From the NCBI GenBank assembly GCA_026389585.1, contig JAPLHP010000095.1, positions 1 through 40,797 on the forward strand: a stretch of 40,797 nucleotides of DNA. The letters are read 5' to 3'. The notes beneath the pieces were generated by a model. That model did no database searches. It was not told the DNA's origin and saw nothing but the letters and a program-made list of their open reading frames with translations. The position numbers and the translations under genes are program-made. This document shows, piece by piece, positions 1 through 40,797 of this stretch. The DNA is from Chloroflexota bacterium (GTDB lineage Bacteria; Chloroflexota; Dehalococcoidia; UBA2247; RBG-13-53-26). Within the stretch, counting starts at the first letter, position 1; every line of letters begins with the position of its first letter.

Positions 1-450
1 GGTCTCGGTGCCCTTTGAGTCCTTGAAGTAGAAGTACTCTAGTTCCGGACCAACGTAGTAGGTGTAACCCAGGTCTGCGGCCCGTTTCAGGTTCCTCTTC
101 AAGACTAATCGCGGGTCACCTTCGTAAGGTTCACCTCCCGGATTCATAATGTCGCAAAACATCCTGGCCACGGCATGGTGCTCCTTCGGTCTCCAGGGGA
201 GCATGCGAAAGGTATCAGGGTCGGGCAGGGCCATCATGTCGCTCTCGTCAATGCGAGCGAACCCCTCGATGGACGAGCCATCGAATCCCATACCATCCTC
301 AAGAGCAACCTCCAGCTCTTCCACAGTGATGGCGAAACTCTTGAGCATGCCGAGTATGTCAGAAAACCACAATCTGATGAACTTTACATCGTGCTCCTTC
401 GCCATTTTGAGCACATATTCCTTGCTTTCCTTCTTAGACTTAGCTGTCAT
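1..450 (-). CDS. glnA: glutamine synthetase, N-terminal part (cut by window edge)
   Basis: Type I glutamine synthetase makes glutamine from glutamate, ammonia and ATP in the cytoplasm. The first 150 residues are present and the frame runs open off the left edge. The ATG at 450-448 has an ideal ribosome site (AGGAGGAG) just upstream. Seen in the translation: the N-terminal beta-grasp region with the sequence FIRLWFSDI, the MGFDGSSIEGF motif near residues 52-62, and the start of the catalytic domain with GPELEYF, which carries metal-binding glutamates. It follows the P-II gene by 67 bases and is the last visible gene of the amt-glnB-glnA group, the usual context for ammonium assimilation. The family call is secure. 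Feedback-inhibition and adenylylation features would lie in the missing part. Confidence 0.96.
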   Translation of the reverse strand, partial: MTAKSKKESKEYVLKMAKEHDVKFIRLWFSDILGMLKSFAITVEELEVALEDGMGFDGSSIEGFARIDESDMMALPDPDTFRMLPWRPKEHHAVARMFCDIMNPGGEPYEGDPRLVLKRNLKRAADLGYTYYVGPELEYFYFKDSKGTET

Positions 451-517
451 TTCTCCTCCTTTCAGTACTACCTATTCTGGTATGCTGCCTTGGCGCTCAT
501 ATCCGCCCTATCCCTAT

Positions 518-856
518 CTATATGGCGTTTTCTCCTTCATCACCTGTCCGAACACGTATGGCATTTTCGATGGGCAAGACAAATATCTTGCCATCTCCCC
601 GTTCACCGGTCCTGGCTTTCACCATGATGGTGTTCAGCGTCTTTCCCAGGTCCTCATCCAGTACCACCACCTCGATCTTAACCTTGGGCAGGAATTCCAC
701 CCGGTATTCTCCCGCTCTCCATTGGAGGGGAATGCCATTCTGGCGGCCTCGGCCGCTTACTTCCATCACCGTCATGCCAATGATGCCAATTCCCTCAAGT
801 GCCGCTCTAACTGGTTCCAGCTTCTCTTCCCTGATAATCGCTTCTATTTTCTTCAT
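518..856 (-). CDS. glnB: nitrogen regulatory protein P-II
   Basis: P-II proteins are trimeric sensors of 2-oxoglutarate, ATP/ADP and, in many bacteria, uridylylation; they bind ammonium transporters and other nitrogen proteins. The 112-residue length is exactly that of the family. The start MKKIEAIIR is canonical. The T-loop spans about residues 36-56, and Tyr51, the uridylylation site in enterobacteria, is kept. The T-loop tip (NGIPLQWRAGEY) differs from the common KGHTELYRGAEY form. The B-loop TGERGDGKIF near residues 83-92 is intact. A G-rich ribosome site (GGGGGGA) lies 9 bases before the ATG. It sits 3 bases after amt, the classic amt-glnK pairing, so glnK would be an equally good name. 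With amt apparently broken, its partner may be missing. Confidence 0.96.
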   Translation of the reverse strand: MKKIEAIIREEKLEPVRAALEGIGIIGMTVMEVSGRGRQNGIPLQWRAGEYRVEFLPKVKIEVVVLDEDLGKTLNTIMVKARTGERGDGKIFVLPIENAIRVRTGDEGENAI

Positions 857-859
857 GGG

Positions 860-2046
860 TTATATCCCCCCATACGCTTTCTCACCATGCTGGGATATAT
901 CCAGTCCGACCGCCTCTTCCTCACTCTTCACCCTCAGGCCAATAACAGCATTGATGATCTTGGCCAGAATCCATGTGCCTGTAAAGGCAAAGACCCAGAC
1001 GACGGCCACGGCTGCAATCTGCTTACTCAGCAGCAGGGCACTCCCATAGATCAGGCCATCGGTTGCTGCTGCATTGACAGTAGCGCTGGCGAAGATGCCC
1101 GTGGCCAAGGCCCCCCACGTGCCGCCCATGCCGTGGCATGCCCAGACATCGAGGGACTCATCGACGTTCTGTTTGGATCTCAGGATCATGAAATAGTAGG
1201 AGATTACTGCCGCTGCCATGCCTATAGGTATGGCAGCTAGAGGGGTCACAAACCCTGCGGCTGGCGTAATGGCTACCAAGCCGACTACTGCTCCTGTGGC
1301 AGCACCCAGGAGAGAGGGGCGTTTATTGATCCATCCCAGGATTATCCAGGTGAAAGCCGCAGCACAGGCGGAGGTATTGGTAGCCACAAAGGCGCTCGCG
1401 GCCAATCCGCCGGAGGTCAGGGCGCTGCCGGCATTGAAGCCAAACCAGCCAAACCAGAGCAGTGCTGCTCCCAGGGCCACCATAGGGATGTTCGCGGGCT
1501 CCATTGAGTGCTTCTCTGCAAACCCCTTGCGCGGTCCCAGCACCAATGCCAGGGCCATGGCCGATACCCCAGCGGTTATGTGAACCACTGTTCCGCCGGC
1601 AAAGTCCAGAGCTCCCAGCTTGGCCAGCCAGCCACCACTGCCCCATACCCAGTGAGCTACGGGGCAGTAGATCAGCGTAAACCATAAGACTGAGAAGACC
1701 AGCAAGGCGCTAAACTTGATCCGCTCCACCACCGCTCCGGGAACATCATGAAGGCCAAGTGGGGGACAGTTGTAGCATACGTAGAAGAGGGGCCCTGTCC
1801 CACATTTCTCAGGCCAATCCAGTCAAGCCCGCCGATGATGCCACCTTTGTCAGGCCCAAAGGCCAGGGTGTAACCGTAGAGTACCCAGAGCACGCCTATG
1901 ACGGCGAGGATGGCAAAGCTCATCATCATGGTGGAGAGAACATTCTTCTTCCTCACCATGCCGCCATAGAACAGTGCTAGCCCGGGTGTCATCAACATCA
2001 CCAAGGCAGTCGAAATCAGAAGCCAGGCAGTATACCCACTAGCCAT
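860..2046 (-). pseudogene. amt: ammonium transporter Amt, frameshifted by an internal deletion
   Basis: Amt/Rh-family ammonium channel of the cytoplasmic membrane. Two reading frames together cover the family: 2046 to about 1741 encodes the N-terminus ([10 protein letters not shown]...VPHLAFMMF), and about 1740 to 860 encodes the rest from [13 protein letters not shown]. In homologs roughly 13 residues (like QGMFAIITPALIT) lie between these segments. Here TTC at 1743-1741 is followed almost directly by the GAVVER codons, which fits a 37-base deletion: 1187 bases remain and 1224 would be in frame. The lost segment is the start of the helix that carries the Phe gate (Phe107 in E. coli AmtB). 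The two pore histidines are present, in GGTVVHITAG and WACHGMGGTWG. The ATG at 2046 overlaps the preceding small gene by 8 bases and has a GGAGG site. It could be a real mutation or an assembly error. Confidence 0.85.
1733..1748 (-). other. deletion/frameshift junction in amt
   Basis: On the minus strand the codons for HLAFMMF run directly into CCGGAGCGGTGGTGGAG. This reads PERWW in the upstream frame and GAVVE in the downstream frame. The family alignment (from memory) requires about 13 further residues here. Confidence 0.75.
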
Positions 2047-2263
2047 CCCACACCTCCACCAAGAAACCGCCAGCCGGGACTGCATATCTGATATCCGTAT
2101 CGTTCGCTATAGCGCCTCTGCAATGCAGTGACCAATAGTAGAGCCCCGTCATAGCTGCAATGGTCGCCTTCATTGACTGGCCGCTGGTACACAGCTTTAG
2201 CTTCAACCCAGGTGCCAACAGATCCAAACCAACTTCTATGGTCCCGCAAGTGCTACTCTTCAT
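2039..2263 (-). CDS. small protein of unknown function translationally coupled to amt
   Basis: A 74-residue reading frame starting at ATG 2263 with a strong ribosome site (GGGAGGT, 7 bases upstream). Its TAG stop at 2041-2039 lies inside the first codons of amt (ATGGCTAG), an 8-base overlap that suggests translational coupling. The protein has two cysteines in the first half ([16 protein letters not shown]) and one in YYWSLHCRG. It has a mildly hydrophobic stretch near residues 29-48 that is too short and interrupted for a convincing membrane helix, and it ends in EVWDG. I do not recognise the family. Position and coupling suggest a role tied to ammonium uptake or to amt translation. The strong ribosome site and clean overlap make it likely to be real. 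Confidence 0.7.
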
Positions 2264-2285
2264 GATTAACCTCCCTTTTATGCTT

Positions 2286-2348
2286 ATAACCAGAGAGTAA
2301 CACCCATATATTTCCAACAGATTTCAGGGAGGTTAAATCTGTGTTAAC
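2286..2348 (-). promoter_or_regulatory. candidate regulator sites upstream of the small ORF-amt-glnB-glnA group
   Basis: Two pairs of 11-bp-spaced direct repeats lie in the 117-base gap between the OmpR-type regulator and the 74-residue gene. On the plus strand these are ATAAC-N6-GTAAC at 2286-2301 and GTTAA-N6-GTTAA at 2332-2347. One-turn direct repeats are what OmpR-family winged-helix dimers bind, and actinobacterial GlnR sites are GTNAC-like half-sites with 6-base spacers. The neighbouring regulator gene is GlnR-like. No convincing -35/-10 pair was identified. Confidence 0.4.
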
Positions 2349-2380
2349 AAGTAGCGCCGTAGCCCATTATCACAGGTGGA

Positions 2381-3058
2381 TTAAGCTGGGCTAGGGTTGT
2401 CGTTGAACCTGTAGCCGATGCTCCTCACCGTCTCGATACAAGCAGAGTCTCCCAGCTTGCTTCTGAGTCGCCTGATATGTACATCGACTGTCCTGTCACC
2501 TCCATAGTAGTCGTAGCCCCAGACCTTGTTGAGCAGCGCTTCCCTGGTGAAGACCTTTCCCTTCTTGCTTGCCAGAAACCGGAGCAACTCGTATTCCTTG
2601 AACGTTAGCTCCACCAACCTCCCCCCCACAGCCACCTCACACTTGGCCAGATCAATCGTTATGTTGCCACAATGGACCAAGTCCTTGTTGTCAGAACCAT
2701 TTGTTCTCCGCAGGGTCCGCCTTGCTCTTGCCATCACTTCATCCACTCCCCAGGGTTCCATGACGAAATCATCTATGGGCAGATCAGTATCAAAAACATC
2801 GAGGTTAGCATTGGACAAAAGGGCAATAACAGGTAAACGGGTCTCCTCCTTGATCCTCTGAAGCAAAAGCCCTGTTTCCGAACCGGGCAGTGATCCATCT
2901 ACAGCTATGATCACCAGATCCATTGGGTGACTGCAGATCTTCTCCAGAGGCTCGTCATGTCCAGAGACAATCGAGCACAGGAAGCCCCTCTCGGCAAGTC
3001 CGGAATTGAGTTCCCTTACCTGCTCGCTTCTATCGGCTATTATGAATACCCTGAACAT
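2381..3058 (-). CDS. OmpR-family orphan response regulator with atypical receiver (GlnR-like)
   Basis: A 225-residue protein with a receiver domain (about 1-115) and a trans_reg_C winged helix (about 128-220: ELTFKEYELLRFL, VDVHIRRLRSKL, TVRSIGYRF). The receiver is degenerate. Asp54 (AVDGSLPG) fits the phosphoacceptor position, but the usual acidic pair is reduced to one Asp (IIADRSEQ), and the conserved Lys of the KPF motif is Glu101 (MEPWG). Such receivers, as in actinobacterial GlnR, work without a partner kinase. No kinase gene is nearby. The gene follows nrpR by 6 bases and faces the amt-glnB-glnA group, so a nitrogen role is a reasonable inference. The ATG lacks a close ribosome site (AAGGAG is about 16 bases away), so translation may be coupled to nrpR. 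Confidence 0.85.
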   Translation of the reverse strand: MFRVFIIADRSEQVRELNSGLAERGFLCSIVSGHDEPLEKICSHPMDLVIIAVDGSLPGSETGLLLQRIKEETRLPVIALLSNANLDVFDTDLPIDDFVMEPWGVDEVMARARRTLRRTNGSDNKDLVHCGNITIDLAKCEVAVGGRLVELTFKEYELLRFLASKKGKVFTREALLNKVWGYDYYGGDRTVDVHIRRLRSKLGDSACIETVRSIGYRFNDNPSPA

Positions 3059-3064
3059 GGCTGG

Positions 3065-4084
3065 TTATGCGCTGCTCCTTTTATTCGCAATGTCTCTAAA
3101 TCTGCTCAAATTCTTGTATTCAATTAATCCACTCATGGCGCGGTTTGTGACCTCTATACTTGCTTCCGCGGCGGCTGCCACCGGGTTAAGCCCATCATAA
3201 AGTATCAGCCCAACCTTGTTCAATTCTGAGGTGATTTCGCATATCGGTTCATTCGTCTCTCCCAGCTTGATCAGGCCATTGAAGCCCGCTGCCTTCAGCT
3301 TCCTCATAATGGCCTCCGTTTCCGGTCTGCAGGGAGAGGGAATCTCGCCGAAGCTAGCCAGTATCTTGCCGCCGCCTTCGATGCTTGCCTTCCTGACACT
3401 GGTCATTCTACTGGCAATGAATATCTCGGCGGGGTCCAAGGAGCACCCCGAGTACTCTATCAGATCGGTGAACCTGAGTGGTTTTTGATTCCTGACCTGC
3501 AGCATTCCTCCAAACCTGGAGACCAGTGGGATGCCGGCTTTTAACAGGGCACCGCTCACTACAATGCTGGATATTGTGGCCAGCCCGACCTTGCCCTGGG
3601 GTACCGTCACTCCTCCAAGCTTTGCCCCTTCGTGGGCGATTGCCACCAGGTCGCTGACGCACAGGCCAGATCTAAAGGCATCACTCATCAGCTCTAGAGC
3701 ACGGTTAAATTCCTCCTCAGCGAACAAGGACGTGTTAATAGGGACATGCCCACTATAGTTATCAAGGTCGAGAGAGGTGGCATACGCTAAGAGCTCGATC
3801 CTGGCGGATATGTGTCCCAACCTATCGGACACCAGGGCACTCTTCAGTTCCTCAAGACCTGAAGAGGTGATCTGTCTGCCATCCCTCTTTCCTACAGGTT
3901 GGGTCAGACCTCGCTCATCCATCAGCCTCAGATGATACCTCACCGCCCTCTCACCGAGCTCAAAGCCAAGATCGCACAACCGGCGGGCAATCACCCTGCC
4001 GCCGAGAGGCTCCGGGGAATCGCTGAGCACTTTAAGGATGGCGACCACTTTCCTTTCCACCACTCTAGTCTCTTGGCCTATCAT
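3065..4084 (-). CDS. nrpR: NrpR-type nitrogen transcriptional regulator (copy 1)
   Basis: NrpR represses nitrogen genes in methanogens and is released by 2-oxoglutarate. This 339-residue protein has an N-terminal winged helix (about 5-72; VERKVVAILKVLSDSPEPLG, AVRYHLRLMDERGLTQ) and one NrpR effector domain (about 85-325; EGAKLGGVTVPQGKVG, SRFGGMLQVRNQKPLRF, SGCSLDPAEIF). The chosen ATG at 4084 has CAGGAG 7 bases upstream and gives a start (MIGQETRVVERK) that matches the second copy at 20,668 (MIGSSSVEVERK). An upstream TTG at 4102 is less likely. Several methanogen NrpRs carry two effector domains; this one has one. It lies between a glutamate-synthase domain gene (32 bases upstream) and the OmpR-like regulator (6 bases downstream). 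Confidence 0.88.
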   Translation of the reverse strand: MIGQETRVVERKVVAILKVLSDSPEPLGGRVIARRLCDLGFELGERAVRYHLRLMDERGLTQPVGKRDGRQITSSGLEELKSALVSDRLGHISARIELLAYATSLDLDNYSGHVPINTSLFAEEEFNRALELMSDAFRSGLCVSDLVAIAHEGAKLGGVTVPQGKVGLATISSIVVSGALLKAGIPLVSRFGGMLQVRNQKPLRFTDLIEYSGCSLDPAEIFIASRMTSVRKASIEGGGKILASFGEIPSPCRPETEAIMRKLKAAGFNGLIKLGETNEPICEITSELNKVGLILYDGLNPVAAAAEASIEVTNRAMSGLIEYKNLSRFRDIANKRSSA

Positions 4085-4116
4085 TTCTGACTCCTGATTC
4101 AATCGGTGTCTAATAT

Positions 4117-4890
4117 CTAATAGGTATGGAGCCTGCCATATGGTCTAAGATAAAGCGGGAACAGCTTGATAAACTTGTGTCTGAGTATCTCCTCAGCATC
4201 GCAACTGAAGTAGGCTGCAAAGTCGGTCACGAATGCCCGGAGAATCTGGAGATCCTTCTCCTCCAATTCAGCAGTGCCCATCTCCTTGCCGAGTTGATGA
4301 TCTTTGACAGTGCCCCTCAGATAGATGACACCGCCGTGCATTCCGGTTCCGATGAAGTTAGCCCTATGGGGCTCATCATTCTTTAGGCCAAGGCCAAGAA
4401 GGATCAGGATTCCGCCAGCCATGTATTCACCGAGAAAGTCCTGAGCAGTCCCTCCGATGACCAGCACCGGTTTCTTTTCCTTGTACTCCTTCATATGAAT
4501 GCCTGCCCGATACCCCACATCTTCACGGACAAAGATCTTCCCCCCTCGGGCTGACAGGCCGACGATATCGCCAGCGTGCCCATGAACAATTATCTCGCCG
4601 TTGTTCATCGTATTCCCGCAGCCGTCCTGGGCGTTCCCATGAACAATTATCCGCGGACCATTCATAAATGCTCCCAGATCGTTGCCGGGAGTGCCGAATA
4701 TCTCGACCTCCACTGTCTTTCTCAGATTGGTGCCAATGTATCTCTGACCACAGATATTATGAAGCTCAATTCTCTGAACCCCGTTGATCACAGCATTACG
4801 CAACCTGGTGTTAAGGTCACGGTATGGAATGTTGCTGGCATCGATGCTCAGTACCGAATCAGCTTTCACCTGGCCAATACTCTGTGTCAT
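4117..4890 (-). CDS. glutamate synthase GXGXG-domain protein (GltB3-type, stand-alone)
   Basis: A 257-residue protein made of the right-handed beta-helix GXGXG domain, found at the C-terminus of bacterial GltB, as a separate GltB3 in archaea, and in FwdC/FmdC. Repeats visible: ELHNICGQRYIG, GPRIIVHGNAQDGCGNTM, GEIIVHGHAGDIVGLSARGG, GGTAQDFLGEYMAGG and FIGTGMHGGVIYLRG. In glutamate synthase this domain is structural and holds the glutaminase and FMN domains together. It starts 1 base after the 59-residue gene (TGATATG arrangement) and precedes nrpR. A second GXGXG domain is fused to the glutaminase gene at 6,568-9,312, so this copy may serve another partner, for example the FMN-domain protein at 18,960. 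Function as a glutamate synthase subunit is inferred. Confidence 0.85.
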   Translation of the reverse strand: MTQSIGQVKADSVLSIDASNIPYRDLNTRLRNAVINGVQRIELHNICGQRYIGTNLRKTVEVEIFGTPGNDLGAFMNGPRIIVHGNAQDGCGNTMNNGEIIVHGHAGDIVGLSARGGKIFVREDVGYRAGIHMKEYKEKKPVLVIGGTAQDFLGEYMAGGILILLGLGLKNDEPHRANFIGTGMHGGVIYLRGTVKDHQLGKEMGTAELEEKDLQILRAFVTDFAAYFSCDAEEILRHKFIKLFPLYLRPYGRLHTY

Positions 4891-4891
4891 A

Positions 4892-5071
4892 TCAACCTCC
4901 TGCCATCCTTACTCCCAGGATTTCGAGTCTGGTGTCAGTCAGCCCAACACCCCTCAAATGCAAGCGATTGCCGCGCAAGCTCTCCAATGCATTGATTGAC
5001 ACACCTGGCGCTGTATGCACCGGGATGAATCTCTCTACTGTGAACTTTGGTGGGAGGTAGGTCTTCATCAT
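4892..5071 (-). CDS. 59-residue small protein between hisF and the GXGXG gene
   Basis: A short frame from the tandem ATG at 5071/5068 to TGA at 4894-4892, with AAGAGG six bases before the first ATG. The protein starts MMKTYLPPKFTVERFIP and ends ILGVRMAGG. It is rich in Arg, Leu and Gly and has no cysteines and no membrane segment. It fits between hisF (20-base gap) and the GXGXG gene (1-base gap) with the same strand and tight spacing, as expected for a real operon member. The ribosome site for the next gene (AGGAGG) lies within its last codons. I do not recognise the family. It might be a small subunit or linker of the split glutamate synthase. Comparative conservation has not been tested. 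Confidence 0.6.
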   Translation of the reverse strand: MMKTYLPPKFTVERFIPVHTAPGVSINALESLRGNRLHLRGVGLTDTRLEILGVRMAGG

Positions 5072-5092
5072 AGTAATCCTCTTGCTACGTTA

Positions 5093-5860
5093 CTATCTCC
5101 TTACGGGAATCCCCTTTCCTGCCAGATAGTCTTTCGCCTGGCGAATCGAGTAGGTCCGGTAGTGAAAAATGCTGGCAGCAAGAACGGCATCCGCCTTGCC
5201 TGCAAGCAGGGCTTGATAAAGATGCTCCAGGTTTCCAGCGCCGCCGCTGGCGATGACCGGTACTGATACCTGCTCGCTAATAGCCCGGGTGAGCCTCAGG
5301 TCATATCCGCTCCGGTGGCCATCATTATCCCAACTGGTCACCAGCAACTCCCCGGCGCCGAGTGCAACGGCCTGATTCGCCCAAACGACGGCGTCAATTC
5401 CCGTTCCCTTCCGGCCGCCGTGAGTAAGAACCTCCCACTTTGGTGCTTCACCGTTTTCCACCAGCCTAGCATCAATGGCTACAACGATACACTGGGAGCC
5501 AAATCTTTCTGCTCCTTTACCTATTAGTTCCGGGTGGAGCACTGCCGCAGTGTTGACGGCTATCTTATCGGCTCCAGCCTTCAGCATCAGTCGCATATCA
5601 TTGACACTGCGCAGCCCTCCACCTACGGTAAGCGGGATGAAAACCTGCTCGGATACACGTTCCACTATCTCTACCATGGTGTTACGGCCCTCAGGCGTCG
5701 CACCAATATCCAGGAAGACCAACTCATCGGCATCTTCCTTATAGTAGAAGGCAGCCATCTCCACAGGGTCACCCGCATCATGGAGATCCATGAAGCTGGT
5801 GCCTTTGACCACTCGCCCGCCGGTCATATCAAGACAGGGTATGATCCTCTTCGTTAGCAT
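5093..5860 (-). CDS. hisF: imidazole glycerol phosphate synthase cyclase subunit (copy 1)
   Basis: HisF uses ammonia delivered by HisH to convert PRFAR to imidazole glycerol phosphate and AICAR. It is a 255-residue half-barrel-repeat TIM barrel. The start [12 protein letters not shown] is canonical, with Arg5 at the ammonia gate and catalytic Asp11. The second catalytic Asp is in VVAIDAR near residue 130. Phosphate-binding loops VGGGLRS and [11 protein letters not shown] are present. It lies downstream of hisH with a 90-base gap, on the same strand. The loop [13 protein letters not shown] differs from the usual TSMDRDGTKDGYD, a mild change. Both HisF copies in this window keep both aspartates. 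No other his genes are nearby, so the pair sits in a nitrogen locus rather than a his operon. Confidence 0.93.
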
Positions 5861-5950
5861 TGCCGAAACCGTCCTTACTTAACTCTGACCATGTTCACTC
5901 CGACTTTGGTATCCACCGACCGCTGGAGGGGCCTTCCCAGGTCACGTGGA

Positions 5951-6571
5951 TTAAGCCCTCTTTCCGGCCAGCGCCATCTTGAGGAAGTTATCGTACATCC
6001 TCAAGCCATGCTCACCGCTCTTCTCAGGATGAAACTGGGTGGCCACCACATTGTCCCTGATCACGACACTGCAGAAAGAAACCCCATATTCTGTTGTTCC
6101 AGCTGTCACAGACAGGTCTTCCGGAGCAGCATAGTAGCTGTGAACAAAATAGAAGTTGGCTCCGTCCGGTATAGAATCAAATAGCGGATGATTCTCTTTT
6201 CGGTTCACCTGGTTCCACCCCATGTGAGGGATCTTGAGCCCTGGCGGCAACCTTCTCACAATTCCAGGGATAATCCCCAGACACCTGTGCCTGCCACCCT
6301 CTTCAGTTTCTGTGAAAAGAACCTGCATCCCCACGCAAACCGCAAAAAGGGGTCTGCCGTCAGTGACTAGCTGACGAACGGCCTGGGACATGCCCGACCT
6401 ATCCAGATTGTGCATGGTATCAGCAGCTGCGCCAACACCGGGGAGGATAACTGCTGCAGCGCTAAGCACATCGCCAGGGTTGCCCGTCACCTTCGGCTGG
6501 TAACCCAGCTTGGCGATGGCATTAGCTACACTGCGCAGGTTTCCGGCACCGTAGTCGATGATGGCAATCAT
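5951..6571 (-). CDS. hisH: imidazole glycerol phosphate synthase glutaminase subunit
   Basis: Class I glutamine amidotransferase that supplies ammonia to HisF. At 206 residues it matches the family. The start MIAIIDYGAGNLRSV is typical. The nucleophile Cys is in FAVCVGMQVLF, slightly altered from CLGMQ, and the His-Glu pair is in TQFHPEKSG. The oxyanion strand segment is ILPGVGAA. The ATG overlaps the stop of the glutaminase/GXGXG gene by 4 bases (ATGA), so it is translationally coupled to the glutamate synthase operon, an unusual home. The 90-base gap to hisF shows no further gene. Confidence 0.94.
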   Translation of the reverse strand: MIAIIDYGAGNLRSVANAIAKLGYQPKVTGNPGDVLSAAAVILPGVGAAADTMHNLDRSGMSQAVRQLVTDGRPLFAVCVGMQVLFTETEEGGRHRCLGIIPGIVRRLPPGLKIPHMGWNQVNRKENHPLFDSIPDGANFYFVHSYYAAPEDLSVTAGTTEYGVSFCSVVIRDNVVATQFHPEKSGEHGLRMYDNFLKMALAGKRA

Positions 6572-9312
6572 TTAACTTTGCCTCCGCTGTCACCATCAAT
6601 ACTCAGTATAAGCGCTTCATTCGGACAGTTGGCAATGGACACCGGGGTCTCCTGTCCAGCGCAGAGGTCATATTTGACCGACTCGCTCAACCCGTCGTCG
6701 TCTTCGGCGGAGGTCCCTGTCTTTTTCGGCCTGATCTTTCTGTAGACGTCTTTGGGGGCCCTTTTTCTATCGTCAATCGTCAAGAGCCGGTCGATGGTGA
6801 TGTCGAAAAGTCTCTCATTCTCTTCGAGATAGGGCTGGATCAATTTCCAGTCGGCATCCGTGATCTTGGCGAACTCGCCGCCATTGAGTTGCTCATCAAC
6901 CAGTTTCCGGTGCGGGTCGCGCACATAGATCGCACCGCCGGAGGCCAGGGAAAAGATATTGGACCCCGGATAAGGCGATTCATACTCCCGGATCGACCCG
7001 TCATTGTCATCAAAGCCGATGCCGTTCAGGATGACAAACCCGCCGCCGTCCAGCGGATCGCCAGCCATGAAGGATTCGGCCAGGTAGTCAAGGGCGGTGC
7101 CGTTGATGACCACGCGCGGCTTGCCGACGGCATTGACCAGGGGTCGTCCGGCGGCATTGCCCATGATATAGGCCGCGCCTCCCTTGGCGCCGTACATGAA
7201 TGTCTGCCCGACATCGCCGAAGACCACCAGCTTGCCCTCTTTCATGATCTGGCAGAGTTGATCCTGGGCGTTGCCGTGCACGTAGATCTCCATACCGTCG
7301 ATACCCGACGCCAGATAGTCGCCGGATGAGCCGTAGACGTCGATCCGCACGCCCTTGGTCGCCGGACCGCAGCCGCAGCCCGTAAACCGCTGGCCGCGGT
7401 ATTTGTACACGATGAAGCGTCGCCAGCCGAGTTTGCAGGCCTTGACTATCATCACTGCATCGCACTTGTCGCCTTCCGGCTCAAAATACTCCGCATCGAT
7501 GACAAGTATCTGATTGTTCTGCTGCGGCGCCCGCAGGGTATCACGGGTGGCGAAATCGATTTGACTGAACTGCGACGCCGTCTTTTCCGTAATCATGGGC
7601 GTGGCGGCCAGTATCTCATCCAGGTTGATTTTCAGGACATGCTGCACGGAGCTGCGCTTGATCCTGCCGGTATGGTAGCGCCGGTCGTTCAACAGGGTCA
7701 GGGCCGTGATGGCCGTTTGCTTGAAGGTATCATTTTTCAGGGCCTGACTTTTGATGATTTCAATCGCGAACCTGAAACTCACGGCATCAAATCCCCTCAT
7801 AGCGTCCCGGACACAGGCGAAAATCTTGTGCGCCGCAGAGGACGCGTCTGCTTCCACGAATAAACCACGGAGACTCTCTTCTATGGGCTTGCCTTCGGGC
7901 GTTGTTTCTTTCAAATCCTTCGAGATATCGCAGATGACCTTATCCTTGGCCGTTTCGATCACCTTCCCGAATTTGTCGGTACAGATGAGCTGCTTGTTGC
8001 CCGAACCGTCGCCGGCATCCTTCAGGCTGAAGATGAACGCGCCACCGTCGGTATGACTGCCGCCGCGGGCGTTCCAGTATTTGTCGGCAATGGGCCTAAA
8101 GCGCGGATCTTCCCGCTCCAGCGATATGAGCGTCGCATCGATGGCCTGTTTTTCCGAGCAGATCAGGCCGATCTTCACCTCGCCCTCCTGCAGGGCGAAC
8201 ACCTGCGGCCTGAGCATGGCCGTATCCGTGAGGCCGATCAGCTGGAACTGATCGTTCTGTACGTCATTGCGGGCGATGATGAAGAACCACGGCCCGTCGG
8301 GCGATGCATAGACGTGATGAGTCTGAATGGCCTTGTATAGCGCCTGCTTTTGTGCCGGCAGCATGTCGAAGTCCATCTCCGAGGTCGGCGCCATGGCCTC
8401 GATCAGGTATTCCAGGGGATATTTGTAGACCCTGCTCCACAGATCGAGCAGGAGCGCCGCCTGCTCCGTATCGGTCCGAAACAGGGGGTGGTAGTTGCGC
8501 TGTTTGAGATATTCGTAAACGGCCTGATAGTTGGCAAAGTCGCCGTTGTGCACGAGGGCCTCGTTGAGCGCGCTGAAGGGATGACAGCCGCCGGGATGCC
8601 AAACCCGGCCGCGGGTCGGATAGCGCTGGTGGGCCAGCCAGGCGTGGGCCTTGAAATCATCCAGTTTATAATAGCGGACGACGTTCTCGGCATAGCCGAC
8701 GATCTTCAGGATCATCATGTTCCGGCCATGGGACATGACAAAGGCCTTCTTTTCGCCGAGGGAGGCATAATATCGCGCGTTGATCCTGAAGCTGTTCTGA
8801 TAGACAAACTCGTCCTCGGCGTCGCGCCGGTCCAGGGAGATGAAATGGTTCTCCGCGATGAATTTATCCAGGACGTCGGCCTTGACACGGACGAAATAAC
8901 GCATAACATCCGGGGGCCTGACATCCAGACCGATACTGCGATGGTCATCGAGCGTGGCGAGCTTCTCGGATTTGTCAATCTTGAAGTAGGGCTTGATGAA
9001 GGTGTTTTCAAGCTCATCCGCCACGCCGGCATCCAGGAGGGCGATGTGGAACATGTAGTCCTCGTCCAGTACCTGCCTTGAAACACCGAGGGCCTCGGGG
9101 ATAAATCCGACGGCGCCAATGCCGCCGCCTTTCCCATTGCCCCGGTTATGCATCTGCACGGAAGGCTCGAAGATGTTTTTTCCGGTCACGGGGATGGAAC
9201 AGATAAATCCGGTGACGCCGCAGCCGCCTTCCTCTTCGGTGTTGGGGGCGAGAATCGGTGTCTGCCTGCACAGTTCAGTGCGTGAAGACAATATTCTTTC
9301 GGCATTATCCAT
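6568..9312 (-). CDS. glutamate synthase glutaminase domain fused to GXGXG domain, no FMN domain
   Basis: About 914 residues. The N-terminal class II amidotransferase domain has the processed nucleophile Cys in EEEGGCGVTGF (residue 31 from this start), a propeptide before it, and the loops HQRYPTRGRVWHPGGCHPF and ALVHNGDFANY near the middle of the domain. It releases ammonia from glutamine. A GXGXG beta-helix follows (about 635-865: GCGCGPATKGV, GDVGQTFMYGAKGG, NGTALDYLAESFMAGD). The central FMN/2-oxoglutarate domain of ordinary GltB is missing and is encoded separately just upstream. ATG 9312 is preferred because GGAG lies 10 bases upstream; ATG 9333 would add 7 residues. It overlaps the preceding gene and, by 4 bases, hisH. 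Fusion of the first and third GltB modules without the second is unusual. Confidence 0.9.
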   Translation of the reverse strand: MDNAERILSSRTELCRQTPILAPNTEEEGGCGVTGFICSIPVTGKNIFEPSVQMHNRGNGKGGGIGAVGFIPEALGVSRQVLDEDYMFHIALLDAGVADELENTFIKPYFKIDKSEKLATLDDHRSIGLDVRPPDVMRYFVRVKADVLDKFIAENHFISLDRRDAEDEFVYQNSFRINARYYASLGEKKAFVMSHGRNMMILKIVGYAENVVRYYKLDDFKAHAWLAHQRYPTRGRVWHPGGCHPFSALNEALVHNGDFANYQAVYEYLKQRNYHPLFRTDTEQAALLLDLWSRVYKYPLEYLIEAMAPTSEMDFDMLPAQKQALYKAIQTHHVYASPDGPWFFIIARNDVQNDQFQLIGLTDTAMLRPQVFALQEGEVKIGLICSEKQAIDATLISLEREDPRFRPIADKYWNARGGSHTDGGAFIFSLKDAGDGSGNKQLICTDKFGKVIETAKDKVICDISKDLKETTPEGKPIEESLRGLFVEADASSAAHKIFACVRDAMRGFDAVSFRFAIEIIKSQALKNDTFKQTAITALTLLNDRRYHTGRIKRSSVQHVLKINLDEILAATPMITEKTASQFSQIDFATRDTLRAPQQNNQILVIDAEYFEPEGDKCDAVMIVKACKLGWRRFIVYKYRGQRFTGCGCGPATKGVRIDVYGSSGDYLASGIDGMEIYVHGNAQDQLCQIMKEGKLVVFGDVGQTFMYGAKGGAAYIMGNAAGRPLVNAVGKPRVVINGTALDYLAESFMAGDPLDGGGFVILNGIGFDDNDGSIREYESPYPGSNIFSLASGGAIYVRDPHRKLVDEQLNGGEFAKITDADWKLIQPYLEENERLFDITIDRLLTIDDRKRAPKDVYRKIRPKKTGTSAEDDDGLSESVKYDLCAGQETPVSIANCPNEALILSIDGDSGGKVK

Positions 9313-10810
9313 TATGAGCAAACTCCGTTTCATGACTGTAATCTATATGCTCCAGCAAGTCCGTCCGTCCGACGAGTTCCTTGACGCTACGCATGCCGAA
9401 CCTCTGGAGGATCTCGACCAGCTGGACATTCCAGGCATGGTACATATTGACCAGGCGCTGTGTCGCCCAATCCTCGTCAAACAGGTCGGCCAGCTCGGAG
9501 TCCGTTGAGGCGATGCCCCGAGCGCAGCCACGTCCCGATTCACAGTTGCCGCAGCGGACGCACTCCAGCGATACCAACTCCGCCGTGCCGATAACTACCC
9601 CATCGGCACCCAGGCAGATGGCCTTGGCCAGGTCATGGGCGGTCCGGATGCCGCCGGAGGCGATGAGCGTCATGGCATCGCGGGCGCCCTCGTCCTTCAG
9701 AAAGTTATGGACCTTGGTGATGGCATACTCGATGGGCATGGCGATGTTCTTCTTGGCGATATCGGGCGCTGCCCCGGTGCCGCCGTAGCCGCCGTCGATA
9801 TGGATGATATGCGCGCCAGCATAGTACGAGCCCACGGCGACCATGTCCACGTCGTTGGGGGTTGAAACCTTGACGGATACCAGGGCGTTGGGGTTCATCT
9901 CCTTAACCCAGTCGATGTGCTTCTTGTGATCTTCGATAGAATACACCGAGTGGAACGGGAAGGGGGAAAACAGCGGGTAACCCTTGACGGCCTCGCGCAT
10001 TTTAGCCACGCTTTCCGTATTTTTTTCACCGAGAAGGTGCCCGCCGAGGCCGGGCTTGGCGCCCTGGGCATATTTGAACTCGATGATTTTTACCCGCTGG
10101 ATGGTCTCCTCGCGCACCCCGAACAGGCCGGTGGCGATCTGGGTGATCACGTGGTCATCGTACGGCTGGAGCATCTCGGGGTAGCCGCCCTCGCCGGTGC
10201 AGGTAAAGGTATTCCATATGGTCGCATTGCGCGCCTTGGAAACCATGGTAGGCAGGCTCACCGATCCGAAGGACATGCCGCCGCCGTAAACGGGGGTGGA
10301 AATGACCACGTTCGCCCGCCCGTCGTTTCTGCGGTTCAGCGGGATGGCGGTGGAGATCTCGGATTTATCCACCTGGGGTGGATGGGCGGGGAACTTGAAC
10401 CGCAGCTTGTCGAAGCCGCCGCCGGAATTGCCCACGTTATATTCGAGGTCGGTGCGCTGCGGCGGATAGCCGGTCTCGGCCATGATCCAGGTCCCAGTGA
10501 TCATGTCCGCGGTCCAGCGGAAGTCGCCCAGCGTCGCATACATGGGGTTCAACGACAGGCTCAAGGCCTTGCGCGGGCATTTGGCGACGCAGTAGAAATC
10601 CTTGCCCTGGCATTCGAAGCCGATGCATTTGTAGTCGATGGGCGGCTTGACCTTGTTATGCCCCTCGACCCTTTCATGCACGCCGTAAGGGCATGCCCTG
10701 GCACACGTACCGCAGTTGATGCAGGCATCGGAGCGGGTGACCTTGTATTTCGGCACCTGGTGCTTGAACCTGGAAGGCATCTTTCTGATTTTTACGGTTG
10801 ATGGTTTCAT
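9305..10810 (-). CDS. glutamate synthase FMN/2-oxoglutarate domain protein with N-terminal ferredoxin domain
   Basis: A 501-residue archaeal-type GltB2. The N-terminal ferredoxin domain has one standard 4Fe-4S motif (C30, C33, C36, C40: CINCGTCARACP) and an unusual second motif (CIGFECQGKDFYCVAKCP). The FMN barrel follows (about 165-460), with STPVYGGGMSFGSVS, GEGGYPEM, KPGLGGHL, IDGGYGGTGAAP and ASGGIRTAHDLAKA. A further cysteine cluster, CVRCGNCESGRGC, matches the 3Fe-4S region of GltB. It would reduce 2-iminoglutarate to glutamate using reduced FMN. Its ATG overlaps the upstream gene by 4 bases (ATGA). No NADPH-oxidising GltD is in the window, so electrons must come from ferredoxin or from the neighbouring FAD/Fe-S protein (inference). 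Confidence 0.9.
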   Translation of the reverse strand: MKPSTVKIRKMPSRFKHQVPKYKVTRSDACINCGTCARACPYGVHERVEGHNKVKPPIDYKCIGFECQGKDFYCVAKCPRKALSLSLNPMYATLGDFRWTADMITGTWIMAETGYPPQRTDLEYNVGNSGGGFDKLRFKFPAHPPQVDKSEISTAIPLNRRNDGRANVVISTPVYGGGMSFGSVSLPTMVSKARNATIWNTFTCTGEGGYPEMLQPYDDHVITQIATGLFGVREETIQRVKIIEFKYAQGAKPGLGGHLLGEKNTESVAKMREAVKGYPLFSPFPFHSVYSIEDHKKHIDWVKEMNPNALVSVKVSTPNDVDMVAVGSYYAGAHIIHIDGGYGGTGAAPDIAKKNIAMPIEYAITKVHNFLKDEGARDAMTLIASGGIRTAHDLAKAICLGADGVVIGTAELVSLECVRCGNCESGRGCARGIASTDSELADLFDEDWATQRLVNMYHAWNVQLVEILQRFGMRSVKELVGRTDLLEHIDYSHETEFAHNG

Positions 10811-12216
10811 ACGCTCACTGCTTCTCTTTTTTTAAATAGTTTTCCAAAGGTGTCTTTGTCTATTTCTTCAAAGAATATGGCCCGGCCGCTTTCTCCCCGC
10901 AGACGACGGGCCTCGCGAATACCCATGGCACCCATCATCTCCAGTATCTGCGAATGCCAGGCCCCCATGAGGTTAACGATCCGCTGGGTGACGATGGGGA
11001 GCGGAATTTTACCAAGCCCTTCCGGGAAAATCAGCAATTTCTCCGGCTCCTCATAGATCCTGGCACCCAGAGCAATCATGAGCGGTATGTCTATGGCCGT
11101 CAGGTCGGCGCCGCAGAGCATGGCCTTGGGCACGTGCTCCGCCATGGCGATACCGCCCGAGGCGATAAGGGTGATCTCATCGCGGATCCGGTCTTCCACC
11201 AGCCTCAGGTGGACGGCCCGGATAATGTCCTTGAGGAGACGCCGATCCGATCCCGCCGAACCGTTGAGCTCCTGGCCGCGGTAATCGGCCACGATGTGGA
11301 TGATCTCCGCGCCGCTGTGCGCCAGCTTGGCAACGATGCCTTCCACGTCGTTCATGGCTGGGATGCGTATGATGGTAAGGGCATCGCTGAGCTTTTTGAT
11401 CTTTTTCTTCAGGCCCGGAAAATCGTTCAGCACCGCATCGCTATATTCGATGGACACGAGGCGCGCCTTTTTTAGTACGGCCTTATGCGTGTCGATTTCT
11501 GTGGGCGCAAGGCAGGGGATGATGTTGTCGCGATATTTCTCGACCCTGGGTGTGATGTCGGCCGCCGGCATGATGATGCAGGTGCTGATCTCTGCGGCCG
11601 CCTTTACCAGGGCCTCCTTGACATTCGAACTCAGATTATCCGCCGGGGTATCGAAGAGGATGGGTATGGGGAGATCGACGGTATCCGGGACCGTCGATGC
11701 CAACTGCCCGTCCGCATCAAAGGTCAGGTGATTGAGTTTGCGGCCCAGGTCAACGGAGGTGCTGATATATTCCCGTCCGTGGATCCCGTCGCGGGTCGGA
11801 CGCACGATCTCGGACATGTCGGTCCACATGCTGTCGAAACCCGTTCCGGTAAACGGTCCGCGGTAACCGGCACCGGAAACGGGGACCTTTCCGTCCTCGG
11901 CCTGCTTCCAGAGGCTGATCAACATATCGGGTTTCCAGAACGCACCGCCGATATTGGTAAAATCCTTATCAAGGGATTTCTCCAGGGCCCCCCGCGGGCA
12001 CTCCTGGATGCAGCGGAAACAGTTCCTGCATACCACGGTGTTCGGGTCTGCCATCTTGCGCGGATCGTCTTTGCGGCGTTTGTGCGCTTCATAGATACAA
12101 ACCTTCGTGCATTTGCCGCAATTGATGCAGTTTTCCCCCCGCACGATCTTGAATTTAAATACATAGTCCAGATCGAGGGGTGTAATCTTGGGGTGAATGT
12201 GATATTTCTTTGGCAT
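10807..12216 (-). CDS. degenerate paralog of the glutamate synthase FMN domain, with two intact 4Fe-4S motifs
   Basis: 469 residues with the same layout as its downstream neighbour: ferredoxin motifs at C30-C33-C36-C40 and C63-C66-C69-C73 are both intact, and a barrel domain follows. The catalytic signatures are lost. Where the active copy reads IDGGYGGTGAAP this one reads VADYRGQELNGSAG, the GGGMSFGS loop is replaced, and the late cysteine cluster is missing (IALGARIYEEPEKLL). The segment ASGGIAMAEHVPKAMLCGAD and the C-terminal region (NLMGAWHSQILEMMGAMGIREARRL) still align. I infer a pseudoenzyme that carries electrons through its iron-sulfur clusters and pairs with the active copy. It is cotranscribed between the FAD oxidase and the active FMN subunit. 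Confidence 0.78.
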   Translation of the reverse strand: MPKKYHIHPKITPLDLDYVFKFKIVRGENCINCGKCTKVCIYEAHKRRKDDPRKMADPNTVVCRNCFRCIQECPRGALEKSLDKDFTNIGGAFWKPDMLISLWKQAEDGKVPVSGAGYRGPFTGTGFDSMWTDMSEIVRPTRDGIHGREYISTSVDLGRKLNHLTFDADGQLASTVPDTVDLPIPILFDTPADNLSSNVKEALVKAAAEISTCIIMPAADITPRVEKYRDNIIPCLAPTEIDTHKAVLKKARLVSIEYSDAVLNDFPGLKKKIKKLSDALTIIRIPAMNDVEGIVAKLAHSGAEIIHIVADYRGQELNGSAGSDRRLLKDIIRAVHLRLVEDRIRDEITLIASGGIAMAEHVPKAMLCGADLTAIDIPLMIALGARIYEEPEKLLIFPEGLGKIPLPIVTQRIVNLMGAWHSQILEMMGAMGIREARRLRGESGRAIFFEEIDKDTFGKLFKKREAVSV

Positions 12217-12258
12217 AGTCTTTATCCGTCTTTTTAGATTCTGTTTATATACGGAGGT

Positions 12259-14100
12259 TCAGCTGTTCTGCTCCACCATATCCCAGTACTCCTTGCTGGC
12301 ATCGACCTTTTTCAGAAATTCCGCGATCTGAGCCTCCGGCCGGCCGAATTGACCTTCAAGCCTTTTTTCCAGGGCGTCCCAGAGCATCATCAGCTCGAGG
12401 TTGGTCTGGCATATCTCCTCGCAGGCCTTGCAGTGCATACACATGAAGGCATTGGCGGCTTCCTCCCGCGTCACGGCCTGGCCGGCAAGAAGTTTCTTGG
12501 CCAGGGCGATCTTCCCTTTGGCCGTTGCAGCTTCATTTTGGGTGACAAGATAGGCCGGGCATACCGCTATGCAGTTTCCACATTTGGCGCACGCATGGGT
12601 GCTGAGCTCGAAATCCAGGCTGTCAATCTTCTTATCGTCTCCCAGAAGGGTTGTGGCGACTTTCCCGATCACAGGCGCCATCAGCACCATGAGCTGCATG
12701 GAAGGACCGAAAACGGCTGGATGGAAGATCAGGGCGGAGATCCCCTTTGAACCGACGCTGAAGAATTTGCCCGGGTTCAGGATATTGTTGGGGTCCACCC
12801 GGGCCTTGTAGTCCTTCAGGTCGCGCAGTTTGGCACTGCTGTACAGGTTATGGATAAAGGCGGCATTCCAGAGGCCAAGCCCGTATGGTTCCGCACCCAG
12901 CGCCACCGCGGCCTTGGTGAGTATGGAAACCAGGGGCAGGTTGATATAATATTTCTTGGTCCTGGAATCGCACAGGAAGGTGGACATGATGAGCGCCTTA
13001 TGGGCATCGATGATGTAGGAGTCGATACAGATCTCCACCCCGAAATGGCCGCCTATCTTCTTGGCCTTTTCGATAAAGGCGGCGGCCGACGTAATCGGGA
13101 TGATGATTTCACTGGCCAGGATGGTCGGCCCCAGGCGCTTGATCTTCATGCCGAACAGGCGCTCGTTCCAGAGGTAGCTCGCAACGTAGCGGGGCGCTTC
13201 TTCAATGCTGCCGTTTCGAGCCATGGATTTTACGAAATGCTCTTCATCCTCGGCGCTGCCGAACTCCACCATAACGGCGGCGCTCTTCTTGAATATGCCG
13301 GCCCGCATGATCTCGTTGGTATCGGCCAGTTGATTTTCATCCAAAAACCGGATGACATTGGGGTTGAGCTGCGCGGCGCTCAGATCTCTTACGAACCGGC
13401 CGATGAAGGCAAAGGCCTCCTTGTCGCTCGGAAAATACAGGAGATGGGGGTATGAACCCTGAGGAACATCCCGCAACTTTAGGGTTACCTCAACCACGAT
13501 GCCGAACTCTCCCTCGGTGGAGACGAAGTAGGTGAAATCACGGTCCGATGGGGATAGCTGCTTGACCTCGCCGGTGCCCGTGACGACCGTCATGGACACG
13601 ATCTGTTTCGACAAGTGGCCGTACTTGAAGCTGTTGATGCCATATCCTCCGGTCGAGATCCAGCCGCCCACCGTGGAAAACTTGCTTGAGGGGTATGTCA
13701 TCAGACACAAGCCCTCTTTCTTGGCCATGATGTCGATATCGCTCCAACGGGCGCCCGCTTCTACGGTAACGGTCTTTTGGGCAGTGTTGATCGCCACGAT
13801 CTTCCGGAAGGGGGACAGGTCGATAACGATTCCCGCGTTGGTCGGGATGACGCCGCCGAAGCCCCACGAGGCGGCGCCTCTCGGCACCACGGGGATTTTC
13901 AGATCGTTGGCAAACGCCAGGACCTTTTCTATCTCATCTACATTTTTAGGCTGGACGACGAAATCGGGTAACGTCTTAAAAAACGTTTTGGTCATGATCA
14001 GCGGTACATCACCGATGTCATAACTGTACATCTCTCTTTCTGCCGCATTGTCGATGATTTTTATATCGCCCGCGATCTTTATGAGCTCATCTGTCTTCAT
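12259..14100 (-). CDS. FAD-linked oxidase fused to a C-terminal two-cluster ferredoxin domain (GlcD/GlcF-like)
   Basis: 613 residues. Residues about 30-210 form a PCMH-type FAD-binding domain (VVPRGAASWGFGGVIP, TVEAGARWSDIDIMA, STVGGWISTGGYGINSF). The FAD-linked oxidase C-terminal domain follows, ending near RVDPNNILNPGKFF. The C-terminus carries two 4Fe-4S motifs (CAKCGNCIAVCPAYL and CMHCKACEEICQTNL), as in GlcF but without the later cysteine-rich CCG domains. Such proteins oxidise 2-hydroxyacids (lactate, glycolate) and pass electrons to iron-sulfur carriers. It is the first gene of the minus-strand operon leading to the glutamate synthase subunits, 42 bases upstream of the pseudo-subunit. 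It may therefore feed electrons into glutamate synthesis; this is inference. The ribosome site is weak (GAAGAGAC). Confidence 0.85.
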   Translation of the reverse strand: MKTDELIKIAGDIKIIDNAAEREMYSYDIGDVPLIMTKTFFKTLPDFVVQPKNVDEIEKVLAFANDLKIPVVPRGAASWGFGGVIPTNAGIVIDLSPFRKIVAINTAQKTVTVEAGARWSDIDIMAKKEGLCLMTYPSSKFSTVGGWISTGGYGINSFKYGHLSKQIVSMTVVTGTGEVKQLSPSDRDFTYFVSTEGEFGIVVEVTLKLRDVPQGSYPHLLYFPSDKEAFAFIGRFVRDLSAAQLNPNVIRFLDENQLADTNEIMRAGIFKKSAAVMVEFGSAEDEEHFVKSMARNGSIEEAPRYVASYLWNERLFGMKIKRLGPTILASEIIIPITSAAAFIEKAKKIGGHFGVEICIDSYIIDAHKALIMSTFLCDSRTKKYYINLPLVSILTKAAVALGAEPYGLGLWNAAFIHNLYSSAKLRDLKDYKARVDPNNILNPGKFFSVGSKGISALIFHPAVFGPSMQLMVLMAPVIGKVATTLLGDDKKIDSLDFELSTHACAKCGNCIAVCPAYLVTQNEAATAKGKIALAKKLLAGQAVTREEAANAFMCMHCKACEEICQTNLELMMLWDALEKRLEGQFGRPEAQIAEFLKKVDASKEYWDMVEQNS

Positions 14101-14138
14101 AGTTTATAAGTCTCTTCACTCGCTATCTATAGTGATAT

Positions 14139-14153
14139 GGGATCAATGATCCC
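14139..14153. promoter_or_regulatory. perfect palindrome upstream of the FAD oxidase operon
   Basis: GGGATCA-A-TGATCCC, 7-bp arms around a single base, about 40 bases upstream of the first gene of the minus-strand operon. It looks like a dimeric repressor site. No protein can be assigned from sequence; the nearby NrpR proteins are candidates only by context. Confidence 0.4.
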
Positions 14154-14181
14154 CTTTGTCTCACGTACCTAGTAGCGGTAT

Positions 14182-14199
14182 GCGGCAACCGCTTGCCGC
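14182..14199. other. short hairpin in the pdxT-FAD oxidase intergenic region
   Basis: GCGGCAA-CCGC-TTGCCGC, a 7-bp stem with a 4-base loop, about 145 bases beyond the pdxT stop. No T-run follows on the minus strand, so it is not a clear intrinsic terminator. The rest of 14,101-14,343 shows no gene. Confidence 0.4.
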
Positions 14200-14343
14200 T
14201 TCCTATAAAGTACCACGTTTTGTTAGTGCTGTCAAGATCCCTCCAACAAGGAAATAGGGAACCGGGGAGGCTGCCGACGGCAAATAAGAATCAGGTTGTG
14301 CCCAAAACCAGGAAGTATCTAATGCAGGGGAAAGAGGCTGTAT

Positions 14344-14958
14344 TCAGTGTAAACCAACGACATCGAGGAAATATTTGTGGAATCTCAGGTCAGCCGTCAG
14401 TTCAGGATGAAAGGCAGCGGCTATCAACTTACCTTGTCTGGCAGCTACGGTGGTACCGTTGGATAGTTTGCCCAATATTTCCACCGTCGAGTTTGCCTTT
14501 TCAATGATCGGGGCACGGATGAAGACTGCATGAAAAGGCTGTTTGCCTAGAACCGGTATCTCTAAATCGGTCTCAAAGCTATCGATCTGGCTCCCAAAGG
14601 CATTGCGTCTCACTGTGATATCCATCAGCCCCAGGGTCCGGAGGGGAAAGCCAGGCACCGTCTTCGCCAAAAGGATCATGCCAGCACAAGTTCCCATTAT
14701 CGGGAACCCCGCTTCGGCCAGATTCTTGATCGGCTGCATCAAGTAGAGGTCCAGCATTAGCCGGCTCATAGTAGTACTCTCGCCCCCAGGGATAATGAGG
14801 CCATTAAGGCCATCCAACTCCTCGGGCAGGCGCACCGGAGAAGCCTCCACATCCAACTGCTGAAGAACCTGAATATGTTCTATAAAGGCTCCCTGTAAAG
14901 CCAGGACTCCAATTTTCATCCTCTTTGTTTGTTTCTTCTTGCCCTGCGGACTTGACAA
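14344..14958 (-). CDS. pdxT: pyridoxal 5'-phosphate synthase glutaminase subunit
   Basis: PdxT hydrolyses glutamine and channels ammonia to PdxS for vitamin B6 synthesis. All hallmarks are present: KIGVLALQGAFIEH, IIPGGESTTMSRLM, the nucleophile in MGTCAGMILL, and the His/Glu pair in AAFHPELTADLRFHKYFL. The start is uncertain. TTG at 14958 has GAGGA 8 bases upstream and gives a Lys-rich leader. ATG at 14919 gives the typical MKIGVLALQ start, but AAGAGG directly touches it. No pdxS is in the window. It is transcribed divergently from the second hisF, adding another glutamine amidotransferase to the locus. Confidence 0.93.
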   Translation of the reverse strand: MSSPQGKKKQTKRMKIGVLALQGAFIEHIQVLQQLDVEASPVRLPEELDGLNGLIIPGGESTTMSRLMLDLYLMQPIKNLAEAGFPIMGTCAGMILLAKTVPGFPLRTLGLMDITVRRNAFGSQIDSFETDLEIPVLGKQPFHAVFIRAPIIEKANSTVEILGKLSNGTTVAARQGKLIAAAFHPELTADLRFHKYFLDVVGLH

Positions 14959-15018
14959 AACCGATTCCTCTATCCTAGACTAGGCAAACGGTTACCTATG
15001 GCACTATTAAGTTTGCCT
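14952..15018 (+). promoter_or_regulatory. promoter and candidate operator for the hisF2-nuoEFG-glutamate synthase operon
   Basis: TTGACA at 14952-14957 and TAGACT at 14976-14981 (18-base spacer) form a plausible sigma-70-like promoter on the plus strand. A perfect inverted repeat, AGGCAAAC at 14982-14989 and GTTTGCCT at 15011-15018, lies over and just after the predicted start site, where a repressor would act. The -35 overlaps the 5' end of pdxT. Predicted by eye only. Confidence 0.45.
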
Positions 15019-15068
15019 GCACTCCACAGGTCATTATACCGAACTTCATCATGAGGGGGCAAAGAGAA

Positions 15069-15839
15069 GTGAAGATAGTAAAGGTAATACCATGCCTGGA
15101 TATGAAGGATGGCAGGGTAGTCAAAGGGATCAAGTTTGTTAATCTGAGGGATGCCCGTGACCCTGTGGAGGCTGCCGCAGCGTACTGCCGCGAGGGTGCT
15201 GATGAGCTGGCCTTCCTTGACATTGCGGCCACTGTTGAAGGCAGGCCCACCAAGCTCGAATGGGTGAAGAAGGTCCGCAAGGCAGCTACCGTCCCCTTCA
15301 CTGTAGGCGGCGGGATCAGAGACATAGCCGACATGAGGAAGCTCTTCGATCTCGGCGTAGATAAGGTCTCCATCAACACTGCGGCTGTCAAGAATCCAGA
15401 CCTTATAAAGGAGGCCTCCCGCACCTTCGGCAAGGAAAAGCTGGTGGTTGCCATCGATGGCAAGAAGAACCCGCCGGGGAGCAAACTCCCCAGGCTCGAA
15501 GTGGTGATAAGGGGTGGAATGGAGGGAACCGGCCTCGACATTGTGGAATGGGCCAAGAAGGTGGAGAAGCTGGGAGCAGGAGAGATACTGCTGACCAGCA
15601 AGGATGCCGACGGGACGAAGGAGGGCTACGACCTGGAGATGACCAAGGCCGTAGCTGAAGCGGTAAGCATACCCGTCACTGCTTCGGGTGGGGCTGGCAA
15701 GCTGGAGCACCTCTATGAAGCTGTGGTGACAGGCAAGGCCTCTGCCGTACTGTGTGCCTCCGTTTTCCACTTTGGAGAGATCACCATCCCCCAGGCGAAG
15801 AAATATCTGGCCGAGAAGGGGATACCGGTAAGAATCTGA
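15069..15839 (+). CDS. hisF: imidazole glycerol phosphate synthase cyclase subunit (copy 2)
   Basis: A second complete HisF, about 256 residues from GTG 15069, which has a G-rich site (AGGGGG) about 10 bases upstream; ATG 15051 would add six residues. It keeps catalytic Asp in VIPCLDM and in VVAIDGKKN, and the loops VGGGIRDIADM, TSKDADGTKEGYD and ASGGAGKLEHL. The ammonia-gate Arg5 position is Lys (MKIVKVIPCLD), and residues differ widely from copy 1, so it is not a recent duplicate. No hisH follows. It heads an operon with NuoE/F/G-like subunits and a glutamate-synthase-like protein, with a 43-base gap to nuoE. It could be the housekeeping HisF, or a variant drawing ammonia from another source (inference). 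Confidence 0.9.
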   Translation: MKIVKVIPCLDMKDGRVVKGIKFVNLRDARDPVEAAAAYCREGADELAFLDIAATVEGRPTKLEWVKKVRKAATVPFTVGGGIRDIADMRKLFDLGVDKVSINTAAVKNPDLIKEASRTFGKEKLVVAIDGKKNPPGSKLPRLEVVIRGGMEGTGLDIVEWAKKVEKLGAGEILLTSKDADGTKEGYDLEMTKAVAEAVSIPVTASGGAGKLEHLYEAVVTGKASAVLCASVFHFGEITIPQAKKYLAEKGIPVRI

Positions 15840-15882
15840 GGATCGATATACATCAAACACTATTTGGAAAGGTGATCAAGAA

Positions 15883-16359
15883 ATGGGAGTCGATTTCAAG
15901 AAGGTAGATACTATAGTCGATGAATATGGCTGCAACCGCGACAGCCTCATTTCCATACTTCAGGACATACAGTCTGAATATCGCTATCTGCCTGAAGATG
16001 TGCTGAGGCAGGTGGCCAGGCGGCTGGATCTGCCGCTGATTCAAGTTTATGGCGTAGCCACCTTCTTCAAGTCATTCAGCCTGAAGCCTCGCGGCGAGCA
16101 TTTGGTCCACGTTTGCCTGGGCACTGCCTGCCATGTGCGAGGTGCTCCTGCCGTCCTGGATGAAGTAAAGAGGCAACTTGGCGTCGAAGCCGGAGAGACG
16201 ACGAAAGACATGCAGTTTACGCTGGAGACGGTGAACTGTCTCGGGGCTTGCGCCCTAGGCCCTATCGTGGTTGTTGATAGCAACTACCAGGGGCAGGTGC
16301 GGCCGGGGAAGGTGAAGGGTGTCCTCAAGCAATACAGGAAAGGCACTGAAGGGAAGTAG
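15883..16359 (+). CDS. NuoE-like [2Fe-2S] subunit (HydC/HndA/BfuC type)
   Basis: 158 residues, the 24-kDa subunit family of complex I and of bifurcating hydrogenases. The thioredoxin-fold [2Fe-2S] ligands are C78, C83, C119 and C123 (HVCLGTACHVRG, NCLGACALGP). The N-terminal helical part contains SLISILQDIQSEYRYLPEDV and the VYGVATFFKSF segment typical of the family. It passes electrons near the flavin of the NuoF-like partner. It begins a three-gene NADH-oxidising module; the next gene starts 2 bases after its stop. No complex I membrane subunits or hydrogenase genes accompany it. Confidence 0.92.
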   Translation: MGVDFKKVDTIVDEYGCNRDSLISILQDIQSEYRYLPEDVLRQVARRLDLPLIQVYGVATFFKSFSLKPRGEHLVHVCLGTACHVRGAPAVLDEVKRQLGVEAGETTKDMQFTLETVNCLGACALGPIVVVDSNYQGQVRPGKVKGVLKQYRKGTEGK

Positions 16360-16361
16360 AG

Positions 16362-18221
16362 ATGAAGAAACTAGGGTCAGCAGTAGAACTGGAGCAGTTG
16401 CGCAAGAAGATCGCCAGCCAGCGCGATCCGAAACGCACTTGTATTGTTACCAGTGTGGGAACGTGCGGACTGGCCCGCGGTGCGGCTGGTGTAGCACAAG
16501 CCATCAGCGCGGAATTGAAAAAGGACGGTCTGAATGGCTCCGTGGATCTGCGGACAACGGGCTGCCATGGCTTCTGTGAGATAGAGCCAGTGGTAGTGAT
16601 ATACCCCAAGAGAATTGTCTATCAACACGTCACGCCTGCTGATGTGCCCGAGATAATCTCGGAGACGGTCTCCAAAGGCAAGATTATCACAAGGCTCCTC
16701 TACACCAACCCTGCCACAGGACGAAAGATAGTCCGCGAGCAGACCATACCTTTCTATGGCAAGCAGTACCGTCTTCTCACCGATAGCATTCGCTTCATAG
16801 ATCCCCACAATATAGAGGATTACATCGCCTTGGGTGGTTACTCGGCACTATGCAAGGTGCTATTCGACATGCACCCTGAAGAAGTGCTCGATGAAATCAG
16901 TAGATCCGGGCTGCGTGGCCGCGGCGGTGCCGGGTTCCCAACATTCAGGAAGTGGGAGTCCGCCCGCAATGCCCCTTCATACGACGGCATCCGTTATGTC
17001 ATCTGTAATGCTGATGAAGGCGACCCGGGCGCCTACATGGACAGGAGCCTCCTTGAAGGGAATCCCCACAGCGTCATTGAAGGAATGATCATTGGCGCGT
17101 ACACGATGGGCTCGCATCACGGGTATGTCTACGTCAGAAACGAGTACCCCTTAGCAGTGGAGAACCTGCGCATAGCATTGGACCAGGCAAGGCAATACGG
17201 TCTGCTAGGGAGGAACATCCTCGGCTCCAATTTCGACTTTGACATCAAGATCTCCAGAGGTGGCGGCGCATTCATCTGCGGCGAGTCCACTGCCCTTATG
17301 GCCTCACTGGAGGGCAGGATAGGCGAACCGCGTCCCAAGCATATTCACACAGCCCTCAAGGGGCTCTATGGCCGGCCTACCAACCTGAACAACGTGGAGA
17401 CCTGGGCCAACGTGCCTCTCATCATCAACCGCGGCGCCAAATGGTACACGACGATTGGTACCGAGGGCAGCAAGGGAACCAAGATCTTCTCTCTGGTGGG
17501 CAAGATCAACAATACGGGACTGGTTGAGGTACCAATGGGAATCACCTTGAGAGAGATGGTCTATGACATTGGCGGTGGCATCCGTGGCGGGAAGAAATTC
17601 AAGGCAGTGCAAACGGGCGGCCCATCAGGCGGCTGTATCCCTGAGAGCCTGATTGACCTACCTATTGACTTCGACAGGCTAGCTGAATCCGGATCAATGA
17701 TGGGCTCCGGTGGCATGATCGTCATGGATGAGGGAACCTGCATGGTTGACATGGCCAGGTACTTCGTCAAATTCTTGACAGAGGAATCCTGCGGCAAGTG
17801 TGTGCCCTGCCGTGAGGGACTGGACAGGATGCTGGATATCCTCACCGACATTACTGAGGGGCGGGGGAAGAAAGAAGATATCGAACTCTTGGAAGAACTG
17901 GGCGATGTCATCAAGGAGGCTTCGCTCTGCGGACTGGGTGGGACTGCTCCCAACCCCGTTCTCTCCACCATCAGGTATTTCAGAGACGAATACGAAGCTC
18001 ATATCACAGACAGGCGTTGCCCCGCAGGCGTATGCAAGGCGCTCATCACCTTCACGGTCGATGCAGTGAACTGCACCGGCTGCAGGGTCTGTGCCAGAGA
18101 ATGCCCGCAGGGTGCCATATCAGGCGAGAAGAAGGAAATACATTTCATCGATCAAGGTAAGTGCATCAAATGCGGGCTTTGTCGTGACCTCTGCAAGTTC
18201 GATGCAGTTCTAGTCTCATGA
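16362..18221 (+). CDS. NuoF-like NAD(H)/FMN subunit with extra Fe-S domains (HydB/HndC/BfuB type)
   Basis: 619 residues. Domains in order: a thioredoxin-like [2Fe-2S] domain (about 1-120; CIVTSVGTC and GCHGFCEIEP); the 51-kDa domain with GLRGRGGAGFPTFRKW, NADEGDPGAYMDR (FMN) and GGGAFICGESTALM (NAD); a SLBB segment; the 4Fe-4S motif SCGKCVPCREG with its fourth Cys in CGLGGTAPNP; and a C-terminal two-cluster ferredoxin domain (CTGCRVCARECP and CIKCGLCRDLC). This is the layout of HydB/HndC in bifurcating [FeFe]-hydrogenases and of the Bfu family core. It would oxidise NAD(P)H or reduce NAD(P)+ at FMN. It lies between nuoE-like (2-base gap) and nuoG-like (12-base gap) genes. Confidence 0.93.
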   Translation: MKKLGSAVELEQLRKKIASQRDPKRTCIVTSVGTCGLARGAAGVAQAISAELKKDGLNGSVDLRTTGCHGFCEIEPVVVIYPKRIVYQHVTPADVPEIISETVSKGKIITRLLYTNPATGRKIVREQTIPFYGKQYRLLTDSIRFIDPHNIEDYIALGGYSALCKVLFDMHPEEVLDEISRSGLRGRGGAGFPTFRKWESARNAPSYDGIRYVICNADEGDPGAYMDRSLLEGNPHSVIEGMIIGAYTMGSHHGYVYVRNEYPLAVENLRIALDQARQYGLLGRNILGSNFDFDIKISRGGGAFICGESTALMASLEGRIGEPRPKHIHTALKGLYGRPTNLNNVETWANVPLIINRGAKWYTTIGTEGSKGTKIFSLVGKINNTGLVEVPMGITLREMVYDIGGGIRGGKKFKAVQTGGPSGGCIPESLIDLPIDFDRLAESGSMMGSGGMIVMDEGTCMVDMARYFVKFLTEESCGKCVPCREGLDRMLDILTDITEGRGKKEDIELLEELGDVIKEASLCGLGGTAPNPVLSTIRYFRDEYEAHITDRRCPAGVCKALITFTVDAVNCTGCRVCARECPQGAISGEKKEIHFIDQGKCIKCGLCRDLCKFDAVLVS

Positions 18222-18233
18222 AGAGGGAAAGAC

Positions 18234-18902
18234 ATGATTGAATTGACGATTGACGGAACCAAGGTAAGGGTGGAGAAAGGAACCAGCGTCCTTGAAGCAG
18301 CCAAAGAGATGGGCATCACCATCCCGACTCTTTGCTACTATCCCGGCCTCAGTTCCTATGGTGAGTGTCGTGTCTGCCTGGTGGAGGTAGTCAAAGGGAA
18401 GAATCGCTCATCGCTGGAGGCATCATGCGCAATGCCGGTAGAGCAGGGGTTGGTCATCCGGACCAATTCGGAGAAGGCGAAGAAGGCACGTAAGCTGGTT
18501 GTGGAACTCCTGATTGCCTCATGTCCCACCTCAAAGACGCTGCAGGATATGGCCTCCAACATGGGCATCAACAGGATCCGTTTCAAGATAAAGGATAGGG
18601 GGTGCATCCTCTGCGGGCGCTGCGTGCGCTACTGTAAAGAACAGATGCGGTCGGGCGGTATCGGATTCGTGGGCCGCGGAACGTCACGCAGGGTAGCCAC
18701 AGCCTTTGGAGTCACCCCAGCGGAGTGCCGCAATTGCGGCGGATGCGAATGGATCTGTCCGGTTTGCGAGCGGGCCTGCACAGCCAATAACCTGATCAAC
18801 GGCCTCTGCGGGGGTTGCCAGAACCTGGCACCCGTTGAGACCTGCGCCATATGCACAGGGTGCTCCGAGAGCGTAGGGGCGCATGGACACACGGTCTACT
18901 AG
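18234..18902 (+). CDS. NuoG/HoxU-like Fe-S subunit with a cysteine-rich C-terminal tail
   Basis: 222 residues. The N-terminal [2Fe-2S] domain has C34, C45, C48 and C65. The usual NuoG His-Cys cluster region is reduced to a single SCPT (C97). The two 4Fe-4S motifs are C124-C127-C130-C134 and C165-C168-C171-C175. A tail adds C178, C182, C192, C195, C204, C207 and C210 (CERAC, CGGC, CAICTGC), which I have not seen in standard NuoG, HoxU or HydA N-termini. There is no molybdopterin or H-cluster domain, so the subunit should hand electrons to another catalytic partner, most simply the FMN glutamate-synthase-like protein encoded 57 bases downstream. Tail function is unknown. Confidence 0.88.
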   Translation: MIELTIDGTKVRVEKGTSVLEAAKEMGITIPTLCYYPGLSSYGECRVCLVEVVKGKNRSSLEASCAMPVEQGLVIRTNSEKAKKARKLVVELLIASCPTSKTLQDMASNMGINRIRFKIKDRGCILCGRCVRYCKEQMRSGGIGFVGRGTSRRVATAFGVTPAECRNCGGCEWICPVCERACTANNLINGLCGGCQNLAPVETCAICTGCSESVGAHGHTVY

Positions 18903-18959
18903 ACCCACAACGCTCTTCAGAATATATGAGACTTTGGAAAACAAGGAAGGAGATCAAAG

Positions 18960-20537
18960 ATGACACTGACAAGGTATAACGCAACGGCTTCCACACTGAC
19001 CAAGAACAGGACGGGTGGCGACTGGTGCCCCATCAGCGGCATGTGCGTCACCTGCGTTGATGGCTGCATCGGCATGTGCGAGATAGGCAAGAGCGCCTAC
19101 CGTGGTCACGAGGTGCTCTACCCACAGCCATTCGGCATCATCACGACCGCGTCGCAGAAGGCCTATCCTATAGACCTGTCACATTTCAATATAATGGGGA
19201 CAGCCGTGGGAGCCTATGGCATGGAAGCAGACTCCGATAAGGCTATCTTCCCGAACGTCAGCCTGGAATCGTGGTTGGGTCGTGATAGAGGAATCAAGCT
19301 GCGCCTGCCCTTTATTATCCCTGGCCTGGGTTCTACCAATGTCGCCGGGCAGAACTGGGATGGCTTAGCCATCGGCTCAGCTATGTCAGGTATACCGCTG
19401 ACCATCGGCGAGAATGTCTGCGCCATGGACGTGGACTCCAAGATAACCAAGGGGAGAATCGTGTCTTCCCCCGATATGGAGAGGCGGGTCAAGCTCTACA
19501 AGGAGTGGCAGAGCAATGGCTACGGCGGCATCATCGTGCAGGCAAACGTTGAAGACTTCCGCCTGGGCGTGCTGGAATATGCTATTGAGAAGCTGGGCGC
19601 TACCGGCGTGGAACTGAAGTGGGGACAGGGTGCGAAGGACATCGGCGGCGAAGTCAAGCTCAAGAGCCTTGAAAAGGCACAGCTACTGAGTAAGCGCGGC
19701 TACATTGTGCTCCCCGACCCGTTGGATCCCTTCGTAGTAGAGGAGTTTAAGAAGGGGGTCTTCACCGAGTTTGAGAGACACTCCCGCGTTGGCATGGTTA
19801 CCAAAGAGGGTTTCATGAAACAAGTGAAGCAACTGCGCGATGCCGGTGCTAAATACATCTCTCTAAAGACAGGTGCCTACCGGCCGGCAGATCTGGCCCG
19901 CGCGGTCAAATTCTCCTCTATAGCCAAGATTGATTACCTTACTGTTGACGGAGCTGGCGGCGGCACCGGTATGAGCCCTTGGCGCATGATGAACGAATGG
20001 GGCGTCCCCGGCGTCGAGCTGTGGTCACTGCTGCACGAGTACTGTGATCGCCTGGCTAAGAAGGGTCAGTATGTACCCCCTGTGGTACTGGCAGGCGGCT
20101 TTGTTCTGGAAGACCAGATATTCAAGGGCCTGGCACTGGGTGCTCCTTATGTGAACGCCATCGGCATGGCCAGAGGGCCGCTGGCTGCGGCTATGGTTGG
20201 CAAGACCATCGGCGAGGCCATTAAGAGCCAGGAACTCCCAGTCTACTTCGAGCGATTTGGTGGTACCAGGGAATCCATCTTCGTCACTGCCGAATCACTG
20301 AAGCGGGAATATGGCAAGGCCTATGAGAAGATGCCAACCTCGGCTATCGGCCTCTATACCTACCTGGAGCGACTGGCTCAGGGGTTGCGCCAGTTGATGG
20401 CTGGCAACCGGAAGTTCGGTGTCGAGCACATAAGCCGCGATGACATCGCAGCGCTGACACCAGAGGCAACCAGAGTGAGCGGCATTCCTCTCGTTACCGA
20501 CATCGATGCCAAAGAGGTAGACAAGATACTGGCGTAG
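18960..20537 (+). CDS. FMN-binding glutamate-synthase-family protein with N-terminal cysteine cluster
   Basis: 525 residues, the GltB2-like FMN barrel family. The N-terminus has five cysteines (C23, C29, C32, C36, C40: MCVTCVDGCIGMC), probably an iron-sulfur site, followed by EIGKSAYRGHEVLYPQPFG. Barrel signatures include VDGAGGGTGMSPW (FMN phosphate/active-site loop) and VLAGGFVLEDQIFKGLALGA. The late 3Fe-4S cysteine cluster of GltB is absent. A strong ribosome site (AAGGAGAT) precedes the ATG. It closes the NuoEFG-like operon, so I infer it is the catalytic subunit of that complex. The substrate may be 2-oxoglutarate plus ammonia, but the family also contains members of unknown reaction. 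No glutaminase domain is fused. Confidence 0.87.
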   Translation: MTLTRYNATASTLTKNRTGGDWCPISGMCVTCVDGCIGMCEIGKSAYRGHEVLYPQPFGIITTASQKAYPIDLSHFNIMGTAVGAYGMEADSDKAIFPNVSLESWLGRDRGIKLRLPFIIPGLGSTNVAGQNWDGLAIGSAMSGIPLTIGENVCAMDVDSKITKGRIVSSPDMERRVKLYKEWQSNGYGGIIVQANVEDFRLGVLEYAIEKLGATGVELKWGQGAKDIGGEVKLKSLEKAQLLSKRGYIVLPDPLDPFVVEEFKKGVFTEFERHSRVGMVTKEGFMKQVKQLRDAGAKYISLKTGAYRPADLARAVKFSSIAKIDYLTVDGAGGGTGMSPWRMMNEWGVPGVELWSLLHEYCDRLAKKGQYVPPVVLAGGFVLEDQIFKGLALGAPYVNAIGMARGPLAAAMVGKTIGEAIKSQELPVYFERFGGTRESIFVTAESLKREYGKAYEKMPTSAIGLYTYLERLAQGLRQLMAGNRKFGVEHISRDDIAALTPEATRVSGIPLVTDIDAKEVDKILA

Positions 20538-20571
20538 CCATATATAATAGAACCAACAAGAGATTTGAGCT

Positions 20572-20601
20572 GCCGCGCCTGACCTAGCGCTCAGGCGCGG
20601 C
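20572..20601. other. strong GC-rich hairpin between the FMN protein and nrpR2
   Basis: GCCGCGCCTGA at 20572-20582 and TCAGGCGCGGC at 20591-20601 form a perfect 11-bp stem with an 8-base loop. It is nested inside a weaker repeat, TTGAGCT (20565-20571) and AGCTCAA (20630-20636). It lies 35 bases after the glutamate-synthase-like stop. No T-run follows, so it is either a non-canonical terminator/mRNA-end stabiliser or an operator for nrpR2. Confidence 0.6.
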
Positions 20602-20667
20602 GCAACGTTATGAACCACCAGACTACAGGAGCTCAAGGGGCAGATCGTGGTTTAGCATGAAGAGACA

Positions 20668-21663
20668 ATGATAGGTTCCAGCAGCGTCGAAGTAGAGAGG
20701 AAAGTCAATGCTATCCTCAGGATATTGAGTGAGTCGCCTGAGGCTGTCGGCGCCAGGGTGATCGGTCGCCAGTTGAAGGAGCAGGGCATCGACCTCAGTG
20801 AGAGGGCAGTGAGGTATCACCTGAAGCTGATGGATGAGCGGGGACTGACGCAGCTGGCAGGAAGGGATGGGAGGCTGATCACACCAGCCGGGGTCGAGGA
20901 GCTGCAGAATGCCCTGGTTGGTGACAAGGTTGGCCTCTTTATTAACCGGATAGAGCTAGTCTCGTTTCGCACCACCTTTGATTGGCAGAGCCGGAGCGGG
21001 TTCGTGCCAGCCAACCTCTCGCTTTTTGATAGGGACGATTTCCCAAGGGCGCTGAAGGCAATGAGGAACGCATTCAAGGCGGAGATATCCGTCGGAGATC
21101 TGGTGGCAGTGGCCAGGGAGGGAGAGAAGCTGGGAGGCAGAACTATACCCAAAGGCAAGATCGGCTTTGCCACAGTATGCAGTGCTGTGGTCACCGGGGT
21201 CCTCCTCAAAGCCGGCGTACCTACGGATTCAAGATTCGGCGGCATACTGCAGATCAGAGACCATAAGCCACTTCGTTTCGCGGAGATCATCTACTACAGC
21301 GGCACCTCTTTGGATCCATCAGAGGTCTTCATCAGGGGCAAGATGACCAACGTGACTGAAGCGACCAAGAAGGGTGAGGGGAAAGTACTGGCCAACTGCG
21401 CTGAAGTTCCGGCCCAATGTAGACCTTTAGCAGAAGGTATAATTGCCAGGCTGAAGGAAGCCCACCTGGGCAGCCTCGCTGTTATGGGAAATGTCGGCGA
21501 ACCGATCTGCGAGGTCTCGGTAGATCCGAACAGGGTAGGGGTAGTCCTGCTCGGTGGATTGAACCCTGTTGCCGCTGCTGAAGAAGCCGGCGTGGAGGCA
21601 GAGAATGCTGCTATATGCTCTGTTGTAGAATACCGACGACTGAGGAGCTTCTGGGAATTATAG
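20668..21663 (+). CDS. nrpR: NrpR-type nitrogen transcriptional regulator (copy 2)
   Basis: 331 residues, collinear with the protein at 3,065-4,084: winged helix (VERKVNAILRILSESPEAVG, AVRYHLKLMDERGLTQ), then one NrpR domain (EGEKLGGRTIPKGKIGFATV, SRFGGILQIRDHKPLRF, SGTSLDPSEVF, VVLLGGLNPVAAAEEAG). The ATG has no obvious ribosome site directly upstream, and the start is supported by alignment to copy 1. It follows the NuoEFG/glutamate-synthase operon by 130 bases and its last codons overlap the convergent DUF1015 gene by 6 bases. Two single-domain NrpRs flanking the glutamate synthase genes could form a heteromer or control the two operons separately (inference). Confidence 0.87.
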   Translation: MIGSSSVEVERKVNAILRILSESPEAVGARVIGRQLKEQGIDLSERAVRYHLKLMDERGLTQLAGRDGRLITPAGVEELQNALVGDKVGLFINRIELVSFRTTFDWQSRSGFVPANLSLFDRDDFPRALKAMRNAFKAEISVGDLVAVAREGEKLGGRTIPKGKIGFATVCSAVVTGVLLKAGVPTDSRFGGILQIRDHKPLRFAEIIYYSGTSLDPSEVFIRGKMTNVTEATKKGEGKVLANCAEVPAQCRPLAEGIIARLKEAHLGSLAVMGNVGEPICEVSVDPNRVGVVLLGGLNPVAAAEEAGVEAENAAICSVVEYRRLRSFWEL

Positions 21664-22995
21664 AGCGTCGTCCCAGAGTGGATACATCACCAGACCGGTG
21701 GGCAGCTTGGGATAGAAATAGGTTGACTTCGGCGGCATCCTATCGCCAGTGTCAGCTACAGCCAGGACGCTGGAGATAGGAATCGGATTCATCAGGAAAG
21801 CCAGTTGATACTTACCTGAATTCACCCCCTCGACAGCTTCTAGACCGTCCCTGGTGTACTCTAGAAATCTGATCTCTTTTTGTGGAGTATCTATGCCCAA
21901 TATCTGCCGCAAGATCACCCAGTGAAGGATAGATACATCCAGATTTGTCCATTGCCGGCTGCGATCAGATGGCATTAGCTTCGTCAGGTGTGTACTCTCC
22001 CGGGGAGTGAGGAGGCAGAGGCATTCCTGGCTAAGACCGTAGACTCCTATAGCGCCCCTCTTGCCATGCTCCGCCAGAGTGTTCAACCAACTTCTGAGCA
22101 CCTCAGACCGAGAGGCTGCAGCAGGTTGGATCTCTTCCATGATGAAGAGCTGGGCTAGCTTCTCTCTGAGTCCCGATAGAAGGTCAGGCTTGATAGACTT
22201 CACGATGCGATGAGTGGGCAAGGCAACCAGCCCTGGATCATCAGCACCTACCAGCGTCATCATCACAAAATTGGAGGATTCGTTGCCGGTAGAACGGGAA
22301 CTGCCCATCTGCTGCTCTCGCTGATAGGCCAAGGCTGTTTCATAACGGTGGTGTCCGTCGGCGATATAGACATCCTTGCCGGCACACCAATCAGAAATCT
22401 GTGCCATGCTCTGTTCGTCCCTGATAACCCACATGTTGTGGACTACCTCATCACGATCTACGATGCCGATGTCCGGCTTTCCTTTGGCCGACTTCATGAG
22501 GAGGGATGTAAATCCATTCTGGCCATGATCAATCATGGCCAGAATGGGACTGAGGTTCACGCGACAGGCACGTAACAGTTTGAGGCGATCCAGTATCCGC
22601 TCTTCCATAACACTCTCGTGGGGGCGAGCTCCACCGTTACCCTGGTCGCCCAGCTGCACGCGGGCAGTCAGGCCCCAGCGGTGTTTTATGGTACCTTCGA
22701 GGGTAAAGCGGTGTTCAAAAATGTAGAAGGCGGGCGCCGGCTCACGAAAGAGGATACCCTCTTCGAGCCAGGTTGCCAGCGTCCCCGCCGCGCGGGTGTA
22801 TTTGTTGTCTTCAGCAGAATCAGAGGGGTAATCCTCTCCAAGTTCGAGACGGATTATGCTGTGCGGGCTCTGTTGATGATAGGCCCGCTGCTCCTCCGGG
22901 GAGATTATGTCATAGGGTGGAGTTATGACTGATGAGAGATCCTTAACTCGCTCATGACTGTAGCGAATACCCTGAAACGGCCGAACATCAGCCAC
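21658..22995 (-). CDS. DUF1015 family protein
   Basis: 445 residues starting at GTG (MADVRPFQGIRY, the typical family start). Family signatures: TPPYDIISPEEQRAYH, ADGHHRYETALAYQRE, LVGADDPGLVALPTHRIV and STYFYPKLPTGLVMYPL at the end. DUF1015 proteins are soluble and widespread in anaerobes and archaea, often near serine or phosphoglycerate genes. Their activity is not something I can state from sequence. The gene contains a perfect 34-base palindrome (see separate entry). It converges on nrpR2 with a 6-base overlap. Confidence 0.9.
   Translation of the reverse strand: MADVRPFQGIRYSHERVKDLSSVITPPYDIISPEEQRAYHQQSPHSIIRLELGEDYPSDSAEDNKYTRAAGTLATWLEEGILFREPAPAFYIFEHRFTLEGTIKHRWGLTARVQLGDQGNGGARPHESVMEERILDRLKLLRACRVNLSPILAMIDHGQNGFTSLLMKSAKGKPDIGIVDRDEVVHNMWVIRDEQSMAQISDWCAGKDVYIADGHHRYETALAYQREQQMGSSRSTGNESSNFVMMTLVGADDPGLVALPTHRIVKSIKPDLLSGLREKLAQLFIMEEIQPAAASRSEVLRSWLNTLAEHGKRGAIGVYGLSQECLCLLTPRESTHLTKLMPSDRSRQWTNLDVSILHWVILRQILGIDTPQKEIRFLEYTRDGLEAVEGVNSGKYQLAFLMNPIPISSVLAVADTGDRMPPKSTYFYPKLPTGLVMYPLWDDAL
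22514..22547. repeat. 34-base near-perfect palindrome inside the DUF1015 gene
   Basis: Arms CCATTCTGGCCATGAT (22514-22529) and ATCATGGCCAGAATGG (22532-22547) are exact reverse complements with a 2-base centre. It lies in the codons for LSPILAMIDHGQNG. It would form a very stable hairpin or cruciform. Its presence inside a coding region is unusual. Confidence 0.9.
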
Positions 22996-23035
22996 TTAAT
23001 CCACGTCCACCCTTGGAAATATCAAGTGGGTACGC

Positions 23036-24247
23036 CTAAGGCGCACCCACTACAGTAACTCCACAGACAAACTTGCCGGGATGTCCTCCCTGATTATGTG
23101 CTAATCCCAGCTTGACATCTTTGAGCTGACGTGAAGGTTCGTCGGCCTTCTTTTGGATCTGCTTGTATATTTCATAGACCTCGCGGCAACCGCTGGCACC
23201 TATGGGGTGGCCGAATGACTTCAGCCCTCCACTTATGTTCACCGGCATTTCTCCATCAAGATAGTACGCCCTCTTGTCGGTCATCTGCTCCTTGAACTTG
23301 CCGGTCTCGCAGAGAGACAGCGACTCGGAAGCAATAAGCTCAGCAATGCTGAAGCAGTCATGCAGTTCCACCATGTCCAGTTCCTTCCGGGGGTTCTTTA
23401 TACCCGCTTCGGCATAAGCTGCCTTTGCAGCCGCCTGCGTGGCATCCCAGTAAGTGAAGTCGTAGTCTATCCGCTCCTTGCCCCATCCCGGGCTGGCCGA
23501 CATGCCGAACGCCTTGATAGTAACGTAGTCTTGCCGATACTTCTTGGCATCCTCTGTGCGGCAGAGTATGGCCGCTGAAGCACCGTCGGTCACTCCGCAG
23601 CAGTCGAAAAGTCCTAAAGGCCAAGCAATCATAGGAGCATTGAGTACCTGCTCCACAGTCACCTCTCTCCTCAGATGCGCCTTGGGATTCTTTGCTCCAT
23701 AGAAGTGGCTCTTGACCGAGATCTCGGCCAGGACTCTCTTGCCTTCTTCGTTGCTGAGGCCATATTTGGCGAAGTAGGCCACGGCCGCCATAGCATATCT
23801 CCCCGGACCGGTGCCGAACGCGCCGTAGACCGGTTCCCAGCGTCCGATCCAGACTGAAGGCAGTCCGCCGAAACCCATGTCCTTAACCTTCTCCACCCCT
23901 ACAGCCATCACCAGGTCATAACCCTTGGCGGCCAAGGCGAAAGTGGCTCCCCGAAGGGACTCTGCGCCAGTGCCGCAGGCATTCTCTACACGGGTCACCG
24001 GAATGTACTGGGTCTGCAACGTGCTGGAGACCAGTGTGCCGGTGGCGACGCCGCCTTCCGAAAGCTGAGTACCCCACTGGGTCCCCTGCCAAATCGCCTG
24101 TATGTCCTTGATCTCTACACCAGCATCTTTGCAGGCCTCGTCGACGGCCTCGGTGATCATATCCTTGGCATCGGCATCCCATCTCTCACCGAACTTGGTG
24201 CAGCCCATGCCTACGATAGCGACTTTGTCCTTTATACTCTCTGCCAT
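23036..24247 (-). CDS. thiolase-family protein (SCP2/archaeal acetoacetyl-CoA thiolase type)
   Basis: 403 residues of the thiolase superfamily. The nucleophilic Cys91 is in RVENACGTGAESLRG. The conserved loops HDCFSIAELIASE, GGLKSFGHPIGASG (catalytic His) and AHNQGGHPGKFVCGVTVVG are intact. An AGGAGAG site precedes the ATG. It lies 23 bases downstream of the HMG-CoA-synthase-like/DUF35 gene. In archaea a thiolase, HMG-CoA synthase and DUF35 protein form one complex that channels acetoacetyl-CoA, and this pair has the same three parts in two genes. Because the synthase-like partner seems to lack its catalytic residues, the pathway may be acyl-CoA cleavage or condensation other than mevalonate synthesis. 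Confidence 0.9.
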   Translation of the reverse strand: MAESIKDKVAIVGMGCTKFGERWDADAKDMITEAVDEACKDAGVEIKDIQAIWQGTQWGTQLSEGGVATGTLVSSTLQTQYIPVTRVENACGTGAESLRGATFALAAKGYDLVMAVGVEKVKDMGFGGLPSVWIGRWEPVYGAFGTGPGRYAMAAVAYFAKYGLSNEEGKRVLAEISVKSHFYGAKNPKAHLRREVTVEQVLNAPMIAWPLGLFDCCGVTDGASAAILCRTEDAKKYRQDYVTIKAFGMSASPGWGKERIDYDFTYWDATQAAAKAAYAEAGIKNPRKELDMVELHDCFSIAELIASESLSLCETGKFKEQMTDKRAYYLDGEMPVNISGGLKSFGHPIGASGCREVYEIYKQIQKKADEPSRQLKDVKLGLAHNQGGHPGKFVCGVTVVGAP

Positions 24248-24270
24248 CGCTCTCCTTTCCTAATTCCGCC

Positions 24271-25710
24271 CTAGTCCCTGGCCGGCCGGCATTTCCAGAA
24301 GTAGTTGTGGACGCCCAGAGCATCGTGGATTCTCCGGAAGGTCATCTCCATCGGCATACCCACTTTGATGGTCTTCACATCCCGATCGGTCACCTGGCTG
24401 AAGATACGCACTCCACCTTCCAGGTTGATAGCCCCCAGAATGTTCGGCGGGTCAGTGACCGCGGTTCTCTCATCCATGCTGTAGGTGAAGAGGACTCCCT
24501 TCCGTTCCGACAGGGGCACTTCCTCCAGGTACTTCTCCTCAGCCTGGCAGTACATGCACCGCTTCTGCAGCGGGAATTGGGTCTTGTCGCACTTCTTGCA
24601 GTGATGTCCATGGCAGCGATACACCCAGTTGCGATCTCTCCACATGGCTGTCAGGGAGGTCCGCGGCCTAGTCATGGGTGGTGCCGTTTGCCAAGCCGGC
24701 CCATCATCAGATACCATGAGGTTCCTGAAGGTAACGTACTTCCCGTAGTTTTCCAGCATGACCTTGGAGGCCAGATGTCTCTTGATTCCCCTGCGGTCCC
24801 TGATCTTCTCAATGGCTTGGGTCACTTTCAGCGCGTGAACGTCGGTGCCATCTCCCCAGTTGCCAAACAGAATCTTATCCCCTGGCTTGGAGTCCTCAAG
24901 CGCCTGCACCAGGGTCATCAGGGCCATGGCCGCACCGGTGTTGCCGACGTTATCGAAGAGCGGCGCTGTCACCTGTGTCTTCGGATCGGCCCCGAGGGCT
25001 ACCGCCACCGCCTGGTGGCTCCTGGCATTAGGACCATAGAAAGCGACCTTGGCGAAATCCTTGGCTGTCATCTTGTGCGCCTTGAGGAAGCCAGCGAAGG
25101 CCTTCTTCATGTGTTTTTCGTAGCCTTCGTCCAGAATGAAACGCTCTTCCCACTGGCGCGGGAACCGGTCGGTCTCGAGGCGCCAGACATCGAGGAACTC
25201 GCTATACGTGTAGGCGCTGGCTTCGATCTCGACGGCGATGTCGGTAGCCCCGATCAATAGGGCGGCCGCACCGTCGCCCAGAGCGCCCTCACCGGCCGAG
25301 TTGGGCACCGGCAAGCGGCAGTCCGCAACGACGACCAGCACTTTCTTGGCTGACCCTGCCTTCACGGCATCCAGAGCCGCTCGGAGGGCTAGCGTCCCAG
25401 CTCTCAGAGAATTGCCGAAATCGCTGGTGGTGACATCTTCGCGGAGGTCCAGAGCTGCCGCTACAAAACTGGCTGATTGTTTCTCTTTGAACGGTGCTGT
25501 CGTGCTGGCGAAGTACACGGCATCCACAGTCTTTTTGTCTGTGCCCTTGAGGCAGTCTGTCCCGGCCTCGACGGCCATAGTGATGCTATCCTCATCGCAG
25601 TTGCATATAGCTTTCTCCCCCTTTCCACCTCCACCCCAGACCTGGCCCAGAATCGCCCGACTGAGCCTGTACATAGGGATATAAGCCCCATAAGAAACTA
25701 TTCCGGCCAT
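24271..25710 (-). CDS. HMG-CoA-synthase-like protein fused to a DUF35 zinc ribbon/OB-fold domain; catalytic residues absent
   Basis: 479 residues. Residues about 1-330 match the thiolase-fold HMG-CoA synthase family (SYGAYIPMYRLSR, EGALGDGAAALLIG, LFGNWGDGTD). Residues about 360-479 are DUF35: zinc-ribbon cysteines C371-C374 and C385-C388, then an OB fold (GVLFTYSMDERTAVTDPP, AINLEGGVRIFSQV). Compared from memory with Staphylococcus HMG-CoA synthase, catalytic Glu79, Cys111 and His233 align with Thr70, Leu102 and Tyr225. It is therefore probably not a conventional HMG-CoA synthase. A strong site (AAAGGAG) precedes the ATG. It is paired with the thiolase downstream, so it may act as a scaffold or acyl-CoA-binding partner. 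Confidence 0.85.
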   Translation of the reverse strand: MAGIVSYGAYIPMYRLSRAILGQVWGGGGKGEKAICNCDEDSITMAVEAGTDCLKGTDKKTVDAVYFASTTAPFKEKQSASFVAAALDLREDVTTSDFGNSLRAGTLALRAALDAVKAGSAKKVLVVVADCRLPVPNSAGEGALGDGAAALLIGATDIAVEIEASAYTYSEFLDVWRLETDRFPRQWEERFILDEGYEKHMKKAFAGFLKAHKMTAKDFAKVAFYGPNARSHQAVAVALGADPKTQVTAPLFDNVGNTGAAMALMTLVQALEDSKPGDKILFGNWGDGTDVHALKVTQAIEKIRDRRGIKRHLASKVMLENYGKYVTFRNLMVSDDGPAWQTAPPMTRPRTSLTAMWRDRNWVYRCHGHHCKKCDKTQFPLQKRCMYCQAEEKYLEEVPLSERKGVLFTYSMDERTAVTDPPNILGAINLEGGVRIFSQVTDRDVKTIKVGMPMEMTFRRIHDALGVHNYFWKCRPARD

Positions 25711-25817
25711 ATCTACTCCTTTCCTCTTCCAGGTTTAGACCTTTTTGTCTACGCTAAGACCAGGCTGCTGATAATTATATTCCTAATCACCATCCCAAGG
25801 CAAAAATAATTAGCATC

Positions 25818-26495
25818 TCATGTGCTAAGTTCGTTCTCGGGAACCCCCCCCGAAGACTTCGGGAAGAGGCAGGACAAAACCAGGCAGCAGCTATCACAAA
25901 GAGGGACTCTTCTGCAGGCGGTTTTGCCGTGGCGAACCAGGAGGGCATGATATTCATTGAACAGTGACTCGTCATGGGAAAGACGCTGCATAAAGAGTAC
26001 CTGGAAAGCAGCATAGCTATTGTTCGAAGGCGCCAGACCGAGGCGGGTGATAATACGGCGAGTATAGGCATCAATAACGAAGATAGGTTTGCGGGCAGCG
26101 TACAGGATTATGGAGTCCGCAGTCTCTTCACCCACGCCGTGGACAGAAAGAAGCTCCTGTCGCAGTGCAGGGACATCCAGCGCAAACAGCCTGTCGAGGT
26201 TATCATCATAATGTGCTCCCAGCCAGTCGACAAAAGCCTTGATCTTCCTCGCCTTAACATTGTAATAACCCGAGGAGTAAATCAACCGGGCCAACTCGCC
26301 CTCGGGAAGCTGCCGCAGCCTATCGACGGAGAGCACCTCTCTGTCCTTCAGATTGCTGATAGCCTTCTCCACATTGCCCCAGGCTGCCGACTGGGTGAGA
26401 ATAGCCCCAACAATCATTTCCAGGGGAGTCTCTGCCGGCCACCAGTGCTGAGGGCCGTAGCGATCGAGAAGACGATGGTAAACATCTAGCAGCAT
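25818..26495 (-). CDS. endonuclease III-like DNA glycosylase (HhH-GPD), MagIII-like
   Basis: 225 residues of the HhH-GPD base-excision repair family. The helix-hairpin-helix is near residues 115-127 (LLSVHGVGEETADS) and the catalytic Asp is D142 (FVIDAYTRRI). The Lys that gives endonuclease III its lyase activity aligns with Glu124, as in the monofunctional MagIII type, so an alkylbase glycosylase is more likely than a bifunctional Nth. Near the C-terminus the cysteines CRRVPLCDSC...C fit a 4Fe-4S cluster with one residue less than the usual first spacing. An AGAGG site lies 7 bases before the ATG. It precedes sfsA's neighbourhood on the same strand. Confidence 0.88.
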   Translation of the reverse strand: MLLDVYHRLLDRYGPQHWWPAETPLEMIVGAILTQSAAWGNVEKAISNLKDREVLSVDRLRQLPEGELARLIYSSGYYNVKARKIKAFVDWLGAHYDDNLDRLFALDVPALRQELLSVHGVGEETADSIILYAARKPIFVIDAYTRRIITRLGLAPSNNSYAAFQVLFMQRLSHDESLFNEYHALLVRHGKTACRRVPLCDSCCLVLSCLFPKSSGGVPENELST

Positions 26496-26527
26496 GGGGC
26501 ATCAGCCTCTTGAATAGCTGCCACTTC

Positions 26528-27217
26528 TTAGAAATTGACTGGTACCTGCCCGGCCAGTCCGATTTCCTTCGGGCTTACCCTGCACTTAAAGGCGTAGATG
26601 CCCACCCCTTCGCTTTGAGCCGATCTTAGAGTCTGCCCAAACTCGGCATCAATCACATCGTTCGGAGAAAAGCCCCTGGCGTCCTCTCGTTGGATCACAA
26701 ACATGATCGCCGCTTCATACCCTTCCTTCTTAGCCCAGATCAAGCTTTCAACGTGGTGTCTGCCCCGCAGGGTGGGCGCATCGGGAAAGAGAGCAACACC
26801 ACTTTGAACAAGTGTGCTCGATTTTATTTCGAGGAAGCACTGCGAGCCACGGTGGCTTAACAGAAAGTCCAGTCTGCTTCTCCCGCGGGGTACTTCCCGG
26901 CGTATTGAGGAATAGCGTTCAAACTTAGGCAAAGCCTTCTTGCTCAAAGCCTCGTACACCAGTTCGGCAGGCACGCGATCATCCACCGAAACAAACTTTC
27001 CGTCCAGTTCAACTACTACCAGGTCATATCTTGTTGCCCGAGTGGGCGACGATCTATCAGCCAGGAAGACTTTACTCCCCGGCAAAAGCACCGTCTCCAG
27101 CCTCCCCGAATTGGCGAGATAGACTTTTTCAGTCTTGCCTGCCAGCTTCACGACGCAGGAGAAACGATTCTCCCTTTTGATAAAACTAGCCTGCACTACC
27201 TGGTCAGCTATTTTCAT
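26528..27217 (-). CDS. sfsA: SfsA family protein
   Basis: 229 residues, matching the family. The N-terminal OB-like part has YLANSGRLETVLLPGSKVFL and the following nuclease-fold part has RREVPRGRSRLDFLLSH, CFLEIKSSTL and TLRGRHHVESLIW. Asp in RLDFLL and the EIK triad resemble a PD-(D/E)XK active site. SfsA was named for sugar fermentation stimulation in E. coli; its biochemical role is uncertain and a nucleic-acid function is suspected from the fold. It lies 19 bases after the molybdenum enzyme gene. No clear ribosome site precedes the ATG, so expression may depend on readthrough. Confidence 0.93.
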   Translation of the reverse strand: MKIADQVVQASFIKRENRFSCVVKLAGKTEKVYLANSGRLETVLLPGSKVFLADRSSPTRATRYDLVVVELDGKFVSVDDRVPAELVYEALSKKALPKFERYSSIRREVPRGRSRLDFLLSHRGSQCFLEIKSSTLVQSGVALFPDAPTLRGRHHVESLIWAKKEGYEAAIMFVIQREDARGFSPNDVIDAEFGQTLRSAQSEGVGIYAFKCRVSPKEIGLAGQVPVNF

Positions 27218-27236
27218 TCTGGCAACCGTACATAGT

Positions 27237-29321
27237 TCAGGAGTCTGCCCTGTATACGCGGCACAGCAGGCCCTTGATCTGTGGATAGCCCGATACGGGG
27301 TCGAAAGCCTGGAGATCCGTCAGGTCATTGGCATTGGCCTGCGCCCAGCCATGGGGGACGGTGACTACTTTGGGCGCTATATCTTCGGTGACCCGGACCT
27401 TGAGCTTGATGCGGCCCTTCGGGGTTTCAACGTAGATCATATCATGGTTGATGATCCCATAGTCCCTGGCAGTGGTCGGGTGAATCTCCGCGATAGGCTC
27501 CGGGTTGCGGCGGCGCATCTGGGTCATGTTGCGGCACTGGGTATGAGTGAACTCCTTCATTCTGCCGCCGGTAATCAGGATGAGGGGATACTTCTTGGCC
27601 AGATCAGGAGTGCTCACCGGGCTCTGGGTGGGCTCCCGATGGGTTGGGATCGGATCAAAGCCGGCGTCTTTCAAGGCTTGGGAGAATATCTCGATCTTCT
27701 TGGACGGCGTGCGGAAGCCGAATGTATCCCGGGCATCGTACTTCCTCTTGTCGAAGAAGAAGCCCTCGGGCTTTTCCTTGAGCTGTTGCAGCGTCACGCC
27801 GCTCGGTTCCAGCAGCATGGATATGACTTCCTCATCGGTCTTCCAAGGGAAGTACTTCTCCATCCCCAGTCGCCGAGCCAGTTCTGTCCAGATCTTCCAG
27901 TCGGCCCAGGCTTCGCCGGGCGGCTGGCAGACCTGCTTGCGCAGCAGCATGTAAGGCAGGCCAGAGTTGATGCCGTAGACCATGCCCAACCCCATCTTCT
28001 CCAGGAAGGTGCAGGCAGGAAGGACATAGTGGGAGATCTCGGCTGTCTCTGTCATGAAGGGATTGAAGGTTACCACCAGATCGAGCTTCTTGATAGCTTC
28101 GACGGTCTTCTTGGTCTCCGGCATGGTCAGCGCCGGGTTACCGCCGGTGGCAATCAAGGCCTTGATGGGATATGGCTTGCCGCTTAATACCTGGTCCGGC
28201 CAGGGCATGGCCTGCCCGTATGGGACCGGCCTGCCCCAGGTCTTGTAGAACATGGGAAATTCCTTTGCACCCACCGGCTCTTCTTCCACGGGAATCCTGA
28301 GATCGGTGAGCTTCACGAGCGGACACATGGCCCAGCCGCCCTCGGTGTCCAGATTGCCCGTAACGGTCTCGATGATACACAGCAGGCGCTCTGCCTGAAG
28401 AGCGTTGCCGCTGTGGGCCAGAACGCAGGTACCCGGTATGATGGCCATGGGCTTTGTCAGGGCCATGATGCGCGCCGCCTTGCGGATGTCGGCCGCCGGC
28501 ACCCATGTGATCCCTTCGACCTTCTCCGGTGTGTAGGGCTTCACATGTTCCTTCAATTCTTCAAAGCCCAGCGTGTACTTGTCCATGTAATTCTGGTCGT
28601 ACATTCCCTCAGAGATGATCACGTTTAGAAAGCCCAGCCCCAGGGCAATATCAGTGCCGGGACGGATCTGGAGATGCAGGCCCTTCTTCGCCAGCGGTGT
28701 GCGCTTGGGGTCTATCACAATAAGCCTTGTTTCATCCCTGTCAGCCCTCTCGTGTAGCATGTCGGCCCACATGAAACGCGATTGGTCCATATTGCTGCCC
28801 CAGACGATGGCACAGGCCGAGGTGTACGGATCCTCACTGGTATACCGGCCAAAGGTGAGCAGGTGAGCCACCACGCGGATGCGGAAGCAGATGCTCTCCA
28901 CTGATATCAGGTTCGGTGTGCCAAAAGCACCCTTGAAGCGCTGGGTAAAAGTGGCCAGTTCCACGTTCTCGGTAGCCATAGACCCGTTGTAGACGGTCAG
29001 GGCGTGTGCTCCGAACTCGGCCTTGATCTTCGCTAGCTTATCGGTTATCTCATCGAGCGCCTGCTCCCAGGAGAGGCGCTGCCAGGCCCCGTCCACCTTC
29101 TTCATAGGGTGCAGGACACGGTCCCTGGCATTGGCGTACTCCACCAGGTTGTCACCCCTGGGGCACAGGCGGCCCCTGTTGAGCGGGTGCTCTGGCATGC
29201 CTTTGACCTTGACCAGCTTGCCGTCCTTGACATAGGCGTCAATGCCGCACCCGGCAACACATAGTATGCAGTCGCTCTTGATCAGTGTGGTTCCATCGGG
29301 CAGAGTACTAGAGGTAGTCAT
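27237..29321 (-). CDS. molybdopterin/tungstopterin oxidoreductase of the DMSO reductase family (single subunit, cytoplasmic)
   Basis: 694 residues. The N-terminal 4Fe-4S motif is C18-x2-C21-x3-C25-x27-C53. The putative metal ligand is Cys145 (SVESICFRIR); no Sec codon is involved. Molybdopterin domains follow (VWGSNMDQSRFMWADML, IVIDPKRTPLAKKG), and the C-terminal molydopterin-binding domain contains LILITGGRMKEFTHTQ and VVTVPHGWAQANAND. There is no twin-arginine signal, so it is predicted cytoplasmic. No electron-transfer or membrane subunit is adjacent. This solitary layout and the cysteine pattern recall acetylene hydratase and related hydratases or reductases, but substrate cannot be read from sequence. 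An ideal AAGGAGGT site precedes the ATG. Confidence 0.88.
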   Translation of the reverse strand: MTTSSTLPDGTTLIKSDCILCVAGCGIDAYVKDGKLVKVKGMPEHPLNRGRLCPRGDNLVEYANARDRVLHPMKKVDGAWQRLSWEQALDEITDKLAKIKAEFGAHALTVYNGSMATENVELATFTQRFKGAFGTPNLISVESICFRIRVVAHLLTFGRYTSEDPYTSACAIVWGSNMDQSRFMWADMLHERADRDETRLIVIDPKRTPLAKKGLHLQIRPGTDIALGLGFLNVIISEGMYDQNYMDKYTLGFEELKEHVKPYTPEKVEGITWVPAADIRKAARIMALTKPMAIIPGTCVLAHSGNALQAERLLCIIETVTGNLDTEGGWAMCPLVKLTDLRIPVEEEPVGAKEFPMFYKTWGRPVPYGQAMPWPDQVLSGKPYPIKALIATGGNPALTMPETKKTVEAIKKLDLVVTFNPFMTETAEISHYVLPACTFLEKMGLGMVYGINSGLPYMLLRKQVCQPPGEAWADWKIWTELARRLGMEKYFPWKTDEEVISMLLEPSGVTLQQLKEKPEGFFFDKRKYDARDTFGFRTPSKKIEIFSQALKDAGFDPIPTHREPTQSPVSTPDLAKKYPLILITGGRMKEFTHTQCRNMTQMRRRNPEPIAEIHPTTARDYGIINHDMIYVETPKGRIKLKVRVTEDIAPKVVTVPHGWAQANANDLTDLQAFDPVSGYPQIKGLLCRVYRADS

Positions 29322-29651
29322 TTTGTACCTCCTTACAAATTAATGCCTTCCCAGCAATGCCGAGAAGGCATTCAATTACTCCCTATTTGCCGTCTCGGTC
29401 GTTGCCGATCCAAGCGAGCCCTTTTCAGGACAACAACGCTCACCGCCATAAGGTCGATGGCACTCTCAGAGTAACAAATCACGGCATCATATGTCAAGCG
29501 CAGTGCAGGGATACCCGTTGGAGCATGGCTAGAGCAAGGGATTCTTTCGAACCCGACTGGTACTGAAGAGCGTGATACCTTGACCTCTCCGGTTTTCCGC
29601 GATGATTGCCAGAGAGTGTAGTGAACCCGCCGGGTCGCATGATCCAGCATC
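29322..29651. other. 330-base intergenic region upstream of the molybdenum enzyme gene
   Basis: No gene seen. It holds a 9-bp inverted repeat, AATGCCTTC (29342-29350) and GAAGGCATT (29364-29372), in the likely 5' leader of the molybdenum enzyme. A possible minus-strand promoter has TTGACA as the complement of 29492-29497 and a weak -10 (TTACTC) as the complement of 29469-29474, with a 17-base spacer. Confidence 0.4.
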
Positions 29652-30128
29652 TTACATTCTGTTGTTCATCGGAGGTACTTCCAGATTGTCAGCCGCATAG
29701 CAGACGAGAAGGTACTTCTCCAAGGGTATCTCCAGGGTCTGCCCCTTCTGCTGTTTCTCAAGTTGGAGGCAGAACTTCTTGTCCCACGTTCTGCAGTAGC
29801 CAAGCCATCTCGTCCTGTCGTCGGCTGATAGAGTATGTCTGAGTGTCCTTGTGTAATAGCACTTTACGTTCGCAATCCCAAGCTCTTTGAATACGTGCGT
29901 CATCCGAATGTTTGTCTGCTGTGTGTTTCCGGCTGTGTTGTTGACACTGGTCTCTTGTTCATATCTTCTGCCGATTGATTGGTGTGTCTTGCCAATATAG
30001 AGAATGTCGCTTGCTCCACGCAGACGCGTTATCATCCTGTTGAAGACAAACATATAGGTTACATTTGTGTCGGCTTGAGTGAGGAACTCAATCCAGTCGT
30101 GTTCCTTCCTTACTGTCTCGAAGTTCAT
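29652..30128 (-). CDS. stand-alone GIY-YIG domain protein
   Basis: 158 residues from ATG 30128, which has GGGGGGA 6 bases upstream; ATG 30134 would directly touch that site. The core looks like a GIY-YIG nuclease: YMFVFNRM in place of GIY, then ILYIGKTHQSIGRRYEQE, which contains the YIG, the Arg of the active site and an acidic residue. The C-terminal half (YTRTLRHTLSADDRTRWLGY, EKYLLVCYAADNLE) is not recognised. Solitary GIY-YIG proteins are common in mobile or defence contexts. The region beside it is intergenic on both sides, and the inverted-repeat island starts about 1.5 kb away. Function unknown. Confidence 0.7.
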   Translation of the reverse strand: MNFETVRKEHDWIEFLTQADTNVTYMFVFNRMITRLRGASDILYIGKTHQSIGRRYEQETSVNNTAGNTQQTNIRMTHVFKELGIANVKCYYTRTLRHTLSADDRTRWLGYCRTWDKKFCLQLEKQQKGQTLEIPLEKYLLVCYAADNLEVPPMNNRM

Positions 30129-30296
30129 GGCCATTCCCCCCAGACGTTTCTATTGATTGCCATAGCAACTGCGCGAATCTTATGGTAGAAGCACTAAGAG
30201 TGTCAAGTTTGGAGCGCAATAATCCCTTCGGACAGATTCTCCTCAGTTTCCTCTATTTTCAGACTGATAATATTCACCTCTGGTTGCACCATGACC

Positions 30297-31520
30297 TCAT
30301 GGGACCACAGTCAATATTTTCCTGGCCTGCTCCGGATGCATGGCAATAAAGCGCAGTTCGTCGTCGGTGAGATTGATCTGATTATGGGCGCTGGCATAGC
30401 GAACCAACTCCAGGATGCGTTTGGCTTCCCCCTTGTTGCTGAAGGTGATACCTAACCTGTTGTATACATGTTCAAAGCCAGCCAGCCCGCCAAATTCACC
30501 GGTGGTAATCACCCTCCCTTTGGGAGGCGGGGGCTCCAGATCCAGACCGAGAAGCTCATAGTCATAAAGCTCGTAATTGCGACGATCCTTAAGAGCGCCA
30601 TCAGCATGAATACCAGCCTCGTGAGCAAAGGCATTCTCCCCTACCCCAGGCTGATTGATGGGAATCGGAACGCCAAAGGCGCAGGAAACGTAGCTGGCCA
30701 GTTTGGCCGAGACTCTAAGGTTCAGAGGGTCACCAATTTTGTATTCTTCCATTTCCCGGGCGAACTTGATAGCCAGAATACAGCTCAGCAAATCCGCTTG
30801 CCCGGCCCTCTCACCCAATCCATTCACCGAGGTATTGACATAGGCATCCACTCCTCCATCAATGGCTCCACGCGCCCCGGCAATGGAGTTGGCCACCGCC
30901 ATGCCAAGATCATTATGGCAATGGATTTCGATGGGCATATCTACCTGCTCCGCCAGGGCCTTCACCCTTCTATAGATGGTATTCGGTGTTTCGTAACCCA
31001 GGGTATCACAGTATCTCATCCTGTCTGAACCAACCCCTTTCGCTGCCTGTGCAAAAGCCACCAGAAAACCCAGGTCCGTCCGAGATGCATCCTCGGCATT
31101 CACCCCGACGGTTTTCACGCTATGCTCCCTGGCACAGGTCACCGCTGCCACCATCTCCCGTATCACGGCCTCTCGATCCAGCCTGCCGCTGAACTTATGT
31201 TTAATCATCTGATCCGAAGTAGATATGGAAAGGTTCAGATCCTTCACACCAGTGGAGACTGCCTCAGCTACATCGGAAACCAGGGCCCGACACCAGCCCT
31301 CCAGAATGAGTTCCCCCATCACCCCCATTTCCTTCAACTGCAGGTTGGCCAGCACGTAGTTACGTTCGATCCTGGCATAAGGGAAGGCAAACTCCGACTG
31401 ATGGATACCCATCTGGCCGAGATACAGGTTCACCATCGTTTTCTGTAGCTTGGAAAGGTTAATTCGGGAGGACTGCACTGTATCCCGGTTAGTGACATCA
31501 ACGAAATAAATCTTGGGCAC
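30297..31520 (-). CDS. Re-citrate/homocitrate synthase-like enzyme (DRE-TIM metallolyase)
   Basis: 407 residues from GTG 31520, which has GGAG 6 bases upstream and gives the start MPKIYFVDVTNRDTVQ. The frame stays open to 31658, but that extension is intergenic repeat sequence and does not match the family. Active-site features: the NRDTVQ motif (usually RDG-x-Q), the metal HxH in IEIHCHNDLG, NTSVNGLGERAG and HEAGIHADG. The family includes homocitrate, isopropylmalate and Re-citrate synthases. The VTNRD-x-VQ start and KTMVNLYLGQMG segment recall the Re-citrate synthase-like group of anaerobes such as Syntrophus and Dehalococcoides, so an acetyl-CoA plus oxaloacetate reaction is a good guess. 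No nif genes are nearby. Confidence 0.82.
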   Translation of the reverse strand: MPKIYFVDVTNRDTVQSSRINLSKLQKTMVNLYLGQMGIHQSEFAFPYARIERNYVLANLQLKEMGVMGELILEGWCRALVSDVAEAVSTGVKDLNLSISTSDQMIKHKFSGRLDREAVIREMVAAVTCAREHSVKTVGVNAEDASRTDLGFLVAFAQAAKGVGSDRMRYCDTLGYETPNTIYRRVKALAEQVDMPIEIHCHNDLGMAVANSIAGARGAIDGGVDAYVNTSVNGLGERAGQADLLSCILAIKFAREMEEYKIGDPLNLRVSAKLASYVSCAFGVPIPINQPGVGENAFAHEAGIHADGALKDRRNYELYDYELLGLDLEPPPPKGRVITTGEFGGLAGFEHVYNRLGITFSNKGEAKRILELVRYASAHNQINLTDDELRFIAMHPEQARKILTVVP

Positions 31521-31582
31521 AAGAATCTCCAGTGGGCGCTTGGGCTGGTTGTACAGCCGTATGATACTGGAGTACCTCCAAG

Positions 31583-31642
31583 GTTTGCAAACTACCGTTA
31601 TTCCCCCACGGAAATCCCGGCCGCCGGGACGGTTCGCGAACC
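31583..31642. repeat. cluster of palindromes upstream of the citrate synthase-like gene
   Basis: Three exact palindromic elements lie close together: GTTTGCAAAC (31583-31592), CCCGGC-C-GCCGGG (31616-31628) and GGTTCGCGAACC (31631-31642), the last followed by CGCCCCTACA. The GTAGGGGCGGGTTCGCGAACC type of motif is a common dispersed intergenic repeat in several bacterial groups. Only one copy is seen here. Confidence 0.55.
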
Positions 31643-31657
31643 CGCCCCTACATCGCA

Positions 31658-31676
31658 CAATTGAGCGTTATTCATA
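31658..31676 (+). repeat. left arm of 19-bp inverted repeat bounding the accessory island
   Basis: CAATTGAGCGTTATTCATA is the exact reverse complement of 35438-35456. The two copies face each other across 3.8 kb that holds all the mobile or unknown genes of this part of the window. No target-site duplication is visible outside the arms. Confidence 0.8.
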
Positions 31677-31752
31677 TTTACTTCGAGGCTCATCTCCACC
31701 TGACCTACGCATTTCTCATTCTAGCCAACTACCCTCAGAGGGAGGTGGCTAG

Positions 31753-32274
31753 ATGAATACCCTTACATACATCACAGAACAAGCAACAAGGCTTGTGTAT
31801 GTGCCATTCCACTTTCTGTATGTACTCCTCCACCGATGGTCTACATATCTAGGAGACACATTTTTATCGAACAGGGCATTCCGATGGGGAGTTATTGCCT
31901 TCTGTTGCCTCTACGTACTCCGAGATGTCTATAGGCTAATCAGGCTAATAGTACGTTATTCCTCATCGGGGAATCCTCGCAGTACCCAAATCAAGACTGG
32001 CAAATACCCATGCACGAACACCAATATATCTGCTAGACCTAGCAGGGAATACACAAGGCGTCCCACTGTAGACCCAAGCAAGTCGGTTGCGACAGTAACC
32101 AAAATAGAGGTAAGTGCAGCACATACAAGAGTATGCACCAAGAGACACCAGAACTTCGGTAGGAACTTAACAATGTTGAAGGGATTGCGGGAACGCATCA
32201 AGCAGACATTATCCAAAATCAGAACACCAAAATCAACCCTGAGTGACAAAACCACTGAAGAGAGACCAAAATGA
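31753..32274 (+). CDS. unknown membrane-associated protein
   Basis: 173 residues with an excellent ribosome site (GGGAGG, 7 bases before the ATG). The N-terminal third is hydrophobic (YVPFHFLYVLLHRW, WGVIAFCCLYVLRDVYRLIRLIV), suggesting one or two membrane segments. The C-terminal part is Thr/Ser/Lys/Arg-rich and low in recognisable structure, so a frameshift near 31,970 is possible. The opposite strand (32,255-31,956) has an open frame of 99 codons that reads like a membrane protein (LLVHTLVCAALTSILVTVAT). Hydropathy mirroring of opposite strands can produce this effect, and its start (GTG) has only a weak ribosome site. First gene inside the island. Family unknown. Confidence 0.45.
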   Translation: MNTLTYITEQATRLVYVPFHFLYVLLHRWSTYLGDTFLSNRAFRWGVIAFCCLYVLRDVYRLIRLIVRYSSSGNPRSTQIKTGKYPCTNTNISARPSREYTRRPTVDPSKSVATVTKIEVSAAHTRVCTKRHQNFGRNLTMLKGLRERIKQTLSKIRTPKSTLSDKTTEERPK

Positions 32275-32375
32275 TGCTACCAAGACATACTCCCATTGAG
32301 TCCATCCGCTACTGGTTGTATCCTCTTAACAAGTTAGCTAGCGATTGTTTATGTAATTTGAAGGGTGCTATCATG

Positions 32376-32400
32376 TCGCCAACAAAATCTGTGTTGGCGA
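32376..32400. other. hairpin just upstream of the island's second gene
   Basis: TCGCCAACA (32376-32384) and TGTTGGCGA (32392-32400), a perfect 9-bp stem with a 7-base loop, end 10 bases before the ATG at 32411. The stem end overlaps the GAGGG ribosome site, so it could modulate translation, or end transcription from upstream if a T-run were present, which it is not. Confidence 0.55.
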
Positions 32401-32410
32401 GGGTAGAGAT

Positions 32411-33262
32411 ATGCAAAAAGATATGCAAGTGGAAGAATGGCAAGAGTACCTTAAATCTCTGGGACTATTCGTGGTTGGATTTGGGGATCACTTATTGGCA
32501 ACTGGCTCTTCCACGTTTTTCACAGTGCTGGCAATTCTTGAGTATTTCTTCAAATGGGGTGGAATCGTGCCACGTATAGTTCTTTGTGTGGTGGCTGCAC
32601 TTTGTGTTGCATTCACAGTGACTCTGGTATTTCATTCTCTAAGGAAGGCATACTCAAAGTTGAAAGGGGAAAAACAAGAGCAACTTTGGCTTCCAACATC
32701 TATACGGTTGATAGAAGAACGCAGGGAATATCTCCCACAACTACGCAAAATACTTTGGCAGATGAGAAACCAAGCAAAGAAGATAGCAGACAATGCCCCA
32801 ATAGTCGGCATCTCACGGGATATAGTGCTAGAAGTAGATCGCTACGTATGGTCTAAAGAATCAATGGATACAAAGGATAATGTTGCTGGGTTTCTACATA
32901 GGCTGAGGAATGCAATGGATGCTAAGAAGATTGGCTTAGCTCAGCTTTTGAAAGATGATGGGGCTTGGTCGCAGTCAGTTGTACAACTTGAGGAGCTGCG
33001 AAGCACAAGGATAACCGATGAACTTAATGAACTCGTAAAACGGTGTTGTGTGTGGCTTGAGGGGGCTGCTTACTATAGATTGTTTGTAAGGTATCTTACA
33101 GAGACGAATCTTATCCCGACAGACATTCATGCTCTAACTGCAATTAAGAGTGAATATTGGGCAGTTGAAGAGGCAGTGGATGAGAATCTTAGCATACTAA
33201 ACACAAGAATAGAACATTTACTTTGTGGGGGAGATGATGGCGAATCAGGCAATAAAGTGTAA
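32411..33262 (+). CDS. unknown protein with two N-terminal membrane helices and a helical cytoplasmic part
   Basis: 283 residues. Two likely membrane helices lie around residues 28-48 and 54-76 (FFTVLAILEYFF, IVLCVVAALCVAFTVTLVF). A long charged, helical region follows (RLIEERREYLPQLRKILWQM, NVAGFLHRLRNAMDAKK, TRITDELNELVKRC). There are no catalytic motifs I recognise. The base composition is AT-richer than the neighbouring metabolic genes by eye, which fits transfer. It lies 136 bases after the first island gene and 16 bases from the end of the convergent transposase. A membrane sensor/effector in a defence system is one possibility, without direct evidence. Confidence 0.65.
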   Translation: MQKDMQVEEWQEYLKSLGLFVVGFGDHLLATGSSTFFTVLAILEYFFKWGGIVPRIVLCVVAALCVAFTVTLVFHSLRKAYSKLKGEKQEQLWLPTSIRLIEERREYLPQLRKILWQMRNQAKKIADNAPIVGISRDIVLEVDRYVWSKESMDTKDNVAGFLHRLRNAMDAKKIGLAQLLKDDGAWSQSVVQLEELRSTRITDELNELVKRCCVWLEGAAYYRLFVRYLTETNLIPTDIHALTAIKSEYWAVEEAVDENLSILNTRIEHLLCGGDDGESGNKV

Positions 33263-33278
33263 ACACTACGACTCAGAA

Positions 33279-34337
33279 TCAGTATGCTGCAATCCTCTGC
33301 TTTGTCAGTTGCTTGGTCGGCCACTTCTGCCCGACTACTCGCCTGACACATGCACGACGATTGGTAGCCAATGCACATGCTTGGAATGCTATCACAGAGA
33401 GTAAGCAATGAACTTTGACCTTGTTAATGCCACGCACTCGGACACTGTTCAGCTTCCGATTAGCCTTGAGACGGGAGAATACCCTCTCCACGCTCGTGCG
33501 TCTGTCGTAGATATCCTGCCAGTCAGCGTCTTCTGGATAAGCTCGAACAGCCCTCTTATGCGATGGGTTCGTCTTGATGATCGGAACTGCCCTGTATTGC
33601 CGACGAATCAGGTGTCTGACCGCCTCACTGCAATAGCCAGCATCCGCGATAACATACTCAGGATGAAACTTGCTGTTGATCCAGCGTGCTTGGCTCAAGA
33701 GTGTGGACGCAGCCTTTGTTTCATGCTTATTCCCACTCATGACATGGACTGCCAAAGGGAGTTCATGGGTCGTATCCACCAACAGGGAGACCTTGTATCC
33801 CCAGGTGAACTTGCCACGACCATTAGTAGCATTCTTGATAATCCATCCAGCATCCTTGTCCGTAGGCTTCAAGTGCGCCCCATTCGACCATGCCTTGATA
33901 TCAGTGGCATCCATAGCTACCGAATCCCCAAACGCAGGGAGTGTGCGATAACACTTCCGAGTGAGCTTGTGGAAAACCTGATTTACTTGCCCTCTCATAA
34001 GCCTCTTGGACAGCTTCGTGAAGAACCTAGAGAAAGTCGGCTGACTCGGAATGCTCTCTGGAGAGTCAATGCCACAAGCCTTGGCAACGTAGGGGTTGTC
34101 ATGGAGAAGACGGATCAGGTCAGAGACAGACGGCCTACCCAAGAGATAATATGCCACAAAGCAGTGCCAAAGTATCTCAGGGTCATACCCATGTGGCCCT
34201 CGTCTTCGTGGCCCCCTGAGTGCTTCAAGAAGTTCCTCATCACATTGAGAAAGCTCGGCCAACACTGCCTTAATCTCCTGAACCACAGGAGGCAGTGGAG
34301 ACTCTTGACGAAGTGTTCTAACATTAGTGTAGGCCAT
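33279..34337 (-). CDS. IS4/IS5-superfamily DDE transposase
   Basis: 352 residues, apparently full length. The DDE triad is visible: first Asp in VAMDATDIKAW, second in YVIADAGYCSEAV, and Glu in the Y-x2-R-x3-E-x6-K signature (YDRRTSVERVFSRLK), which defines the IS4 superfamily. The N-terminal DUF772-type region is present (LWHCFVAYYLLGRPSVSDLIRLL, QPTFSRFFTKL). The frame is intact with no stops, so the element may have been active recently. Terminal inverted repeats could not be identified on either side. The gene is inserted between the unknown membrane protein and the HTH/nuclease pair. Confidence 0.9.
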   Translation of the reverse strand: MAYTNVRTLRQESPLPPVVQEIKAVLAELSQCDEELLEALRGPRRRGPHGYDPEILWHCFVAYYLLGRPSVSDLIRLLHDNPYVAKACGIDSPESIPSQPTFSRFFTKLSKRLMRGQVNQVFHKLTRKCYRTLPAFGDSVAMDATDIKAWSNGAHLKPTDKDAGWIIKNATNGRGKFTWGYKVSLLVDTTHELPLAVHVMSGNKHETKAASTLLSQARWINSKFHPEYVIADAGYCSEAVRHLIRRQYRAVPIIKTNPSHKRAVRAYPEDADWQDIYDRRTSVERVFSRLKANRKLNSVRVRGINKVKVHCLLSVIAFQACALATNRRACVRRVVGQKWPTKQLTKQRIAAY

Positions 34338-34364
34338 TTGGAAGCTAACCCTTCCTTTTGGTTG

Positions 34365-34397
34365 GGAGTCGCTGGTGTTACAAGCACTGGCGACTCC
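34365..34397. other. hairpin upstream of the transposase gene
   Basis: GGAGTCGC (34365-34372) and GCGACTCC (34390-34397) are exact reverse complements separated by 17 bases, located 28-60 bases upstream of the transposase start. It could lie near the insertion-sequence end or protect the transposase from outside transcription. Confidence 0.45.
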
Positions 34398-34434
34398 GCC
34401 TTTACTATTTCTACTTCAAACTGTATTCAGTATA

Positions 34435-34499
34435 CCATACATCGTATGGATTGTCAAATGGATTGGGTATTGACATGACCATACTTTGTATGGTATAAG
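34435..34499 (+). promoter_or_regulatory. promoter with two matching palindromic operators for the HTH gene
   Basis: TTGACA at 34470-34475 and TATAAG at 34494-34499 (18-base spacer) make a strong promoter. Two copies of a palindrome occur: CCATAC-ATC-GTATGG at 34435-34449 and ACCATAC-TTT-GTATGGT at 34478-34494. The second fills the spacer, as in autorepressed genes. Transcription would start around 34506, giving a nearly leaderless message for the ATG at 34508. Confidence 0.65.
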
Positions 34500-34507
34500 A
34501 TGACACC

Positions 34508-34714
34508 ATGAGAGATGTACAAACGAAAATAACTAAACTCCAAAAGAAAGGCTGGACACTTGCTGCCATAGCCGATGAAGTTGGTGTTACTGTAAATGCC
34601 GTCGAGAAGTGGAAGGCTGGAGATCGTTACCCTGCAAATAGCAAGGCCGTTATTAGCCTCTTAGAAAAGATAGGGCAAAAGAAACGGATACCTAAGAAAC
34701 GCAGGCGTAGGTAA
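34508..34714 (+). CDS. small helix-turn-helix DNA-binding protein
   Basis: 68 residues: an HTH (TLAAIADEVGVTVNAVEKWKAG, positions about 17-38) followed by a very basic C-terminus (QKKRIPKKRRRR). It resembles phage/controller-type HTH proteins that bind short palindromes. The two GTATGG palindromes in its promoter suggest autorepression. No ribosome site precedes the ATG, in line with a leaderless transcript. It ends 17 bases before the membrane/nuclease-like gene on the same strand, forming a two-gene unit. Confidence 0.75.
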   Translation: MRDVQTKITKLQKKGWTLAAIADEVGVTVNAVEKWKAGDRYPANSKAVISLLEKIGQKKRIPKKRRRR

Positions 34715-34731
34715 TAGGGGGATAAGACTAG

Positions 34732-35427
34732 ATGCCACGACCAGTTGCAGAAAGAAAAAGACGCATACGAATGCTCCATGCTGGCTGTCTTTCTCTTTCC
34801 GTAGCCATGATGATTGCAGCAATACCGTTGATTGTATACAAGTCAGAGCGACTTCTAGGCATCATCTTGGCTATTTCCGCCGTAGCTTCCCTTTGGGCGA
34901 TTATTGAAGATATGATCAAGACTGAAGAGAAACTTCAAAGAGACCAAGATAAGGAAGAGCAAGATGAAAGACTACGGCAAGCAGAGGGGGAACTGGACAA
35001 GCACATCCAGACGGCTCTGAGGAAGATGGAATCCTTGGGCGGTTCCTACGGAAATGAGGAGAATGCCAATCAGCAGCTTTGCCTTATGCTCAGGGAACTG
35101 ATGCCTGGGGTTGATGTCCAGCTTGTAAAACCTGGGAGGGCAGGTGAAGGAAAGGGCGACATCAGGATAGGGAATACGATCATAGAAGGCAAACTGGACT
35201 TGGAAGACAAACATGAAATGGACAGGCTGGTAGGCCAACTACAGGACTATTGCAGCAGTACGCCTTGCCAAGTAAGGGTCGTGGTTTACGGTAGACTGCG
35301 CTCAGACTTCCGACGACGCATAGAGGGTCTGCCTCAATACTACAATAGAATCCTGCTTCACCACATAGGCGGTATGAAGACAAGAAGACCTGACGGTAAG
35401 CAGTTCACGGATGAGTACGATTCTTGA
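34732..35427 (+). CDS. membrane-anchored coiled-coil protein with PD-(D/E)XK-like nuclease motif
   Basis: 231 residues. Two membrane helices lie near residues 16-36 and 41-58, then a charged coiled coil (about 58-102; EEKLQRDQDKEEQDERLRQAE), then a globular domain. That domain has the spacing of a PD-(D/E)XK nuclease: Asp143 (GKGDIRIGN) and E152-G-K154 (TIIEGKLDL), followed by a helix with RLVGQLQDY and the strand QVRVVVYGRL. An architecture of membrane anchor, coiled coil and restriction-type nuclease fold suggests a cell-envelope-located DNA-targeting effector. It is controlled with the HTH gene 17 bases upstream (GGGGGAT ribosome site). The nuclease call rests on motif reading only. Confidence 0.65.
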   Translation: MPRPVAERKRRIRMLHAGCLSLSVAMMIAAIPLIVYKSERLLGIILAISAVASLWAIIEDMIKTEEKLQRDQDKEEQDERLRQAEGELDKHIQTALRKMESLGGSYGNEENANQQLCLMLRELMPGVDVQLVKPGRAGEGKGDIRIGNTIIEGKLDLEDKHEMDRLVGQLQDYCSSTPCQVRVVVYGRLRSDFRRRIEGLPQYYNRILLHHIGGMKTRRPDGKQFTDEYDS

Positions 35428-35437
35428 AATATCGAAT

Positions 35438-35456
35438 TATGAATAACGCTCAATTG
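35438..35456 (-). repeat. right arm of 19-bp inverted repeat bounding the accessory island
   Basis: TATGAATAACGCTCAATTG is the exact reverse complement of 31658-31676. It begins 11 bases after the nuclease-like gene and ends inside the -35 region of the gatCA promoter. Confidence 0.8.
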
Positions 35457-35483
35457 CTCGTGGCTTTGGGCCAATGCTATAAT
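35454..35483 (+). promoter_or_regulatory. gatCA promoter
   Basis: TTGCTC at 35454-35459 and a perfect TATAAT at 35478-35483 with an 18-base spacer, 48 bases upstream of gatC. The first three bases of the -35 are part of the island's right repeat. Confidence 0.55.
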
Positions 35484-35531
35484 TAGGCTTCTTCAGCCAA
35501 GAGCGTCTGCTTTTAGGGGAACTGCACTGAA

Positions 35532-35822
35532 ATGAAGCTGAGTAGTGAGGAAGTAAAGCACCTGGCCCTCCTGATCCGCCTGGGTCTCAGCGAGGATGAT
35601 GTAGAAAGATTCAGGGAACAACTCTCCAACATCCTCGAAAACTTCGAGATATTGCAGCAGGTGGATACCACCAATGTGGCACCTACAGCTCCCTCCATTG
35701 CCCTCGAAAACGTCTTCAGGGATGACGAGGCTACCCCATCACTCCCTGTTGGCAGAGTGCTCGCCAATGCCCCCAACCAGGAAGAAAACCATTTCAAGGT
35801 ACGTGCGGTGCTTGAGCAGTAG
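35532..35822 (+). CDS. gatC: aspartyl/glutamyl-tRNA(Asn/Gln) amidotransferase subunit C
   Basis: A 96-residue GatC, the small linker subunit of the GatCAB enzyme that converts Glu-tRNA(Gln) or Asp-tRNA(Asn) to the amidated form. Family features: [24 protein letters not shown] and [20 protein letters not shown], then the LRDD-like stretch [10 protein letters not shown], ending with FKVRAVLEQ. It is 2 bases before gatA, the usual order. AGGGGA lies about 11 bases before the ATG. Confidence 0.95.
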
Positions 35823-35824
35823 AA

Positions 35825-37282
35825 ATGAATCTCTGTCAATTGACTGCCCATGAGGCAGGTGATCTGCTCCGTCGCCGTGAAGTCTCCTCCCTCGAGCTAA
35901 CGAAGACTATCCTCGACCGAATATCAAACGTGGACAAGAAAGTTCACGCCTTTGTGACCGTTAGCGGGGATCTGGCCTTAAAGCAAGCACAAGAAGCCGA
36001 CCAGAGAATAGCAAGGGGCGAGGCCACACCGCTCACCGGCATCCCTGCAGTGATCAAGGACAACATGTGCACCAACGGGGTGCGCACCACCTGCAGCTCC
36101 AGGATGCTGGAAAACTTCATACCGCCCTATGATGCCACAGTCGTGGAGAGACTAAATGCTGCCGGAATGGTCATGCTGGGCAAGGCCAATATGGATGAAT
36201 TCGCCATGGGGTCTTCCACCGAACACTCCGCCTTTTCCCCCACCCATAACCCGTGGGACCTGAGCCGTGTCCCTGGCGGCAGCAGCGGGGGCTCCACGGT
36301 GGTTGTAGCTGCCGACGAGGCTATCTATGCCCTTGGTTCTGACACCGGCGGGAGCATCCGCCAGCCTGCCGGATTCTGCAACGTAGTGGGCTTCAAACCA
36401 ACGTACGGAAGGGTTTCCCGTTTTGGACTGATAGCCTTTGCCAGCTCTCTTGATCAGATCGGGCCTTTAACAAAAGACGTCACCGACTGCGCCATCGTCA
36501 TGAATGCCATCTCCGGCCACGACTCCAGAGATTCCACATCACTACCTCACGCCGTGCCTGATTACACCAAGTCGCTTATCCCCCACCTCCAGGGACTGCG
36601 CCTGGGGGTGCCCCAGGAGTACTTTGTCTCCGGGATGCAAAAGGGCGTAGCGGATGCCATGCACAGCGCCATCAAGCGACTGGAGGAACTGGGAGCCAAG
36701 ATAGAGTGGGATGTATCCTTACCTCATACGCGATATGCCCTGGCTGCTTACTATATCATCGCTCCCTCAGAGGCCTCAGCTAATCTGGCCCGCTACGACG
36801 GAGTGAAGTACGGTTTCTCCGCCCGGGACGCTAACAGTATGTGGGACGCCCTGCGAAAGACCAAACAGTTTGGTTTTGGGGCCGAGGTGAAACGGCGCAT
36901 CATGCTGGGCACCTATGCCCTCTCGGCAGGCTATTACGATGCTTACTATCTGAAGGCCCAGAAGGTACGCACCCTGATAAGACAGGAATTCGACCATGCC
37001 TTTGAAAAGTTCGATGCTCTGATCACGCCCACCTCTCCCACAGTGCCCTTCAAAATCGGTGAGAAGGTGGATGATCCAGTGCAGATGTACCTCAGTGATG
37101 TCTGCACTCTGCCCATCAATATCGCCGGAGTCCCGGCCATCTCCATTCCCGCCGGCTTTGTCGATGGACTCCCCGCAGGCATGCAGATCATCGGCAAGCC
37201 TCTCAGCGAAGAGACCCTGCTGCGCATTGCCTTCGCCTATGAACAGTCCACTGATTGGCATAAGAAGAAACCACCACTATAA
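35825..37282 (+). CDS. gatA: aspartyl/glutamyl-tRNA(Asn/Gln) amidotransferase subunit A
   Basis: 485 residues, full length for GatA, the amidase-signature subunit that frees ammonia from glutamine. The catalytic Lys78 is in [11 protein letters not shown]. The Gly/Ser-rich signature with the cis-Ser and nucleophile Ser is in [12 protein letters not shown] and [16 protein letters not shown]. The C-terminal region contains [16 protein letters not shown] and [17 protein letters not shown]. The start follows gatC by 2 bases. No gatB is in the window, so the third subunit must be elsewhere. Confidence 0.97.
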
Positions 37283-37324
37283 GGTGAGTAGCTTTAAGAT
37301 TCATACCAGGAGGCTTGTTTTGAA

Positions 37325-37804
37325 ATGATGCAGAACCTCGATGTTCTCAAGATTGTTGATCAGCTCTGTGAGAAGCTGCAGAATACTGAGTTTGGAGACT
37401 ATGATTCGGAAGACGATCTACTGCTTGATATTGCCGTGATTGTCACGGAGTTCATCAATACCGAGATGGGTGACTTTGGCTCGGTTTGGGTTAGCGGAAG
37501 GGACAAAGGCAAGATCAGGTCCGTGTGGGCCTATGGAACTGATTTCTGGCCGGACATGACCATTGAGGCACGGGATTTGCCCGCCATCGCTATTACGGTG
37601 AAGCTGGCCCGGAGGGGTGAGTACCTGGCGGATGTGTTGGCCTCTGCCGTCGGCAGTTCGCTATTCTACTCTGTCCAGTATTCTTATGCCATCGCGTTTG
37701 TCCTTGCCAGGACGGAAAGCGATGAGCGCCAGCACTGGTTCGATGGCGAGATAGAGGAGCGCCTCTGGGCAAATCACCGCATCAGTCTGGTTATTGTGCG
37801 GTAA
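37325..37804 (+). CDS. unknown protein resembling a degenerate PD-(D/E)XK nuclease fold
   Basis: 159 residues; no family is recognised with confidence. The middle reads like a restriction-nuclease-fold core: WPDMTIE at residues 75-81, AIAITVKLARRG (the T91-V-K93 position would be E-x-K in an active enzyme), then a helix with ASAVGSSLFYSVQYSYAIAFVLAR, which parallels the AIGQALIYS...VIVVL segment of such proteins. With Thr at the catalytic acid position it may be inactive. It lies 42 bases after gatA (AGGAGG is 10 bases before ATG) and 67 bases before the flavoprotein gene. Confidence 0.65.
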   Translation: MMQNLDVLKIVDQLCEKLQNTEFGDYDSEDDLLLDIAVIVTEFINTEMGDFGSVWVSGRDKGKIRSVWAYGTDFWPDMTIEARDLPAIAITVKLARRGEYLADVLASAVGSSLFYSVQYSYAIAFVLARTESDERQHWFDGEIEERLWANHRISLVIVR

Positions 37805-37871
37805 CCAGTTGAACACACGCCCATAGTCGCCAATAATTCACAGCACAGGGAGGCTCTTTGGAGGTGCTCAT

Positions 37872-39179
37872 TTGAAACAAGGAAAGTACGATGTGGTTGT
37901 TGTGGGCGCCGGCATGGGCGGGTTGTGCTCCGCCGCCCTCCTCGTCCACTCAGGCTATAAGACCCTTGTCGTCGAGAAGCTGCCCTTCGTAGGTGGCCGG
38001 GCTTCATCAACGAAGTATAAGGGATTTACCCTCCCCACAGGCGCCCTCTATGTGGAGACCGGCGGGGTTGTCGAGAGGGTCTTCAAAGAGGCAGGGGCTG
38101 CCTTCCCAGTACGTGGCTTTCCGATGCAGCTCAGTTTCAGGATGGGCGGCAAGGATTACCTCATGGCCCCGAAGGGTGGTCTGAAAGGGCTGATGTCCAA
38201 TTTTGCCGATGAAGCCGAGACCACCAGGGTCATAGGAGCCATTCGGCGTGCTTTTGGCTGGAAAGAACCCTCCAGCGCCATCTCGATTCACAACTGGCTG
38301 CTGCAGTACACCCAGAACGAAAAGGTTCTGGCCATATTCAGGGGACTGGTCAATTATCAGTGCGTCAATTTCAACGATATGCCAGCCAGTGAATTCATCC
38401 GGCAGCTCAGATTCGGCACGGGAGCCACCGCCGGCGCTCACCCCCAAGGTTTCCTGGCCCTGATGAAAGAACTGGTGAAGGTCATAGAAGCCGGGGGCGG
38501 GCATGTCTGGACCTCCTGTCGGGTAAAACGCATCATAGTGCAAGACGAGGTAGCCAAAGGGATAATTGTGGAGCAAAACGGCAGCGAGCTGGATATAGCC
38601 GCCAGCATGGTCATCAGTGATGCCGGCCCGCACAAGACAGTAGAACTGGCAGGAACCAAGCACTTCGACAAGGGGTATCTCAAGGAATTGAAGGAGAACG
38701 TGCGGCCCCTCTCATATATCTGCATTGAGGTTTCCAGCAAAAAGCCTCTGGTTGACTTCGCCGGGGTTATGGTTGTCCCTGAAGGCCGGAGGCAGATGAC
38801 CATGATGTGCACCAGCCTGGCCTATCCGGAATACGCCCCTCCGGGGAAACACCTGCTTCAGGCATGGGCTGCCCCGGATTCCTCTTTTCTCCCTATGGAT
38901 ACCGCCAGGGAAATCGACCTGGTAGTCCAGGACATAAGAGACAGCATCCCCCAGTTCGACCGGGAGGCTGAAATTCTGCATGTCAGCTACTGGCAGAAGG
39001 ACTGGCCGATGTACCGGGCGATGCCAGGCGCCCTCACTCAGAAGACTTCTGTAGAGAACCTGTACAATGTGGGTGACGGGGTAGCGCCCCTGGTGCCTCT
39101 GGGCCTGCCTGCTTGCGCTGAGACTGCCCGCATCGTAGTGGAAGATATCAAACAGCGGATCAAACCCGCTCCAGCCTGA
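37872..39179 (+). CDS. FAD-dependent oxidoreductase, phytoene desaturase/amine oxidase-like
   Basis: 435 residues from a TTG start with GGAGGTG 6 bases upstream. The N-terminal dinucleotide motif VVVGAGMGGLCSAALL (about 9-24) and the acidic strand end VVEKLPFVGGRASS bind FAD. The C-terminal FAD motif is NLYNVGDGVAPLVPLGLPACAETARIV. No signal peptide or membrane helix is seen. It is followed after 20 bases by a small ferredoxin, so electrons probably flow between the flavin and ferredoxin. The substrate is unknown; carotenoid synthesis is not supported because no other crt genes are present. Confidence 0.85.
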   Translation: MKQGKYDVVVVGAGMGGLCSAALLVHSGYKTLVVEKLPFVGGRASSTKYKGFTLPTGALYVETGGVVERVFKEAGAAFPVRGFPMQLSFRMGGKDYLMAPKGGLKGLMSNFADEAETTRVIGAIRRAFGWKEPSSAISIHNWLLQYTQNEKVLAIFRGLVNYQCVNFNDMPASEFIRQLRFGTGATAGAHPQGFLALMKELVKVIEAGGGHVWTSCRVKRIIVQDEVAKGIIVEQNGSELDIAASMVISDAGPHKTVELAGTKHFDKGYLKELKENVRPLSYICIEVSSKKPLVDFAGVMVVPEGRRQMTMMCTSLAYPEYAPPGKHLLQAWAAPDSSFLPMDTAREIDLVVQDIRDSIPQFDREAEILHVSYWQKDWPMYRAMPGALTQKTSVENLYNVGDGVAPLVPLGLPACAETARIVVEDIKQRIKPAPA

Positions 39180-39199
39180 TCCTGAAAAGGAGGTAACCT

Positions 39200-39382
39200 A
39201 TGCTGGCGGTTGACGAGAATAGATGTGTCGGCTGCGGTCTGTGTGTCACCATTTGTCCCCGCGAGGCCCTGAGGGCCTGGGGGGTATGCCAGATAAACCG
39301 CGAGGAGTGCAATGATTGTCTCGTCTGTGTGGACTACTGCCCTGTGGACGCACTGGCGGTTCTGGAGGAAAGCAAAACCTGA
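39200..39382 (+). CDS. 2[4Fe-4S] ferredoxin
   Basis: 60 residues with two complete cluster motifs: C9-x2-C12-x2-C15-x3-C19-P and C37-x2-C40-x2-C43-x3-C47-P. It is a low-potential electron carrier. AAGGAGG precedes the ATG by 7 bases. The 20-base gap to the flavoprotein gene suggests they work together. Confidence 0.95.
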   Translation: MLAVDENRCVGCGLCVTICPREALRAWGVCQINREECNDCLVCVDYCPVDALAVLEESKT

Positions 39383-39451
39383 AACAGCACCAGGATATAT
39401 CGCGCTGATCGAATGACTATTCAGTCAGATAGAAAGAAGTCCACCGACAAT

Positions 39452-39931
39452 CTATTGATAAGGCAGTCGCTTGCTCTCCCGGATCAATTCGATTGCCTTC
39501 TTGTGTAACTTCCCCAGACATACATTCAGGTTATCGCGGTCTTTCTCTGACAGGCAGGATATCAAGTCTTTTTGAGCGGCATCCGCCTTGCTCTGTTCTT
39601 TGAAGGCCTGCTCACCCTTCTTAGTCAATACCACCCTGACCTGGTTCTTCCTGGCCAGGTTCTTTTCTTTTCGGACCAGACCCCGATTTTCCATGCGGCT
39701 GATCAGCCCTGATATTGTATGAGGCTCCCTGTAGAGAGAACGCGCCAGTATAGCAGGGGTTACCGGTTCCTTGGACGCTTTCACGAAGTAAATGACACTC
39801 GCCTCGATCAATGAGAGCCCGGCCACCCCGTGCAGTTCAACCTCTCTGGCTCTGCGTATTGCCTGCGCAGTCCGGTTCCACAGCACCCAGATGTTATCAA
39901 TTGCATCCACTTTCTTTACTTTAGCTTCCAT
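39452..39931 (-). CDS. MarR-family transcriptional regulator
   Basis: 159 residues from ATG 39931 (AGGAG 5 bases upstream); the longer open frame to 40198 has no family match and overlaps another small gene. The winged helix is at about 50-125: LSLIEASVIYFVKAS, PAILARSLYREPHTISGLISRMENRGLVRKE, RVVLTKKGEQAF. MarR dimers usually repress a nearby gene and respond to small molecules. It converges on the flavoprotein/ferredoxin pair, which it may control. A CACTG-N6-CAGTG repeat at 39979-39994 in its own promoter is a likely site for autoregulation. Confidence 0.9.
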   Translation of the reverse strand: MEAKVKKVDAIDNIWVLWNRTAQAIRRAREVELHGVAGLSLIEASVIYFVKASKEPVTPAILARSLYREPHTISGLISRMENRGLVRKEKNLARKNQVRVVLTKKGEQAFKEQSKADAAQKDLISCLSEKDRDNLNVCLGKLHKKAIELIRESKRLPYQ

Positions 39932-39970
39932 CTCACTCCTCACTGAAAACAATGTAGTTCTTATTACATC

Positions 39971-39994
39971 CTTATATCCACTGTTATACCAGTG
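39971..39994 (-). promoter_or_regulatory. candidate MarR operator and -10 element
   Basis: CACTG-TTATAC-CAGTG at 39979-39994 is an inverted repeat with a 6-base centre. On the minus strand TATAAG (complement of 39971-39976) follows it as a possible -10. The expected -35 is poor (AAAAAC). The placement fits autorepression. Confidence 0.4.
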
Positions 39995-39998
39995 TTTT

Positions 39999-40202
39999 TC
40001 ATGAGTGTACCTCTGTCGGGTGTGGTTGGGAGTAGCGTCTAACGATATCGAGCACCTTGGCTCGTCCCTTGGGGTCTTGAAGCGCGCGGGTGATGGCTGA
40101 CTGAACAGTCTCTGACCTGGCCCCATGGGTAAGGCGATTGAGGTTGCCTCGTGGGGCGCCGGCTCCATTGCGTTTACCGCCTCGCATGTTACGTTCAATC
40201 AT
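39999..40202 (-). CDS. phage/mobile-type small protein
   Basis: 67 residues. The sequence GGKRNGAGAPRGNLNRLTHGARS matches a motif common in short proteins of phages and integrated elements (GAPxGNxNAxxHG). It may be the N-terminal part of a longer ancestral protein, since such proteins are often above 100 residues. Starts at ATG 40202 or ATG 40186 are possible; neither has a good ribosome site. It lies upstream of the MarR gene and downstream of the CopG-like gene, in a region that looks accessory. Confidence 0.5.
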   Translation of the reverse strand: MIERNMRGGKRNGAGAPRGNLNRLTHGARSETVQSAITRALQDPKGRAKVLDIVRRYSQPHPTEVHS

Positions 40203-40276
40203 ACAGGAAGTACGAAGAAAGTCAAGGGGTTATGATGCTAAAGGTTAGAATTGAGCGAAGGTCTTATGCGCCAGTA

Positions 40277-40797
40277 TCATTGTTTTACTTTTACTTTTAC
40301 TCCCACACGCCTAACACGTTTCAATTTCTTGTATCTCTCATCTTCCGGTGTGACCACTTCGATACCCAGCGCGGCTAGTAGCGAGATGAAGAAGGCCCAA
40401 AAGGCTTCTTCGGCTTGCGGTATCTGACTCCGGTCCATGATAAGCAGGGCTGGATTACTCGGATCACCGATAGCCATGTCTTTCCCAAGGGCTATGATCT
40501 TCTCTTTCATAGGCTGGGGCCACTTCTCCTGCGCAGACTGTATTGCACGTTGAAGTTCACCTGGGGTTATTCGCTTGGGCAATGCGTCTCCTTGATCCAT
40601 CGCTGAAGTCAAGATAATGCGGGCGAGAGTGGAAGGGCCTAGCCCTTGTTTTGCTGCAAGCTGTCGCAATCCGCTCAACTCCTCACCGCTTAGCCGAACC
40701 GCCAAGAAAGATGACCGCTTTTGGCGTGGGCGCTTGATCTCTCCCTCATATCCCTCAACAATGGGGCTGTGCGTTTTCCAGTACTCCTCCTCTTCCT
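40277..40797 (-). CDS. CopG/ribbon-helix-helix-type antitoxin-like protein (5' end beyond window)
   Basis: The open frame runs off the right edge, with 173 residues visible. EEEYWKTHSPIVEGYEGE resembles the start of CopG-like antitoxin proteins (a D/E-F-W-x-THS motif), and AVRLSGEELSGLRQLAAKQGLGPSTLARIIL is a ribbon-helix-helix-like DNA-binding segment. The C-terminal half (about 85-173) is longer than in simple antitoxins and ends in a basic VKVKVKQ-type tail. A partner toxin would most likely lie upstream, past the window end. A TTG at 40705 could be read as a start, but the family match upstream argues against it. Confidence 0.7.
   Translation of the reverse strand, partial: EEEEYWKTHSPIVEGYEGEIKRPRQKRSSFLAVRLSGEELSGLRQLAAKQGLGPSTLARIILTSAMDQGDALPKRITPGELQRAIQSAQEKWPQPMKEKIIALGKDMAIGDPSNPALLIMDRSQIPQAEEAFWAFFISLLAALGIEVVTPEDERYKKLKRVRRVGVKVKVKQ

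Follow-up and report, generated by a model that had tools for sequence, protein, structure and literature searches.

Introduction

Glutamate synthase makes glutamate with nitrogen that derives from ammonia. In the NADPH-dependent glutamate synthases of Azospirillum brasilense and Escherichia coli (GltB/GltD), GltB combines glutaminase, FMN and GXGXG functions, with a barrel-type domain ahead of the FMN barrel, and GltD handles NADPH and provides the electron input. In the classical split (archaeal-type) GltB1/GltB2/GltB3 enzymes, the FMN domain resides in a separate subunit that also carries a ferredoxin domain. A precedent for swapping the electron-input subunit is provided by the F420-dependent enzymes FGltS(I) and FGltS(II), which use an FrhB/FdhB-type F420H2 dehydrogenase (PMC3448663), and a further putative F420-dependent glutamate synthase group has been reported (PMC9012536). 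Two other redox modules that figure in this work, MvhD and MetVF, belong to the Moorella HdrABC-MvhD-MetVF complex, which has been suggested to bifurcate electrons (PMC6085437, PMC9012536).

Here we analyze a glutamate synthase-like gene cluster in a 40,797-nucleotide contig (‘the window’, meaning the entire stretch of DNA analyzed) from a Dehalococcoidia metagenome-assembled genome (MAG; 1.93 Mb, 95.27% complete, 0.58% contamination). The cluster resembles GltB/GltD in its glutaminase, FMN and GXGXG functions and in the presence of a barrel-type domain ahead of the FMN barrel, and the FMN-domain signatures and three cluster cysteines of A. brasilense GltB align with its FMN subunit. In contrast to GltB/GltD, however, its modules lie on separate chains, the glutaminase is joined directly to the GXGXG helix, ferredoxin domains are attached to both barrel subunits, and an FAD-linked oxidase (‘FADox’) is present instead of GltD. 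It shares with the classical split enzymes a separate, ferredoxin-containing FMN subunit, but this subunit is ∼35% identical to theirs, the glutaminase and GXGXG modules are fused, and the cluster includes both an extra subunit with a degenerate barrel (the ‘relay’ subunit) and the dedicated FADox module. Unlike the F420-dependent enzymes, this cluster and its relatives are associated with an FAD-linked oxidase or with MvhD/MetVF, and no FrhB/FdhB-type F420-binding domain is present among the scanned cluster proteins. We found no description of a FADox- or MetVF-linked glutamate synthase in open-licence PMC papers.

Organization of the gene cluster

All genes of the cluster lie on the minus strand, in the transcriptional order FADox, relay, FMN, glutaminase-GXGXG, hisH, hisF, lone GXGXG, NrpR, response regulator, amtB, glnB, glnA. 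FADox (positions 12259–14100; 613 amino acids) contains a VAO/PCMH-type FAD domain with a D-lactate dehydrogenase/AGPS-like fold (Pfam FAD_binding_4, E = 1.9e-35, and FAD-oxidase_C), followed by two C-terminal 4Fe-4S motifs, an assignment based on Pfam, fold search, synteny and alignment. The relay subunit (10807–12216; 469 amino acids) joins two 4Fe-4S motifs to a degenerate FMN-type TIM barrel (Pfam Glu_synthase, E = 2.8e-7), as judged from Pfam, natural fusions, a structural model and a fold search. The FMN subunit (9305–10810; 501 amino acids) likewise has two 4Fe-4S motifs, here together with a strongly matching glutamate synthase FMN domain (Glu_synthase, E = 5.8e-87), and the glutaminase-GXGXG fusion (6568–9333; 921 amino acids) links a class-II glutaminase (GATase_6) to a GXGXG beta-helix (E = 3.9e-13); alignments accompany the Pfam assignments for both proteins.

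Downstream lie hisH, encoding the glutaminase of imidazole glycerol phosphate synthase (5951–6571; ORF and Pfam), a first copy of hisF (5093–5860; Pfam), a gene for a lone GXGXG subunit (4117–4890; Pfam), an NrpR-type nitrogen regulator (HTH_12 and NRD1_2; 3065–4102) and a response regulator with a C-terminal DNA-binding domain and a weak receiver domain (2381–3058), the last two identified by domain scan. These are followed by the ammonium transporter gene amtB (860–2085; ORFs), the PII regulator gene glnB (518–856; ORF sequence), which adjoins amtB in relatives too, and the 5′ part of the glutamine synthetase gene glnA (1–514; translation), which continues beyond the window edge. The amtB gene is present as two overlapping frames, split near 1.7 kb; a close relative encodes an intact 407-amino-acid copy, pointing to a frameshift or an assembly error. 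Across the window locus and related loci, glnA, glnB, amtB, NrpR, carAB and purF are neighbours. A scan with the methanogen NrpR operator consensus (GGAA-N6-TTCC) returned 23 matches against 19 expected, and was not used as evidence.

The relay and FMN genes overlap by 4 nt, as do the fusion and hisH genes, and the FMN and fusion genes overlap by 29 nt from the annotated ATG, or by 8 nt if translation starts at Met8, as in relatives; a 42-nt gap separates FADox from the relay gene. ORF and Pfam analyses agree with the coordinates, domain assignments and gene overlaps given for the four-gene cluster in a preliminary description, including the glutaminase and GXGXG modules on one chain, the separate, ferredoxin-fused FMN domain, the FAD oxidase/ferredoxin fusion and Fe-S pseudo-subunit, and the absence of GltD from the cluster. 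Beyond that description, the same run of genes also holds the lone GXGXG subunit, NrpR, amtB, glnB and the start of glnA. The description had also proposed a search for the same four-gene order in other genomes; many genomes, belonging to several phyla, share this order, which is thus not a product of chance.

A second nitrogen-linked cluster lies on the plus strand at 15051–21663, and comprises a second hisF copy, NuoE, NuoF, a NuoG-like Fe-S protein, an FMN protein and a second NrpR; it is also present in one other genome (L036), and is possibly an NADH-linked partner. Its FMN protein (18960–20537) is a second glutamate synthase-like protein, which in another relative (L074) adjoins glnA and the glutamate synthase core, upstream of both. 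Further along the contig, a transposase-like ORF, recognized from the sequence alone (33279–34337, minus strand), is flanked by small proteins without assigned function.

Catalytic signatures of a glutamate synthase

The FMN subunit aligns with the FMN domain of A. brasilense GltB (hmmsearch, E about 7e-63), and retains the AQGAKPG loop (2-oxoglutarate/FMN), the GGTGA motif and the three cysteines of a 3Fe-4S-type cluster. In the fusion protein, the class-II glutaminase half has its nucleophile, Cys38, behind a propeptide, along with the motifs HQRYPT, HNGD and TDTE; C38, R237, N263-G264 and D288 are invariant in seven glutaminase sequences aligned with the GlmS glutaminase. PF01493 (GXGXG) scores above the cut-off in both the fusion protein and the lone GXGXG subunit.

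Within the window's own genome (95.27% complete), we found no second strong glutamate synthase FMN domain and no glutamate dehydrogenase domain above cut-off. The preliminary description had named a gltD gene elsewhere in the genome, clearly serving these subunits and co-occurring across relatives, as evidence against its reading. No stand-alone GltD was detected in the genome: PF14691, the GltD N-terminal domain, scores above the cut-off only within NuoF, HdrA-type and molybdopterin-oxidoreductase fusions, plus a spurious CODH-like match. In 13 of 16 other genomes with FADox (all of them MAGs or draft assemblies), the corresponding FMN subunit is likewise the sole full glutamate synthase FMN domain; 14 of the 16 also encode glutamate dehydrogenase, so glutamate synthase (GOGAT) is not their only route.

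Probably (with a probability of roughly 0.65), the locus encodes the GOGAT of an ammonium-assimilating GS-GOGAT gene cluster, one whose functions are divided unusually among subunits and whose electron-input module is something other than GltD. This reading draws on features read directly from the sequences, namely domain content, catalytic motifs, operon-like overlaps, clade-wide conservation, natural fusions and the clade linkage of FADox. A complex that instead applies the ammonia released by its glutaminase, together with flavin chemistry, to a different acceptor would be in keeping with the wide redeployment of GltB-like FMN proteins, with the glutamate dehydrogenases of most FADox genomes, and with the C1 enzymes associated with the core in a sister group (see below). 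The conserved GltB catalytic signatures, the nitrogen-assimilation neighbours and the lack of a glutamate dehydrogenase in the window genome all speak against such a complex, which we regard as very improbable.

The proposed relay subunit and its natural fusions

Identity between the relay and FMN subunits is ∼25%, and the relay subunit lacks the AQGAKPG loop while keeping both [4Fe-4S] motifs. A family-specific motif, WTDMSEIVRPTRDGIHGREYI, is nearly invariant, even among members down to 40% identity, and classical GltB2 loci yielded no instance of its RPTRDG core. In five genomes (L037, L040, L043, L142, L145), relay and FMN form one ORF with no intervening stop, yielding polypeptides of about 940–1000 amino acids (the L037 fusion ends at a contig end); a 941-amino-acid ORF in L164 appears, from its length, to be a sixth case. 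A fold search with a relay-FMN fusion ranks full-length glutamate synthases first, with about 980 aligned columns, suggesting that the relay subunit stands where GltB has its central domain. This is a likeness of position rather than a claim of homology, since the relay subunit matches PF04898, the central domain, only weakly (best E = 7e-4), compared with 6e-18 for PF01645. The predicted structure of the fusion is of only moderate confidence (pLDDT 67.6, pTM 0.57); the relay subunit may pack against the FMN subunit, as a proposed electron relay.

A conserved core and its proposed, exchangeable electron inputs

The fusion protein yielded 382 relatives across public genomes, and our comparison uses the best 80. 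Wherever the contig was long enough, the order relay-FMN-fusion is constant. The presence of FADox is clade-specific: among loci with at least 1.5 kb of upstream sequence, it precedes the relay gene in 22/22 loci of one clade, none of which has MvhD or MetVF, and precedes the core in 0/42 loci outside that clade (at least two locus pairs per group represent one genome twice). Those 42 loci have MvhD in 37 cases, MetF or MetV in 32, and at least one of these in 41. Loci of this kind come from Desulfobacterales, Dehalococcoidia, Firmicutes and other groups; in eight of them (L070, L073, L075, L076, L088, L091, L100, L114), and in further ones, MvhD and the Wood-Ljungdahl genes for methylene-tetrahydrofolate reductase, MetV/MetF, lie directly before or after the core. 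The MvhD and MetVF genes of the Moorella complex are also those seen before or beside the sister-group cores, but most loci examined have no HdrABC by the core, and here the modules are partnered with a glutamate synthase.

A tree of FMN subunits, rooted on classical split glutamate synthases, places the FADox loci in a single clade (26 rows, three of which end at a contig edge; SH-aLRT 100) nested among the MvhD/MetVF loci. The simplest reading of this topology is that FADox took the place of an MvhD-type module in a single event, but because the root branch is very long, the direction of the swap is less sure than the clade itself. Members of the clade (Dehalococcoidia, Syntrophus/Smithella, Syntrophomonas and Verrucomicrobia) are intermixed in the tree, which, together with the patchy distribution, argues for horizontal transfer of the cluster. 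Within the class, FADox is present in 5/294 genomes, four of which contain the core; the contig of the fifth stops 5 nt past FADox. GC content across the cluster (0.51–0.59) does not point to recent transfer.

The three proteins of the core define a conserved and hitherto undescribed lineage of glutamate synthases, represented in several phyla, and the strict association of FADox with one clade (22/22 loci within, 0/42 outside) suggests that FADox is most likely its electron-input subunit there, in place of GltD. The earlier proposal that an FAD/Fe-S module replaces GltD therefore applies to the clade, where FADox is always present, but does not extend to the wider family, in which 41 of 42 loci have MvhD and/or MetV/MetF instead; the lack of FADox in the clusters of more remote relatives marks it as a clade-specific input module rather than a part of the core.

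Ferredoxin dependence offers a different explanation, in which reduced ferredoxin feeds the Fe-S domains, and FADox is accessory or returns electrons elsewhere. Both barrel subunits do carry ferredoxin domains, relatives' classical split enzymes have no donor gene beside them (in the short loci examined), and the core has no obvious donor gene nearby in four genomes that belong to the phylum but not to the class (L163–L166). The strict linkage of FADox and its systematic replacement by MvhD/MetVF elsewhere nevertheless favour a dedicated input module, making a ferredoxin-dependent enzyme unlikely. In L163–L166, the N-terminus of the relay subunit is altered.

Alternatively, the enzyme could be bifurcating or confurcating, with the FAD or MvhD/MetVF module sending one share of the electrons to glutamate synthase and the other to ferredoxin or a different carrier. 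MvhD and MetVF are part of the complex suggested to bifurcate in Moorella (PMC6085437, PMC9012536), the flavin domain of FADox is similar to LctD, a component of the bifurcating Ldh-EtfAB complex, and the cluster proteins contain several Fe-S clusters. We consider this arrangement improbable, however, as an EtfAB or HdrA gene was not noticed in the FADox clusters examined.

The FADox active site

Fold and sequence searches with FADox return D-lactate dehydrogenase, LctD and AGPS, the best PDB matches being D-lactate dehydrogenases, followed by AGPS. FADox thus shares its fold and FAD domain with the D-lactate dehydrogenase/GlcD/LctD family, but differs in its two [4Fe-4S] clusters, its location in a glutamate synthase operon, and its lack of the family's histidine motifs. 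In the D-2-hydroxyacid dehydrogenase family, the histidines of the GHxGDGNxH and GEHG motifs serve in metal binding and catalysis. Both motifs, with all three of their histidines, are absent from 19/19 FADox sequences; where they would be, the clade has DSYIIDxxxALIM and PYGLG. The H405A change in mouse LDHD substrate complexes affects the second histidine of GHxGDGNxH, as established by comparing two mouse LDHD sequences, and the aligned FADox residue is alanine in 18/19 sequences and threonine in 1/19.

These absences bear on the preliminary suggestion of a 2-hydroxyacid as electron donor, according to which FADox would be a dehydrogenase for lactate, glycolate or 2-hydroxyglutarate that powers GOGAT. 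The suggestion gains from the D-lactate dehydrogenase matches by both sequence and fold, from the FAD_binding_4/FAD-oxidase_C architecture, and from an invariant LWNER, which lines up with the family's W..R segment; it is weakened by the absence of the metal-binding and catalytic histidines from all 19 sequences, and now seems a poor prospect. Such motifs are also missing from the nearest FAD/Fe-S homologs of FADox in the class, so a wider subfamily, as yet uncharacterised, shares this trait. These nearest homologs, found in L151–L155, are proteins of 868–1113 amino acids with FAD oxidase, Fe-S and cysteine-rich parts.

The same region of FADox nonetheless contains other invariant residues (LWNER, LCDSR, PYGLGxWN), with W311, N312, E313, R314, R380, Y406, W411 and N412 in the pocket; their conservation suggests that FADox has a working site for a different substrate rather than being a dead domain.

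Probable displacement of an older glutamate synthase

Many related Dehalococcoidia have a classical split GltB1-(hisF)-GltB2-GltB3 cluster, in which several relatives carry hisF. In the window, the lone GXGXG subunit adjoins hisF and is ∼58–80% identical to the GltB3 of these relatives, of which it is an ortholog; no classical GltB2 was found in its genome. The four-gene cluster was probably gained horizontally and took the place of a classical GltB1/GltB2/GltB3 enzyme, whose GltB3 survives as an orphan next to hisF.

A model for electron input, and its implications

From these observations we infer a physical complex, a direction of electron flow and a GOGAT reaction (glutamine, 2-oxoglutarate and two electrons giving two glutamate), as follows. 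Glutamine would be hydrolysed at Cys38 of the fusion protein, which also contributes the GXGXG helix, and the ammonia would pass to the FMN subunit, which would reduce the 2-iminoglutarate formed from 2-oxoglutarate and ammonia. FADox would take the role of GltD as electron input: its flavin would oxidise a substrate and deliver electrons to its own two [4Fe-4S] clusters, and from there to the clusters of the relay subunit, which would adjoin the FMN subunit, where GltB has its central domain, and hand the electrons on.

Thermodynamically, a donor near −200 mV suffices to drive the glutamate synthase reaction. Such donors would fit both an organic FAD substrate here and methyl-tetrahydrofolate in the sister group, a consideration of plausibility only. 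Speculatively, a fixed core may have been wired, branch by branch, to mid-potential donors rather than to NAD(P)H or ferredoxin: an organic substrate oxidised by FAD in this clade, methyl-tetrahydrofolate via MetVF-MvhD in the sister group, and possibly electron bifurcation, in energy-limited anaerobes. We hold this broader scheme to be unlikely as a whole.

Two likely mis-annotations would be corrected by our reading, as FADox would otherwise be labelled a glycolate oxidase or D-lactate dehydrogenase, and the MetVF of the sister group would be counted merely among Wood-Ljungdahl genes. A conserved core with exchangeable inputs, in syntrophs, sulfate reducers and Dehalococcoidia, would indicate that ammonium assimilation can be coupled directly to other redox reactions, which is of importance wherever NADPH and reduced ferredoxin come at a high cost.

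Follow-up and report, generated by a model that had tools for sequence, protein, structure and literature searches.

An electron-transfer subunit encoded by a Chloroflexota bacterium carries a cysteine-rich C-terminal tail that, judged from gene order, follows a single partner, a divergent glutamate-synthase-like FMN protein termed GluSynL. The genes lie on a stretch of 40,797 nucleotides (contig JAPLHP010000095.1), which is referred to as the window throughout. The tail is real and ancient and extends an otherwise described subunit type, since the core of the protein is, by its motifs and closest structures, an ordinary Type 2 BfuA of the electron-bifurcating Bfu family. The whole is best explained by a Type 2 Bfu enzyme in which the tail would form the interface to GluSynL and GluSynL would produce glutamate, a reading to which we assign a probability of about 0.5.

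The tail-bearing protein (BfuA, P0001) comprises 222 amino acids and is encoded at 18234..18902 on the + strand; its assignment draws on the open reading frame, Pfam and PDB matches by sequence and fold. A [2Fe-2S] ligand region (C34, C45, C48 and C65; 18333..18428, +) is covered by a Fer2_4 match and is invariant in the BfuA alignment, as are the columns of two [4Fe-4S] motifs, C124-C134 and C165-C175 (18603..18758, +). The second of these motifs reads C165-x2-C168-x2-C171-x3-C175-P, and its opening cysteine begins at position 18726. Where the His-Cys cluster of NuoG and HydA would be expected (18513..18545, +), the alignment places 'ASCPTSKTLQDMAS' opposite a segment of HydA1 (8a6t_A) with extra cysteine and histidine residues, which bears out the absence of this region reported in an earlier note on the same DNA. 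As a mark of novelty, however, the absence does not hold, because a missing His-Cys cluster already defines the Type 2 BfuA (PMC9304861), and a short BfuA of this kind is what the definition leads one to expect. In the terms of the Bfu scheme, clusters A1, A2 and A4 are kept and A3 and A5 are absent, with A3 being the His-Cys cluster in our own reading. The closest solved chain in a profile search is 9mqx_A (E 2.4e-51), which is also the top fold match (Z 20.7, rmsd 2.2 over 179 residues, model of residues 1-180). This chain belongs to a bifurcating tungsten aldehyde oxidoreductase, i.e., it is itself a Type 2 BfuA, and the title of the structure suggests that it is the A. mobile enzyme; the fold match stops at residue 180, where the tail starts. 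An assignment as ordinary NuoG or HoxU was rejected, as the NCBIfam scores fall far under the cut-offs (NuoG, 111.6 bits, cut-off 470; HoxU, 101.2 bits, cut-off 333).

BfuA is preceded by BfuC (NuoE/HydC-like, [2Fe-2S] thioredoxin-like fold; 15883..16359, +; PF01257, E 9.5e-51) and BfuB (NuoF/HydB-like; 16362..18221, +; Pfam). Members of the Bfu family are recognized by a BfuB with Nuo51 FMN, SLBB, NADH_4Fe-4S and 4Fe-4S ferredoxin domains and a NuoE-like BfuC, and the ligands of the B2 [2Fe-2S] cluster in bifurcating enzymes include a histidine that is missing from non-bifurcating homologues (PMC9304861). The window's BfuB consists of an N-terminal [2Fe-2S] domain, the FMN/NADH domain, the B1 cluster, the B2 ligands and a C-terminal 2x[4Fe-4S] domain; PF01512, PF10589 and PF00037 match above cut-off, as does PF01257 in BfuC, and SLBB (PF10531) reaches 24.2 bits at a cut-off of 27. 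These Pfam entries are what we take to be the equivalents of the InterPro entries of that family description. The B2 ligands are intact, with C460, T498, H547, C553 and C558 all at the published spacing (PMC9304861), and the motif H-x5-C-x4-C recurs in 70 out of 70 BfuB proteins examined from GluSynL-linked loci (among the best 80 of at least 578 relatives, see below; seven of the 77 loci with adjacent BfuA and GluSynL gave no BfuB match). In 29 of these 70 proteins (26 by a scripted rule; L093, L095 and L135 by eye), the ferredoxin domain, which the window's own BfuB retains, is replaced by a C-terminal GltD-like FAD domain. L104:4009-7221 is such a fusion, and the one fusion tested matched Fer4_20 and Pyr_redox_2.

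The genes run in the order HisF, BfuC, BfuB, BfuA, GluSynL, separated by 43, 2, 12 and 57 bp. The HisF paralogue that leads this operon (15051..15839, +; Pfam His_biosynth) holds the same place in several relatives, and a second HisF paralogue, about 54% identical to it, is found at 5093-5860 within the same nitrogen island. Adjoining the operon downstream is an NrpR-like nitrogen regulator (20668..21663, +; Pfam NRD1_2 and HTH_12), and another regulator with these two domains is encoded at 3065-4102 of this Chloroflexota window. In methanogens the NrpR operator is GGAA-N6-TTCC; with one mismatch allowed, this methanogen motif occurs 23 times in the window, where 19.0 matches are expected, and since it is not enriched, there is no sign of NrpR controlling the operon. 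An inverted repeat past GluSynL (20572-20601) was rejected as a terminator, as no T run comes after it. Upstream of BfuC in loci of planctomycetes and Zixibacteria lies a cysteine-rich ORF of about 114 amino acids (L121:4103-4447 and similar ORFs in nine other loci), often beside a histidine kinase and a sigma-54 regulator; it contains two CxxC...C...W-x-CE units, and the one tested gave no Pfam match.

Beyond its second [4Fe-4S] motif the window BfuA holds exactly seven cysteines (C178, C182, C192, C195, C204, C207 and C210), the number given in the earlier note, and together with H219 they make up the tail (18765..18899, +; sequence and alignment). Past residue 178, Pfam matches neither this protein nor the BfuA of the Dethiobacter-type locus L111; no solved chain in the PDB aligns across the whole tail, with a tail-only query giving E 0.2 or worse, and AlphaFold pLDDT values below 50 for residues 198-222 render the predicted tail fold unusable. 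Tails were read in 76 of the loci among the best 80 of at least 578 GluSynL relatives (L082, in which the match began late, was excluded): 59 contain eight cysteines and 14 contain seven, and the odd ones have six (L067), four (L081) or one (L143) after the second motif, the latter two looking truncated. For the alignment these three were removed on account of their odd tails, L096, L122 and L138 were dropped to keep the set small, and the window protein was added, leaving 71 BfuA sequences from about twenty phyla. In this alignment every sequence has C182, C192, C195, C204 and C207, and 97% have C178, whereas the majority residue averages 49% in the non-cysteine columns of the tail. Comparison of the window with seven relatives from the Chloroflexota gives the tail a dN of 0.07-0.14 at a dS of about 0.6 to saturated, and purifying selection acts on the tail about as strongly as on the core. 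The conservation of the cysteines, set against the other tail columns, and the low dN therefore place them beyond chance.

The aligned tails fall into two types with a perfect split. The common type (58 of 71) has two extra cysteines and neither C210 nor a Gly-His pair, and the type found in the window (13 of 71) has C210 and an invariant Gly-His (H219) and neither of the extra cysteines; L067, outside the alignment, lacks C178 but possesses the Gly-His. Either way a tail offers eight potential ligands, eight cysteines or seven cysteines and a histidine, which is the number that two four-ligand metal sites would need. The cysteines thus suffice for further metal sites, as had been claimed, and the tail is probably a metal-binding module.

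The association of the tail with GluSynL was traced in a search of 84,980 species genomes, which encode at least 578 GluSynL relatives; the best 80 were analysed as loci L064-L143, a selection biased to close relatives of the window protein. Within these 80 loci, BfuA lies directly upstream of GluSynL on the same strand in 77, and in the other three (L088, L103 and L120) the contig edge is 21, 381 and 113 bases away from GluSynL. The loci cover about twenty named phyla, comprising bacteria and five archaeal loci, and 25 of the 80 have no phylum name. Among more distant GluSynL proteins (48-59% identity), 16 of 17 loci are devoid of Bfu genes in the stretch examined, and the seventeenth, L153, does contain a Bfu, but a different one, its BfuA being without such a tail. 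As GluSynL without a Bfu neighbour is common, the tail is not needed for the chemistry of GluSynL. As a specificity control, 400 Chloroflexota genomes were searched with a profile, scoring a maximum of seven candidates per genome, and 41 BfuA-like matches were obtained in 27 genomes. Only those of the window genome (G000) and of G032 reach profile position 230, the next ending at 203 and 199, and both of these tail-bearing BfuA have GluSynL downstream. Thirty of the 41 matches were read as loci, and none of the 28 without this tail has GluSynL within the short stretch examined: 14 bear a shorter four-cysteine CxxC...CxxC tail, eight have no tail, in four the BfuA forms part of a longer fused chain, L165 carries a four-cysteine tail of another kind and L014, at a contig end, has six cysteines. 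In L163 and L164 (Chloroflexota genomes G229 and G073), the BfuA core is fused to a long, HdrA-like chain (by eye) that bears additional FeS motifs.

In a quick tree of the BfuA core region only, the 42 rows with the tail fall into one group, and the tail label needs two changes relative to the 33 others; L014 is placed at the base of the tail-bearing group on a long branch (support 89). A single origin of the tail is likely, albeit not proven. The suggestion that the tail defines a new subunit type stands in so far as it marks a distinct subfamily tied to one partner, but not with regard to the core, which is that of an ordinary BfuA with 9mqx_A as best match. Similarly, the tail is indeed standard in a subfamily, and a very widespread one, but we found no description of it, and in the Chloroflexota loci read, BfuA proteins with other partners lack it.

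GluSynL (P0002; 18960..20537, +; Pfam, hhalign and fold) is a protein of 525 amino acids with a divergent FMN barrel of the glutamate synthase type and is the presumed catalytic partner of BfuABC. Its sole Pfam match is Glu_synthase (PF01645; 43.6 bits, residues 280-399 only), and hhalign relates it with a probability of 95.2% to the window's own other Glu_synthase protein. GluSynL and glutamate synthase have in common the elements E-[IL]-K-x2-QGAK and GGTG-x-SP, the latter represented by the loop GGGTGMSP (19956..19979, +), which in the alignments is homologous to GGTGASP of glutamate synthase. By these sequence criteria GluSynL is related to, though divergent from, the FMN domain of glutamate synthase. 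The best fold matches are FMN barrels broadly, i.e., 2-hydroxyacid oxidases, type 2 IPP isomerase and equally glutamate synthase; a single-sequence search of the PDB matched nothing, and profile matches were limited to designed barrels and were judged to be chance. At the N-terminus, C29-x2-C32-x3-C36-x3-C40 (19044..19079, +) forms a putative [4Fe-4S] site that is invariant in the GluSynL alignment and present in 80 of 80 loci (best 80 of at least 578). According to Pfam the chain contains neither a glutaminase nor a GXGXG domain; in the split, archaeal-type glutamate synthases these two reside on separate chains. The [3Fe-4S] motif that follows the barrel in GltB was not found in GluSynL, where only C154 and C362 occur beyond the N-terminus, the pattern used having detected such a motif in the GltB-type proteins L192 and L191 and missed three other GltB-type controls.

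The gene context points to glutamate. A GDH-type gene occurs in 14 and GlnA in five of the best 80 of at least 578 loci (one representative of each was confirmed), NrpR, HisF and GlnA are found near standalone GluSynL genes, and besides its two NrpR genes the nitrogen island of the window holds an ammonium transporter and a second glutamate-synthase-like set, which is split. This set, likewise divergent (4117-14100, - strand), encodes a GXGXG protein, a GATase and GXGXG protein of 921 amino acids, a GlcD/FeS-type FAD oxidase and two Glu_synthase proteins that begin with a ferredoxin domain; its gene order is partly conserved in G009 (L038), and it looks like another unusual nitrogen enzyme. 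HisF directly adjoins standalone GluSynL in L144, L147 and L148. The GltD-like FAD domain at the end of 29 of the 70 BfuB proteins adds to the glutamate link. Across 118 genomes of the class with a completeness of 90 or more, GluSynL is present in 35. Twelve of the 118 lack both a large-score Glu_synthase and a strong GDH match, and eight of these twelve hold GluSynL, so that both GltB and GDH are missing from 8 of 35 genomes with GluSynL versus 4 of 83 without it (Fisher p 0.006, kinship ignored). That GluSynL simply replaces GltB was rejected as too strong a claim (GltB missing from 10 of 35 versus 11 of 83, p 0.065, kinship ignored). A large-score glutamate synthase is also carried by 25 of the 35 GluSynL genomes, and hence GluSynL is often not the sole route to glutamate. 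In G032 (99% complete), which has a Bfu-linked GluSynL, searches for GltB, GXGXG and GDH found none, and glutamine synthetase is matched only in part, with an internal stop.

Members of the Bfu family catalyse reversible bifurcation among NAD(H), ferredoxin and a third substrate, which in Type 2 enzymes is handled by one or more separate subunits (PMC9304861). On the basis of the motifs and gene order we infer that BfuABC and GluSynL form a complex and that the tail binds metal. BfuC and BfuB would be supplied with electrons by NADH and, going by the family, by reduced ferredoxin, and would pass them through FMN and B1 to the [2Fe-2S] and the two [4Fe-4S] clusters of BfuA. The tail is located right after the last of these ferredoxin clusters, where a partner must dock, which lends support to the placement at the catalytic partner proposed in the earlier note. 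It would fold around two metal sites, using the six universal cysteines plus either two further cysteines or C210 and H219, and would serve as a dedicated interface from BfuA to GluSynL. Electrons would then pass from the tail, which stands about an even chance of being an FeS relay, to the FMN and the four-cysteine site of GluSynL, and GluSynL would reduce a 2-oxo or 2-imino acid, most likely 2-oxoglutarate, which together with glutamine or ammonia would yield glutamate. The 2-oxoglutarate/glutamate couple has a potential of about -0.12 V, so the third substrate would be a high-potential one, like those of the quinone and peroxide members, and the reaction would run towards glutamate. Glutamate as the product of GluSynL and bifurcation or confurcation by the complex are each, we estimate, an evenly balanced prospect.

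The tail could instead be a structural zinc dock off the electron path, with the ferredoxin cluster of BfuA passing electrons directly to the four-cysteine site of GluSynL. Structural zinc in the tail, and with it such a dock, is a possibility that we hold tentatively: the spaced CxxC pairs resemble zinc knuckles, a replacement of cysteine by histidine of the kind seen here is typical of zinc sites, and the shorter CxxC...CxxC tail in half of the 28 other BfuA loci indicates that a small cysteine domain is common at this position; however, eight ligands behind an electron-carrying cluster, together with the four-cysteine site of the partner, are equally compatible with a relay. A functionless extension that is decaying or arose by accident would fit the low AlphaFold confidence and the loss of most of the tail from L081 and L143, but is hardly credible, as it is already contradicted by five cysteines invariant in 71 homologues and by purifying selection.

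With regard to the reaction, GluSynL might convert some other amino, imino or 2-oxo acid within a Bfu enzyme that has a different third substrate. This is a serious alternative, if somewhat short of an even chance, given that GluSynL has lost the [3Fe-4S] motif and the glutaminase and GXGXG domains, is equally close in fold to 2-hydroxyacid oxidases and mostly coexists with a large-score glutamate synthase; a GDH gene in the same neighbourhood, as in 14 loci, would also be odd if both enzymes formed glutamate. Conversely, the enrichment of GluSynL in genomes without GltB and GDH, the surrounding GlnA, NrpR and Amt genes and the active-barrel motifs held in common with glutamate synthase argue for glutamate. 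It is improbable that BfuABC and GluSynL work as independent enzymes and are merely encoded side by side: GluSynL does occur alone in most of its more distant loci, but all 77 informative loci, drawn from about twenty phyla (best 80 of at least 578), keep the order BfuA-GluSynL, and among the 30 Chloroflexota loci read the tail was not found in a BfuA without GluSynL. The preferred reading, a tail that bridges a Type 2 Bfu core to a glutamate-forming GluSynL, can be extended to a phylum-spanning, undescribed class of enzymes that feed NADH and ferredoxin electrons through the Bfu core to a glutaminase-free, FeS-bearing glutamate-synthase barrel, with the tail as a two-cluster bridge; in some anaerobes such an enzyme would be the only net source of glutamate. 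This extension is speculative.

The enzyme marked by the tail is widespread and apparently undescribed as far as the literature search reaches. In the open-licence PMC literature, with supplements and subscription papers outside its scope, no paper was recognized that describes BfuABC with a glutamate-synthase-like subunit. The word "glutamate" does not occur in the main text of PMC9304861, and the part of that paper which names the Bfu partners includes no glutamate-synthase-like protein, although the GluSynL-linked group may well be contained in an unnamed clade of the published BfuB tree, which has 57 clades. The Bfu family thereby gains an apparently unlisted third-substrate module, and the tail provides a one-motif marker for annotating BfuABC-GluSynL complexes, its cysteine-to-histidine swap being a precise handle on the docking of BfuA and partner. 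If the proposed function is true, many uncultured anaerobes would couple the assimilation of ammonia directly to their NADH/ferredoxin balance, many anaerobic microbes may have an unrecognized route to glutamate, and a genome without GltB and GDH need not indicate a glutamate auxotroph.

The Type 2 kinds described are Wor, Bam, Por, Codh, Mbh and FdhFeFe (PMC9304861); their catalytic partners are not found beside the window's BfuABC, the neighbours of which are HisF, GluSynL and NrpR. The prototype, Wor-Bfu of A. mobile (BfuABCSL; PMC9304861, PDB 9mqx), resembles the window system in its BfuABC with A1/A2/A4-type clusters and no His-Cys cluster, in a separately encoded partner subunit, presumed in the case of GluSynL, and in being the top sequence and fold match to the window BfuA. 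It differs in that its partner is a tungsten aldehyde oxidoreductase rather than a glutamate-synthase-like FMN protein, and in lacking the eight-ligand tail. In the sub-type I BfuABC [FeFe]-hydrogenases of Hydrogenedentota (PMC11406978), the ferredoxin domain of BfuB is replaced by DPD_II and FAD/NAD(P) domains, just as in 29 of the 70 GluSynL-linked BfuB proteins; yet their BfuA is a hydrogenase, and the window's BfuB retains the ferredoxin domain. The Stn or Nfn-Bfu transhydrogenase likewise joins a HydBC-like core to NuoG-like and GltD-like domains, but there NADPH is bound by the GltD-like domain, which is part of the NuoG-like subunit, and the part of PMC10482914 describing the enzyme reports no GluSynL partner. 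Finally, the alpha subunit of glutamate synthase and the archaeal-type GltB (PF01645) share with GluSynL the FMN barrel and the motifs E-K-x2-QGAK and GGTG-x-SP, whereas GluSynL is devoid of a glutaminase domain, a GXGXG domain and a [3Fe-4S] motif and bears a new four-cysteine site at its N-terminus.
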